Below, piece by piece: positions 1 through 64,000 of a stretch of 64,000 bases of DNA. A program made the translations under genes and the position numbers. The notes under the pieces are model-generated. The model had not been told where the DNA came from and made no database searches. It worked only from the letters and a program-made list of their open reading frames with translations. Every line of letters begins with the position of its first letter. Within the stretch, counting starts at the first letter, position 1. This stretch comes from Ustilaginoidea virens. Lineage: Eukaryota; Ascomycota; Sordariomycetes; Hypocreales; Clavicipitaceae. The stretch spans positions 930,001-994,000 of the forward strand of contig NC_057320.1 in NCBI RefSeq assembly GCF_000687475.1, in the 5' to 3' direction.

Positions 1-430
1 CGCATCCTGCATCCCGCATCCCGCATCCCGCAGCCCGCAGCCACAAGCACCCAGACTTGACTGAAGCTCAAAACAGAGTTAATTGAACCCCCAGCCTTCC
101 GCCCCAAGGTTGCGCCACCTCCCCGGGCTAGCGGCTTCCCACTATTGAATCTTTTGAAAATCTGCCTCCCTCAGCACCCAGGGCACCCAGGGCACCCAGG
201 GCCTGGTTGGCCCTGCGCACCCGCGCGTTCGACTTTCAGGCGTCAGGTGATTGGTGGCTGCCACACGCTCGCTGCCTTTGGGTGCGGCGCCCCACTGCAC
301 GCCAAGCAAAGCCTGTTGCTGGTTGGACTTGGCGCAGCCGGGGCGCGCGCAAGCTATTTCCAGCTTGCTTCAATGGATCCAGATATGTCCAGTCGCCTGG
401 TGGTAGCTGCTTTCGGCGCAAGCCCGTTTT

Positions 431-472
<42 letters not shown>

Positions 473-2769
473 TTTGATTTAATTTTCTGCATTTTCCTTC
501 ATTTTTGTTTCCCCCTCTTTTGTTGTCCTATTTTTTTTTTTTTTCCCCTGGTTTCACTTGATTTTGCCGCGGCGTGGTTAAAAACTCTTTTATATCATCT
601 GGCATCCCCATCCTCTTGGTGAAAAGCTTGCCTCCTGCACGGTTAGTTTATCAGTCATGGTGTGTTTTGGTGCTTGACCCCTCGTCACTTGTTGCTGTTG
701 CCCAAGCGCAGCGTGACGTCTGCCTTACATAGTACGCAGTACGTACATACAACAGTGCACGGAGAACACCCGGGCAAGTCTACCACAAGGGCAACATTGA
801 AATCTACCAGGGCAAAAGACTGGAACACTGAAACGACCAGGATACGATACCTGGCACTTGGCCACAGTCCCCAAGATTCTAGCTCAGCCATACCCACGCC
901 CACGCACGCCCAAGTGGAGGTGAACATTTCTTTGCGTCCGGGGGGGGGGGGAAAGCAAACAAACTTGCGTCTTTCAAAATAAAGACGGTCAAGGTGACCT
1001 TGCAAAGACGAGTCGAGCTGGGTTCCTGTTTCCTTCTTCCTTTTCTTCTCTTCATTCTGGGGACGATTGCGTTCGGTATTAGGTAAGCTCCAGACGGGCG
1101 TGGTGTTTTGTTTCATTGCTACCGCACCAGGGCGCAGCAAACGCTTCCAGTCAGAAGTACTACTCCGTACCGTCAATTTCATTGCTGCCATCCAAGCCGT
1201 CAACGTTTGCCTCCCACGTTGCCATACCGATCAGAGCCGATAAAAGCCTCGGGTATTGGTTGATTAATGTGAAGCGCTCCTGGAGCTTGTTCGGAACGAC
1301 AACGTGCGAAAGACCAAAGTCGCGCCCGTGTCTGTACTCGGGGGAATACTGATCATTGCGACTCTGGACATCGCGCAGCAGGACGGGCCAACAAACTGCC
1401 AACAACCCCTTGATTCCAGCTTATTTCTCTCCTCCTTCCTCTCCTCTTCATTGAAAAGACATCGAGTTGACAGAAGGAGAGTCTGGTGTCTGTCCAAGGC
1501 CGTTGTTGCTCTGCCTGGCTGGTAAAGGGGCCCAAGCTCCCAAGTTGGAGGATTAGCATTCCCGGCCCTGCGCACTCCGACCGCAAGACAGCATTGACGA
1601 CTTTGGTGCAGTCGAGGTCGTCGACGTCAAGCCCTCAGGATACCCGTGGTTTTGCGCTACACCTGCCGATCCCCTCTCAGGCCCGACCGTCCGTCCTTGC
1701 TGATCCCCCCCCCCCCCCCTCTCTCCTACCCCCCTGGTTCGGAATAGTCACCGTGTGTCTCAGCCAGCCAAGTCCTTGACTCTCTACTCTCGAAAATCTC
1801 ACTTTGCTTGGCTGCACTCCGCTGCAATTCGCCCGCGCGGTATTGGTGACGGGGAAGAGACAAAGAGAATCCCGGGGCCAGGCAAGTCGGAAGGGACAGG
1901 ATACATGCTCCGGAGTGAGTCCGTACAGCGTACATACATACCTACGCGACGCAGACAAAACAACTGCCCCTGCGTCAGCGTCACACTCCAGACTGGGACG
2001 GACTGCATAGTACACACCTGCACGCACGGCGCGGTTGACCAATTCGGCCGAGGATTTGCGCCGTCCGTGAACCGAACCGCAGTTGTCATTTGGCGCCTTG
2101 GAATCCGGGATCATCCCACTGCCACCCAACCAACGCAACCGAAGCGGGCAGACGGCAAAGCGAACCAGATCAGGGTTTGCCAGGTGCCTCGTTTGGCTTC
2201 CCTGTCGGCTGTTGCACACGCAAAGCTTTGAAAGCAAAGCAAGGCTAGGCAAGGCAAAGCAAGGCAAAGCAAGGCAAAACAAGGCAAAGCGAGGCAAAGC
2301 AAAGCAAAGTGACGCAAAATTAAGCATTCGGCCACCTCCAAACTCGCATCGCGAGGCAAGGGCAAGCGACGAACCACCTGTTGAGAGCGTTGGCAGCTGG
2401 TCCTTGAAACGACTGGACCAATTACCGACACCAGGACCGGGAGCGACTGAGCGTTGGGCAGGGCGACGGAGCAAGTCAAGGGCAGGAAACCCACTGCACC
2501 TTCCCGCTTGTGCCTCTCGTGTATCCTCTTTCGGCACATCTGTGCCGAACACTGATTCAGAGTCGTCTCGCTGCAGATTCGCCTGTCTCAGGTTATCCAT
2601 TACAACCCAGCGACTGAAAAGCATCAATCCTTTTTAACTTTTTTGCCCCTGGATGGTCCACCCAGGTTAAAGAGCTAGGCTAAGCCGACGAAGCCAAGTG
2701 CGCGCTCCGGTTTTGGGCGAACCATTATCAGTATTACTCTCGGGAAACTCGACAAGGGAAAAACAAAAA

Positions 2770-2803
<34 letters not shown>

Positions 2804-3001
2804 AAAGGAAGAGAAAAGGGAAAAAAGGTCCAAAAGTAGAAGAACGACAGCAAGCTTCAACCGAGAACAAGAGCAAGACACAAAGCGTGCGTTGCAAACA
2901 GTCTGCCCTTGACTCTTCCCAGACAAACCATCAAACACAAACTTCTTTCGACCGACTTTTTTTTTTTTCCCCTCATCAATTGTCTCGTTCCCTCGCCGCA
3001 A
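1..3001. other. Gene-free leader upstream of the USP-domain gene
   Basis: I see no convincing gene here. The stretch holds short tandem repeats: a CATCCCG/CAGCCCG heptamer at about 1-45, a GGGCACCCA unit at 175-205, and an (A)AGGCAAAGC unit repeated at about 2228-2310. It also has poly-T (433-469, 531-544), a G run (about 940-950), a C run (about 1706-1719) and poly-A (about 2768-2801). The last part (about 2940-3001) is pyrimidine-rich, as expected of a fungal 5' leader just before the ATG at 3002. Open frames here give low-complexity, compositionally biased peptides. Confidence 0.6.
2228..2310. repeat. Minisatellite, AGGCAAAGC-type unit
   Basis: Roughly 9-10 bp units of the form CAAGGCAAAG recur head-to-tail with small changes (AAGGCAAAAC, GAGGCAAAGC). 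They lie in the non-coding leader upstream of the USP-domain gene. On the reverse strand they produce a spurious Leu/Ala/Phe-rich open frame. Confidence 0.8.
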
Positions 3002-6000
3002 ATGCTTACTTTTGCCGGACGCCCGAAATCAACCGTGTTTGGTAGGCATCGAACTGGTACCAGCACTTCTGACTTGGAACAGGTTGAGAGCCAAGGAGCA
3101 AGATCGAGATTGAAAAAGTTGTCGTTGATGATGCATTCGTCGCGACCAGCCTACAGTCCTGCTTTGGACGTGTCACCCACGTCGTCGCCACAGTCGCTAC
3201 CACCAGTCAAGGAAGGCATCAAGCAAGACAAGCTCGATACCGGTTGCCTGCCACCGTCAGCCAAAGCCGAAGCCGTTGCTGACATAAAGGCCGGCGTGGC
3301 GGTTTCGGCACCCGCCATCACGTTTTACCAACAGGGCTGTCCCCCAAGCGCCGATGCTTCGCCGACGGAGCCGAGAAAGTCTAGTATTTCCTTTCCCGAG
3401 GAACTGCCCAAGGCCGATCATTCATCCGCCACGCCAACACCCGTCGATGCAGTGTCGGAAAGTTCGTTTGGTCGCAAGTCTTCGGTATCCTCCATCTCGT
3501 TTCGAAGATCGAGGAATCCCTCGGTGGCTCCTAGCCGGCCCAAGCAGACGACCTCGGGATCACGCATTCGCGCCGCATCTCCACCACCCCAGAGGTAAGA
3601 TGTTGCATTTCCTTCATGTTTTGGTCATGTTTTTTTGGTCGCGTCTCGGCCGTTGGTCCCTCGGCACGCCTAGCCGTCGGTGCGTCTTGAACCTCTCGCT
3701 TGCATCCATGGCACCATTCAAGATTCAAGCAGAGAAACTGCGATGCAACATGGTGCCACCGTGGTTCTGAAACCCAACGCTGGGCTGCCCGAGGTGGTGC
3801 AATTTTTCCTCGAATGGTTTACATGGTCGTGCATGTTGCCCCGCCCCCCCAAACCTCCCTTCCCCCCCCCCCCCCCCCCCCCCGCCCAACTCCCACCTTC
3901 TTTCGTCCCCAGCCCCCGCCCCCGTTTCAAACCCGCCCCGCCGCCTGCACAACTTTAATGCTCAGGTCTCGTGTGTCTTGTGCACACCAGTTCGGCATCT
4001 GTTTCCGGCCTCTGCATCCAAACAATGTGCCGGTCGATTTTTCTTTCGTCACGTCTCCAGAGCTTCTCGTCCCATCAGCAGATCAGATCAGATTTGAACC
4101 TGAGCCGTCGCCCCGAATCTCCCATCGTCGAGGTCCACATGTCATGTCGGTCGGTGTCACTCGGCGACGGTGACGGCTGGGTGGAGCCAAGCCATGGATG
4201 AAAGCGCTGGTCGTCGCTTGAGCAAATGGACATGTTTTCAGAAGCAGCAACCTACGGCGGATCCCGCAAACCCAAATGCGTAGTTTAGATCTACCGAATG
4301 ACATCTCACGGTGGATCATGCGACGGAGCATGTTGAAGCAAAGCCACGCAACTCGGCGACATTGGCGTGATCCTCGCTGAATATACACTCAACCGAGGCG
4401 TCTCCATCGTCTCTTTTCTCAACTGAAGACCGCTCACTCAGTCATTATCGCGCCGGGCATACGCCATGAGGAGCACCATTGCACCACCAGTGCTTCAATG
4501 CTCGAGTGCTCAACAAGGCCGAGGCCTCGATTTCCCTTGGCATGCCAAGTCCCCCCACCTCAAAACCTTTCTTCTGCCACATTTTGCCTAAACAACTCAC
4601 TGCCTCCACCCCAACATCGTGGCCTGTTGTACTGTTGTACCCCACCAGTCCAGTGTCCAGAGTCCAGAAGCCCGTTTCCGTGTCCACTGCCCGCCGCCAT
4701 GACGGGAGGCGGGTTGTCTGGACCAGCCATGGACGCGAAGGGGAGGAGAAGTGGCAGTCGGCCTGTGTATGACACATGCCCGCGCGCAGGGATCCTTTGC
4801 CGTTTGGCTGAACCCAAGACCTATTGTGCCGCCGACTCCATAGTAGTGCTACGAACCAGCCTAGCTGTGGAGGCGTCGTTTGCAGAGGCCGAATCTTGCA
4901 TTGTCGATCCACCCACATTGGTTCCCTCCCTCAGCCTCTCGTCTCTTTCATGTTTCCTCTTGATTTCCGCCCGACTGTTCGATCCTGGCTGTATCATTAT
5001 AATTTTTTTTCCCCCTCCTTTCTTTTTCATATCCTGACTGGGCCTGTACCACTGGCTCATAATGGCGACGCTGACACAGGCAATCGACGACAGGTTTCAG
5101 TACCACGTTGGTTTCGACAATGTACCGAGTGGCGAGGCTACCAAGAACAACACTCTCTCGTTCACGCTCAACGTCCGACACAAAGGCTACAATGCCGGGC
5201 GAAGATCGCGCTGCTTCATGGTTGGAGTCGACGAGCACTCCTACTCTGACTATGCTATCCAGTGGTTGCTGGATGAGCTGGTAGACGACGGCGACGAGAT
5301 TGTCTGCGTCCGAGTAATCGAAAAGGACACTCGTTTCAACGACAAGCAATATCAGGAGGATGCGCAGAATGTCATGCGCAATATTTTGTCCAAGAATGGA
5401 GCCAATCGAGCTATCAGCTTCATCCTCGAGTACACTGTTGGCAAGCTGCATGCCACGTTTCAAAAACTGGTAAGCATGCATTCATTTCCATGGGGATGCG
5501 CAAACCGCATGCTGACATTTTCTTCTTCTCTCCCTCCCCCCGCCTTTGCTCTAGATCCAAATGTACCAGCCAGCAATGCTCATTGTGGGCACTAGAGGTC
5601 GCTCCTTGGGCGGCATTCAAGGACTGGTCAATTCTCGAAACTCCTTCTCCAAATACTGCCTGCAGTATTCGCCCATTCCGGTCGTCGTCGTTCGACCGAC
5701 GGAGAAACGGATCAAAAAGAAGGTGAAGCGCGCCAACGATGCGACTCGGCAGACGTACTTGACCATGCTTGCACGCAACAATGGCCTCCACGAAGCCGAC
5801 AGCGAGACGAGCAGCTCGTACGAGCTCGAGACGCAAAACTCACCAGACGAGGAGGCTCATCAGGTGGCCAAAGTTCTGGGGCTGCCTGCGGCTTTTGACC
5901 CCACCATCAAACCATTACGAGACAGCCTGCGTCCCCAGTCGCCCACGCCCAGTCCTAGTCTCGCCGTCATCGACACGCCCGAGCAGAATGAACATCATCG

Positions 6001-6217
6001 GTCACCGGGAAGTCCCGGGGGTGATACAGAAGAAGACGAGGAGGAAGAGGAGGAGGAGGAATTCGACGTCATGGACGGGAGACTTGCTCTAAACCAGCAA
6101 CAGAAACTGGAACAACTTCACAAGATGGAAGTCGGAGAAGCCGCGGCACTTAAGAAGGGCGTGGATGATGACGAGGAAGAATCGGATGAGGCCCATGAAT
6201 CAAAAGAGGCGCCATAG
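3002..6217 (+). CDS. Universal stress protein (USP)-domain protein, three exons
   Basis: Exons are 3002-3594, 5094-5469 and 5555-6217, giving 543 aa. The first donor (AG^GTAAGA) and the acceptor (GACAG^G) restore one Arg codon, so exon 1 reads through into FQYHVGFDNVPSGEATKNN. The last intron (85 nt) is ordinary. Residues 1-198 are Ser/Pro-rich and look disordered. The USP fold spans about 236-372: MVGVDEHSYS begins at 240, an ATP-loop-like GTRGRSLGG begins at 335, and the closing strand VVVVRP follows. The expected G-x2-G-x9-G(S/T) loop is only approximate, so nucleotide binding is uncertain. The tail is acidic (Glu/Asp run near residues 470-490). Family members bind nucleotides and act in stress or growth control; the fungal versions with long flanks are poorly characterised. 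The ATG at 3002 was chosen because it is the first after the pyrimidine-rich leader. An in-frame ATG at 5062, inside the intron, could start a short form. Confidence 0.82.
3595..5093 (+). other. Unusually long (1499-nt) intron 1 of the USP-domain gene
   Basis: It is bounded by GTAAGA and a GACAG acceptor. Inside are a long C-rich run near 3866-3884 and several short open frames with no recognisable product. The ATG at 5062 is in frame with exon 2 and reads MATLTQAIDD before joining it, so a second promoter within the intron could give an N-terminally short USP-domain protein. I could not find a smaller internal exon that keeps the frame with good splice sites. Confidence 0.55.
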
Positions 6218-6310
6218 AAGACGCCGGTTCTCGATACGGTCGGTCGCGGCGAATCGATTCACCCTTGCACCGCGCGATCGACTAGCTTGGATGGGCAGAA
6301 GGAGGGGACA

Positions 6311-7222
6311 ATGAGCGGCGGCGACGACGGGACAGACAAAAGCGCCTCGGAATTCTCACAGCTCTCACAGCCCTCACAGGCCTCACAGCCCGCGGCTCCT
6401 CTCACTGTTGCCGAAACTGAAGCTGGCAAAAAAGATGGCGCACGGGATGGTGATTTGAAAGGGATAATCGCCCCCATGGACCTGACGCATATCGACTTGG
6501 AGCCGTTCAAGAATTTGCGCATCAACATGGTTAGGGTTCCTCAGCCGGATTGGGGCGAGGCAGGTACGTCAAGGTCTGTGGCGTCGCGAACATCAGATCC
6601 CCTACCCCTACCCATGGAGGAAACTTTTGGTACCCTCGAGCGGCCGTACTCTGCGCCCACATGTCTGCGCGTCGATGTGCCGTATTGTTTTCTCGACGGG
6701 GATGAGGACCCTATCGAAGCCAGACTGCGTCTGAATCGATTATTTTTGGCACTTTTAGGCAGGGAATTCCGCCACGAGGAGCGGGAAGCAGATGTTGCCG
6801 AGAAGCAGAGGGAACTCTTGGAACACGGCGTCATCTCCAGGGACTTTGCAGCGCAAGCTGCAATGGAAGGTAGTCTTGCTGGCGAGACGGCAGGTTCCTC
6901 GGCAAACGAAGCGGCAGGAGCCGGGGAAGCAGACGAAGGGAACCACGGTCGTGGGTCTTTGGCGAGCAGCAGCAGCACTGAGGCAGGCAATGGAGGAGAG
7001 GGGTCTGCGGAGCCCGCGACGCAGGATGGACAGATGGAGGGGCAAAAGGACGGCTCAAAGGACGGGCCAAAGGACGGACAGAGGGACGGACAGAGGGACG
7101 GGGGCTCTGGGGGCCAGAGACGACGGTTGAGAGCTGGCTGGCGATTCTGGAGTCGACGGCGGGGCTGCTGGAGGGGCTTCTGCAAACTCTATTGCTGCTG
7201 CTGGAGCGGAGGAGACGTTTGA
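6311..7222 (+). CDS. Hypothetical low-complexity ORF next to the USP-domain gene
   Basis: An uninterrupted 303-codon frame starts with ATG at 6311, 93 nt after the USP-domain stop and on the same strand. I do not recognise a family. The middle (residues about 50-190) has mixed composition and looks codon-like, with a charged helical stretch ending REFRHEEREADVAEKQREL. The C-terminal third is Gly/Ser/Glu-rich and holds a run of D-G dipeptide repeats (about 7022-7105), then a basic and Cys-rich end. It could be a real short gene, 3' UTR of the stress gene, or chance open sequence. The proximity and the absence of a clear promoter argue for caution. Confidence 0.35.
   Translation: MSGGDDGTDKSASEFSQLSQPSQASQPAAPLTVAETEAGKKDGARDGDLKGIIAPMDLTHIDLEPFKNLRINMVRVPQPDWGEAGTSRSVASRTSDPLPLPMEETFGTLERPYSAPTCLRVDVPYCFLDGDEDPIEARLRLNRLFLALLGREFRHEEREADVAEKQRELLEHGVISRDFAAQAAMEGSLAGETAGSSANEAAGAGEADEGNHGRGSLASSSSTEAGNGGEGSAEPATQDGQMEGQKDGSKDGPKDGQRDGQRDGGSGGQRRRLRAGWRFWSRRRGCWRGFCKLYCCCWSGGDV
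7022..7105 (+). repeat. GGACGG/GGACAG tandem repeat
   Basis: Short units based on GGACGGGC, GGACAGAG and GGACGGCT repeat head to tail. In the + frame they encode the D-G-Q/D-G-S/D-G-P series of the hypothetical ORF, and in the reverse frame a Pro/Ser-rich shadow. Confidence 0.6.
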
Positions 7223-7787
7223 CGTTTGACGTTTGCCATTTTGATACGAGGTAGTTTTATCTGTTTGCTGCTGCAGGAATGCTGCAGGGATGAGCGGGCG
7301 TCTTAGGAAGCGGATGCAGATTTGCAATCCAAGCGATTTGAAGGGCGCAGTTGCGTTGCTTGCTGTTGGTGTTGCCGATGCCTCAACGAACCCAGGGCGG
7401 ATGCATGATGTGGTGCGAGTTTAGCGCGGTGCTAGGCACTCCCATCGTCTCCTAGGAGTTGCCTAGCCTACTCTGGTCCCTGGAGAACTGGTGTCGGCCT
7501 TTAGCTTTTTGATTATCGCGTCCAAGTCGTCGTCTACCACGGCATGACCCCACGATGCCGCGGCCCACGATGTCGCGGCCCACGATGTGGGATCGAGCCC
7601 CAGCTGTGACGGCAAGTCTGCCCTGCCGCGTAGATGGCTTCAGCCTGCGGGAGCTTCTATCTACGCTCGGCCCCCTCGCATTGCGCCAACGGGGTCTGGG
7701 TTGCAAGATTCCCAGCATCAATGATGCGTGCGGTGCAGCTTCAATCGACCTCGGTGGCAACCAGCAGGAGGGCGACTTTGTCCTTTA

Positions 7788-7805
7788 CAGGTAGGTACCT
7801 ACCTG
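7788..7805. repeat. Perfect 18-bp palindrome centred on GGTACC
   Basis: CAGGTAGGTACCTACCTG equals its own reverse complement. Related AGGTACCT fragments occur in other gaps of this window. It lies about 640 bp upstream of the GPHR-like start. It may be a binding site or a dispersed repeat core; the sequence alone does not decide. Confidence 0.75.
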
Positions 7806-8084
7806 ATGCAAGGAGGCTTGAGAGGCGGCACATGCTGGTATTGCAGTATATGTGGCGTCACCGCTTTTGGTGCAACAGCTGGCACGTCATGTCGCTGCTA
7901 TGTTTTGACGGCTGGCTGGGGCTGCTCCACCTCGACACATACATACATGTACATGTACGTACGTACTTGGGTACCTGACTTCCAGTCCATGATGCACTGA
8001 ACACAAAGTACCCTGGCGCCCCCCATCGCCAGCGACCAGATTCACCATTGACCCCTTCAAGCTCGTCTGGTCTCGAGTCGTGAT

Positions 8085-8150
8085 GCTCCCTCGCTCCCTC
8101 GCTCCCTCGCTCCCTCGCTCCCTCGCTCCCTCGCTCCCTCGCTCGCTGCC
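8085..8150. repeat. CTCCCTCG octamer satellite
   Basis: About seven and a half consecutive copies of CTCCCTCG lie in the promoter side of the GPHR-like gene, ending in CTCGCTGCC. They form a pure-pyrimidine-biased strand. Confidence 0.9.
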
Positions 8151-8444
8151 GCCTTGCCATCTCCTGCTAGTATTGCATCGTCCTCGTCGCCCTCGTCGTC
8201 CTCGTCGCCCTCGTCGTCCCTAATGTGCCGCCTCGGCGCCACCCAGGCCCTGTTCCAAGGTTTGCGCCGCGCCCCTCGACTTGACGATTGATTCCCCCGG
8301 GCCGGCCACGCACCAGGCCCTCCTCGCACGACCACCGGTTCATCACACCTCTTCCCCCCCCCCTCCCCCTGCCCTCTCTCTCCCGATGCAGAGAAGGTCT
8401 TCGCAGGCAGCAGCAGCAGCATCATCATCATCGCCATCATCACC

Positions 8445-9080
8445 ATGTGGCCGTCGCCAACCTGCGACGGCTCCGACGACGCTTGCACCGCTCGCACCGC
8501 CCGCACCGCCCGATCCCCCGATCAGCTCGACTCGCAGGCCATGATTGCGCTGCTGCCCTTCGCGGCCGCCTTTGTCGTCGTCAACGCCGTCGTCGTGCGG
8601 CACGTGTTCCCCCGGCTCAGCCGCCGCGCCCACCGCGAGCACCGCGACGGCCAGGATCGCCACCTCCACCACCTCCACAACCACCATCACCACCACCACA
8701 TCCCGCGACAGGCGCGATCCGAGCACGGCGTCGTGGGGAGCTGGAAGCGGCGCGGCGCCGCCTGGGCCTTTGGCGCCACCGTCTCGCTGGCCGTGACGCT
8801 GGGCCTGCTCATCCTGGGCGAGATCCTCGAGGTCGTCGACCCGGCGGCCAAGAACCTGGCGCTGCGCGTCACGGTCCCGTCGCTGCTGTTCCTCGTGGTC
8901 GGCCTGGTCCCCTGGCTGCAGTGCCGCGCCGTGCTCACCAGCGCCGGGTGGAGCTTCCACCGCACCTCCGGGGGGTCCGTCCCCAAGGCCGCCTGGTTCC
9001 TGCAGTTTGCGCTCTTTGGCGCCTGGCTCTTTGTCTTCTGGACCATTGGCAACACCGTGCCGGGGGAGGCTGGGGGGGTG

Positions 9081-9111
<31 letters not shown>

Positions 9112-10331
9112 ACCGGGACCTGCATGAGCGGGGGCCGACGAGCCGCCACCGCCACCGCCACCACCGTCTCGCGGAGACGCTGACGCGGGACTGCCTGGAG
9201 CGCGTGGGCGTGGTGGGCATCTGCCTCATGGCGCTGCTGGCCGGATTCGCGTCCGTGTCGACGCCGTGGCAGGTCCTGGTCGAGGGCCCGGCCCGGAGAA
9301 GGCGGCCCGTCACCGAGGCCGACGTGGCGAGGAAGCAGACGGGGCTGGAGGCCGCCGGCGACATGCTCGCCGCCAAGCGCCACCAGCTCCAGCAGCTGGA
9401 GCGCAAGGTGTCGTCGGACCACCAGGCGGCGTCGGCGTCGGCGTCGGCGGCGGCGGCGGCGGCCAAGACGTCGGGCGGGCTCGTCGGCAAGATGATGGGC
9501 ACCTTTCGCGGCGTCGGCGGCGGCGGCGGCGGGGCGGCGGGCGACGAGGCCGAGATGCGCGCGCTGCGCGTCGACATTGCCGGCCTGGAAACCGTCGAGG
9601 CCAGCCTGGCGTCGGACCTGGCCCTGCTGCAGAGCCACCGCGCGGCCGCCGCCCGGGCCTCCACCGCCCGGGGCCGCGCGACGCTGCTGCCGTCCCTCGC
9701 CTTCGCCGCCTACTGCGTGTACCGCGTGGCCGCCACGGCCCTCGCCTCGGTCCGCCGCGTCCGCTCGCCCTCGTCGTCGTCGTCGTCGTCGTCGTCGTCA
9801 TCATCATCATCATCACCATCATCACCGTCATCATCGGCGGCCAGCTTCGCCAACGCCGACCCCGTCAACCGCTTCCTGGGGCTCGTCGCCCGCCACTGGG
9901 ACCCCGCGCTCGACCAGCTGGCCTGGGCCCGCACCATCAGCTTCGCCCTCAGCGGCGTCATCCTGCTCGCCAGCGCCAACAGCGTCGTGCAGACGCTGCA
10001 CCTCTTCGCCCGCTGGACCCCGGGCCTGCTGCGCCACGCCCAGGCCGGCCTGGCCCTGGCCCTGGCCGTCGGCCAGATCACCGCCGCCTACGTCATCGCC
10101 GCCTCGCTCCTGCTGCGCAGCCAGCTGCCCGCGCGGGCGGGCGGCGCCGTCGCCGGCGTCCTGCAGGGCGCCCTGAGCCCCGAGTTTGTCGACCGCTGGT
10201 TCGAGACGTGGTTCCTGCTGGGGAGCCTGCTGACGGGCGTGGGCATCTGGCTGGGGCGCAAGCTGTCGCGGGGGTGCGACGACGGCTGGGACGACTACGG
10301 CGCCGAGGAGATGGGCGCGAAGCGGCTGTGA
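8445..10331 (+). CDS. Golgi pH regulator / GPR89-like (ABA-GPCR family) membrane protein
   Basis: This is a single 628-aa exon. GPHR-family proteins are multi-TM channels or transporters of the Golgi/ER that support lumenal acidification and secretion. The sequence shows about nine hydrophobic helices: residues near 33-50, 107-129, 142-160, 180-201, 245-263, 422-441, 496-516, 534-557 and 585-603. The fifth helix, VGVVGICLMALLAGFASVS, matches the conserved GPHR_N signature. A coiled-coil loop (about 285-318) separates the halves, as in the family, and DPVNRFLGLVARHWDPALD opens the C-terminal ABA_GPCR block. Length fits the fungal family. Low-complexity insertions are unusual: a His run near residues 79-85, poly-Ala (about 214-222), a Gly run (about 357-364) and about 16 Ser (about 443-460). 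The start at 8445 is the first ATG after a pyrimidine-rich leader; an internal Met at 8541 directly precedes TM1 and is an alternative. Confidence 0.85.
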
Positions 10332-10795
10332 GGGGGGGCATGGCTGATCATCCAAGGCGTTTTTTGGTAATTTAGTGCTCGTTGCTCGATGGGTTCTCGC
10401 TTGTTGTCCCGTGCGTCTGCTCGGCCGGGGTCATTGCTTCGTCTGTATGTGTATATGTGTGCATGGTCAGAGCGGCGGGGCCTCGACGGAGGTGCCGTGG
10501 ATTGCCTCGAATAGAACCACATGTGCGAGCTGTTGTTTAACGGTGCCGCCAAGTTGCCGCCAAGTTGCCGCGACGGGCTGACCACGACTCGGTACTTGGT
10601 GCGTGTGCTATCTTTACAACAACATGGTTTCTAGGGCGCCGGCTTTCCCAGGCCGTAGTGACTACTCGTCAACAAACAGATGATGATCTCTAGGGCGCGT
10701 CGTTTCTCCCCAAGCAACCCCCGAATCGACGACTCCGTCCAATGCCATAGTTAGCAGTCCATCCGCGAGATTCCTCCATGGACCTCTCGGCCCCA
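10332..10795. other. Gap between convergent GPHR-like and Nudix-like genes
   Basis: This 464-bp gap is shared 3' flanking sequence. I see a short direct repeat of GCCGCCAAGTTGCC near 10546-10572 but no gene or RNA. Confidence 0.6.
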
Positions 10796-11326
10796 TCAAC
10801 CCCCTTCCACCCCCCTGATGGCCTTGCACCCCGCCCTCGCCATCAGCCGCCGCGCGCGCTCGCCCCTCGCCGCAAACGCCTGCAGCACGAGCCCCCGCGC
10901 CCGGCCCGCAAGCTCGACCGGCTGGCCGTCGGCGCCCCTCCCCGCGCGCACCTGCTCCTCCGTCAGCCAGGCCCACCGGTCGTGCTCCTCCGGCCGCAGC
11001 CGCACCCGCACCGGGGCGTCGTGCCCCTCCTCCTCCTCCTCCTCCTCCGCGACGGCGACGACGACTGCCACGGCGGCCGGGGGTGCCGCCTCCTCCCCGG
11101 GGCTGCTGACGCTGTGGACGACGCTGCTGACGCGTAGGCCGGTCAGGCGGGCGAGGTGGCGCGCCGCGCAGGCTGGCGTGGAGGCGTCGTTGGGGGACAC
11201 GGGCCCGCCGGGGGGTTCCCAGGCGGATGTGGCGGAGCGGCGGAGCAGGAGGGCCTGGGGGGCGGCGTCGCGGAGGGGCTCTCGGAGGGGGATGACGGCG
11301 AGGTGCTGCTGCGTGCGGGTGTCCAT
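10796..11326 (-). CDS. Nudix-like protein with degraded catalytic box
   Basis: A 176-aa single exon runs from ATG at 11326 to the stop at 10796. Layout matches fungal Nudix hydrolases: an opening beta strand (QQHLAVIPLREPL), substrate-side ALLLRRSATSAWEPPGG, then the Nudix helix region, and a downstream PEEHDRWAWLTEEQV block typical of these enzymes. The box itself should read GX5EX7REUXEEXGU. Here it reads PGGPVSPND, then AARHLARLTGL, so the metal-binding REUXEE glutamates are replaced (RHLARL). Family members hydrolyse nucleoside diphosphate derivatives using those residues, so this protein is probably inactive or altered. An acidic run (seven Glu, about residues 90-96) interrupts the middle. 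The open frame continues upstream through a poly-His tract made by a GAT/GGT microsatellite, which I treat as leader. Confidence 0.65.
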   Translation of the reverse strand: MDTRTQQHLAVIPLREPLRDAAPQALLLRRSATSAWEPPGGPVSPNDASTPACAARHLARLTGLRVSSVVHSVSSPGEEAAPPAAVAVVVAVAEEEEEEEGHDAPVRVRLRPEEHDRWAWLTEEQVRAGRGADGQPVELAGRARGLVLQAFAARGERARRLMARAGCKAIRGVEGG

Positions 11327-11991
11327 GGGTGATGATGGGTGATGGTGGTGGTGGTGATGAGGATGGTGGTGATGGTGATGATGATGATGGTGATGGTAGG
11401 TGGTGACGGGAATGTTGATTGGTGATGCAGGACGGAAAGCCAAGGTGGTGGTTGGTGATGGGGGACGAGACGAGGGCGGCATGCGCACTGTGCTCGCGGC
11501 TTCGCTGTGGGCCAGGCGCGCGCGGCGGGTGGCGTCGCTCACAGTGCGCGTTACAGTGTGCAGGCTAGGCGTGTCGTCAAGCACGCGGTGGTGCTTACAT
11601 CCACCAATTTCGCAAGCATCCATGACGCTCGACGCCTCTTTCTGGCAGACGTCTCGGCGGCAACGGCATCCATTCGTCGCCTGCGTGGGTAAGCCACGAG
11701 AGAGGCAGGCTCGCAAGGGCACACGAAGCAAGGACCGGAATCCATGGGCCTATCTCGCGACGGCATCTATAGTCGTTAAAGATTAAAAAAAACACACAAA
11801 GATGGAACCAAATGTATAGCAGAAGAGAACAGGGGAAAAAATTAGTAGACAGCAAGGAAAAGAAGAAGAAGAAGAAGTAAAAGCAGAAGAAGCAGATGAA
11901 GAAGAGAAGAAATGTGAAAAAAAAAGACACGCATCGATCATGCATGGGTGCTGGGTACTAGAAATGTACAATCTCATTGCTTTTCTTCTCC
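11327..11991. other. Gap between Nudix-like start and eIF4B-like 3' end
   Basis: It holds a (GATGGT)n/(GAT)n microsatellite at about 11330-11400 and a purine-rich AGAAGAAG tract at about 11855-11915. The A-rich segment downstream of the eIF4B-like stop is on the side where its polyadenylation signals would lie. No gene is seen. Confidence 0.55.
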
Positions 11992-14226
11992 CTAAGACGC
12001 CAGGGGACGTCCCGGACGTCCCTTCTTGTTCGGCACAGTCGTCCACCCCTCCTCATCCACCGCGGCACCCTCTCCCTCGCTCCCCCCCTGCCCAGGGCTG
12101 TGCTGTGCCGTGTTTCCGTTGGCACGGGGCCCTCGGCCGTCGTTGCGCGCACCTCCTCGCTGGGCGCCGCCTCGGCCACCGCGGCCGTGACCCGCCGGTC
12201 CACGGGGACCACGCTGGTCGTTGGGAGCCGATCTCCAGTTGGACACCTCGGCAGCCTTGGACTTGGAATCGTTGCCTTCTTTGTGCTCCCGAGTTCTCGG
12301 GCCCTCTTTTTGTTCGCTCGACGAAGCAGCCTCCTCGTCTTGCTTCTCACCAGCATCGCCATTCTTGGTTTCCGTCCCGGGCTGGCTTTCCTCCTCCTTG
12401 GCACCCTCCTCCTTGTCAGCTGCGGCGCCAGCTCCTCCCGCCTCCTCCTTGTCCGCGGCCGCTTGTTTGGCCAGTCGGCGCTCCTCCTTGGCCTTGTCCT
12501 CCGCTTCCTTTTTCTCGCGAATGGCTAGTTGACGCCTCTGCTCAATCTCCTGCTCTCGGGCGGCAGTGTTGATCGGTCTTGCCGCTCCAAACGGGCTGGC
12601 CTTGGCGTCGCCGCTGGCGGTCACCACGGCGTCGGGGGCGTCAGACACGGTGCGCTTCTGTAGATTGAGACGGGGGCGGCTGGCGGGGGCAGCGGGAGCT
12701 GTCGGGGGGGGAGATGCCGCCGCCGGAGCTGCCGGAGACTCGGAGGTATTGTCCTGCGCCGCCGGCTTGACAGCAGCAGCATCAGGCCGCATGCTGCTGC
12801 GCCACTGAAAGTCCTTCTCGGCCGCGGTAGGGGCACGCTCAGGCTGCTCCCGTCGAGGAGGACGAGCCGTCTCCTGTCGACCCTCTCCCCAAGAAGCCGG
12901 TTCCTGACGACTTCCACGATGAGACCCGCCCCGCTCTCCGAGGCTGTCGGGTCCAGGGCGAGGTCGGCTACCATCTCGAGGGCCACCTTCCTGAGGTGGC
13001 AGCGGAGCAAGAGGTCCTCGTCGCTCCCATGTCATCTCACGCGGGGCACGGCTCTCGGCCGCAGGGTCGCGAGGAGAGCGGCGCTCGCGTTCACTCCCGA
13101 AATCAGAACCGGGACGGCCACCACCGCTTCGGCCAGGCAAGTCAGGCAGAGGACCCTTCCGCGTCCAATCGCTAAGATCACGCGACGAGTCGCCGCGACT
13201 ATCACCACCACGAGCTAATTCCCCCCACCATCGTTAGTGTTACAAGATATCAAAAAACCCCCAAAGGGCATGCCGTCATTTCCAAACTGCAATCTACTTA
13301 CGCGGATCGGCAATCTTGATCTTGATCATTCGCCCTTGGAAGGACTCCCCATCAAGGGTCAAGGCCTTTTTAAGAGCTTCGGCATTGGTAAACTCGACAT
13401 ATCCAAAACCCTTGGGACGCTGCATTTCGCGATCCTCGATGATGCGGACACTAACAATCTCACAGCCGTCGAAGAATTCGGTGACCGTCTCGGTAGTCGC
13501 GTCGTAAGACAGATTGCCAAGGTGAGCCGTGAAGGGAGGCTTCTCGGGAAACTTTTGGGGAATATTCTCACGGACAGAGTAACCTGAAAGAAGAGTGACG
13601 AGAGGCAAAAAAAATCAGCCAAGAGATGAGCGATGCTTCAAACAGCCTGGGCAATACATTGAGTAACTCACCTCTATCTTGCCACGACGACATGCCAGAG
13701 TTACCACTGGTGAAGCGAGGGCGGTCGCTAGCAGGGAGTGGCTGAGTACCTGTTGGCGTGCTGGTTAACAAGGAAAGAGAAGAAAAAAAAAAGGCTCATT
13801 TGACCGCGAATGCTGCCATGTGGTAAAAGTGCGGGTCGACTTGATTTTCATACCCGTAACTGTGAGGCAATGGGTCAGCAATGGAGTTGTGGGCGGCCGT
13901 CTTGCGAGGCTGTAACAGCAACTTACCATAAGTTTCTTCCACTTCATCAGCCCAAGAACCTCCACCAAACCCTATACACACGACATTCAGTAAATCCATA
14001 TCATATCATCATCAACGAAACGGGTCAAGACGAGAAGGGTTCGTGGCGGGGTTAAGGATAGCCCCGCGGAGTGTTGGACGCACCACCATCAGTCAGAAAG
14101 TCCCCCAGGGACATTTTCTGCTGTTCCTTCTTCTTGGGAGCTGAAAAGGAATGAAGCCGTCAGCCATATATATCGTGCATTTTACCGGATCTCTGCGGTT
14201 TGCATCCCGGTGCACAGCATACCCAT
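11992..14226 (-). CDS. eIF4B-like RRM protein (translation initiation), six exons
   Basis: Exons on the complement are 14226-14223, 14140-14084, 13971-13927, 13749-13672, 13583-13302 and 13214-11992, giving 562 aa. All junctions are GT-AG and keep frame. The protein opens MAPKKKEQQKMSLGDFL, then GGGSWADEVEETYG, the N-terminal signature of fungal eIF4B. One RRM follows at about 79-155 with RNP2 (AHLGNL, 81-86) and RNP1 (KGFGYVEF, 119-126). After it come DWTRKGPLPDLPG, an Arg/Gly/Pro-rich region, a Glu/Lys-rich helix (near residues 350-400), and an RGG-like tail ending in a short conserved EEGWTTVPNKKG-type motif. eIF4B stimulates the eIF4A helicase and 40S recruitment in the cytoplasm. Exon 1 carries only four coding bases (ATGG), so simple ORF finding misses the start. 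It is divergent from the Tim17-like gene. Confidence 0.9.
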
Positions 14227-15487
14227 GATTGCGGGCTTGGGTGGCTACGCGCAACCGAGTCGATGACCGATGCGCGCAACGACGAAAAAAGCTTGAGAGG
14301 CCAAGAGCCGGACCAGGCAGCTCTTTCCTCGAGGAGGCGGGGGGGGGGGGGGGGGGGGGGGGATGCGAAGAGGAACGACGAAAGGCGAGCGGCGAGAGTC
14401 GCTTCCCTCTGGCGTGAGAGAATGGAAAGAGTCAAGGTGGAAAGCCGGGATGGGCGGGAGACGGAAGCGATCGCGATGGTTGAGATAGACCCCGACGAAC
14501 CTTGCCGTGTCTGGGGTTGTTTTCGAGACGAAATTTGCACGAGCGTGGAAAAATTGCTGGAGTATCTGTGAGGGCTGCCTCAATTTTCGCAGGGCCAGGG
14601 AGTGTGAGGCGCTAGTCCCGATTAGGGCTAGCGATATGGTACGGACCTGCGGCTTGACGTGGGCCGAGGGGGGACCACCTGAGAATGGATGGGTTGGTTG
14701 GTCCATGTGCTATTTTTTTTTATTCTTTTTTTTCCTTCTGTTTCCTTACTTTTTTTTAAAGAGGTAGAGCAAAGACCATCGTCTGGTGCAAAGACTTCTC
14801 GCAGGTTCCGCCGGTTTCCTGGTTCCTTACAGGGCGTACAGGCCAATTAAAACGCCGGCGGGAGGGACCAGACGTCTGGAACTAGCGACCAACAGCGCAG
14901 CTACATCATACAGTGCGCTCTGGCAACGGGGTTTCGCAAAGTCCCGCTCCAGGCTCATTCATAGATGACTTCTGGCCAAGATGCTGTGCTGCGCGGATAA
15001 TCGTTTTCTTGCGCTCTTGCACCCTGCACTTGCGGAAGTACCCACGAGAACCAAGACAAATCTGAACAGTGAAAGGTGCCTGCCTAGCCTTGTCCGTGAG
15101 AGACCCAAATACTCCGCAGTGCCAGCAGCAAGCCAGAAAGACCCACTTCGACCTATACCTTAGGTACCTTAGGTCACTGGCATAGTGCGGAGTACTCCGC
15201 GTCGTACTATGTACGTGGTACAGACCCGTTCGGAGCTTTTGCGCCTACAGAATTGTTGGTCTTGGCTGAAGATATCCATATTGTGTACGGAAAGACGTTG
15301 CACACATTGTACGCTTGGCTCCAAAGTCACGCCAGGAGGAACTAGATTCAAGGACATCGACCTTGCCCGCTTCGTCGACGCACGTTGCCTCTACGACACC
15401 CAAGTCAATCCATCTCTTCGCACCAGGGCGGGCACCCGTCCCCTTTCAAGGCGTCTCGACGCCCGACGTCCCTCATCCCCCGAGTAT
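14227..15487. other. Divergent promoter region, eIF4B-like and Tim17-like genes
   Basis: This 1.26-kb spacer serves two genes transcribed apart. It includes a 24-base G run (14339-14362), T-rich tracts (14713-14757), a TACCTTAGGTACCTTAGGTC direct repeat (about 15158-15177) and the perfect palindrome GCGGAGTACTCCGC at 15187-15200. The reading frame of Tim17-like exon 1 stays open upstream to 15185, but that part has no family resemblance. Confidence 0.5.
14339..14362. repeat. 24-base poly-G run
   Basis: An uninterrupted G run on the + strand (C run on the eIF4B-like transcript strand) lies about 110-135 bp upstream of the eIF4B-like start codon. It is either in its leader or in the promoter. 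Confidence 0.9.
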
Positions 15488-16431
15488 ATGATGGCATCAG
15501 GCGGCGCCGACGCGTCAAACGGTAGTCCTGTGCGCCGGCAACGACCTGGGTTCTTGCCTCCTCTGTTTGTCGAGCTGGTCGCACCACCGCTCAAAGTCGG
15601 AGCCTATGCCGGTATGCCATGCCTATGCCATGCCGTCCACGGCCACGCCCTCCACGGCTCCCGCTTGCCACTGAGCCTCAATAGATGCAGAGAGACGTCT
15701 CTTTCTAACAGCTTCGAAATAGGCACATTTGGAGTCTTGGCTGGAGTAGGAGGAGCCATTGCTCGGGACGCTAGTCCCGTCGCCAGCGGCTTTTCCTCCG
15801 GTGTGCAATGGTTTATGCTCGGCAGCAGTTACTGGTGTATGTTTCACAGCGTCCACCCGTCTCCGTCTCCCCATGGTGCTGACGGCGTGTCCTTGCCAGT
15901 CTCTAGGTCTGTTGGCATCGCAGCGTATGGCGGAGAGAACAATATGCGGCCAGTAGACAAAGTCGTGGTAAGCGGCGTCGCTGGCTCAGCAGCCGGTGCG
16001 ATAGCCGGCCTTGTCCGTAAGCATTATTGCCTCTCCTTCTTCTTCTCTTTCTTTTACGAGTTTGTTCGCTTCATTTTGGTCTTGTTTCCCGGGTCTAACT
16101 AGGCGGCTCGCGCGGCTCATACGTCTGCACAGGTGGTCCTACAAAACTCTTGCCAGCAATTGTTCTATGCGGCCTGTTAGGCGCCGGCGGACAAGCCGTC
16201 GCTGACAGGTCGTCCTCAGCTCAGGCGGGTAACAGCAAGGACAATGCCAGTGGCTGGCTTTCAAGATTGAGCCCTTTGAAGAAGCTGACGGATGATGAGT
16301 ATATTGACATGATGAATGACAAGATTTTGAGGGTGGAAGTAGACATTGCCCTGATAGATGATCGCATTGCCGAGTTGAGAGCTGCTGAGGAGGGCAAGGA
16401 GCAGGGCAGCAGGGTCAACGCATCGAGGTGA
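15488..16431 (+). CDS. Tim17/Tim22/Tim23-family-like membrane protein, four exons
   Basis: Exons are 15488-15611, 15723-15834, 15907-16016 and 16133-16431, giving 214 aa. Each junction is GT-AG and restores a sensible codon (Gly, Trp, Arg). Four Gly/Ala-rich hydrophobic segments follow each other: AGTFGVLAGVGGAIA, SGVQWFMLGSSYWSVGIAAY, DKVVVSGVAGSAAGAIAGLV and LLPAIVLCGLLGAGGQAVA. That four-helix, glycine-rich pattern is characteristic of the Tim17 superfamily of mitochondrial (and some peroxisomal) membrane proteins. The C-terminus (about 170-214) is charged, starts LSPLKKLTDDEYIDMM, and looks helical. I infer a mitochondrial inner-membrane location. Whether it is a translocase subunit or one of the superfamily's other members is open. 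Two adjacent ATGs (15488, 15491) compete for the start. Confidence 0.7.
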
Positions 16432-18610
16432 TGGGCACGTCGGGTATCTAAAGGTGGCAAAAGAAGGCGAAGCAAGATGGTGATGACGAGCAAGTCCCAC
16501 GAGCAAGTCCCGGCGCCAGGCTATTGCGCTGTTCCCTCTGGAGGGTTGGTTGTCTGTATGATGTGAACAGCCATTTTTTTCGACGGGGTAACGAACATTG
16601 AAGAATAATCAGCAAACGATTATAAATTACTGGCAACGTCCATTTCCCCAACAAGCGTCGACGGTTCTCTTCAAGTCCTCTGCCTGACAGCATCCCTTTG
16701 GCCTGGAGATGGGAACTCCTTTCCCCCTGGATCAAGCAGCCCAAAAGGCTAGTTGCAGATTGCCGCTTCCGTCACGAAGCGGCAATCTGCAACCGAAGAC
16801 GACCAAACGGGGCTGGATTGGATGGCTACCTGCAGTGAATGAGTAGTGCCAGCGACGCCTGGAATCCATGATGCGGGCGTGACGCGGCTCGCCAAGCCCT
16901 GTTGCAAGCCGTGCTGCAACAATCTTCACCCGCTTCCCCAGCAGCATCAATCGATCTTGATGCGCTGGTGTTTTACGGAGTACAGCGGGGGGTCCCCCCC
17001 TGGCACCTGCCCTGCCCTGCCCTGTGCGCCGGACCTTCAGGTGCACTGGTGGGCGTGCAGCTTCTCCATGTTGTTACCAGACTCGATATGATCCACGACA
17101 GCCCAAGCAAGTGAAGAAGTATAAAGATTGGCGAGAAAGAGACAAAGATGGATTCCTCGTGTGGGCTCCCCGGGCCAATTGCTTCGTGGCTTTTGTTATT
17201 GTTATTGTTTTTTTTTTTTCCCCCTTTCTTTCTTTCCTTTTGTTTTTTATTCCCTTTCCCGCATTCGGACTTTCTCGGGCGCTTGTGGTTGACGTGGCTG
17301 CACAGCGACACGGAGAAGGACATCATCAGCTACCAGGTACCTACTAGGAGGTAGGTACCTTAGGTATGTGTGGGGTAAGGTCAATTGTTGTGGCGCTCAA
17401 CTTGGCGGATCGTAGCTGGTGGGGCTCATCATTTGGGGTCAATTTGAGGTGCGCTGGAGGCAATCACGCAGGTTAGCACCCCAGATGAGCGACCCCGACC
17501 ACTGGGCCTCCTCTTGCCGCAGACGCAGAGCAGCTTTTGCTGGCATGGGAGAAGATTGGAGAAAAAGCAAAGTAGGCCGAGTCGAATCCGGAGTCGCATC
17601 CCCGCCATGGGACGACGCTGTGACGCTGCCGTCTAGGAGGTAGTCTGAGGAGGTAGTCTGCTCTGCTCTACATAGGTACGTAAGGTATGTACCGAGTACG
17701 TTTTCATAGCGGCATTTGCCCTTATAACACCTCACCCACGTTCCCAGCCGCATTCTTGGCATAGGACGGACCAGACTGGAGGAGGTAGCTACATGTGGCA
17801 ATGCTAATCTAAGCTTACTGCCCAAAGTACCGGGATACTTCAGGCTGGCTCCCCGCCAACCAGGCAAGTACCTACCAGTTGACCAGACTTGCTCGTTGCA
17901 AAGGATTACGTCAAGTACAGTCAGCGCCTGACATCTGCTAATAGGGGTACTCGGTACCGTCCCAGACTCACGATAAGCAAGCTCCTGAGCACGGCACGTG
18001 TTGGCCCTATTCACCGGGTCAAGTACGAATTTCTTACCTCCCTTTTTCTCACTGATGTGTGAATAACATTCCGGCCTGGGACATTTCCTAAACCTTGCAG
18101 ACCTGTTTTCCGTTTGCCTTGTCCGCTCGAGCCCGAAACCGAGCCCTTGGAAGAGTGCGACTGTTGCGCCACGCCGCTCCTGGCACCTCCAACTCGGTCC
18201 GTGGGATTCTCGTCGCGCAACGCTCTCAGAGTCCCGGAGCTCCAACTCAACCCTGGCAAAGCTCGGACACCAAACAGCATCACTCGCAAGCAGCCGGCGT
18301 CGCAGGTAGCTGCTTCTACCGGTCATCGTACCCAAACACCCGTACGAACGCTGCTATTTTGCGCCTCTCCTTCTTCGCTGCCTTGCTTGCGAGCTTACCT
18401 GCAATGGCGGGTCGCTTTTGCGCCAGCCAATGTCTTTAACCGGAGATGACTTCTCTCCTGGAAAGGCCTTGTAAGATCTGTCTGTCGGTGACAATCGCAA
18501 TCCAAGACTCGTGTGCCAGGGGCTGACAAGATAGACGGTAGCACCGCATTTTCAGTTCGAATTATCAGACATAACACTGGGCCGAGCATCGTCGGACACG
18601 CACGCGCACC
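16432..18610. other. Intergenic region upstream of the Fmp27-like gene
   Basis: I see no gene in these 2.2 kb. It holds a perfect 18-bp-stem hairpin (16752-16793), one TACGGAGTA copy (16974-16982), T-rich tracts near 17202-17245, and several AGGTACCTA/AGGTACGTA fragments (about 17335-17366, 17670-17700, 17865-17880). The final few hundred bases should contain the Fmp27-like promoter. Confidence 0.5.
16752..16793. repeat. Perfect inverted repeat / hairpin, 18-bp stem, 6-nt loop
   Basis: The left arm GTTGCAGATTGCCGCTTC (16752-16769) is matched exactly by its reverse complement at 16776-16793, with CGTCAC between. It lies about 320 bp after the Tim17-like stop. It could act as an RNA hairpin in a 3' end or be the remnant of a small inverted-repeat element. 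No target-site duplication is evident beside it. Confidence 0.9.
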
Positions 18611-21600
18611 ATGGCCCTTCCGAGCCCGACCTTCCTCTTCGGAGTGCTTGTCCTGCTCTATCTCTCGTCCTTTGTCTTGTTTGCCGTTATTCGAATCCTC
18701 ACCGGTGTATCCATCCAACGAATCGGATACCTATCTCTACGGCGACTAGCATATACCCCCCGAGATGGATGCAGGGTGGAGATTCGGGGACTGGGCATCA
18801 ACATACACCGTCCGACTTTTGCCCAGCCAACATGGGTCAGTCTTGTGCTTGGCGAATTGGTGGTCACCTTGGACATGGGCGAGCTCGGTGCGCAAAAGCC
18901 TTCAGCCGCCAAGGAAGACGGTGACGATAAAGGCCCGGGAGCCAGAGCCTCGCCCCAAGAATCCGTCTCGCCCCGTGGGATGCCATCGCCACGTCAAACT
19001 CCTCGCACGCAGTACCGAAGCGAAACCTGGGAGAAGCTGTCCAAGCTTAAAGAGAGGATAAAGAAGCTCCATACGAGTATTCGATGGCTCAGGATGATCG
19101 ATGTCGTCGCCACCAACTCGACTGTGAACGTGGTGGGCATCGGTAGCATTCAAGTCGGCAACTTCACCGTCGCAGTTGACACAAGACAAAAGCTGGTCGA
19201 CCATGCTCGACTCTTCAAATCCCACTCGGGGAAAAAGCAGCAGCGGCAAGCCGAGTGGATCATTTCTCTGCGCAGCGTCCTGTTCACCGCCAAGGGCCAC
19301 GATTCCCTCGAAGTTCTAGACCATTGTCTGGTCAACGTTCACGGATTTCTGTCCGAGTCGAGACGGGGGCTTCAAGACGCGACCATTTCTCTAAAGCTGG
19401 GACGGGTTCACGTGCCGTATGACGACATGCATCTCTGCGCCATGCGGTATAAACAACGCCAAAGGGAAACCCTGGTGTCGGTCACGGACGACGAGCCGGT
19501 GGATATTGTACTCGCAAGAGTACCCGAGGAAGCCGAAGAGAATGGTGCCGATGCCGAAACCCTGACGGAGACCGTTACAGACTCTGGGGAATTTGTTGCT
19601 TCTATCCTCCGCGGCATCAAGGAGGTTCAGTTTGCTGTCAGCTATCTCGGCATGACCAAGAAGGTCACGTCTGTAAATCCCGACGGATCCCCCATGCTGC
19701 TGAATGCATCCATGAAGGAAATCGGTGTCGATTTACACCGACTAGATTCCAGGTCGGCCGCTCACCGCATGTACTTCTCGTCAAAGGACATTGCCCATGA
19801 AGCTCTTGCGGCAGCACTCTCCATTTCGGTCGGCATTGACGATGGACGCGGCAGCCCTGACCGGCTTTTGTACATACCCATGGCCACCACCACCGTCAGG
19901 ACGACGCTGCCTTCGAAAACCATCCAGTTGGCTCAGGGCGGAGCCATCGGAGAAAAGAACGCCAACATCATGTTCGCCAACTCAGTCATCACCTCCCTTT
20001 CTATAGACCTCGACCCTACGCACCTTCCGCTCCTGATTGCTATGATGCAGCCCAAGCCCGAACCCCCGATGGCCTCCCGCGAGGGCAACCGCAGCGTCCT
20101 TTCTCGGCTTCTCCCCAAAGCCAACATCAAGTTCTCCATGCATGAGCCAGTAGTTCGTATGAAGCTCAAGCCGCTGCAAGATGCGGAAGATCCTGATGAC
20201 TTTGACCTCATCATCTCATCAATTTCGTCCATATCGTTAGACGTGGAGTCTTCTCACTCCTCCGTGGAGGACACCCACTACTTTTTGGACGGCGCCATGA
20301 GGCTTCAGTCGCATCACCTTTACTATCAAACCTGCGCTGGGGAACGGTTCAACCTCATCACCACGGAGTCTTGTGATCTGAAGGCACATCTGGCCGCTAG
20401 GCCAGACGTCAATGTCGAACTGACCGGCAATATTCAATCCTTTGGAGTCAGCATGGTGCGACCGGAAATCACGGACGGGCTCCGCCAGATTGTCCGACAA
20501 CTCAGGATAGACGTGGAACCAGAGAAGCGAGGCAGGTCCAAGACTGCCAGAAGCACCAACTTCTTGCGATCCATGCCCGAATGGCTCGTTAGGTATCAGC
20601 TTGAAGCCACGGATTTTAACATGGAGGTCGCCGGCATAGATGAAGATATCTCAGGCGACACCAGAGGAGTATGCGTGCATCTAGACTCTTTCGCAGCAGA
20701 GTATCAGGCTCATCGTCTGGACGGCTTGCAGAGACGGCAAGGCAGGCGGCGAACTCACAGCAGGTCCATCACACAGTCCGACTCGGACCTGACACCGCCC
20801 CCCGCCTCCCCACGATTCAAGAGGAAGCCACAGATCAGCGGGGACGGACGTCGACTCGCGCTGCACGCAAAAGGGATCGAAGCGCATATTGTGGATGCTG
20901 CAGACCACGTCGAAGTTGAGCCGTTCGTCAGCATCCCACGCCTTGAACTGGCCGTTTCAGCGTCGAGCGACAGCCACGGACCAATGTTTCATATCCAGTC
21001 AACCATCAAGACCATCATGCTTCAGTACTCACTATACCGGCACTACGCAGTAGGGGTTGCCGTCCTCACTTTGCGGAAGGCTTTCGTGCGCACGAATCGA
21101 GACGTCGTCCCGCGCCCTCGGCAGCAAGGATCCTACGACAAGGACCATCTCCGCCTTCCGGACAGCCCTGGGCTCCCTGATACGGATGGCAGCTCTACAA
21201 TGCCCTCCGAGCTGATCACCGTTGATGTCAAGGCCTCACTGGTGCAGATCAAAGCAGAAATGCCTCATGAGCCTCTGATGATGCTGCGAGTTTACGGGTT
21301 GGAGACTGGACGTCTCCGATGGTCCAATCCGTACTTTGCTTCCAAGGTCATTCGGCTCTACGTTGAAACGCCCCGAATGCGCAATATCTGGTCCAGGATG
21401 GTTGGAATCAAGAACGGCCGCGTCGACCTGCGAGAGGCGAAACATAAATCCCCTCAAGGTGGGTACGTGACAGAAAAGATGATTGATGTGGCTACCGAGG
21501 CGATGCGCATTGCTGTTCCACACGAGGTCATCGTGGCGAGGATAACCGACAACTTTATCAACGTGATCAAGTCGGTGCAGCAGTTGCATCACCGATTCAA

Positions 21601-24600
21601 AACCGGCACAAACGAGTATATCCTAGAGAAGAAACCAGAGGGACCCAAGCATGTTCCAAAGATCTCTGTCCGCTCTCGCAACTTTTTGTTCGAGCTGGAA
21701 GACGGCGCGTTTGAATGGAAACTCGGCATAATTTACCGTTCAGGTCGGGAGGAGCAGGCGCAACGGCTTGCCCGCGAGGAAGCCTTCCGTATCAAGGCAA
21801 AAAAGGTTCGCGACGAGGAGTCGCGAAGAGGCGGGGGCACGGTTCGAGCCAGATCATCACTCCCCAGGGGCCGCGGAGAGAACCAGCCGTCACGGTGGTT
21901 CCGGAGCAGGAGCGCCGACGCATACAAGGCTGATGACTCTGGGCATAAGATTCAGGGCGGCACAATGCCGAGATATGACCCAGAGCGAGAGCATGTCGGC
22001 ATACATGGGCACGCCAGAGTCACCGAAACCGAGGCTCGGGCCGCCCTGGATAAGTTCAACGCGCAGTCGTGGAAGAAACGGGTTGATCGAGCGTATAAGA
22101 CGTCGCGAACCACCATGTGGGAATCGCGGCACATGTTCTGGGGCTCGAATCACCTACCAGACGATGTTGAGGAGACTGAAAACATTCTGGAAGTGCCTCA
22201 ACGGCCCGCTCTCATGTCGGCCATGATATCGGACCTGCAGGTCATGATCGACAAGCCAACCTTTGCCATGAAGGATCTGCCCGACTTTATACACAAGGTG
22301 GGCAAAGGTATGCCAAGGGATACGCAATACGGCCTTCTCGTTCCCGTGCACGTCGCCATTCAGATGGGAGAAGCCCGCATGACTCTGCGAGACTACCCCT
22401 TGCCTCTGCTGCACATACCGAGGCTCAAAACGGGACAGTCCTCCAGGATACAAGCTGTTTCCTTGAGGGCAAACTTTGTCCTTGCCGAGGAGTTTAGGGG
22501 CCACGAGTCGACTCGAAAAGTTCGCGTCAGCGTTGTGCCGCCTCGCAACAGCGACCCCACGTCGTCAAACGAGGGCGGCTTTGCGATCGAAGTGCGGCGC
22601 ACCATTGGTCCGGTCAAGTCGTTTTCAGAAGTCTGGATGGACATCAACACGGCCCTGCCGACACGCATCACCTGGGGTCCCTGCTATCAGCCGGCCGTTC
22701 AAGATATGATGATGGTCGTCGAGTCGTTCACGAAACCGCAGGTGGATCCATCTGACCGTGTCGGCTTCTGGGACAAGCTGCGTCTCAACACCCACTCCCG
22801 TGTTCACATAGCCTGGAAGGGAGACGGTGATATGCTTTTGGCGCTCAAAGGCACCCGCGATCCGTACCAGGTGACGGGCAACGGTGCCGGATTTCTCATG
22901 TGCTGGCGCAACGACGTCAGATGGGACATCAACGCCGAGGACGACCCCAAGCGATTCATGACCGTGGACAGTGGCGAGTACGTTCTTGCCATTCCTGACT
23001 ACAGCCACGAGGTCCGCATGTCTGCTCGCCGCCGCGAGCTCAATGACGGTCACTCGGCGGAGGGCTCCTTGAAAAACGGCGCCCACTTCAAGAAGGTGGT
23101 TATGAAACTGTCAGGAAAAGTCCAGTGGATGGCAGGGCTGTCCTTTGAACGCGCCATTGAGAATGGAGAGAGGAGCTTCTCCTTCAAGCCTCACTACGAC
23201 GTCGTGCTCAAGAACCCCATCTACGCCAAACCTACCGAGGACGGCCTGCCCTACGACGCCATGAGAGGTTTCAGAAGCCGGCATATCCATCTCTCCATTG
23301 CGGTCCGTGCCCCGGTGGATCGCGACTGGATGTCGGAAAGTCCGGAGCCCTCGAGAAGCTACAACACGGTCCACCTGACGCCCCGATTCTTCACCCATTT
23401 CTTCCAGTGGTGGGGCCTCTTCGGCCAGCCGACGTCGCTTCCCATTCGACAAGGCAACCTGTGGCCAGGACGCGAGAAGAACAGCAAGAAGTTTGGCAGG
23501 CACCTCGCCACAGTCAAGTACAGCTTGCTCCTCGCTCCCTTGTTCCTCAGCCACATCTACAAACACAAGGATGCCGAGGACTATGCCGAGAATGCAGTTT
23601 CCGCCACCGGCCTGAAGGTGCGCTTTGACAGCTTCATGCTGGACCTGCACCAGCGACGTGAGGAGTTCAACACCCTTGCCAAGGGAAAGACCACGCAGAG
23701 CCGGACTTCTGGCATCAAGATCCATGCCTGCCAACTCGATCTCGCCAATGCCGACGTGCGGGCTGTTTCGGCCAGCCTAAAGGGCACCACGACCGAAGCA
23801 ATCAAGAAGGGGTCCATAACCTCGCTCATCACCGAGCAAGATGACAAGCCGGACCTCTCGCGCTTCACCATCCCCGACGACGATTTTAGCTGGATCGACA
23901 TGGATGACTTTGTTGAGCTTGACTGGATCCTGCCGACGGAGCCGCACCCGGACACTAAGATACTGCCCCTGGCCTTTGCGCCTCGCCTGACGTACTTTCG
24001 GCAAACCGACATTGGGGGCGTGATCGCAGGCGATCCGACGAGAACCAGCCCGTTTGGCAACGAACCGACGCACTTTTGCACCATGGGAGACGACGACCCC
24101 AAGCGGGTTCAGAGCCGACTCATCCAAGAACGGCTGGATCAGCTGGCGTCGCAAATGGAGACGCACTCGCGGAGCGTTGGTGAAGCAGAGCTAAAAGTCA
24201 TCCAGACCAACTCGAAGGATCCCGAAGCAGTGGAAAACCTTGACGCGCTGAAGAAGCACACCAACGTCCTCAAGGACAAGGAGTTGTTTCTGAAGACCAT
24301 GCTGGACCAGATGCAGAGCAAATCGTCGCGAACCACGAGCAGTCAGGGCAGGAGACCATCGGAGCCCTCTTTATCCAGTTCTGACGAGCACGTCGAGATG
24401 CCTCCAACCTCGGAATTTGAAAGCGAGTTCAAAAACCGGTTCGTCATTCACAACCTGCAGCTCAAATGGAACAACCTGCTCCGAAACATTGTTCTCCGGT
24501 ACATCCATCAAAACAGCCAAAGGCGCGGGTTTGTCTACTATCTCTCCAGACCGGCTGTCAAGTTCATCATGGACATTGTTGAGGAGCAGGCCAAAGCGAA

Positions 24601-27600
24601 AAGCAGCAAAAAGGCCGCCAAGGGCAACAACGCATCGTCCTCCACGGCCGCCACCGGTAGCGCTTCGTCGCCCAACCCCAGCGTGCGAGGAAAGGACAGC
24701 GCGACGGACCTAGAGGACCGTATTAAGAGCATCCTCGGAGACGGGAACCGCTTCACCAACACGAGCTTCGACGCCAACGGCGACGTGACCTGCGGATCAA
24801 TCGAGGACTTGGCCGCCGGCATCTCGAAGGAGTTTAGCCCCCAGAGCAGCTACCACGTGCGGCTGATTGCTCCTCAGATACAGCTCCAGAGCGAGAAGAA
24901 CAAGAAACATGTCGTCATGGTCACGGCCAAGGGCATGGAGCTCAAGGTGCTGGAGATCATGGACAAGGAAAGAATCTCTGATACTGTCAGCGGCCTTGTG
25001 CAGCGTCGCTTCCTGGTCAACATGGACAGCACGCAGTTTTTCGTGACGCACCAAAAGTGGTTCCTGACCAGCCTAGTCTCCATGTACGCCGGAAGCAAGT
25101 ACGGAGCTCCCAACGGTTCCTCATGGCCTCCGTGGGTTCCCATGGAAGTCATGTTCAACTTCCAGACCGATCCGTTTGGCTTCAAGCGCGTCGTTCAAAA
25201 GACGTCGGCCATGCTCCGTTACGACAAGTACAACAACTTGCGCCTGAAGTACAACGACGAGGTGGGAGGCGACGGCGACGATGAAGGTGACGGTGACGGT
25301 GACGGTGACGGTGACGGTGACGGTGACGGCGACGGTGACGACAATGCTGACTCGGCCGAGAATGCTGAATGCAGGTCGGACAACTTGTGGGTCGAGTTTC
25401 CTCAAGCACGAGCTCTCTGCAACAGTTCGCAGTACTATGCCATGTACGTCATTGTTTTGGATCTCCTGATGTACAGCGAGCCTTTGGAAAAGACTCGCAG
25501 CGAGCGGCTGGAAAAGATTATACTTGCGTCCGACTTTAGCGATCTCAGCGGCACGCCGCGAATGGTCCAGAAGCTCCAGGAGCGGATCAGGCAACTGGAG
25601 GAGATCAAGGGCCACTTCCAGGTGTACTCGCAGTACCTCGACACCAAGGGCTGGGAAGACCGCTTGGCTCTGGAACGGGATTTGGCCGCCTGCGAAGATG
25701 AGCTGTTCTTCATGATGAAGGCCATCACCACGTCGCAGCGCAAGTACGAAACCGAGAGCGACACGAGCGCGCTGCTGAAGTGGAGCATCTCGGCTCGGGA
25801 CATTGTCTGGCACCTGATCCAGGACAGCTCCGAGCCCCTTGTGGAGCTGCAGCTCAAGGACGTCGAGTACGATCGCACCGACAACTCGGACGGCTCTCAC
25901 ATGAACCTGATTCGCGTCGGCAAAGTCTTGGGACTCAACCTCTTGCCCGATGCGACCTATCCGGCCATTATCGCTCCCTACCAAGACGCGGAGAAGAGCA
26001 ACGGCTCGCCAGACGAGGAGCTGGACATGATTCGCGTTTACTGGCACATGTTGGAAGCCATTGCGGGCATCCCCGTCATGGATCGCTTCGAGGTCAATCT
26101 TGTTCCCATCAAGGTCCAGCTGGAACGTGAAGCCGGCAAGCGCCTTTTCGAGTACATCTTCCCGGGCATGGACAGGGACAAGGGGGCCAAGGACGATTCT
26201 CGAGAGGTCGCCGCTAGGCGCCGCTTGTCGAGCCCGGAGGATGACGGGGACGAAGAAGAAGAAGAAGGAGAAGAGGACGAGGACGAGGACGAAGAAGGGT
26301 CTGTGAATACTTGGACAAGCCGGCCCGGGTCGTCGGCCCGCGACAAAGACAACCCTTCCGGGCTTAGCACCACCATGCCAGGATCGCTGGAACAGCGTCT
26401 GCGTCCGACCCTGACTTCCAACGTCGGCCACGATCGCAGCCCGACGAAGAAGGCTCTCAGCGTCAACGTTGGGGGGGAGAGCGGCCACTCGTTTAGGCTC
26501 TTCCGCTCGGGCAACACGGGAAAGACGTTCCTGAAGAAGGCTTCGCATGAATCGCTGCGAAGCGCCGTCACCTCGCGGCCGGGCGGAATCGCGCGCTCAT
26601 CAACCGGCTTCTCGTCCAGGGACAGCAAGGACAAGGACGCTGCGGAACCCTCCTCCAAGAAGTCTTCCCGGTGGCGAGGCGGCAGGTCCCGCGCGGGCGG
26701 CAAGAACAAGCAGCAGTCGGACGACCTGACGAAAATGATTGACCGAGCCAGCAGCTACATGACGTTTGCGCACATCAGGATGCCGTCGGTGGTGCTCTGC
26801 CTAAGCTACAAGGGCCGGGACCAGCGCAACTTTGAGGACGTGCACGATTTCGTGTTTAGGCTCCCGACGATTGAGTGGCAGAACAAGACGTGGTCCAACC
26901 TGGACCTGGCGCTGGCGCTCAAGAAGGCCGTGGTCAAGGCCCTGATCTCGCACACGGGCGCCATCATCGGCAACAAGTTCTCCAAGCACCGGCCCAACGC
27001 CGAGCAGCGCAGCAAGCTGCGCGAGATGGCCAACAGCTCCGTCCTCATCACGCCGTCGAGCTCGTCGCAGCACATGTACGCCGGCAGCATCATCAACGAC
27101 AGCGGCGACGACTCGTCGAGCTTGTGCGAGACGTCGCCGGTCGACTACTCGCGCTCGCCGCCGCCGTCGACGCGCGGAAGCACGCGCAGCAGCATCCCGG
27201 CGCCCCAGGCGGCGGGCAGCCGCAGCAGCAGCATCGCCAGCGGCCGGTCGTACCGGACCGGGGGCTCGTCGCTCAACGGCCACGGCGCGCCCGCCTTCCT
27301 GGCCATGACGACGCCCCCCTCGCCGGTGCAGAGCCGGAGCGAAGAGGCCGGGCCGGGCCACGACGCGCTGCGGCCTAGCTCGAGCGCGGGCAGCTTGGCC
27401 AGCTACGGCATGTACAACCGCCGCGCGCTGCGAAACGTCGGCATGGGCCAAGGGGACGCCCGGCGGCCGGCCAGCAGCAGCGCCGGGGCCGGGGCCGGGG
27501 CCGGGGCCGGGGCCGGCGGTCCCGAGCTTGGCCTCGATCGGCGGAGGACGGGCGGCGGAGGCCTACGGGACAGGCTCAGCGTCTTTGCGGGCCGCAAACG

Positions 27601-27733
27601 CGAGAGCAGCGGCTTGCAGGGCGACGAGCCGGACGCGGCCGCAGCCGAGGACACCGAGAGCATCAAAGACGGAGCGGCCATAGCCCGCGGCAAGCTGCTG
27701 AGCTGGACCCAGGGACGCACCAAGACTGGCTGA
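18611..27733 (+). CDS. FMP27: Fmp27/Hobbit/BLTP2-type bridge-like lipid-transfer protein
   Basis: This is a single intronless frame of 3040 aa starting at CACCATGG. An N-terminal membrane anchor (about 9-31) is followed by repeated beta-rich segments, the layout of the bridge-like lipid-transfer (RBG) proteins. Those build a long hydrophobic groove and move phospholipids at ER-plasma membrane (and other) contact sites; yeast has Fmp27/Hob1 and Ypr117w/Hob2. The signature blocks are readable: VGFWDKLRLNTHSRVH near residue 1384 (Fmp27 GFWDK block) and SSWPPWVPMEVMFNF near residue 2170 (WPPW block). In between is a cytosolic-looking charged loop (about 1870-1945). A Gly-Asp hexanucleotide repeat sits at residues about 2222-2245, an acidic run at about 2540-2565, and the C-terminal 400 residues are Ser/Gly/Arg-rich and probably disordered. 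Length is typical of the family. Family assignment is firm; the membrane-contact role is carried over from relatives. Confidence 0.92.
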   Translation: MALPSPTFLFGVLVLLYLSSFVLFAVIRILTGVSIQRIGYLSLRRLAYTPRDGCRVEIRGLGINIHRPTFAQPTWVSLVLGELVVTLDMGELGAQKPSAAKEDGDDKGPGARASPQESVSPRGMPSPRQTPRTQYRSETWEKLSKLKERIKKLHTSIRWLRMIDVVATNSTVNVVGIGSIQVGNFTVAVDTRQKLVDHARLFKSHSGKKQQRQAEWIISLRSVLFTAKGHDSLEVLDHCLVNVHGFLSESRRGLQDATISLKLGRVHVPYDDMHLCAMRYKQRQRETLVSVTDDEPVDIVLARVPEEAEENGADAETLTETVTDSGEFVASILRGIKEVQFAVSYLGMTKKVTSVNPDGSPMLLNASMKEIGVDLHRLDSRSAAHRMYFSSKDIAHEALAAALSISVGIDDGRGSPDRLLYIPMATTTVRTTLPSKTIQLAQGGAIGEKNANIMFANSVITSLSIDLDPTHLPLLIAMMQPKPEPPMASREGNRSVLSRLLPKANIKFSMHEPVVRMKLKPLQDAEDPDDFDLIISSISSISLDVESSHSSVEDTHYFLDGAMRLQSHHLYYQTCAGERFNLITTESCDLKAHLAARPDVNVELTGNIQSFGVSMVRPEITDGLRQIVRQLRIDVEPEKRGRSKTARSTNFLRSMPEWLVRYQLEATDFNMEVAGIDEDISGDTRGVCVHLDSFAAEYQAHRLDGLQRRQGRRRTHSRSITQSDSDLTPPPASPRFKRKPQISGDGRRLALHAKGIEAHIVDAADHVEVEPFVSIPRLELAVSASSDSHGPMFHIQSTIKTIMLQYSLYRHYAVGVAVLTLRKAFVRTNRDVVPRPRQQGSYDKDHLRLPDSPGLPDTDGSSTMPSELITVDVKASLVQIKAEMPHEPLMMLRVYGLETGRLRWSNPYFASKVIRLYVETPRMRNIWSRMVGIKNGRVDLREAKHKSPQGGYVTEKMIDVATEAMRIAVPHEVIVARITDNFINVIKSVQQLHHRFKTGTNEYILEKKPEGPKHVPKISVRSRNFLFELEDGAFEWKLGIIYRSGREEQAQRLAREEAFRIKAKKVRDEESRRGGGTVRARSSLPRGRGENQPSRWFRSRSADAYKADDSGHKIQGGTMPRYDPEREHVGIHGHARVTETEARAALDKFNAQSWKKRVDRAYKTSRTTMWESRHMFWGSNHLPDDVEETENILEVPQRPALMSAMISDLQVMIDKPTFAMKDLPDFIHKVGKGMPRDTQYGLLVPVHVAIQMGEARMTLRDYPLPLLHIPRLKTGQSSRIQAVSLRANFVLAEEFRGHESTRKVRVSVVPPRNSDPTSSNEGGFAIEVRRTIGPVKSFSEVWMDINTALPTRITWGPCYQPAVQDMMMVVESFTKPQVDPSDRVGFWDKLRLNTHSRVHIAWKGDGDMLLALKGTRDPYQVTGNGAGFLMCWRNDVRWDINAEDDPKRFMTVDSGEYVLAIPDYSHEVRMSARRRELNDGHSAEGSLKNGAHFKKVVMKLSGKVQWMAGLSFERAIENGERSFSFKPHYDVVLKNPIYAKPTEDGLPYDAMRGFRSRHIHLSIAVRAPVDRDWMSESPEPSRSYNTVHLTPRFFTHFFQWWGLFGQPTSLPIRQGNLWPGREKNSKKFGRHLATVKYSLLLAPLFLSHIYKHKDAEDYAENAVSATGLKVRFDSFMLDLHQRREEFNTLAKGKTTQSRTSGIKIHACQLDLANADVRAVSASLKGTTTEAIKKGSITSLITEQDDKPDLSRFTIPDDDFSWIDMDDFVELDWILPTEPHPDTKILPLAFAPRLTYFRQTDIGGVIAGDPTRTSPFGNEPTHFCTMGDDDPKRVQSRLIQERLDQLASQMETHSRSVGEAELKVIQTNSKDPEAVENLDALKKHTNVLKDKELFLKTMLDQMQSKSSRTTSSQGRRPSEPSLSSSDEHVEMPPTSEFESEFKNRFVIHNLQLKWNNLLRNIVLRYIHQNSQRRGFVYYLSRPAVKFIMDIVEEQAKAKSSKKAAKGNNASSSTAATGSASSPNPSVRGKDSATDLEDRIKSILGDGNRFTNTSFDANGDVTCGSIEDLAAGISKEFSPQSSYHVRLIAPQIQLQSEKNKKHVVMVTAKGMELKVLEIMDKERISDTVSGLVQRRFLVNMDSTQFFVTHQKWFLTSLVSMYAGSKYGAPNGSSWPPWVPMEVMFNFQTDPFGFKRVVQKTSAMLRYDKYNNLRLKYNDEVGGDGDDEGDGDGDGDGDGDGDGDGDDNADSAENAECRSDNLWVEFPQARALCNSSQYYAMYVIVLDLLMYSEPLEKTRSERLEKIILASDFSDLSGTPRMVQKLQERIRQLEEIKGHFQVYSQYLDTKGWEDRLALERDLAACEDELFFMMKAITTSQRKYETESDTSALLKWSISARDIVWHLIQDSSEPLVELQLKDVEYDRTDNSDGSHMNLIRVGKVLGLNLLPDATYPAIIAPYQDAEKSNGSPDEELDMIRVYWHMLEAIAGIPVMDRFEVNLVPIKVQLEREAGKRLFEYIFPGMDRDKGAKDDSREVAARRRLSSPEDDGDEEEEEGEEDEDEDEEGSVNTWTSRPGSSARDKDNPSGLSTTMPGSLEQRLRPTLTSNVGHDRSPTKKALSVNVGGESGHSFRLFRSGNTGKTFLKKASHESLRSAVTSRPGGIARSSTGFSSRDSKDKDAAEPSSKKSSRWRGGRSRAGGKNKQQSDDLTKMIDRASSYMTFAHIRMPSVVLCLSYKGRDQRNFEDVHDFVFRLPTIEWQNKTWSNLDLALALKKAVVKALISHTGAIIGNKFSKHRPNAEQRSKLREMANSSVLITPSSSSQHMYAGSIINDSGDDSSSLCETSPVDYSRSPPPSTRGSTRSSIPAPQAAGSRSSSIASGRSYRTGGSSLNGHGAPAFLAMTTPPSPVQSRSEEAGPGHDALRPSSSAGSLASYGMYNRRALRNVGMGQGDARRPASSSAGAGAGAGAGAGGPELGLDRRRTGGGGLRDRLSVFAGRKRESSGLQGDEPDAAAAEDTESIKDGAAIARGKLLSWTQGRTKTG
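25266..25344 (+). repeat. In-frame GACGGT hexanucleotide tract inside the Fmp27-like gene
   Basis: About nine near-perfect GACGGT units encode Gly-Asp dipeptides shortly after the WPPW block. The number of copies keeps the frame because each unit is two codons. Confidence 0.9.
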
Positions 27734-28864
27734 GGCGGCGGTCCGTCCATTGCCTCTTTTTTTTTTTTCTCCCTCTCTCCCTTTCTGTCACTTTCTTTTT
27801 CCCTTTTTCCCCCTTTTTTTTTTGGCTCTGCAATCCACCTGGGCTCACTACCCATCCATTTGTACATTTGCCAGACGGAGGCGTTTGCGTCATTTTCACA
27901 CCGCTGAATATTCCGAGAAAGAGAGGGAAGGCCATAGCCAGCGGGGGCTACACAAAAACGGGCGGCTTTTTGTCCCTTTTGAACTTTGTTTTTTTTTTTG
28001 TTCTCTTTCCCTTTGCTTTGTATTGTGTATTTCCGCGTCGGGGGGTGCGTTGCGGTCATGTCGAGGCTTCAGCTTCAGGCTTCCTGCTCGCGGGGCTTGC
28101 CGGCCGGTCTGTCGTCTGGTCGGATCAGCATCCGCACAGCGGGCTACTTTGTGTGCTGGCCGCCGAGCAGTGCCAGAGTCGGGTGCGTTCCGTACGGCCG
28201 AGCAGCGAGTGTGGTCTCGGCTGACGTGGTGTCTGGACGGCCTGCGACGTCGGAGGGGATGCCTCGCTGGGGGTGGAGGACCTTGGGGAGCGGGTGATGG
28301 AGGTTGGATACTGATGAAAGGGCGGAGCTGGAGCTGGAGCTGGAGCTGGTGCTGGTGCTGGTCTGGTGCTGGTCTGGTGCTGGTGCTGGTGCTGGTGCTG
28401 GTTGAATAGTAGATGTTAACTAATGCTGATGCTGATGCTGATGCTGATGCTGGATACTGAGCTTGAATGCTATATTGTAGACTAATGATAAAACTGAAGC
28501 TGAGGCTATGTGATGCTATGCTGATACTATGCTGATGCTGATGCTGAATCCTGAACCCGAATGCTATATTTTAGACTAATTATGAAACTGAAGGTGATGC
28601 TACGCTGATGCCGATGCTGAATCAAACCCCAGATACTATCTGTCAAGGCTAACGCTATTGCTAAATCAATCCCAAACGCGCTGCCAATCGCTCGCAAAAC
28701 CGCCAGTCAGCATGACTCCCTCTCGCTGCATCTGCTGTGCGCAAACATTACGCTTTCGCGCCTTTGCAGTGACAATGACATTGGGGCAGCCCATCACATG
28801 CCCCCTTTCCGAATGGCTTCTTGCGCCAATCGCAAGTCATTGATGCTGAGACGGGCCGTCCACG
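27734..28864. other. Gap between the convergent Fmp27-like and DUF3638-type genes
   Basis: No gene is supported in these 1.1 kb. T-rich tracts (about 27757-27830) follow the Fmp27-like stop. Then come GCTGGA/GCTGGT repeats (about 28325-28405) and GATGCT/GATACT repeats (about 28418-28620). Long open frames on both strands here are products of those repeats. Confidence 0.6.
28320..28620. repeat. GCTGGT and GATGCT hexanucleotide repeats
   Basis: Two related blocks: (GCTGGA/GCTGGT)n at about 28325-28405, and (GATGCT)n with interruptions at about 28418-28475 and 28520-28620. Within the second block, a longer unit (GAATGCTATATT...TAGACTAAT...AAACTGAAG) appears twice, about 97 bp apart. Confidence 0.75.
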
Positions 28865-31800
28865 CTACCTGTCGTACAAATCATCCTCACTCTCGATTTC
28901 ATTCCCATTCCCATTCTCGTCCTCGTCCTCAACTTCATCCCCATCCCCGTCCTCATCCTCAACTTCATCCCCATCCCCGTCCTCGTCCTCAACTTCATCC
29001 CCATCCTCGTCCTCGTCCTCGTCCTCATCCTCATCATCCTCGCTCTCCGCATCCCGGCCGCGCTGAATTCCGCCCCCCGCCCGTCTCGCCGCGGATGCGT
29101 CGTGCTCGTGCCGCTCGGCAGACGTGAAGAAAAAGTGGTCCGCGTGCAGCTCCTTGCGCTGGCAGAGGAAGCCGACAGGCGTGTAGGATATATCCTGCGT
29201 CTGGCGCTTCAGAGAAACCCACTCTTGCAGAAACTTGAGAGGCTTCTTGATTGGCAATCCGGCGGATGGCCTAGACCACGGCCCCGGTCCCGCTTCCGAT
29301 CCTGCTTCCGCTTCCACTTCCGCTTCCGCTTCCGCTTCGTCCGAGAGTCCCAACCAGGCGAGAATGTTCTTGTACTCGGCGTACTCAAAGTACAGCCGTC
29401 CGCTCAGCACGCCCAGCTCGATGGCCAGCCAGCCGGGCAGTTTGCCGTCTCGGGGCCAGCCCGGCACCGTCAGGTACGTGAGCTTGTTGAGGGCCAGCAT
29501 CGCCTTTGTCACGGGCGCCGCATAGCTGAGGAGCCACGTCTTGGGCCGTTCAACTTCCCGCAGCAGGGGTATCAGGAGGTCGGCCTCTTCCGGGATGATG
29601 ACCAGAGCGGCCCCCGCAGACGGGCTCCATAGCACCCACTCGACCGGCCGCTGGGCTTGGCATCAGCACCGCTTCGAGTTGGGGTCGGAAAACAAAACAA
29701 GAGGGCAAAGGCTCGACTTACCAAAATGTCTCGCTCGACTCGCGACCGATCCGGCACTACTGTCCTGGAAAACTCCTCAGACACAAAGAGGCTCGAGGCT
29801 GTCGCACGCACCCGGTACTTGCGCCCCAGCTTCGTCTTGCCCACGTAGTCGAACGCTTGTATCAGGGGCCCAATCGTGCTCACCTTTGCAGCGTCTAGAC
29901 TTCCCGACTTGGCAAACTCCGAGATTGCTGGGTGAAGCCGGGGGAACAAGAGGGGCTCGTACTGTTGGCGCGGCTGCTGCTCTCGAACCTGCTCCACCTC
30001 AAAGACCACCTCTCTTTCCTGCTCGACCTCCATCAGCGCAGATGCCGAGAACGTCTTGGCACGTGTGACCTCGGGCAAGTCGGAAACGTAGGCTTGGAGC
30101 TGGGGATAATCCAGCTGCGCTGCGGAAAGCTGCGAGTCCGTTCCCCTTGGCCCGTAAAGCTGCTCCAGGGTCTGGCTTTCTTTCTGCATTATCACCTGGA
30201 GCACGTTTTTCAAATCACGTCTGTCAACGTGGTATTTCGGGTGTTTCCACCAACTGTTGGTGCGACGGCAAAAGTCTTGACATTGTGATCGGTATAGGGA
30301 CATCATTTGCTCATTGGCTTTGCAGCTTTGGTCCAGCAGCCAACGGACAACGTCGATGGATGTCACTGTCGGGGGCTTTCCGGCCGTCGCGGACTCCGGC
30401 AAAGTCCCCGTCTGGGATTTCCGCACGTCCAGGATGCTCTGGTGAACTTCTGGTGTCGCTATGAACGCCACCGATTGGGTCGATCCTAGTTTTCGCAGTC
30501 TCATGGCCGCTGCCCACGCCTCAGCTAAAGAAACATGTTTCTCGGCCTGATTTTGGATTGACTTACCTTGAACTGTATGATCTTTGGTTTGGCCCAGCCC
30601 CAGAGTGACAGCGCCTCTCGCGTTGGTCGGAAGTTGTAGATCTGTGCCCCGAGTGTGACCTTCGTCAAAGTACACGACACACTTTTCGAGATTACCTACA
30701 AAGGAGCTCGCAACCAGTGGTATGGCCCCTTTTTTAAACCGAGAACGGACCATAACCTGGTTGTCAGAACCAAAATACACCGCGCCTTCAGCGGCATGCT
30801 CAATCTTCAGCCAAGCCTCCGCAACGTCCGAGTTCTCCATTTCCAGGATATGAGCACCAGCATCGATGAGAATACGGATTTCTTTTTTTTGAAGTAGTTC
30901 CAGAGTTTCAATTTCCGTTAACCGTGAGGATTTCTCATTCACAGCATGGTGGCAGTTTCGGTTGCGCGCTTCCAGCAGATGGCAGAGCACCTCGGCATTG
31001 GTGCCAATCAGCTCAGGGAGATCATCCTGCTCGATCGTCTTGGGAAGCATTCTTTTGTTGTCATTGGTGCCACTGAACCCTGTTGTTAAGCTTCCATCGC
31101 TAATTGAGCCGTCAACGGCGACCAACGGAATGTCCCAGCCCGAGGCCTGCAGCTTGACGCTGAATTGCTTCGCATGCACAGGAAAAACAAATGTGTTCAT
31201 ATAGTGGTTTACAGCAGTCCTGTCATATCTGAGAAGTCCCCACAGCTCTTTGACTTGCGTCTCATTGTCCGGATCGATCAGATTCCAGTACTGAAGCGAC
31301 GGCGGCAGCTGGTCACATCCACAGACCCACCGGTCGTACTGGGCGGCTGGGTCATCAGATTGAATAACAGATTCCAGGCTCTGCTTGATTTGCGTCCTTG
31401 ATAACCCAGTTTGGTAGAAAGCCAGGCAGGTGAGAAGCAGAGCCGTTTCTGGGTGGCCGTATTCAGCTGTCTCTGAAGGGACGCCTTTTGCCTCGTACGG
31501 CACGGCAATTGGTGGTCGCTCTGGATGAAGGCCGTATTGAACATTCCATCGCTTCTTCAAGCAGAGAAGTACGATTCGTTCCGATATCAGACCACGAAGG
31601 AGATATAGAATCCCCGGCCCTAAGTTATCATCTACAAGAGACTTGGTGGCCCTCTCCCAAACGTCCACCGACACCTGACAGCCGGCGATGATGTCTCTGA
31701 CGTCTTCGCGAGCGGCCGAAGAGCTCGGCTCTGTAAACTGTAACTGTGGGAGAGCACCACGACAGATCTCGGAGAGCAGCAGGTCGTTAAGTGCATTTTC

Positions 31801-34800
31801 AGACTCGGCATCTAAGAAATAAATCGTGGGAAATCCTTCATGCCTGCGATCTACTTCCACCTTGCCCTGGAAGGAATCTTGCAAACCCGCGATGTGTTTC
31901 TCGACCAATGACAAAACCTCTTCCACTACGTACCATCGATATGGATGGCCGTCCACCAGGTTCATAGGTCCACTGGGATAGATGAGCTGTGTCTGGACCG
32001 AGAGGGTCAGGTCAGACTCGTCCAATATGTCGCGGCACGAGCGATCCAGCCATTTCTGAATTTCCACCATAAGCTTGCCTGTTGGCATTTTCTCATCTGC
32101 CAGCCGCTGCAGCCCGCTTAGTTTGAACGAGAGGATATGGGTCGGCACACAAAGCATGATGTCACCATTGCCTTGGGCGGTTTTGTGCAGACTCCAAAAC
32201 TGGTCCAGCACCTCGGCAGAGCAAGGTGATCGCCTGGCGAAGGGAATATGGCAAACCTTGCGCCCGACAAGTCCACCAATGCGAGCCTGCATGACCTGAG
32301 CCGTCTGAAGTAGTAGCGGCTTAGGCACCATAAGCCTGCAGAGCTTGTTCTTATCGGCAAGAAGGATCGCTGCCATAGGCGTGACGCAGGATGTTTTGCC
32401 TGCAGAGTCGCGGAAGAGAGAAAAAGAAATTAGTCGGTGCGAATGCGAATGAATAGAGAGAAATCACTGGAGATGCTGCTCACCTTGCCCCATGTTCATT
32501 TGCAGGACACTGTTTTTCTTCGATGTCGGTGCGATGATGGCCTTTGCTACATCTACTTGAACCGGACGAATGAGGATACCGCTATCGATTTCGAAAAGAA
32601 GCCATTCTGGATACTGCAGAGGACTCCAATTCGTGTGTCCCTCATTGCTCTTCTCCTCCGCTATCCGGTTTCCATCACGGCGCAACGTCGCATCTTCGAG
32701 GCGAATGAGGCGCTGTAATCTTGTAACAAGAACACCGCATTGGACAAGGGCTTCTTTCATTCCACTGCCGAGATGCGTTTCTTGGTCTTTTCGGAGTTGC
32801 TCCAGCATATCGACAAGTCCAACACATGGCCACATTCCCGCTAGGCTGAGCCATCTGTAGGTGATGTCCCTCGAATGACAGGAGGTACGGATAAGATCCA
32901 AGCACTCGTCCAAAGCTTGCTTAGCTGCAGCTATTTCATGCCCACCATCTCCAGTAACTGAAGGTGCCACATTCAACTCCGGGCTTGTGCGGCATCCAAT
33001 CAGTGCTTTGAGAGAACTTTCGAGATCTTCGCCGTACTGTCGCCGAGATATGTCTTCGTGAGATAGGAGTGGCTTGATGATTGAATAAAGGATTGAAAAC
33101 TGTTCTGGGAGTCTTGAAAGTGCATCAGACTTTTCCAAACATTCCAAACTGTCACGTCGTGCAACCCTTGCTGGCTTCGTCAGCCGAGCTGTCCCTGTCT
33201 CTTGACCTGGTGTCATGTATTTACCCATGTCAAGATTAGTCGAGATCAGGTCTCCTGAAAGACTTTTGGCTTGATACGAGCTCCGGGTGGTGCTAAAAGT
33301 TTCAGGAGCCAAGCATGGCATTGGGTTATCAGAATTTGTATGACATTTTGGTTCGCGAAGTGAAGCTTGTTCTTTACCAAACCCTTTCTGCAAACAGTCC
33401 ACTGCTTGTTCGAGGCTGGAAAGGTAATTGGAGAGACTGAGATTGCATGCCAATCTTTCCAACTCTGGGCCGAGACGGGTCCAGGAAGTATCGGCATCAA
33501 TGTACACGAGAACCAAGTCCTTACATAACTCTTCGAGGTCGCTGCTTGATTCCAGCAGGTTCGGCCATTGGGCTATGAGCGCATCCGCAAGGCAATCAGC
33601 ATCCCTCGAAAGCAGAGTTTCGTAGCGATCTCGATCCAATGAGCGAGTGCTACCAGATTTCTTATTATTTCGAGTACCAGCTAGAAGGGAAATGTCGCGC
33701 TTCTGATTCTCCTTGATCATTTCTCTCAGCCGTAATTTTTCGGGCTTTTGGAAATGTCGAAAGCCGGTGAATGTGTCGTGTTGTGGAGGCTCAACATCTC
33801 GAACCGCTTTGTATTGAGCCATAGCAACAAGCCAATCAATAATGTCCGCCTTGCAATTCTTACCAAAAGCGAGCAGCGCAAGCCTGAACCGTATATTGTA
33901 ATCGTCATTGGGAGCATCAGACAATCTAAGTAACCCAACGAAAGGCCCCCAAATGGTTGGTAACTCGGCCGTCAACAGCTTATGGATATCTAGCGCCATC
34001 GACAAGTTGTCAAACCCTGCAATGTTCTGCCAGGCTTCCATAATAGGGCCCAAATCAGCAAGTTTGGGCGGTTTATCGACCTTTTTGAGTAGGTTCCGCA
34101 CTACTTTATACACTCGACAACTGCCTTCAGATTCCGATCCGCGATCTCTAGATGGGTAAATTGTGTCATTTAATGGGTCGCGAACAAGTGCAACATCGGA
34201 TGGGCATTTGGCACGTTCATATATTTGCCGGCGGATGGTTCCGGGAACAGTGAGACTTTCCGCGGCCATGTTGCCACTGAATGCGGATGTCTTTGCATCG
34301 CCAGCCGTGTCAAAGCTCTCTAGCAGATGCGATTGTTGTAGGATGCTATTGGCGAGATTGGCCAGCTGTTCGTGCTGAATGGTGGCTGTTAGATTGTCGT
34401 CCCATATCACTTTCTGGCAAACCCTCTTATCGGAAGGATAAAAGCTTCGTTCTGGGCTGAGACTAGCTATGCGAGACAATAATCCTTTTGCAGCGTCATT
34501 CAACACGGTCCATGGTTGACAATTCGCCGACACCAGGCAGTGATGGGCTTCTTCAGTCCCATTACGACCAGTGAGACGATCGGGAAGGGGAAATGACGTC
34601 GATGCGTGAATCAGGGCTTTTAAGTAAAGGAGCCACGGCTCTGGTGCGCAAACAAGCCTGCCAAGGACATCGTCAACAAAGAAACGGACATACGCTCCCT
34701 CGTTCTTAATCCTCACAGAGACATGCATTCCTTTCTTCATCCAAGAAAAGGCTCCGGTAGGAATGATAATGCTTCTGCTTCTGCGGTTTGAGGTTTTTCG

Positions 34801-37800
34801 AAGCACAAGCATGCTTTCCAGACCATAAAGCGCACCAACGTCCTGCACAGGATCAATTTCTGATAGCAACTGGCGAGAATGAAGTCTTCCGTTATTGTTG
34901 ACCTCAAATCTCAGTTCCAGTCGCTTTATTTCCACATAAAGTACGCCATTAGGAGCCAGCGACTGATAAATTGTCAAGTTACCCGGAGTTTCGAAGTTCC
35001 GGAAAATTTCGATGATATTCTTTGCAGCGGACGAGTTGGGATCAACTAAGCAGGTTCCATGTTTGACCCTCCCATTTGCGCCGTTCTTGTTACCTTTACC
35101 TTGATTACGAGTGGCCCTTCGAGTTTGAATATCAAGGATCCAATTTCCCCTCTTACTTTTCCAGATATCCGGCTTTCGACATATTTCGACAGTACCGGTA
35201 TTCAGGTTCAGCCAATGCACACAGTCGTCAATCAATCCAGACGGCAAATCCAAACTCGAGCCCTGGCCAAAGATCGTGCGAGGCACATGCTCAAAGAGGC
35301 AACCACCAGACTCAGCTCGAATAATAACCTTTCCTTCTCGATGTCCAAAATGTATGTCATGATGCTCGAATTGTGTAGCAAGTTGATATTCCATGCCGCG
35401 GAGACTCGACGACCGCGTGAACAGGTATTGTCCTGGGAAAAGCTCGCGAATACTTGCATCTTCTCTCATTTGCAAAGGCAACCTTCCGAGAGGTTTTCCT
35501 TCGATCAACAAATGTCCTTGTATGGCGTGGTAATGGACTGTCTGAGACGCCGCTAGCTTTGTCGCGGTTGTTCTTGCCATGAACCAGAAAGTATCTGGGA
35601 GTAGCTGCCATTCTGAGAAACACCGGGAACCCAGAGGTCCTCCTGTATTATTCCATGCTTCGTTAATGACGCCTTCAAAGGCAGAACAATGTTCTCTGGT
35701 CCAATTCTTGATAGTTTCACGCATCGAGCCTACTGTGGACAGGTCTCGGACCATAAGACGCTGGAGTCCGGGACTCAGCTTATCTAGGTCATCGACTAAA
35801 TTTTCAGAGAGCGCAATAGAAGCACGAAAGAAAATGGAAGCCTCTTCGTCTCCGAAAACAACGTCGACTTCCTCCGAGTAGATCTCGAATGTCTGACGGC
35901 ATAACAGCGAAGCTTGAAGGCCAAGGCTTGTCAATCTGCCTACTAGATTGCTGTCGTCAGTAGACATTCTCTCATCGCGAAGCTGAATGATCCAATCCGA
36001 AATCATTCGTCTTGATTTGCGAAGCAGCGCTACTGCGCGTTCCCGGAATTCTCCTGGACAGAGGTAGAATAGACGCAAACAAAGGGTCACGAGAATGCTC
36101 ATGCAATTTATCTCGCGACAGCCTGAGGCCAAAGCGCTCTGTCGTAGATGTAATTGCTCGTGCAACTTTTCGCAAAAGTCAACGTCTTGGAACACTAGAT
36201 GAACCTCGCGTAGGATGTTTCCAGTTCTATTCCGGCAAGGCGGTCCAGCCTGCAGGGCCAAGCGGTCAAAAAGGCTGACAGTGTCCTGACTACTAAAGTT
36301 CAGATTTGTAGATGCCAATTCCGTCACAAGAACCAGCCAACGCCTACTGATACCGCTGATGGCGCGCTGATGAGCCGTAAATTCATGAACAGACATAGTC
36401 GCAGGGTAATTTGTCTGGTTTGCTGCAATCTGATACGAGCTCGGGTTTTCCCTCGCCTTCATGTACGAGGAATAATGGCAAAATGGATCTGATATCTTTT
36501 CAGGCAGCCAAGTCCCTAGCAAACGATGGTACCATGGGGGGCTGCTAGGATCCTCAACCCAGGCAGCAGCTTTTGCATCGTAGAGGCGGAATTGAGGCCC
36601 AAATGATACAATGACTTCATTGAGGTCTTTGGGAAGGCGCACTGATTTGTAATGCGTTCGGCAAAATGACTTTATTTTCGATGCCAAAGTCAACGAGCTG
36701 TCTGTTGTACTTCTTTTCCAAAACCTTCTTAGAGGAGGATATTCCGAGAGTAGAAGCTCAGGCTTGCTGCCTTCTAAATCCTTTCTGCCCATCATGATAA
36801 GGCTCCAAGTCGCTTCTCGATAATTCATCAGATACTCCGGGCCTCCTAGCTCAAAGATGATAGCAGCCCGATGTGAGTTGTGCTTAATATCTGGAAGGAA
36901 GTCCTCGTGAAGTCCGATCGTGAGATTTTTTCTACTACGCCATTTCCAGCACCTGGTGCAACCGCGAACGTTGCGGCTTCCATCTTTGTTGAAACTGCAA
37001 AGACAAGTCATATGATCAATCTCTCTGGTCAAATTCTCGTACTGATTCATAAGACTTTCCAGTTCAGATTTTTTTTCAGCCCGACTCTTTTCGGAAGCAA
37101 TATCAATTTTCGAGCAAAGAGCAGTCAAATCAGGATCTTGCTGAACATATAATGTGGCAAAAGACGTAGATTCATGGGGATCGCTAAAAATAGACCCTCG
37201 ATTTGGCTTACAAGCCTTGATTCGGTTGACCAAGTACTGCTGAACGGTGGTGAGGCGCTCCATCTGGCTTTTGGTAGGCAGGCAAAGCATATCCAATGCC
37301 TCCGGAACAAACACTGGATGGTATGTGCGCAGAAGAGGACAACTTTTCGTGGCTGCAACGTCCAACGCAACCCAGAGCTCGAACAAGTTAAGTAGGAACT
37401 GACTCATGAGTTGTGGTTCATGATGGTACGTGTTCCCCACAGCTGCAATATAGTTTGCAATAGCTTCTGAGATTTTCTGACCCTTGTTGGAGGGTGAGGA
37501 AGGCTTGATGGTCGACATAGCGAGAGCAGCATTATCTAGCAGAGTTAAGCAGTGGCTTGCGAGGCTATCAATTTTGGAGACCGCTCCCTCTTTCGAGATC
37601 TGTGTACCAGGTGAAAAACTATCAGACACGTCTATTTTTGTGTGCAGAAGCTTCTGAAGTTCTTCTAGACTGTTCGGCAAGGTCAAGACTAAGTCTCGGA
37701 CTGGTACACGCTTCGCCAGTCGTGGTATGAATCGCTTGGTCTTCCTTCTGTGATCCTCCCATTTGACTTCAATATTCTTACTCACTATTTCGACAGTTGA

Positions 37801-38854
37801 TTCGAAATAATCGCCAAGTTTGGTTATGTATCTATCATAGATGGGACGAAGACCTGCTGATGCGATGGATCGTTCGGTCTCAAGTTTTGCAAGCCGGCGG
37901 CAAAGTTTGGATCGCACCATTAAGACTTTTTCAGGATGCAACACGTCACTTGACTCCTTAAGAAACTGTGCAAAAACCACGCACATAATAACTTTGAAGT
38001 GGATTCGTGCAGAATCGTTGCCATCTTCGCATATGTTTGAAAGCATGCGTTGCACGGCTACTCGGAGAATGAGCCAGAAAGGAGATCGTCTCCAAGGATG
38101 CAAGGCCGAGAGAACGACATCATCCCTGATACGTTTCTGAACGCTGGGGACTTGGACTGGTCTCCCAACCGCCTCAAGCAAAGACATTAGCATTTCGCTG
38201 ATCAGGGCGGGATTAGGAGTGTCGCGAGTCTCCACCACCCTTTTGCCTTTCTTTAATGCGCGAGCTGCAAATTGATCAAAACTGAATTCATTGGCTTGTT
38301 CCAGAAAACTGGCAAGGGTGTCATTAAAAGATTCAGCTTTAAGCTCGTTGAGAGGAACAGCAACAGTTCGCCCAGGAAAGTTCCAGCACAGAGCCTGCTT
38401 CGTCCCGAGTACAGAACCAGCCGATGCTGAAGCTTCAAATGATTCAAAAATGACTTCATCCATACTAACGTTTATCAGCACAAGAACTGTGTTTCTTATC
38501 GTGTCATTTAACTAACATTTGATTCCGGTGTATAAGAAGGCCGCAATTTTGTTCGCTGATGTGAAAAATGAGCCATTCAGCAGCACTCTCTGAACCCAGC
38601 AGACGGAGCCCCTCAAGTAAGTGCTCTTTCTTGAGAAGACTCCCGTTCATCTTGTTAGCAAGGTCTAAAGATTTGCTAATCGCATCAAAGGTAGTGCCAA
38701 CTTCAGCATCAAAGACAGTTTTGCAAGCACCCTGCAAGCGCGTTGTCAGCTGCTTGTTAAGGTCGGCGACATCAGATAGTTCTCCTGGTAACTTGGGTGG
38801 GAGTACAAGATGCTCAAACAACATATTAAAGATTTCTTCTTTAGAATTTTCCAT
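28865..38854 (-). CDS. Giant DUF3638/DUF3645-type protein with P-loop, four exons
   Basis: Exons on the complement are 38854-38517, 38464-32484, 32399-29722 and 29650-28865, giving 3260 aa. The introns are 52, 84 and 71 nt, and every join keeps frame. The N-terminus (LFEHLVLPPKLPGE) matches the start domain of the large fungal DUF6606/DUF3638/DUF3645 family. A P-loop-like NMGQGKTS lies at residues about 2102-2109; the second intron splits its Gly codon. VEWVLWSPS opens the last exon, followed by a region ending in an acidic tail with three DGDEVEDEDG repeats. Relatives are labelled 'ubiquitin thioesterase-like' in some databases, but the activity is not established, so I do not claim it. Third codon positions look much less GC-rich than in neighbouring genes. 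Whether expression is constitutive cannot be seen. Confidence 0.85.
28921..29010 (-). repeat. 30-bp coding minisatellite, three copies
   Basis: Three successive 30-bp units (28921-28950, 28951-28980, 28981-29010) differ at only a few bases. On the complement they encode the ten-residue acidic repeat DGDEVEDEDG in the C-terminal tail of the DUF3638-type protein. Unit gain or loss would keep the frame. Confidence 0.92.
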
Positions 38855-41800
38855 TTTTGCAATTTTTTTTCCCGCAACACTGATTAACGACGGAGATTTG
38901 TCTATGATCTTGGGATGTTTTGGGCGGCAGTCTGTTTTAAATCTGAGACTTCCTCAACCTCTGAAAAGGCTATAGGCCTGGGAAAAGCCTTGACCAGCGT
39001 AAGCTGTGATTCAAACGCAGAATTTCGCGTTTGCAAGACACAGTCCTGGAGCCTGGGCAGCTGTTTGAGCCCGTCAATGAATGTAAACATGACGGCGACG
39101 TGCCTCAGGAGCAAAAAGAACCTTTTGAGAACAGACTGCATGGCATTCTTGGCTCATCCAATATAGCCTTGGATCCTTGCCCGTTCGAGATACCTGCCAC
39201 AGTTTCTGGCCCAACATGCTTTGTAAGTTGCTCACAGGAGATAGTGACATAGCAGTAGGATTTGCCAATTGATCGATTAACGTTAGATGTCGTTTCGACG
39301 ATACTGTATGTTTTGCCTCCAAGTTCACAAAAAAGGGTTGCGTTTTATAGAACCTCGAATTCGTTGCAATTTGGTCCAGTTTGATCTTACAAGGCAGGCG
39401 AGGATGGCCGACATCGTTGGTTCAGCTCGCTTAGTGATCGATGGTGAGTTGTCATTTGCCGTAGTAGATACTTGGCCCTTAGATTCATCAAGAAGCTGTG
39501 CGTTCTAATTCTTGCCCTATTCGGCATCTGGAGGTGAATCTCTCCAGATGCAAACGCATTGCTATTGTGAGCGCCATCACGCGAGCCAACTCTATTGGAC
39601 ATTAACCTGTGTGGTCATTGCTCCGAAGGTCAACGGTGAAAATCACCCACGCAAGCAGGTCTCCCGCGTCGACGCGTACAATGACGGCGTTTGTTGTGTG
39701 AGTCGGCGGTAATTCATTGCAATCTGTCTCTGCGAATGTGAATGTCCTCTCACTTGACCCGAAAACAATAATCTTAGAGGTCAGAGCTTTGTGGCCTCAC
39801 AAGTGATTTGTGGCCTCAGGCGAAGAAACGTCTTGTCGTCAGGCAACATTTCTTCGCCACTTTTCAACACTGGGAAAGATCCTACTGTGAACAACCTCAG
39901 GAATATTTGATTGCCAAATTTTGAGGCTTTAATCCTTCTAACTTGGACTTGTGATGTTGAAGGATTCTAAGGTGTTTTAGTTCAACAGCTTGGCTATATC
40001 AGGAGAAAGCTTGGATGAAGGTACTCAGACAGATGGCATTGAGGCCTGCCATTGTAGCTGTGTCGAAACTTGCGCTAAAGATTATCCGTAGCCGGGCTAT
40101 TTTTATGTTTTTATGTTTTATTTAATTCGACGGATAACTTGGCTGAACGCTACGAATTACGGGGTACAGAGCGGGCAATCCCCGCCCAAGAGTAATTTGC
40201 CAAGCGACAAGGTAATTTTAACTCATCTTTCCGACTTTTATCACCAAAAGTCCAAAGAAATCAATGGGCGATTCCAAGCAGTAGCTGAATTATGCATATC
40301 TCGGACACGGTGGCAGGAGCTTGCTCCCAATATAGACCAGTACACTTCACGTCCTTGATGCAAGGCCTAATGCCACCCCCATCATCGTGCCTGCCCAGAT
40401 GACTTGCCATCCGCAGATTAAGCCGCCTTGCCTTTTACTCCACCCCAGACCCTGGGAAGAGGTGACCCCCCCGCCCCCCCCCCCCCCCCCGCATTTCGGT
40501 GGGTGTGACGACAGGATGCAGGCGCCTGACAAATGGAATTTCGCTGATAAGCAGAATTGTTGTCAAAAACGTTGTTTGGGCTGGTCCAATGGCCGTGATT
40601 CCAATCAATCATCCCGAATTAACGAAAAAGGGGAATTGAAGCCGGCATCTTTACTCAATAATCAAGAGGCTGGTTTTGCGACGTGTGTTGGCTGTATTGG
40701 ATAAAGTGTTGGTGGGAACGAACTTTGCGATACACTGATACAGTGATGCCACCATGATCGAGCACAGAGGGACGGAAGTAGGGGCGAGTTGTGCGCAGAT
40801 CGATCGAGTTTCCGTGACTTTGTACTCCGTATTCTGGATCGGGATAGGGGAGGACGGCTCTGCATGTTCTCGCCAAGGATTGATTGTCGTCACGATTTCA
40901 TCTAGATAGCCATCGTCTGGGATGCCAAGCCGTCGTTCATGCAACGGACAGCACCAAGTTGATAAGATCAACAGTTGAGGGAATCAGAAATGCAATGCGG
41001 TTACAATACGGAGTACCGTGACGGTGACTTTTATGCTGCGTCATTCGATCCCTAATCGTTATCGCAGTGCATCCGTTGAGCAAAGCTGTCGATGCCGAAG
41101 GTGCAGCATGCGCGAAAACCAAAGGTCAACAGGAGGAGCGCAAGAGCTGTGCCTAGAGGTACATAGGTAAGTGACATGGCGATCCGACTGCCCGACGCTC
41201 GCAAGGTCGGTGCGAGAGAACGACGACTTAGTACCTAAATAAAGCCGTCGCGGTTGATAACATGGCATTCAGTTTTTTGCTGGTCGAGGGAACGAATACT
41301 TGGTGTCGGCACTACTGACTCATCAATGTTTCTTTTTCCCGGTGCCGACGACCCGCCAAGGACACAAACCAAGCATTGAATGCCATGGACGGACGCGTTC
41401 GTCCTGGATTGTGACGCCGAAAGAATTATCCTAAGCTGTTGCGCGACTCTTCGACAATAATACCTCACAGGGCTTTTTAAATGAGCCTTTTTACATCTAG
41501 TATGGACATGTCGCGGATGTGAAATGGGTGGATGTAACGTTTTGGTGGCCGCACGGTCTATTGGCTGCTGGGTCATCACAGGACACAATCATGAGTGGGC
41601 AGCCATTTATGCCACGGGCTTATTAGCGTCACATCCCATTCCTCCGCTTGGCTAGTGCCCAAACGCGCGTCGAGGTTGATAAGCTGGTGGTGGCCACAAG
41701 GCCACAAGGCCACAAGTCTAGACGGGATTACAAATCTTGTGCCTGATAGGCCATGACTTGTTGATGATGGGTCGACAAGGGGGCCACCCAGACGACGCAG

Positions 41801-43580
41801 AGGCCATTCTGATGTAACGACCACCAGACTTCTTGTGTTGCCAACGAAGCCTACCTGCTCTCTGGTTCCTAGGTTGGCAGTTACACCGCGGTTGCTTCCG
41901 AAAGCCTTTGATCAATGCGTTCCTGCCCTACGTGGTGGGCTTAAGCGGTTATACAATCTCAGAGTACGGAGTAAGGGGGTTTGTTGGTACATGACTCCAT
42001 GGTGCCTTCCTTGTCGGGCTGTCGCCAGCACCTGGAAAGGGCCCCGGCGCACCTGATTGGATCAACAGATGGATTTGAAGAAGCTCAATTTGCATGCCCT
42101 TATCGATGCGTCATATAATATTATTGCCTGACCTCTCCTCGCCACATGCCCTTACTGACGGGTCCCCCGTCGCACCATCCATCCAATCCCTCATGGTGTG
42201 TCGGGTGAGGGTCTTTGCTAGTCTCGTGGCAGCTTCCTCGGAGCGACTCAGCAATTGCTTCCTCACGGCCTCTGCACGGTAGGGACGGGACCCCGGACTA
42301 CGGAGACAGGCGTTTTGCCGCTTTGCCTTAATCAGCTACCACGGCGCTAGGCCTGGACACCTGGCACCCAACCTTAGGCAAGTCAAAGTGCTTGACTCGC
42401 TGATAGCGGGTCCAACGGTATCAGCTACCGGTCGACGCCCCCAACACGAAGAATTGTTAGTAATTAGAACCAACCAGACCCTGCGGACATCTTTGACTAG
42501 GCTCTGCCACTGGGCTCTGCCACTGGGCCTGGCCTGCTCTGCCACCGGGCCATTCCTTATCGGTGCAATTACAGACGGGCAAACACGTCACCTTGTTCTT
42601 GTCGGCCGCTCTTTCCGTCTCTGGCTCATCTCCATCGCCTAGAGCCGTTCTTATCTTGAAACCCCCGTCTCCTTCATCCCTACCAACTTTCCTCACCCTC
42701 GTCGTCGCCCAACGCACAGGCCGGAACCCTGCTTCCGCTGCAAGCCAACCTACTCAGTCACCTTATTTCATCTTCCAGAACTGCTCCCAGCCCTGCTTCT
42801 ACTCTGCCAGGCGATCACACAGTCCGAGGCTCCGTCCGAGTGATATACCTGCAGTAAACCGCGGCGACCTGCCGCTCTTGGGTTTCAATTTGGTGGATCC
42901 AGTGCACGACGTTTATTCTTGCTTACCCACTAGATGCCTCGCCGGCACGCGACCCTCGTCTTCACAAGGACAGGGAATCATTTCCCCCGCAGTCTCTGCC
43001 AGACGACGGGACGTCGGACGTCGTGCCACTAGTACTACTACGACAGACAGGGTTTGACGATTGACGCACATCCCGTTCCAGGACCAGGACCGTGGTCCCC
43101 TGAAGCATATCCACCCACTGTAACCTCTTGGTGACGCGCACCCGACTTCCCTTCTCGACGAGGCACTTTTTGCATTTGCAGTGGCCCATCCCGACCAGGT
43201 TGGGATGCAAGTATGCCCCAGTCGCCAGTTATGTCGACTCCCTTTCTCGCAAGATGAGATCTACCATTTTCCTGAGTTATCCGAGACAGCCCACCTCGAC
43301 TAGTCCTTCTCTTTCGCTTTCACCTTCATCATGCCCTCTTCGTAGGCGGCCTACGACATTGACAAGACCCGTACTTTGCTGCGATACATTTGGAGTGACT
43401 GATCCTCCTCATCATTGCTGCAGCCTTGCATCAAAGTATGCACTTGGTGCATCCGACGACGAAGACGCCCAAGACGACGCCCACGACGACATCGCAGTCA
43501 CAGTCAGAGTCACACCGGTGGAATCGCCCTCTTCCAGTTGCTCCTCTGTCAGCTCAACGTCTTCCGCATTTCATGCAGCA
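38855..43580. other. 4.7-kb gene-poor, AT-richer region
   Basis: I find no supported gene. Open frames are short and do not resemble proteins. The first third (39-40.4 kb) is AT-rich. It includes a C run (about 40471-40490), three TACGGAGTA copies (40823-40831, 41007-41015, 41965-41973), a triple CCACAAGG repeat (about 41693-41714) and a GGCTCTGCCACTG repeat (about 42502-42552). No terminal inverted repeats, reverse transcriptase or transposase motifs were recognised, so a decayed element is only a possibility. The last kilobase probably holds the promoter of the next gene. Confidence 0.5.
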
Positions 43581-44948
43581 ATGTCAATACGTAACAAAAC
43601 AAAACGGCACACAAGCGAGAGTCCGGCTACGTCGAGTCCCTCCAGTACCACCACCGGACATTCCAGGCCAACAACTCCAACGAGCCCAGTCCAAATACCC
43701 AGGCGAAGTCTTGGCGACGAGAAGTACCATTTGAAGAAGGATTTCTCGCATCACCGCCGGCAGCGGAAACAAATTCACTCTACGGATTCGATCTCGCCTT
43801 CTGTTGCCGCACTCCTAGCCCTCACTGACATTCCTAGGCCCCAGCGGCGACGTCGTCGGGTTGACAGGTCCTTCACCCTCGAGGAAATCGTCAGTGACCA
43901 GCATGTGTCGGAGAAGGCATTCAGCTTATCCCTCGGGCGCGGGCCCTTGGATTTGCTCTTGTCGCCACCGGAGGATTTGCCAGATGATGATTTCAGCGCT
44001 CTAGAAGGCAATATTGGTTCAGTGTTGGCAAGGACGACATCTGCGGATTCTGTCCCGTCGTTGGGCGGGGAATCCCTCTCTACAGACATGGCTTCTTCCC
44101 TCGAGACACCGAGAAGTATTAGTTCTTCTGCGAAGCGGCGACATAGTTTGATGCGCAAGTCCTTGGAGCCTGTTCGCTCACCACCTGACGCCACCAAGGA
44201 GCACCCTCTTGCCGCCATGGAGAGCCTCGAGATTGAGGAGCTTGTGCTTCCTCCGGCTGAGCGGTCGGACGAGGACAACTCGTCGTATCCGCTTCTCCAG
44301 CCCTTCAAGCCACTTCGATCTGCATTCAAGTCCAACTTGACCGCTTCTTTACGAGCCTTGCGGCTAGCAGCTAAATCCTTCTCAAACCTGAATTTTCCAT
44401 CCATTGCAGCAGACGACTTCTTGACGCGCTCCATCTTGACCATTGATCCGAACGTCCCATACATGGATGAGCGGCGACCACCGGTTACTGGAGAGATGCC
44501 CTCGGCTGAGTTGCGTCGCTATCTCAACCCTACCACGAGCAGTCACCTGGATTCTCGGCCGAAGCCAAGAGCTCCCGGCACTTTCTCCGCCTCCATCCAG
44601 ATGCAGACCTACAAGGTTCATCGCTCCCGATCTGCTCCCCCGTCGCCACGCACGCCGTCAGGTGTTGGCAATGCCTCGCGGCCTCCCTCCCCTGTCAACG
44701 GTCACCACGCCATCAAGACAAGCCAGCACACTGAATCTGTCCCTGGCATGCGGCAACGAGAGATGCGAGAGAACCCGGATTTCATTCGCATCGCTGTGAT
44801 GGAAATGGCGATGCGACGACGCGGCAAACTTGACAATCAAAAACCAGGTCGCGCTCGTTGGGTGCTACCGCCTCGCCGAGCATCCGTCAAACCCTACGAG
44901 GTCGGCTCCAACGGTGTCCCAATCAGGTGGATCCCTGTGACGTACTAA
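43581..44948 (+). CDS. Conserved fungal protein of unknown function
   Basis: 455 aa from ATG 43581. I recognise the general type (long Ser/Pro/Arg-rich fungal proteins ending in a conserved tail) but no named family. Visible blocks: SISPSVAALLALTDIPRP followed by an RRRRR basic patch (about 75-97), FTLEEIVSDQ, DFSALEGNIG, a helical KSNLTASLRALRLAAKSFSNL, and the C-terminal block PGMRQREMRENPDFIRIAVM, then PGRARWVLPPR and a GVPIRWIPV ending. The spacing suggests a mostly disordered scaffold with short conserved motifs. No signal peptide or membrane helix is seen. The frame stays open upstream to 43128, with another ATG at 43254; the upstream part looks like Ser/Thr/Pro-rich leader, so the shorter start is preferred with moderate confidence. 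Confidence 0.7.
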   Translation: MSIRNKTKRHTSESPATSSPSSTTTGHSRPTTPTSPVQIPRRSLGDEKYHLKKDFSHHRRQRKQIHSTDSISPSVAALLALTDIPRPQRRRRRVDRSFTLEEIVSDQHVSEKAFSLSLGRGPLDLLLSPPEDLPDDDFSALEGNIGSVLARTTSADSVPSLGGESLSTDMASSLETPRSISSSAKRRHSLMRKSLEPVRSPPDATKEHPLAAMESLEIEELVLPPAERSDEDNSSYPLLQPFKPLRSAFKSNLTASLRALRLAAKSFSNLNFPSIAADDFLTRSILTIDPNVPYMDERRPPVTGEMPSAELRRYLNPTTSSHLDSRPKPRAPGTFSASIQMQTYKVHRSRSAPPSPRTPSGVGNASRPPSPVNGHHAIKTSQHTESVPGMRQREMRENPDFIRIAVMEMAMRRRGKLDNQKPGRARWVLPPRRASVKPYEVGSNGVPIRWIPVTY

Positions 44949-47900
44949 ATTTGGTTTGCTGCGATGTCGGCGACATGTCATTACGGGCTGGGCAGTGAGC
45001 ACTGGCTCAAATCCGCAAGGTTCTAGAAATGCAAGGCCTTCGGTCGGATGGAGAGGGCAAAACTACTTTGTTCCTTTGCGGCAAGTGACAGCGGACGCCG
45101 ACAAGGTTCTACAACAGCGACTGCACGGAGCCGGACCAATGGGCCCATTGAACACGAGTCTATAAAATGAATCCGTACAAATGAGGAAGGAGCCTGATGC
45201 CAGTCGTATTTGAGACACGTGAAACAACTCGGCTGACAGAACTGCTATCGAAGCTTGAAGAAGCTCTGCCGCGCCGAACCGGGCGCGGCAAACGAACCAC
45301 GAGACGGAGGCATCATCAATCCTCGGTCCGAGGTCTTTTTTTTTAGGGGCCCAAATTTCATTTTCAGAACGGGGTCTTGCTACACACAGCATTGCGTCCG
45401 ATGTCATAGTCCCCCCCCCCCCCCACCTCGTCATAGTTTTCGGGCTTTCTTCATCCTGCAAGGCACCTGTGTCAAAAGAACCATGAGCGGACCCACACCA
45501 GCAACAGGTGAATTGCCATAGCCAGCCCGATCTGGAAGGCGGACAGCGTCCTGTGTCGCTGTTTCGGCAGGCTTTTGCCGCAAGTTTGTCGGATATGATA
45601 TCTTGCGCTTGCACGCTTGGAATTAGGGATTGTTGAGTTGACATTGGCAACAAGTCAATACTCCAACTTGGGAAACAACATCACGATGGATACCGTGGCA
45701 CGGCAACCTCTTCGAAGTCACAATACAAGTAAAATACGCTCAGCGGCAACATTTTCCGCATGTCTGTCTCTTTTTTTCTTTCTCTGGTACAAGTGCGAGA
45801 CGGCATTCTGGACAGCATGCAGCAGTCAGGCGATACGCAGAACACCGTCTCGCTCATCACCTGGCCGCTGGTCGGTGCCATGTCACGTTGACTAACGATC
45901 TTTGTTTCCTCTACCGGGGTTGTCTCATTACTGATGTTTTGTATGTAATTGTTAACCCGGGGCTTCTTTTCTTCTTTTCCGTCCACTGGGAAGGACGCTT
46001 GTAGCTTCTTTGCTCAGCAATATATATCCATGTTTACTTGTTTTTTCAGACATGGCAGGGCGTGGGCGTTGTTGGTGGGCTTTGGAATAAGCGGTCTAGC
46101 ATTTAGTTAGCCTTTAGGACGTTTCAGGATACCTATACCTCTTTTCAATTAGAACCAGTTTTGCTTGCAGTCTTGTTTCCCCCGATATGAGAGCTTGCCT
46201 CACTCATCGAATTGTGAGGGTATCCGGGGGATGACGACGGAGACCAGACTAGGCACCAAAGGGTTTTGTTTAGTGATGCAAGGCTACCCGATAGTTGTGC
46301 TGGTGAGCGAATCGTCGCAAGACAAGTATCACGCACAGTGATCATTGATAGGGACGCACATCATGCACATCGCAGCCAATGGCTCAAATCGTTTGTACCC
46401 GATGAATATATGCGTTGCCAAGGGAGCGCTGTAAACGCAAGTCCCTCACGTGTTGAACATGGCGTGGAGCCAGCACTATAGAGATTCCTACTGAGAGGTA
46501 TAGTATAGCAGCTTGTCAGTAAAAAAAATATTACAACCCGGGTCAACTGCCGACGATATCTCGATAAATTTGGTGTTTTGCCTGTATGCCAGCAAAAGCG
46601 AGAACTGATGCAGTTGGGCGCGCGGCTGAGGAAAGCCCACCTTTGCATTTTGGCTGCATCACTCTGCTGCTGACTTGCGGGCAAACCACCCAAAAAGTAG
46701 ATGTGTATCGTGTTGTCGTGCAGTTGCCCGCGCTCAATTGCTTCTTTTGTGGCACTACGATGTGACCGCCGCATAAAGAGCGGGCGGGCTCTGTTGAGCC
46801 TTGGCTTTACATGACGCGCGGTAGGAAAACACCCTTTGAGTGTCCGGGGGCTCTGGCTGCCCATTTTGTCTTTAAGAAACGGATATCTGTTAAGCGGATA
46901 ACAATGAATTAATGTGACAGTTACTAGGAGAAAAGTCCTGATTCTGCGGTCTTTGGATCTTTTTGTTTTCCTTTTTTTTTTTTTTTTTTTTTGCCGTCGA
47001 TTTTTCTTCCCTTGGGGGGTATCAACAACACCACGAGACACTGCAGTAGATCGCGGTGTTATGCTCTACGAGCCAAAGACGCCGAGATGGGCAAATACGA
47101 CGCAGCTCGTCATGCAGCAATTTGCCGCTCATGTCTTCTGCCGCAAGCTACGCGCAGCTAAGATTGTCATGATGGGATTGAATTCCCCCCCATGGACCAA
47201 CCGCCTTGTCCTGCCCCCGGTCGTTGGAGTTCGTCGAGCATTTGCCATGACAGGCAGGCGATAACGAGGCAGAAAGGCATTCGCGGACAAGAAACCCCAC
47301 AGGGAGAAGATCTGCGCAATGACTCATGGAAGCATCGATATTGCGACGGACCTGTACGGTTGGGCGGCAGACAGTTCAGGTACCGAACTGGGTAGCCAAG
47401 GTACATGTACCAATGGAACTAGCTTACCAGGTAGGTATCGAGTAGGTATGGACCAAGAAGGACACCAACTTCCATCCTGCCATGGCGGTGCGTGGGCGCG
47501 GCAAGTCCATCGAGAGCGCCCGACCTTTGGCCAGCATTACCGCCTGGCACGTTTGCGGGAATCGGGCCAGGGACAGGCGCCAGGGCAGCGTTGGGAAAAC
47601 TTGATTTGGGCTGATGTGTACTTGGGCCTTGATGTAGCCGTCGTCTCTACATAAACAACCGCTGGTAAAGCTCCTGGTAGTCTTCGGCCTCAAGAATAGG
47701 TTTGCGGCGAGATACCCTACCACCCTGGACCACTTCTGCTCTTGTTGCTTGCGTCGGGGGCGGCACCGGCAAGTCGCTACGAGAATTCGCTTCACATGAG
47801 GAACAGTCGATTCTTGAACAGCCAGGGTCGACATGAGCCCGAGTCGCCATGATGCGGTTCTGACACGGGACTGGACAAGGTGAAGGTGGTGTAGGTGCTC

Positions 47901-49414
47901 GATAGCGATTCTACCACTCTACCGACTGACTGCACGGCATTTCGGTGTCCCGCGGCCATAGACTGTATTGTATGTATGTTAGCCCACCGAGACGCATCCG
48001 ATGACTGCAGCCATCGTACTCCGTGCAACCGATGGTTACTGCCCGTCTACGCAGCGCGGCGAATCACAGACGGCTTGGCTGCACCGTTATCTGATGGGCT
48101 GTTCCGGAACAAAGACCCCTATCTGCTCGCGGGAGGTTGGGCTCGGCTTGGTCGCTGGCCGAGTTTGGCGTGGGCTAGGGGGCTTGGGGACGGACGTGTA
48201 GCTGCTGGCATGTCGAACCAACATGGACGGGCAGCGGGCTGGTGTGGTTATCGGACAAGCGCCGCCGCAGGTGGGATACATGGCAGCCATGGAGAGCCGG
48301 CATATTGCAGAGGCGTCGGTCCGTGTCAGGGCAGAGGCGATGGGGCCGTCGCGCATCGACGCCGCCGAAACCTAGAGACGCCCGTGTCAGTCAGTGCGCC
48401 CATTGTCGGCAACCGAGCCGGGATCGAGTTGACTGCAGCAGCAACCTGCTAACCGAGAAGCTGTCTCTCTTGGGGCAAGACGCTAGAGAGTCACATTTCG
48501 TGTCGGTCGTCAGGTCCTTCGGAGTCGCACACGGTCAAGTATCGGCGTCGTTCAGAATACCGAGTACACCTGCACATTGTCGCATTGTCGCATTGTCGCT
48601 TCGTCGCACAGATGCCAAATGGAGGAGGCTGGAGGCAATGTGCGCGCAAGACTGGTGCGCCGTTGATGGGTCATGTCTTGTGCAGTGCAGTGCAGTGCAG
48701 TTTCTCTGTTTCTCTGTTTCCCGGTTTCTCGGGTTTTCCCAGGTTTTACTTATTTAGCAAGACGGGCGCTGGGGGCTTCCAGCTGGCAACGGGGCAATCG
48801 CCGGAGCGTCGGCCAAGGCGACACCTGGCGGCCATTGATAAGATAAGCGCTGATAAAAAGCACGCTCGAGTCCCTGAGCAGTCAGTCGGTCGGTCGGTCG
48901 GTCGGTCGGTCGGTCGGTGATTGTTCTCCCTTTCTCCATATGCCTAGAATGAAATCTCGATATTTCCAAGCCAGAGCATCTGCAACTCACTCTGCGCAGT
49001 ACACCATCGCCGCCCTCTCACGGCAACAGTCGGATCCAGGTGAGGGACGGCCAGCCGAGTCGATTCATGTATCTCATGCACAGAGCACGCCACCCGTGAC
49101 GGAGAAGACGCCTTACCCGCAGCCGATCACGTCACCAGGACCGTCGCTAACGTAACGTCAAGTCATACAGGTAGCAAATCTAAATGGAAGCCCGGCTCCT
49201 CGGCGGCTTCCCATATAGCTGCTGGTCGGGAAGTTGCTCTGGCCTGCTCTCCGCTCGGGGAGCGCAAGACATTCCTAATTCCGTGTGGCCGCTTGGGCCT
49301 GTGTTTCTTTTCCGTGTTTACTGAGTGAGTTTTTTTCCGATCCTGCGTTCGCGGTACCGTTTCCGGGTTTTGCAATCGTGGGTTGCAAGCTGCAATTCTG
49401 GGAGCTTTCCAGCC
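44949..49414. other. 4.5-kb region without a supported gene
   Basis: Frames up to about 225 codons exist but none reads like a protein family, and several run through homopolymers. It contains a C run (45409-45424), poly-T (about 46972-46992), GGTACATGTACC-type palindromic bits (about 47398-47409), a TGCAG repeat (48680-48700), and a CGGT tetranucleotide array (48886-48920). The part nearest 49415 should carry the promoter of the Zn2Cys6 gene. Confidence 0.5.
48886..48920. repeat. (GTCG)n tetranucleotide array
   Basis: About eight to nine perfect GTCG units lie head to tail, roughly 500 bp upstream of the tandem Zn2Cys6 regulator. Confidence 0.9.
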
Positions 49415-52400
49415 ATGGGTTGTCGAGTGTGTCGCGCTCGCAAGGTACGCAGGGGAGAGCTGGCTGGGCCTTGCAAGAAGAGAAACCCATCAACCCCGAG
49501 TTTCATCCAAAAAAACCCCAGGTGCACATCTCTCGCGTGTGCTGCCGAGTTACTGATTCCCGGCGCAACCACAAAAACAGGTCAAATGCGACGACCGACC
49601 CGACGGCTGCCGCAACTGCGAGCGCCTGCAGCTGGAATGCGTTGCCGACGACGGCTCGACGCTAGGCGGGAACCGTTCTTCCTCGTCGCCAATGTACCTG
49701 AGGAAGATTCGCACGTATCGATCTTGCCAGAGCTGCCGCTTGTCGAAGACAAAGTGTAATGGCGACCGCCCGAGATGCGCCAGATGCGCCGCCAAGCTGA
49801 TCCAGTGCGTTTACGACGGGGGTGCCGCACCGAGATGGACGCGCAATTTAAGCAGGTTGCAAACGGCCTCTGTCGACGAGGATGCAAGCAGCAGCAGCCC
49901 GGTCGAGCAGGACGGAGCTGAAAGTGTGTCGGTAGCCGTTGCGCCGAGTGAGGTTGACGATGCTGGCTCTGTCCGAGCGGCGTCTCTCCGGCGTGCCGAT
50001 GAGTCGAACGACAAGTCTTTTGTCTTGTCCGCAGCCACTGCTGATGCCCCGGTGACTTGCGCAGCTTCTCAAACCAGCTCGACGGATCAGCTGGCTTCGC
50101 ATCCGTTATCGTGGTAAGTGTGTGCCATCCCGAAACGCCTCTTGCTGATGTGTAAATGGGTAAATTTTTGACGTGTATATGTTTTTTTTTTTAAAAAGGT
50201 TGCTGTCACCTGCTTTACCCGCGCCGAGAAACCTGCGCCGGGTGGTAGAACAGTACTTTTCAAACGTCCACCCCCTGCGTTGCTTTGCCTTTGTGCATAA
50301 GCCGTCCTTTATGAGACAGTTGGACAAAGGCTTCACGTCCGACGACGAGTCTGCGCTACTGCACATAATCTGTGCACATGGTGCCAAGTAGGTCACGCTC
50401 CTGCAGCACTCACTTTCCATGGGTTATCAAACAGCGAGCGTGGCTACTAATCGACCGTTTCAGATTCCTCGCACTCGCCTCGGTCGATGTCACAGCTCCT
50501 CCATCGTTGCTTAAACAAGCAGGCAATCAGTGGGCAAAACGGGCCGAGCACCTCATGCTGGCAAATTTCGGAAAGATTTCAATACAAAGACTCATGGTAT
50601 AGTTCCAAAGAAGAAGAAGAAAGAAGAAGAAGAAAAAAAAGTGATGGTAGGAAATCTTTGCAATTGTGTCATGTGCTGATTGTGCAAGTAGACCGCTATC
50701 CTCCTCCACGACTTTCGTTTTCGCCTGGGCGAGTACGGTCAGGCGCTCATGCTTAGCGGCCTGGCTGTGCGCATGGCCCACGCCTTGAAAATCAACACCG
50801 AGTACAACTCGGATATCCTTTGCACAGAAGAAGGCGGCGACGCTCCATCTGTCGCGTCGAGGGAAAGCCGGCGACGCCTAATGTGGGCCTGCTACGTCCT
50901 CGATGCTTGGGCTGGAAACGGGGTTGATCATTTGACGCTGCTCCGAGAGAACGACATCAAGATTCAGCTTCCGTCCAACGAGCGCAACTTTGGCTTACGG
51001 ATCCCATCCGTCACCGAGACCCTTGGTGTTGGTCACGTCCTGCAGTTCCTCCCCCCGGCCATTGTGCCTCGACGACCCGCCGCCAACATGGGCATCATGG
51101 CGTACTACATCCGGGTCGTCACACTCTGGAAGAGGATCGTCCGGTACGTCAATCATTTGCACGCGGGCCCGCCTCCCTGGCAGCCAGATTCTCTCTTTGC
51201 AGCCCTAGACGCGGACCTGCACCTGTGGCGCCGCGAACTGCCCGACTTTGTCGAATACTCGACCGAGACAATCTACGCCCGCCTGGACTCGAACCAGTTC
51301 GGGGCGCTGGTCCTGATCCACTGCACATACCATCACAACTACCTGGAGCTGTACAAGCTCACTATGCCTAATCTCTTCAAACCCCCCAAGCCCTTCACCT
51401 TTTCTCCCGAGCACCAAGAGTTTCTTCAGTCCGCGCACGCAAACTGCTACTATCACGCCCAGCAAATCGCGGATATCCTGGCCGAAGCCGCGGAGCACGG
51501 CTCTCGTCTGCTGTCCGACAGCTTGCTCCCCTTGTTTGTCTACGACAGCAGCCGAGTCATGCTGTACTACGTGGCTCGGTTGCTCGACCCGACCCGACCC
51601 GACGCAGAGGCCAAAATGAGAGATGCAGTCAAAGCAGTGGAGAGCAACAGCAAGATCCTTTGCATGATGTCTGCACTATTTCCCATTGCTCAGCCATTGG
51701 TAAGCCTCGACCCAACTATCCGTTGCAAGCGCGCACGCGAGAGAGAGAGAGAGATGCTGAGAATCGGGCTCCGCGTTAAGTCTGCCACGATTGAGAGATG
51801 GTTGTCCAAGGTACAACAAACAAGAGGCCGTGACGAGTTGTTGAAAAGTCTGGAATCTGACGAACAGGCCCAGCCTCATCGGCCAGCAATGTGAGTTATT
51901 ATTGTCTTCATTTTCTTCCCCTCTCGTTTCTTGATGCAGTCAGCCACAAACAGCTGAGGGGGGACGCGCTGGGCCAACTTGGAAGTAAGCAGGTCCAACG
52001 AAACCAACCAAAGGCATGGCCCGAGATGTCCAGAGAATGTCCTTTCTCCGCTGTCGCTTAATTCCCTGGCCTGTTCCGGAGCCGGGGAGCCGGCCGGCGC
52101 AGAAGGGGATGCAGCCTCCCGAACCGAGAGCTTCAGCACCCAAAACCCTCATGCCGGAGGGGCCGCATCCCGGGACGGGACAAGCGCCGCGGCTCATCAG
52201 CTTGTCGGGCTCAGCCAAGAGGCATCCGTCAGATCCAGCCTGCAGCACGAGCGGCCCGTATCCCAGCATCCGCTTGGCAAAGCGCCATCGTCGCAGCCAA
52301 TGTGCGACGCGCTGGACCTGGATGACTTGCAAAACTTTCTCTCCTGGGACATGTATGGAATCATGGAAATGGGCGGATCCGTTTCCATCGAAGACATGGA

Positions 52401-52437
52401 CGACTCTGTGTCTCAATCATGGACTGGGGCTATATGA
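49415..52437 (+). CDS. Transcription factor with two tandem Zn2Cys6 clusters
   Basis: Exons are 49415-49444, 49581-50113, 50199-50387, 50464-50596, 50692-51699, 51781-51890 and 51993-52437, giving 815 aa. Cluster 1 uses Cys 3, 6, 13, 20, 23, 30 and cluster 2 Cys 59, 62, 69, 76, 79, 86; both are CX2CX6CX6CX2CX6C. The first intron falls right after Lys10, inside cluster 1. A Ser/Asp-rich linker follows. The fungal transcription factor middle-homology region (PF04082 type) starts around NLRRVVEQYFSNVHPLRCF and includes FVHKPSF, LGEYGQALMLSGLAVRMAHAL and SRRRLMWACYVLDAW. The C-terminus (DLDDLQNFLSWDMYG) is acidic and hydrophobic, a likely activation region. It lies 1.5 kb from the NRPS-like gene on the opposite strand (convergent), so it is the natural candidate for locus regulator. 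The intron 51700-51780 is 81 nt, in frame and free of stops, so it could be retained. Confidence 0.85.
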
Positions 52438-53946
52438 GGGACTGCATAGGGGACCTGTCGCCATATGAGCGCTTGCCGCGCAGCTATCTGTCCGAGGCGA
52501 CTTTAGTTCTTGGATCGAGCAACAAGGCCAGATGAACCAAGTATCTGAAAGCCTCGCCTGGTCGGACCCTTGTCAACAACCCATGGCCAACATGGCACGA
52601 CTCGGAAGCACGCAGAAGACAACGCCACGGCCCCAGCTCGCTTGGACGTATGTCGAGACAGGGAGTCTCCCGCAGCTCGTTCCGTGTGCGGGCAAGTATC
52701 CAATGGCCGTCGTAGAGAGAAGCCGCGTCTCCCGCAGCCGGGAGACTACCGAGCAATTCTTGCTCGCCGCGGTGAAAGCAAGATGGCTCGGTCCGCGGAT
52801 GGGCCGCCGCTCGCTTTGCGCGTCCGGGCCATCGCGGCTTTGGCTCATAAGGCACCTGTGGCTGACTGCCCGGTCTTGCCAGCCGAACCTTGAGTCCGTA
52901 AAGAGTAGCCTGCAAGAGTGTGCAGATTGCCGATCCGCCGGTCCCCGTCTACCATGCGCATGTCGAGCGGAAGAACGACCGTTTCGACTAGAATTAGGCT
53001 TGCCCGTGCATTCATTTTTTTTTTTTGACTTTCTTCTACTGAAAACGCTGGCAAGCACGGCATTTCCGCAGGCGGCCGCCGTAGTGGTAAGATTGCAAGA
53101 GCAGCCAGCATCTGTACTCACCCATCTCGATCCTATGGACCGTGGAATGGACGCGCAGCCGCCGGTACAGCCCCCCCGCCGCGATTCACAAGCGCCTCTC
53201 TACCAATGCATGTACGGATACATACCACCTAAAGAGCGGCAGCAAAGCTACACGGGCCGGGATGCGGTGCAACGACCATTCCTACAGGCAGCAGCAACTC
53301 GTCGACGGAGCTGTGGGCCACTTTGGCATACGGGGTGGGCTCGGGATGGATGGCCAGGCCACAGTGGGATTGCAAATTGCAAATCGCAATTTGACCATCT
53401 TACTCGTGTCGGCCAAGGCGTAGTTCACGGATGGCATGGGGTCCCGGAAATGAACACACGTCGATAGTCAAACCCGGCTTGCTCTGATTCCGGGTTCCCT
53501 TGGGAACAAGAAAAGGGGGGGAAACCGCATGCATAATTCCAGCCGGCCGTTGGGGAGGGAGTAGGCTGGCCGGCCATCTGGGCAACGGCCATGAACTTTG
53601 TCGGCGATGCTGCAAGCCCAGTCGCGAATCATTCTGTACTGGAAGCCCGCTTTTGTCATTGGCAGCTAGGGCCTGGATCTGGCATTGCCTACGATGTGCA
53701 CGAGGGGCGGTGGGCAGACACGCAGTTGACTTCACGGTGATGAAATGACGGAAGAGGCAAGCTTGGCGTCCACAAACGACGCCAAACACGCACCCCGGGC
53801 TGACGAGAGAATCAGCTCGAGACGGATTTATTTCAAGGCTGATTGGGGGCGTAGATTGTCCTCCCATCGACGACCGTCTCCACCAAAAACACACGAGACT
53901 CGGAACCATGCTGCTGAGCCAAGACGTCAATGGCCGATCCAATCAA
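52438..53946. other. Gap between the convergent regulator and NRPS-like gene
   Basis: A 311-codon open frame (52532-53467, +) crosses this gap, but its sequence is Arg/Ser/Gln-rich, crosses a T run (about 53017-53027) and resembles nothing I know, so I do not call it. No RNA gene is seen. Confidence 0.5.
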
Positions 53947-56900
53947 TCAGTCTGCAGAGAACCAATCTCTGATCCACCCAGCCATCCATTCCGCCCGCAG
54001 CGGTTCCAGCAACAGGATGGCTGGAAGAAGACTCCGCGTTTTAGACGTGCCGAGCTTGGCAATAGCACCACCGGGGCCGGACATTTGGCTGTAAAAGTCG
54101 AGCAGCTTGTATCCCGGGTTGCGCAGGCGCGTCTCCGAGCCGTCGGATGCAGAGCTCCCAGCAGCCAGCGCCGACACCCATGCCGCGTAGGGCGTCACGC
54201 TCACGTCCTTTTCTTCCGAGGCGCCACCCCCGATGGCCGACAGGGTGGATCGAACGTCGGGCAAAACGTCAGCCCACGATGTGCTCAGAGGGTTCACGGC
54301 GTGAACGACAAGAGGATCGCTCCCGGCCTCGGCCCCGGCCCCGGCCAGAACCTTGACAAAGTCCACAATCAGGCCGTTCAGGCGGTCGACCGGGATCCAG
54401 TCAATGTCGCCCATGTAGCCGTTGGGGTGGTGCTCGTCTGCAGAACCAAGCGTCTCTGGGAGCGACCCGATGTGCTTTGAGCTTCGGATGAGAATGGGGA
54501 ACCACTCATTCCTGTTCCAGCCGCGGAGCGAGTCTACCGACCCGGTAATCTGCCCGATGCGAACGATTCCCGTCCTGAGGTTGAATTCCTGCGAGGCATA
54601 CTGGAGCAGCAGCTCGCTGATGAACTTGCTCTCGCCGTACCCTGTCACGGCCGGAGATTCCATGTCCCGCAGTATGGTCTCGGGAACTGCGGGCTCAGCT
54701 TGCGGGGTCTGGTGGTAGTTCGCCGTGGCGCTGATGCTTGAGAGGAATATGAGGGAGGGTGCGTGAGCCGAGTGAGCGGCGAGGGAGAGCAGGTTGACAA
54801 GCCCCTGCAGGCTGGGCTTGAAGGATGAGACGGAAAGGTTGAAGTCGACCGGCCACGCGTTGTGGACAATGGTCGTGATGCTGGACTTGATCGTGTCCAA
54901 GATGGGTGGTGAGATTCCCAGGTCAGAGCGCCCGAGGTCCGCTGTGAGGAAGGTGACTTTGGACGACGGCAAAGCTGTGGCGAGACCTCGCCGCGCGTTG
55001 GACCTGATTTGGGCTTGCTCCGAGTCTTGGGACCTATTCAGACAGTAGACGTGGCTGATGGATTCATCGCCGACAAGCTTGTCGAGCACGAACGACCCCA
55101 CGTTTCCAGTTGATCCGGTCAGCAGCACGACGTGCCTCTCGGGCTTCGGAGGATGCGGCGGCAAGCCCGTGCGCTTTGCTTCTCGGCAGAGCGCCGACAA
55201 TGCGGCCTTTTGCGCGTGGAGGATTTCCGTCATGCGCGCAAGACGACCACGGTTCGCCGGGCTGCTGGCCGACGACGCTACCACGTCGGCATCGCGGCGG
55301 CCGGAGGATTCCACAATGACCTGCGACAGGGACTCGACCGAAGGGTTTGAGTAGATGGTCTTGGGCTCAATCCAGGCGAGATGCAGATGCAGCTGCAGAT
55401 GGCGACTCAGCCTGTGGACAATGAGCGAGTCCATGCCCAAGCTGAAAAAGTCAGCATCCGGCTGCACCTCGTTCCAGCCCGTCAGGTGGTGGATGAGGTC
55501 CTGAACCACTTGCGAGACAGACTCTCTGCTTGTGACGTCCAGGTTCTCTCGAGGCTCAAGGGCTATCGCGTCCTCTAGCTCGTTGTACATTGCGGAGATG
55601 TCTTGCTTGTACAGCTCAAGCGTGGCCTTTCTCTGCACGGTTCCCTTTGCCGATCGCGCCATGGGCCTCGACGCTTCGGTAAGCAGTATCTTGGACGGGG
55701 AGACGTGGGCATATCCGGGGTACAAGCTGTTGGCATGCCGGACAAGCGGCCAGATACGATCAATGACTTGTCTGGTCTCTTGGCGCGAGAGGCTGGCGCT
55801 GTTGCACGGCTCGATGAGAAGAGCAGACTCGAACCGCGCGTCTCCCAGCATGAGCACGTCCCGGACTTCGGCGTGGCTGCCGACGATGCGCTCAAACTCT
55901 GCCGGGTTGGTCTTTTCCCCCGTCAGATACACAATCAGGTCGTCGGCGCGACTCTCATACACCCAGGCGTTTGGCCTGTCTGGATGCGGCGCAAACAAGT
56001 CGCCGGTTTCGTATTCCCGCAGATGGGGGTACACGGCGAAGACAGGGTTGGGACGCCCGTGCACGAGGTTGTTGACCAGCACGAGCTCGTGCAAGTTGCC
56101 GAAGCGATGCCGCAGCTGAGCGTGCGCTTGTGGGTGAAACTCGACCGACTGCCAATCGGTGCCCTGGGACAGGGGTTCACGGTAGACCAGGGGGAACGAC
56201 CCAAACTCACTTGAGCCAAAGACCTGGTACAGGGGCAACTTGGACGCGACCAGATCGGCGGCTTCTTGCGGCGCGGCTCCGCCTATGTACACGAGATGTT
56301 GCACCCTGGTCGACACGGCGGCCAGAGCCTGGCTGTCCTGAGCCATGGACTGCAGCATTATAGGAGCCACAAGCACCCAGTCAACCGACGTGTTGCTGAC
56401 GGCCTCGACGATACTGTGAAGGGCGGGAGGAGGGCCGGGCAAGGGATAAACGGGGATGCTTGAGTGAAACATGGGCGAAAAAAGCGTAAAGGCCAATCCG
56501 GCCATCTGCGGATCCCGGGAAAAAAAAAAGAAAGAAACTGACTTAGTAAATCAAGGGCCCGAAGGGGGGGGGGGGGGGGGGTTGGCTGGGAGAGGTGGGC
56601 AGGGACATACATGAAAAACAGGCAGCGTGATAAGCGACGAAGCCTGAGTTAATAGCCGGTTTGGACTATCAAAGCCTTCTGGGGGCTCGATGGACGTGTT
56701 GGAGGCCACGGCAGCAATGAACTCGTTGGTGTATATGAGAGGCTTAGGGATACCTTTTTCAATCGCCATCATTGTTATTATCATGGTGGTCATCATGGTC
56801 ATCAGGGTTATATTTTTCTGATGGCAGTTTCTTCCTGTGTCCTGCTCAATGCGCTTCACACACCTGTCGAGCCCGATGTATGCAAAACGCACACAGGATC

Positions 56901-57514
56901 ATGCTTTGCCTGCTCATACGTCTTCTCATACGGGTACTCAGACACATGCTCCAGGCTGAGCAGGTCCGGCAAGGACTGAATGTGGACTTTGCGCGAGATG
57001 CCGCAGGACGACAGGACCGCCGCGGCAGCGGGCTCCGGACATGTCGTCACCAGGATTTTGCAGCTCAACCGCTCGAGGAGCGATTCAAAGGCAACCTTGC
57101 TGTTGCGCGGCGATGGGAAGAAGACCTGTCGAGTGGACTCGGATGAGACGGGCTGCCCGACCCGGCCGTTTGCAGCAGACTCGGACAACGCACCTTGTAG
57201 CCAGTCATGATGGCTGCGAGCAGGAGGATCGAGTAGCGCAGATCCCCGGGCCCAAGGTAAGCAATGGTTTGATGGTCGTGACTCGTGCCCAGGGTGTCTT
57301 GGATCCACCATGCCAGATGGTTGACGGCTTTCCAAAGCTGCAAGTTGGTGACGAGGCAGAAACCGCTAGCGTATGAGGACGGCGAGGCGGGCAGCTTTGC
57401 GAAGACGCCGGTCGGCGACGAGCGTTTCCGAAGCTCCAGGGCCTCGAGCATAGTTTGGCGAATCTCATTGGCAGGCCGGGCCTGGCTATGCTCAGGGCTC
57501 ACAAGTGCCGACAT
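53947..57514 (-). CDS. NRPS-like A-T-R enzyme (adenylate-forming reductase)
   Basis: Exons on the complement are 57514-57194, 57125-56864, 56753-56611 and 56505-53947, giving 1094 aa, the usual size of the class. The adenylation domain (about 20-530) shows LGPGDLRYSILLLAA, the AMP loop HTSGSTGIPKPL (about 187-199), VFGSSEFG and ETGDLF. The carrier domain has FFSLGMDSL with the phosphopantetheine Ser at about 602. The terminal thioester-reductase domain starts LLTGSTGNVGSFVLD (about 700-715), with the YxxxK pair in GYGESK (about 865). Such enzymes load one carboxylic acid as adenylate and thioester and release it by NAD(P)H reduction as aldehyde or alcohol. There is no condensation domain, so no peptide bond is expected. 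The substrate cannot be read off. The true start may lie upstream: a coding-like stretch begins with ATG at 57928 and could be spliced in at about 57610 (57809/57610). It is divergent from the desaturase. Confidence 0.85.
56565..56582. repeat. Poly-G run in intron 3 of the NRPS-like gene
   Basis: A G run on the + strand (C run on the transcript) lies inside the 105-nt intron between exons ending at 56611 and starting at 56505. It does not affect coding. Confidence 0.85.
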
Positions 57515-59226
57515 GGCCGAAAGGGAGCCTCGCTTGGCTATCCAGGGCTCTGCACTCACGGGGGTTTTTTTGCCGGAGACGCTCGGGCTGGCGGGGGACG
57601 ACGGAGGGCGCTTTTGCGCGGATTCGAAACCAGCCGGTCGATTGATGCTGAAGAAGTAGATAAATAAAATAAATAAATAAATAAAAGCGAGGAAGGCTAA
57701 AAAAAATAATAATAATAAAATAAAATAAAGGAAAAGGAAAAGGAAAAGGAAAAGGGAAGCAGGAGGGCGAGCAAGAGTTGCGGGGGCAGAGACGAAACTG
57801 AATCAAACGTTGCCGGTTCGCCCGTCGTCCTCGATGCCCGCAAAAAAAGCTTTGTCTGACTCTGACACGCCGAAAAGCTGACTAGGGAAGGTATCAAAGT
57901 TGTCAACCGAGCCGGCCGATGACGACATGAATGGTGGAAAATGCAAAGCCGGGGGCCGCAACGAGTCCCGGAGGGCTGGAGTTCCGTGGAACCTTTTTAG
58001 CGCAGCAGCCCAACTTTAAACAAGAGAACATTAGCTGGGGGCGGGGAGGGGGGCTGCGGAAGACGGCAAACGCAACGGTGAGAAGAGAGAGCGGAGGGGC
58101 GACGGGCTGGAGGGGGTGGCGTGGATGCGTGGGAGAGGTTGTCTGGTGCTTGGGGCGAGCGTTGTTGCTTGGGCGAGGGTGAGGTCGTGCCGGGCTAAGC
58201 GAGAGGATCCGAGGGGAGGAGGAAACTTGTGGGAGTCTGGGGTGGGGGCCCTCGAGGTCGTGGAGTGGGGCAGCAAGCCCTATGTCCATCGTTGATCGTC
58301 CATCATCCATCATCCATGCACCCCTGCACCCCTGCACCCCTGCACGTGGGGCAGCGACGTTGGGTCTGGAGACGGTTCGACTTGCTCTATAGGGCCTAGT
58401 GGTCCCCTCAGCGACGAGCGGCCTACCCCGCCTCTCTAGCCACGAGGCCAGGCAATTCCCGCCAGCTGCAACGGCGCCCCCGTCTTGGTCGTTTCCGGCC
58501 GCTTCCGGCTAGTCTCGGCGGGTCACGGCTGCTTTCGGGCGTCGGGGCGTCGAGAGAGTTTGGGGTGCCCGGGGGGGGGGGGGGGGAACAAGCAAACAAA
58601 GTCCTAAAAGACATGATAAAAAAAGAAGCAGCCAGAAAGAGAGAGAATGAAGAAAAAGAAAAGAAACGAAAAAGAAAAGAAAATCAAGAGACAGAGCCGT
58701 GTGGCTAAACGCGATGCAGTCGGAGCTTCCAACCCCCCGGCGATGCACATGGAGAATGTTGTATTTTCCGGCGGCGGCGGCGGCGGCGCCTCAAGGATTC
58801 CCAACCCCACCAACCTCTCCTCTTCTCGTCCCAGAGCAAGGGCCGGCGCGAACCTAATGCAGGGCTTACCCACTCCTTCATGCAGCCGAGATGTCAGTTT
58901 GTAGAACATTCGGGGCATGTCGCTCAGGGAGTCGGCGTATCAACCGTCCGAGGCTAAACAAGTGGCAAAGTAATCCGGAAGGCTCCGACATTCCTACCCA
59001 GAAAAGCTAGCTATCAATAACGGGGGCGGAAAATTATACCAGACCCCATCTCAAACCCCCGCCACCAAGCAACAAGAAACGAGACAACATCGTACGCTCC
59101 GTACAGCAAGCAATACGGCCGGCACTAATGAAATAAATAGTAAACAAGTAAACCCCCCGCATCCCACATGTCTGGTCGACCTCTCCGTCCACACTTTGAC
59201 GACCGAGGAGACTTTTGGCCACTTCG
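57515..59226. other. Divergent promoter region of the NRPS-like and desaturase genes
   Basis: About 1.3-1.7 kb separates two genes transcribed apart, so they may share control. It contains AAATAAAT and GGAAAA repeats (57661-57760), a possible upstream coding exon of the NRPS-like gene (57809-57928 on the complement, 40 codons opening MSSSAGSVDNFDTF), three CACCCCTG units followed by an E-box-like GCACGTGG (58318-58350), a G run (58571-58587), an (CGG)n run near 58770-58790 and a CGTACGCTCCGTAC near-palindrome (59090-59103). Confidence 0.5.
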
Positions 59227-59433
59227 ATGGAGACGGAACAGGAACGCACTGGGTTTCAAACCCGCAACGAACCCCATCCGGCCGAATTGGTCGAGGGCGG
59301 TGTACGTCCTCCTCGCTCCTTCCTTGCGCTGCTCGCTCCTTCCTTGCGTTGCTCGCTCCTTCCCTTGTGTAGAGTCCCGTGCGGTGGTGGTGGTGGCGGT
59401 GGCCTTCTCGGTGCTCCCCCCACCACCACCACC

Positions 59434-59464
<31 letters not shown>

Positions 59465-60881
59465 CAAAACCTCCCCCCCCCCCCCCCCGCTGCAAACGAG
59501 AAAAGAGGCTGGCGCTGACATTTTGCCTTTTTTGGCCGCTGCAGCACGTCAACCAGAAAGTGAGCATTCGCGAGCTGAGAAACAGCATCCCGCCGCATTG
59601 CTTCCAGCCCTCGCTGCTCTGGTCCGCCCTCTACCTGCTTCGCGATCTGGCTTACTCCGCCGTCCTGCTGGCCGCGCTGCATCACCTCCTGCACACGGGG
59701 CTGGTGGCCAAGTCGCCGGCGCTGTACTACCTCGTCGTCACCACCTACGGCTTCTGCCAGGGCATCGTCTGGACCGGGCTCTGGGTCATTGCCCACGACT
59801 GCGGGCACAGCGCCTTTTCCAACTCGGCCTTGCTCAACGATGTGGTCGGCTTCGTCCTTCACTCCAGCCTCCTGGCGCCGTACTTTTCCTGGAAGTCGAC
59901 CCATCGCCGTCACCACATCTACGCCAACCACATTGAAAAGGACCTGAATTATGTGCCGCCCAACCGACCCGAGTACGCCTCCAAGATTGGCCAGGCCGTC
60001 GACACTCTGGAGCACGTAGGCCAGGATTCGCCCCTGGTCCTGCTGCTGAGAATCTTGCTTCAGCAGGCCATCGGATGGAACTGGTACATTCTCTCCAACA
60101 TTACCTGTCCGCCTACTGCCGTCGTCAAGAAGGGCATGTCGGCCTGGCGACATAGCCATTTCGACCCCTGGGGAGCCCTGTTTAGAGAATCCGAGGTTTC
60201 GGCCATTCTCTTGTCTGATTTGGGATGCCTGGGCACAGCCTATGTCTTGTATCAGTTGTATCAAGTATTTGGCTCGTTTGAGACCCTGTTTTGGGTCTAC
60301 ATTGTTCCTTGGACCTGGGTCAATCATTGGATAGGTGGGATCTCTCCTTCTTGCCTTGTTTATTGGCCCCTCCCCCTCAAGGTCTCTCCCTATCCACCTG
60401 TTTCCTAGGCTAACATTTTGTTCCGTCAAGTCATGATTACCTATCTCCACCACACTCATCCCGACTTGCCAAAATACACTCCAGAATCCTGGACTTTTGT
60501 TCGCGGCGCCACTGCCACCATGGACCGCGACTTTGGTTTCATCGGCACGCACTTTCTGCATCACATCTCGTCGGATCACGTCACTCATCACCTCTTTTCG
60601 TCCATCCCCCACTACTACACTCGCCAGGCGAGCCAGGCCATCATTCCTATGCTAGGCAACCACTACCATGGGCGAGGTCGGTTCCGATACGAGGATCTTC
60701 AGATTGCCTTCCGCCAATGCCAGTGGGTGGAAGGCGATGCGGAAAAGGACAGGAAGCTGGGCTTGTATCAGGATGAGCAAAAGGCGGATGCGTGTCGTCG
60801 GGCCTTGTGGTATCGCGGAGGTGTCAGCCCCAGCCCCGAGTATAAGATGAGGGGGGCGACTTTTCTGACGGGGAAGTTCTG

Positions 60882-60882
<1 letters not shown>
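59227..60882 (+). CDS. Delta-12-type fatty-acid desaturase, three exons
   Basis: Exons are 59227-59301, 59545-60334 and 60431-60882, giving 438 aa. It belongs to the membrane di-iron acyl desaturases of the FAD2/delta-12 type (acting on oleoyl chains in the ER). All three His boxes are visible: HDCGHSAF, THRRHHIY and HVTHHLF. Paired hydrophobic stretches surround them (AYSAVLLAALHHLL, LYYLVVTTYGFCQGIVWTGLW, then VSAILLSDLGCLGTAYVLY and TLFWVYIVPWTWVNHWI). KHTxxDLNYVP-like spacing after box 2 reads HIEKDLNYVPP. The second intron has a clear CTAAC branch site (60411-60415) and acceptor at 60430. The N-terminus is uncertain: exon 1 (25 codons, METEQERTGF) is my best frame-keeping choice, across a 243-nt intron with a 29-base A run and a C run. 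It is shorter than typical delta-12 enzymes. Some relatives are acetylenases or chain-modifying enzymes in metabolite clusters, so its exact product is open. Confidence 0.8.
59434..59487. repeat. Poly-A and poly-C tracts in intron 1 of the desaturase gene
   Basis: A 29-base A run (59434-59462) and a C run (about 59472-59488) lie between the proposed exons 1 and 2. They produce a lysine/proline-rich translation if read through, which supports an intron. Confidence 0.85.

Positions 60883-60883
<1 letters not shown>

Positions 60884-60944
<61 letters not shown>
60884..60944. repeat. (CA)n microsatellite followed by poly-A after the desaturase stop
   Basis: About 15 CA units (60884-60913) run straight into a poly-A stretch (60914-60944), starting 2 bases after the desaturase TGA. 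They belong to its 3' untranslated side or to the shared gap with the DUF302 gene. Confidence 0.9.
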
Positions 60945-60946
<2 letters not shown>

Positions 60947-61077
60947 AGAAGAAGAAGAAACGGAAAGATATATAGATGTCTAGGGGAGACGGCAACTGTA
61001 TATTTGGACACCGCAAACAGACAGAATGGTGTACCAAAATAGGAAAAAAAGGGGGAAGAGAAGGACCACTAGATACA

Positions 61078-61785
61078 TCAAGATTGTGCAAGACGCTCTA
61101 TGAGACGATAAACCTTGTCGTCGATCTGCTGTGCCGCCGAGTGCATGCTCTGATTGGCAGCCATGGCCGCATGCCCGGCTACCAGGCCGTCTCGAAGGAG
61201 CAGAATCATGCGTGCCGACCCGTCCGGTTTCTCGACGAACGCGCAGTCCAGCGGAACATGCAGTACAGCCTCGATATCCTGCCGCACCATGTCCCAGGCC
61301 ACGAGGGGATTGCCAAACACGAACCGATGTGCCGCGCGAGGTGCGGGTGCTGCTGCTGCTGCTGCTGCTGCTGATCCTCCTCCTGCATCACTATCTCCTC
61401 CTGCTCTTCCATCATCACCACCACCACCGTTCTCTCCTCCTCCTCCTCCATCATCACCACCACCACCACCACCACCCCCATGACCATCATCCGTCCCCCC
61501 CACATCGGTGGCACCCAGGCCACGCGCGAAATGCCCCATCCACCGCCCGTGGTTGAACTCGGCAAACAGCACAAAGCCCGTCGCCGTCCCCGTCGCTCCC
61601 ACAACCTGCGCGACGCCCTCGGCGCTAGTCGTCCCCGCCAGCTCTGCCAGCCGCACAGGCGGCACCAGCCGGCGGAATCTCTCAACCACCGCGGCGTACG
61701 GTGCGTCCACGTCCACCGTCACGCGCTGGACCGCAATCGTCTCTACTGTTGCTGCTGCGCTGGCGGCAAGCGCGGCGGCAGCCAT
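61078..61785 (-). CDS. DUF302-domain protein with Gly/Asp-rich insertion
   Basis: A 235-aa single exon. The frame fits the DUF302 fold: an initial strand-helix pair (residues about 14-45, VETIAVQRVTVDVDAPYAAVVERFRRL) and a later block with FGNPLVAWDMVRQDIEA, LHVPLDCAFVEKPDGSARM, and KVYRLIERL at the end. DUF302 proteins are small alpha+beta proteins of unknown biochemical role, and fungal copies are found in varied settings. Between the two halves lies a long low-complexity insert (about residues 98-142: Gly/Asp/Ala-rich with an Ala run) made by GGT/CAC repeats, so it is probably a disordered loop. The gene is convergent with the desaturase and divergent from the hydrolase, which suggests it may be part of the locus, though a housekeeping role is equally possible. 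No signal peptide is obvious; the first 15 residues are Ala-rich. Confidence 0.65.
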   Translation of the reverse strand: MAAAALAASAAATVETIAVQRVTVDVDAPYAAVVERFRRLVPPVRLAELAGTTSAEGVAQVVGATGTATGFVLFAEFNHGRWMGHFARGLGATDVGGTDDGHGGGGGGGGDDGGGGGENGGGGDDGRAGGDSDAGGGSAAAAAAAAPAPRAAHRFVFGNPLVAWDMVRQDIEAVLHVPLDCAFVEKPDGSARMILLLRDGLVAGHAAMAANQSMHSAAQQIDDKVYRLIERLAQS

Positions 61786-62768
61786 GGTTGAACCCGTCTG
61801 TTCTGTCCTGTCTGTTCTGTCTGTCTGTTCTCTCTGTCTGTTCTGTCTGTCTGCCTGTCTGCCTGTCTGTCCGCCTTCGTCGTCGTGTCTGTGCTGCGTG
61901 GATTTTTTATTTTTTATTTTTTATTTTTTTTTTTAAATTTTTTGCTCTTCTCCGCCTTGGTCTCGACTCTTTTTTTTTTTATTTTTTATTTTTATTTTTT
62001 TTTCTGATTCGTGGGGGATTTTTGTTTCTTGGATTTTCCCCGGGGGCGGAAAAGCAACGGAGGGTGGAAGGGAAGGGGAGGGGTGTTTGTTTCTCGTTCG
62101 GTTGCCCGCTTGGGAGAAACCGGCAGGCATATCCGCACAACGTGACAACGTGACAACATGCAGAGATGACAGCAATTGCAAGGGAGGGGGGGGCGAGGCG
62201 AGGCGAGACGACGGGAAAACGTGTGCGTGTGGAAACACGGCTTTTCGGATGGAGGGAAGAGGGGGGTGTGAGTCTGTGAGAGGATCGTGGTGGCTCGTAG
62301 CTGGTCGGCGTGGCGGCCACTTGGGCACCAACACTGCTCCAGCACAGCGCTCGCTGCGGACATGGCAACGAGAGGGGAATAAAGTAGCTTCCGGTTGGGA
62401 AATCCTAAATCTGCATGTCTAGAAGAAACATTGGTTTCGTCTCAGTCCAGGCCCGGCGGTGTGTAAGCCATGACTCCAGGACATTGGTGGAGATGGCCGA
62501 CTCCGAGGGGCCAGAAAGGCAAAAAAGCAAGTTCACGGACGAAAAAAAGGAAAAAAAAAAAAAAAAAAAACACGAAAGTAAGCCGCCTTGGCCACCAATA
62601 TCCATCCTCCCGAGTTCTCGAAAGCGACCTCGTGTCCCGTGTCGGCGAATTGTAATTCGGCCGCCCCTCCCTCCCCGCGACTCAGAGACAAACCAACCCA
62701 TCCCTTGCATCTTTTTTTTTCCCCCTCCAATATTGGCAAAGACCAGACAGACGCTTTCCGACTCGGCC
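61786..62768. other. Divergent region between the DUF302 and hydrolase genes
   Basis: Holds (CTGTCTGT)n repeats at about 61800-61870, AT-rich TTTTTATTTT tracts (61905-62005) and poly-A (about 62551-62570). No gene is supported. A reverse-strand frame at 62405-62995 is a shadow across this gap and the hydrolase start. Confidence 0.55.
61800..61870. repeat. CTGTCTGT-type microsatellite
   Basis: TCTGTCTGT and TCTGCCTGT units repeat imperfectly just upstream of the DUF302 start codon. Confidence 0.8.
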
Positions 62769-64000
62769 ATGGCCCGCCTTGTCCCACTCCAAGAGGACTT
62801 CCCATTCGACATCATCTCACATGATGTGCCCGTCACCCCGTTCCGGGAATACCCAACTGCAGTCGTCGACGAAAGCAGGGGCCTGAGGCTTTCCGTCAAG
62901 CAGTATATCCCTCGGGACGACAAACATCGCACCAATGAGGCCCTCCGAACAGAGCCCATCACCATCATCGCCGCGGGAGCCTTGGGCATCGCCAAGGAAT
63001 CCTACGAGCCGCTATTCGAGGAGCTGCTCAGGTGCGCGCAGTCCTCGGGGGTGCTTATTCGGTCAATATGGATGGCGGACATGTTCAACGTCGGGCAGAG
63101 CGCGCTCCTGAACCAGGACAATCTAGGCTGCGACCCGGCGTGGATAGACCACTCTCGGGACCTGTGGAGCCTGATCAGCCGCTTTTCCGACCTCATGGTC
63201 AAGCCCATCGTTGGTCTCGGCCACTCCTTTGGGTGTAACCAGCTGCTCTGTCTTTCGTGCTGGCACCCAAGCCTATTCCATTCCTTCGCCTTTGTCGAGC
63301 CGGGCATCGACGCCCGCTATGGCAGGGGAATCACCATTCCCTGGGCCTTGCAGGCACTGCGGCAGAGGGACTCGTTCCCAACCAGGGCCGAAGCCGAAGA
63401 CGCCGTCGTCAAGCTCAACAATGCTGCGTCCTGGGACCCCAGAGCTCTGTCGCGCCTGAAGCACTACTCGGTCCGTCAGGCAAGGGACAAGGACGGGGCA
63501 AGGAGCGTCTGGCGCCCCGTCACGCCAAAGCATCAGATCGCAGCTCTGGTGAGCCGCTTCAACCCTGGGCGCGTGGGTCTCGGGCCCAACGGGACCAAGG
63601 GCGTCACCATGGCGGAGCGGGAAGTGGTGCCCGACAGCGATCCTCTGGCCTTCAACATAGGCCCCTTTTACCGACACGAGCTGCGGCTAGCATGGAATAT
63701 GCTGCCCAGCATGAGACCATGCGTCTTGTACGTCAATGGAGCCAAGTCGCCGTTCTTCGGGCACCCAGCGACCCGCGAGGAGAGGCTGCGTCGAACGGGA
63801 ACGGGAGTCGGAGGCAACGGCGGAGTGAAGCTAGGCGCCGTCAGGCAGGTCGTCATCGAAGGCGGTGAGCATACCATGGTATTCGACGAGAGTCTGAAGA
63901 CGGTGGCGGCTCATGTTGCCGACTGGTTAGCGGACGAGTGCCGGCGGTGGACGGAAGGACCCAAGAGACGAAGAGAACTGTGGCTGAGGGACGCTAAGGA
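62769..64000 (+). CDS. AKT2-like alpha/beta hydrolase, 3' end beyond the window
   Basis: 410 codons from CCATGG (ATG 62769), with no stop or intron before the window ends, so the gene is partial. The nucleophile elbow GLGHSFGCNQ (about residues 146-155) gives the Ser of the catalytic triad, and EGGEHTMVFDE (about 369-379) supplies the His; an acidic partner lies in between but I cannot assign it. The opening MARLVPLQEDFPFDIISHDVP and the YNTWxLxxR-less, elongated body match the 'toxin biosynthesis protein' alpha/beta hydrolases named after AKT2 of Alternaria. Those are peroxisome-targeted enzymes of specialised-metabolite clusters and of general lipid/ester metabolism; whether this protein has a C-terminal peroxisomal signal cannot be seen here. 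Head-to-head with DUF302, it extends the candidate cluster off the right edge. Confidence 0.8.
   Translation, partial: MARLVPLQEDFPFDIISHDVPVTPFREYPTAVVDESRGLRLSVKQYIPRDDKHRTNEALRTEPITIIAAGALGIAKESYEPLFEELLRCAQSSGVLIRSIWMADMFNVGQSALLNQDNLGCDPAWIDHSRDLWSLISRFSDLMVKPIVGLGHSFGCNQLLCLSCWHPSLFHSFAFVEPGIDARYGRGITIPWALQALRQRDSFPTRAEAEDAVVKLNNAASWDPRALSRLKHYSVRQARDKDGARSVWRPVTPKHQIAALVSRFNPGRVGLGPNGTKGVTMAEREVVPDSDPLAFNIGPFYRHELRLAWNMLPSMRPCVLYVNGAKSPFFGHPATREERLRRTGTGVGGNGGVKLGAVRQVVIEGGEHTMVFDESLKTVAAHVADWLADECRRWTEGPKRRRELWLRDAK

What the first reader, a model, noticed from the sequence alone, without database searches (positions are those of the whole stretch)
49415..64000. Candidate metabolite cluster: tandem-Zn2Cys6 regulator, A-T-R reductase, delta-12-type desaturase, DUF302, AKT2-like hydrolase
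Five genes sit side by side with alternating strands, and four belong to families common in fungal specialised metabolism. I do not know a characterised cluster that pairs this core enzyme with a delta-12 desaturase and an AKT2-like hydrolase. The set suggests an unsaturated, acid-derived aldehyde or alcohol, possibly ester-linked. The genes could also be unrelated neighbours.
Basis: partly seen in the sequence, partly recalled or inferred. Interest (0 to 1): 0.75.

Follow-up and report, generated by a model that had tools for sequence, protein, structure and literature searches.

The report
Fungal desaturase-hydrolase-reductase gene cluster
Six neighbouring genes of the rice false smut fungus look like a small biosynthetic cluster that may desaturate a fatty chain, release the trimmed acid in peroxisomes and reduce it to an aldehyde or alcohol, and part of it is kept together in distantly related fungi.

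Summary
The five genes are real and alternate in strand (+,-,+,-,+). A sixth, a cytochrome P450 (-), lies 2.5 kb past the window end. The genome is Ustilaginoidea virens: the desaturase is 100% identical to UV8b_06263.

In 5 of 5 genomes whose tag prefixes show in both hit lists, desaturase and hydrolase lie 1-2 tags apart; Conoideocrella adds the reductase next door, in the same order.

Best model: desaturation, peroxisomal chain shortening, release of the free acid, then reduction, with P450 tailoring. Chemistry and product are inferred. DUF302 is below Pfam's cut-off. No shared promoter motif beyond chance was found. Verdict: a genuine cluster, not found described in the searches made; a new variant of a known kind.

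The parts
49415..51894 (+). Transcription regulator with two tandem Zn2Cys6 clusters; exons 49415-49444, 49581-50113, 50199-50387, 50464-50596, 50692 onward; a further exon up to about 52437 is possible
   Evidence: Pfam Zn_clus (2 stretches, 1.5e-15) and Fungal_trans (1.5e-20); exon model; 3' end uncertain
53947..57514 (-). A-T-R protein (adenylation, carrier, thioester reductase), fungal carboxylic acid reductase type, 1094 aa; exons 57514-57194, 57125-56864, 56753-56611, 56505-53947
   Evidence: Pfam; best solved relative 8aep, the NcCAR R domain, 5.8e-60 with GYGxSK aligned; Conoideocrella QQS21_006568 59% over 99%, whose protein matches the same four exons
59227..60882 (+). FAD2/delta-12-like membrane fatty acid desaturase with an HDCGH first box, 438 aa; exons 59227-59301, 59545-60334, 60431-60882
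   Evidence: 100% identical to UV8b_06263; PF00487 1.2e-20; boxes HDCGH, HRRHH, HVTHH; exon model
61078..61785 (-). DUF302-like protein, 235 aa, with a low-complexity Gly/Asp/Ala stretch; role unknown
   Evidence: PF03625 3e-4, 21.1 bits against cut-off 23; only low-complexity matches among solved structures; no match at E 0.001 in the family's whole-genome search
62769..64000 (+). MpaH'/AKT2-type alpha/beta hydrolase, 437 aa, C-terminal GKL (PTS1-like); the gene runs on to 64082, outside the window. The next recognised gene, a cytochrome P450 on the minus strand (open frame at genome C5:996531-998165, introns not modelled), lies wholly outside the window and is counted with the cluster by position only

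Best explanation
A specialised-metabolite cluster, probably of six genes, that turns a fatty acyl chain into an unsaturated aldehyde or alcohol. Proposed order: (1) the membrane desaturase adds or modifies a double bond on an acyl chain (family shown, product inferred). (2) The chain enters peroxisomes and is shortened by housekeeping beta-oxidation (inferred; no beta-oxidation gene was seen in the block). (3) The GKL-tagged hydrolase cuts the acyl-CoA and stops shortening, as MpaH' does for mycophenolic acid (family, fold and signal shown by sequence and model; substrate inferred). (4) The A-T-R enzyme activates the free acid with ATP, loads it on its carrier and reduces it with NADPH to an aldehyde, possibly an alcohol (domains and catalytic Tyr/Lys shown; substrate inferred). 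(5) The P450 tailors the product (inferred). The tandem-Zn2Cys6 protein regulates the set (inferred). The role of the DUF302-like protein is unknown.
Against: No enzymatic, expression or metabolite data. The reductase is linked to the pair in one relative only; Penicilliopsis zonata has a reductase relative and a desaturase relative on contigs of different length. Of 20 desaturase tag prefixes typed, 5 have a listed hydrolase (plus U. virens itself, whose hydrolase bears no tag), so the pair is not shown to be obligatory. No acyl-CoA ligase, oxidase or hydratase was found among the ORFs scanned; none of the 10 scored enoyl-CoA hydratase hits lies near. No shared promoter motif beyond chance. 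P450 membership rests on position. The gene between desaturase and hydrolase in relatives was not read. The hydrolase has Glu where MpaH' has Asp.
Confidence: 0.5

Rival explanations
1. Two pieces side by side: an old desaturase-hydrolase lipid module and a separately acquired reductase/regulator/P450 set that reduces another acid, for example an aryl acid.
For: The pair is seen without a listed reductase relative in Penicillium taxi, P. macrosclerotiorum, P. atrosanguineum and Pyrenula (the reductase list shows 120 of 194 hits). Benzoic acid is a substrate of NcCAR, the closest solved relative (passages).
Against: Conoideocrella keeps reductase and desaturase on neighbouring tags in the same order as here, and the genes interleave on alternating strands.
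Confidence: 0.22
2. AK-toxin or mycophenolate-like logic: the hydrolase releases a polyketide- or terpenoid-derived acid whose backbone is made by genes elsewhere in the genome, and the desaturase acts on that backbone.
For: Both characterised relatives (MpaH', AKT2) serve non-fatty-acid backbones: PMC9134587 and PMC10816013, passages.
Against: No PKS, prenyltransferase, AKT1- or AKT3-type gene was seen among the ORFs scanned; the desaturase belongs to the FAD2-like family; the hydrolase clade is parted, SH-aLRT 100, from five Asp-type rows, two of them named Akt2-like (MpaH' and AKT2 themselves were not in that tree).
Confidence: 0.17
3. Lipid housekeeping or oxylipin modification rather than a dedicated metabolite cluster.
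For: Desaturase, acyl-CoA hydrolase and P450 all occur in ordinary lipid metabolism (recalled).
Against: Patchy listed distribution, A-T-R enzyme and regulator in the block, two other FAD2-like genes in the genome.
Confidence: 0.07
4. Unrelated neighbours.
For: Alternating strands and long intergenic gaps; no shared promoter motif.
Against: Synteny 5 of 5, and collinearity in Conoideocrella.
Confidence: 0.04

Closest known systems
MpaH' peroxisomal acyl-CoA hydrolase (mycophenolic acid)
   Same: Fold, nucleophile and His positions, C-terminal GKL signal, proposed job of ending peroxisomal shortening by releasing the free acid
   Different: Glu instead of Asp at the aligned acid position in 40 of 40 rows of its clade; partner genes are a desaturase and a reductase, not a PKS/prenyl pathway
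AKT2 of the Alternaria AK-toxin cluster
   Same: Same wider hydrolase family, going by the source names of hits P0281 and P0288; peroxisomal tripeptide in AKT2 (passages)
   Different: No AKT1-, AKT3- or PKS-type partners seen among the ORFs scanned; Akt2-named rows fall outside its clade. AKT2 itself was not compared
Fungal type III carboxylic acid reductase (NcCAR)
   Same: A-T-R order; R domain alignable over about 400 residues with the Tyr/Lys pair
   Different: Sits in a block with a desaturase and a hydrolase; substrate unknown
Moth pheromone logic rebuilt in yeast (desaturase, beta-oxidation, reductase)
   Same: Same order of operations: desaturate, shorten in peroxisomes, reduce (PMC9435373, abstract and outline)
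   Different: Different enzymes; there a fatty acyl-CoA reductase acts, here a hydrolase plus a free-acid reductase would do it
Plant divergent FAD2 enzymes (acetylenases, conjugases)
   Same: HDCGH in place of HECGH in the first box occurs in one of eleven safflower FAD2 (PMC3554562, passages)
   Different: The residue before box 1 is Ala, as in plant delta-12 FAD2, and the (D/N)VX(H/N) acetylenase motif is absent

Membership tests
MpaH'-type peroxisomal acyl-CoA hydrolases | Alpha/beta-hydrolase fold of MpaH' | tested here: met
MpaH'-type peroxisomal acyl-CoA hydrolases | Ser and His of the catalytic triad | tested here: met
   S153 aligns with S139 (Ala in the 7dbl mutant) and H368 with a C-terminal His of MpaH'; both invariant in 51 of 51 rows
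MpaH'-type peroxisomal acyl-CoA hydrolases | Asp as the acid residue | tested here: not met
   E177 at the aligned Asp position; Glu in 40 of 40 clade rows, Asp in 11 of 11 others. That this position is the triad acid is recalled; no geometry was measured. So the claim is 'works like', or sister clade
MpaH'-type peroxisomal acyl-CoA hydrolases | C-terminal PTS1 | tested here: met
   GKL, the tripeptide reported for MpaH; localisation itself not tested
MpaH'-type peroxisomal acyl-CoA hydrolases | Acyl-CoA hydrolase activity | not testable with these tools
   Needs purified enzyme
Fungal carboxylic acid reductase (A-T-R) | Adenylation, carrier and reductase domains in that order | tested here: met
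   PF00501, PF23562, PF00550, PF07993 above cut-offs
Fungal carboxylic acid reductase (A-T-R) | Reductase Tyr-x3-Lys and GxxGxxG | tested here: met
   GYGESK aligned with GYGQSK of 8aep; LTGSTGNVGSF; Tyr844/Lys848 named in PMC10168641 (passages)
Fungal carboxylic acid reductase (A-T-R) | Reduces a carboxylic acid to an aldehyde | not testable with these tools
   Needs assay
FAD2/delta-12 membrane desaturases | Three His boxes | tested here: met
   HDCGH, HRRHH, HVTHH; PF00487
FAD2/delta-12 membrane desaturases | HECGH-type first box of ordinary delta-12 enzymes | tested here: not met
   HDCGH here; Asp in 47 of 49 rows at 65% identity or more, Glu in 11 of 11 at 50-65% and 53 of 54 below 50% (114 of 120 listed rows readable)
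Plant-type acetylenases | (D/N)VX(H/N) at -5 to -2 of box 3 | tested here: not met
   Residues -5 to -2 before HVTHH read HISS
AK-toxin type cluster | AKT1 ligase, AKT3 hydratase and PKS beside the hydrolase | tested here: not met
   None of 10 scored enoyl-CoA hydratase hits lies near C5:0.98-1.0 Mb; none of the three kinds among the 20 ORFs and gene models scanned, which were chosen likely coding ones, not all
DUF302 (PF03625) | Score above Pfam's cut-off | tested here: not met
   21.1 bits against 23

The most novel reading that the evidence does not exclude
A dedicated fungal pathway in which a functionally diverged (HD-type) FAD2 enzyme makes an unusual bond, for example conjugated or acetylenic, on a fatty chain; the chain is trimmed in peroxisomes; a Glu-type clade of MpaH-like hydrolases sets the length by releasing the acid; and a carboxylic acid reductase turns it into a short unsaturated aldehyde or alcohol. 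The desaturase-hydrolase pair would be an old, exchangeable module shared by Clavicipitaceae, Penicillium and Pyrenula.
Probability: 0.27. Interest if true: 0.7.

Novelty: new variant of a known kind. Interest (0 to 1): 0.5.

Why it matters
If right, it would show fungi building unsaturated aldehydes or alcohols from fatty acids by a clustered desaturase, a peroxisomal chain-length gate and a reductase, a logic known from moth pheromones but not shown for a fungal cluster in the searches made here. It would also assign a role to a desaturase-hydrolase gene pair seen in several fungal genomes, and give a testable product for an uncharacterised cluster in a major rice pathogen.

Tried and rejected
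Shared regulator site: four putative promoter stretches (800 + 1712 + 983 + 800 bases) were scanned for CGG/CCG/TCG/CGA dyads (336 patterns, best ratio 4.4, not corrected for the number tried) and shared k-mers. One 9-mer is in three of four, but half of 500 random sets of four stretches from outside the block also had at least one set-specific shared 9-mer. Rejected as evidence.

Literature: no paper in the open-access library holds UV8b_06261 to 06266; some papers use an older four-digit Uv8b numbering, which was not searched for these genes. Searches for U. virens with desaturase and NRPS-like, fungal acetylenase clusters, U. virens clusters, adenylate-forming reductase with desaturase and peroxisome, crepenynate/polyacetylene and AKT2/MpaH with desaturase showed no description of this cluster in their listings (the longer ones capped at 15-20 rows). 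U. virens papers seen in passages (PMC8667953, PMC10607355, PMC13233505) count secondary-metabolite genes or clusters (5 NRPS-like in UV-8b by antiSMASH in PMC13233505); the passages name none of these genes by a tag I could match. Passages of PMC12352038 (Conoideocrella genome) do not mention it. Passages of PMC12591190 agree that MpaH' releases the product from its CoA ester.

DUF302 by solved structures: antibody linkers and other low-complexity matches, rejected. Plant acetylenase motif: not met. Desaturase by sequence in PDB: none at E 0.001; by fold, two chains of Chlamydomonas FtsHi motor complexes (E 6.7e-9 and 3.1e-8), chain identity not given, not used. P450 subfamily: PDB and NCBIfam matches are generic.

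Rows dropped: in the hydrolase analysis 16 of 67 hits (P0292-P0307) were left out; the fold alignments used 44 of 67 hydrolase and 49 of 120 listed desaturase hits; trees used 23 and 25 chosen rows, quick method, and the desaturase tree warns of long branches in its outgroup. Tag census: 20 of 120 listed desaturase hits and 16 tags (14 prefixes) of the close hydrolase hits were typed; I compared the other listed names by eye. The desaturase and reductase lists show 120 of 616 and 120 of 194 hits, and each row may stand for several genomes, so absence from a list is not absence from a genome.
Full report
What is there. The window is C5:930001-994000 of a 37.16 Mb, 8-contig genome. The desaturase model is identical over 438 residues to UV8b_06263 of Ustilaginoidea virens, on a contig of the same length as C5. 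Fetching the next stretch completes the hydrolase (82 bases past the window) and reveals a P450 on the minus strand at about C5:996531-998165 (PF00067 4.6e-57). Flanking genes are of other kinds: the DUF6606/DUF3638/DUF3645 and Hobbit/FMP27 proteins and an ORF without Pfam match upstream, PTR2, a PAPS-reductase-type protein and MAP65 downstream. Only chosen, likely coding ORFs were scanned, not all.

Are they a cluster? Fungal genomes could not be searched for context here, but source names in the protein lists carry locus tags. Among genomes whose tag prefix shows in both the desaturase and the hydrolase list, 5 of 5 have the two genes 1 or 2 tags apart: Conoideocrella luteorostrata (QQS21_006567/006565), Penicillium macrosclerotiorum (N7462_010012/010010), P. 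atrosanguineum (N7448_004099/004101), P. taxi (N7495_008809/008810) and Pyrenula ochraceoflavens (Q9227_005804/005803). The longest-contig lengths agree in each pair. For random genes in a 10,000-gene genome this is about 0.0004 each; the Penicillium genomes are related, so the five are not fully independent. In Conoideocrella the reductase is QQS21_006568 (59% over 99%), giving reductase-desaturase-one gene-hydrolase, the same order as reductase-desaturase-DUF302-hydrolase here. The unread middle gene is predicted to be the DUF302 gene. The Conoideocrella reductase also maps onto the same four exons in this genome, which supports the gene model. In P. taxi and Pyrenula the pair is on adjacent tags, so a gene in between is not a fixed feature.

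Limits of the synteny. The pair is not shown to be obligatory: 15 of the 20 desaturase tag prefixes typed have no listed hydrolase tag; one of those is U. virens itself, whose hydrolase bears no tag. The reductase is linked in one relative; in Penicilliopsis zonata reductase and desaturase relatives are on contigs of different length. Lists are truncated, so absences are weak.

The reductase. All A-T-R domains pass Pfam cut-offs. The nearest solved structure is 8aep (5.8e-60), the reductase domain of Neurospora crassa CAR (PMC10168641, passages), with the catalytic Tyr and Lys aligned. That enzyme also reduced octanal to the alcohol, so an alcohol product is possible here. Substrate was not determined.

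The desaturase. It is a FAD2/delta-12-like membrane enzyme by family, but its first box is HDCGH. Of 114 readable rows among 120, Asp occurs in 47 of 49 at 65% identity or more, 0 of 11 at 50-65% and 1 of 54 below 50%. The fungus has two other FAD2-like genes with HECGH, so this one is perhaps not needed for ordinary linoleate (inference). HDCGH occurs in one of eleven safflower FAD2 (PMC3554562, passages), but two other marks discussed there speak against a plant-type acetylenase: Ala precedes box 1, and the (D/N)VX(H/N) motif is absent. The product is open.

How it most likely works. Desaturase, peroxisomal shortening by housekeeping enzymes, release of the acid by the GKL hydrolase, reduction by the A-T-R enzyme, oxidation by the P450. 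The attraction of this order is chemical: a hydrolase yields the free acid that an A-T-R enzyme needs (inference). It resembles the moth pheromone scheme rebuilt in yeast (PMC9435373, abstract and outline). Shown: genes, families, catalytic residues by alignment, targeting signal by sequence, synteny of three genes. Inferred: substrates, order, product, regulation, P450 and DUF302 roles.

What did not help. No shared promoter motif beyond chance. DUF302 stays sub-threshold. No paper in the open-access library names UV8b_06261 to 06266.

Verdict. It is a partly conserved cluster with known kinds of enzymes in a combination that the searches did not show described.

Noticed in passing
window 32000-41000: GC falls to 0.45-0.50 against 0.54-0.60 around it; the stretch covers the 2015-residue ORF (DUF6606, start of DUF3638) and the bases upstream of it.
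   Followed up: no
window 32400-32480: The DUF3638 domain is shared by two minus-strand ORFs in one frame, parted by a stop; the profile positions join (1-53, then 52-224), which looks like a short intron.
   Followed up: partly
window 56564-56581, 59434-59462, 60883-60944: Long single-base runs (G18, A29, A32) and AC repeats sit in introns and just behind a gene; C runs lie in the flank.
   Followed up: no
window 61300-61500: The DUF302-like coding sequence carries repeat-like stretches giving runs of Gly, Asp and Ala in the middle of the protein.
   Followed up: partly
L024 (C5:474677-475648): A second, weaker relative of the hydrolase (32% identity) lies 0.5 Mb away on the same contig.
   Followed up: no
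C4:5297655-5300890 (L034, L037): A second A-T-R-like gene (matches at 32-34% identity to the Conoideocrella reductase) is present in the genome.
   Followed up: no
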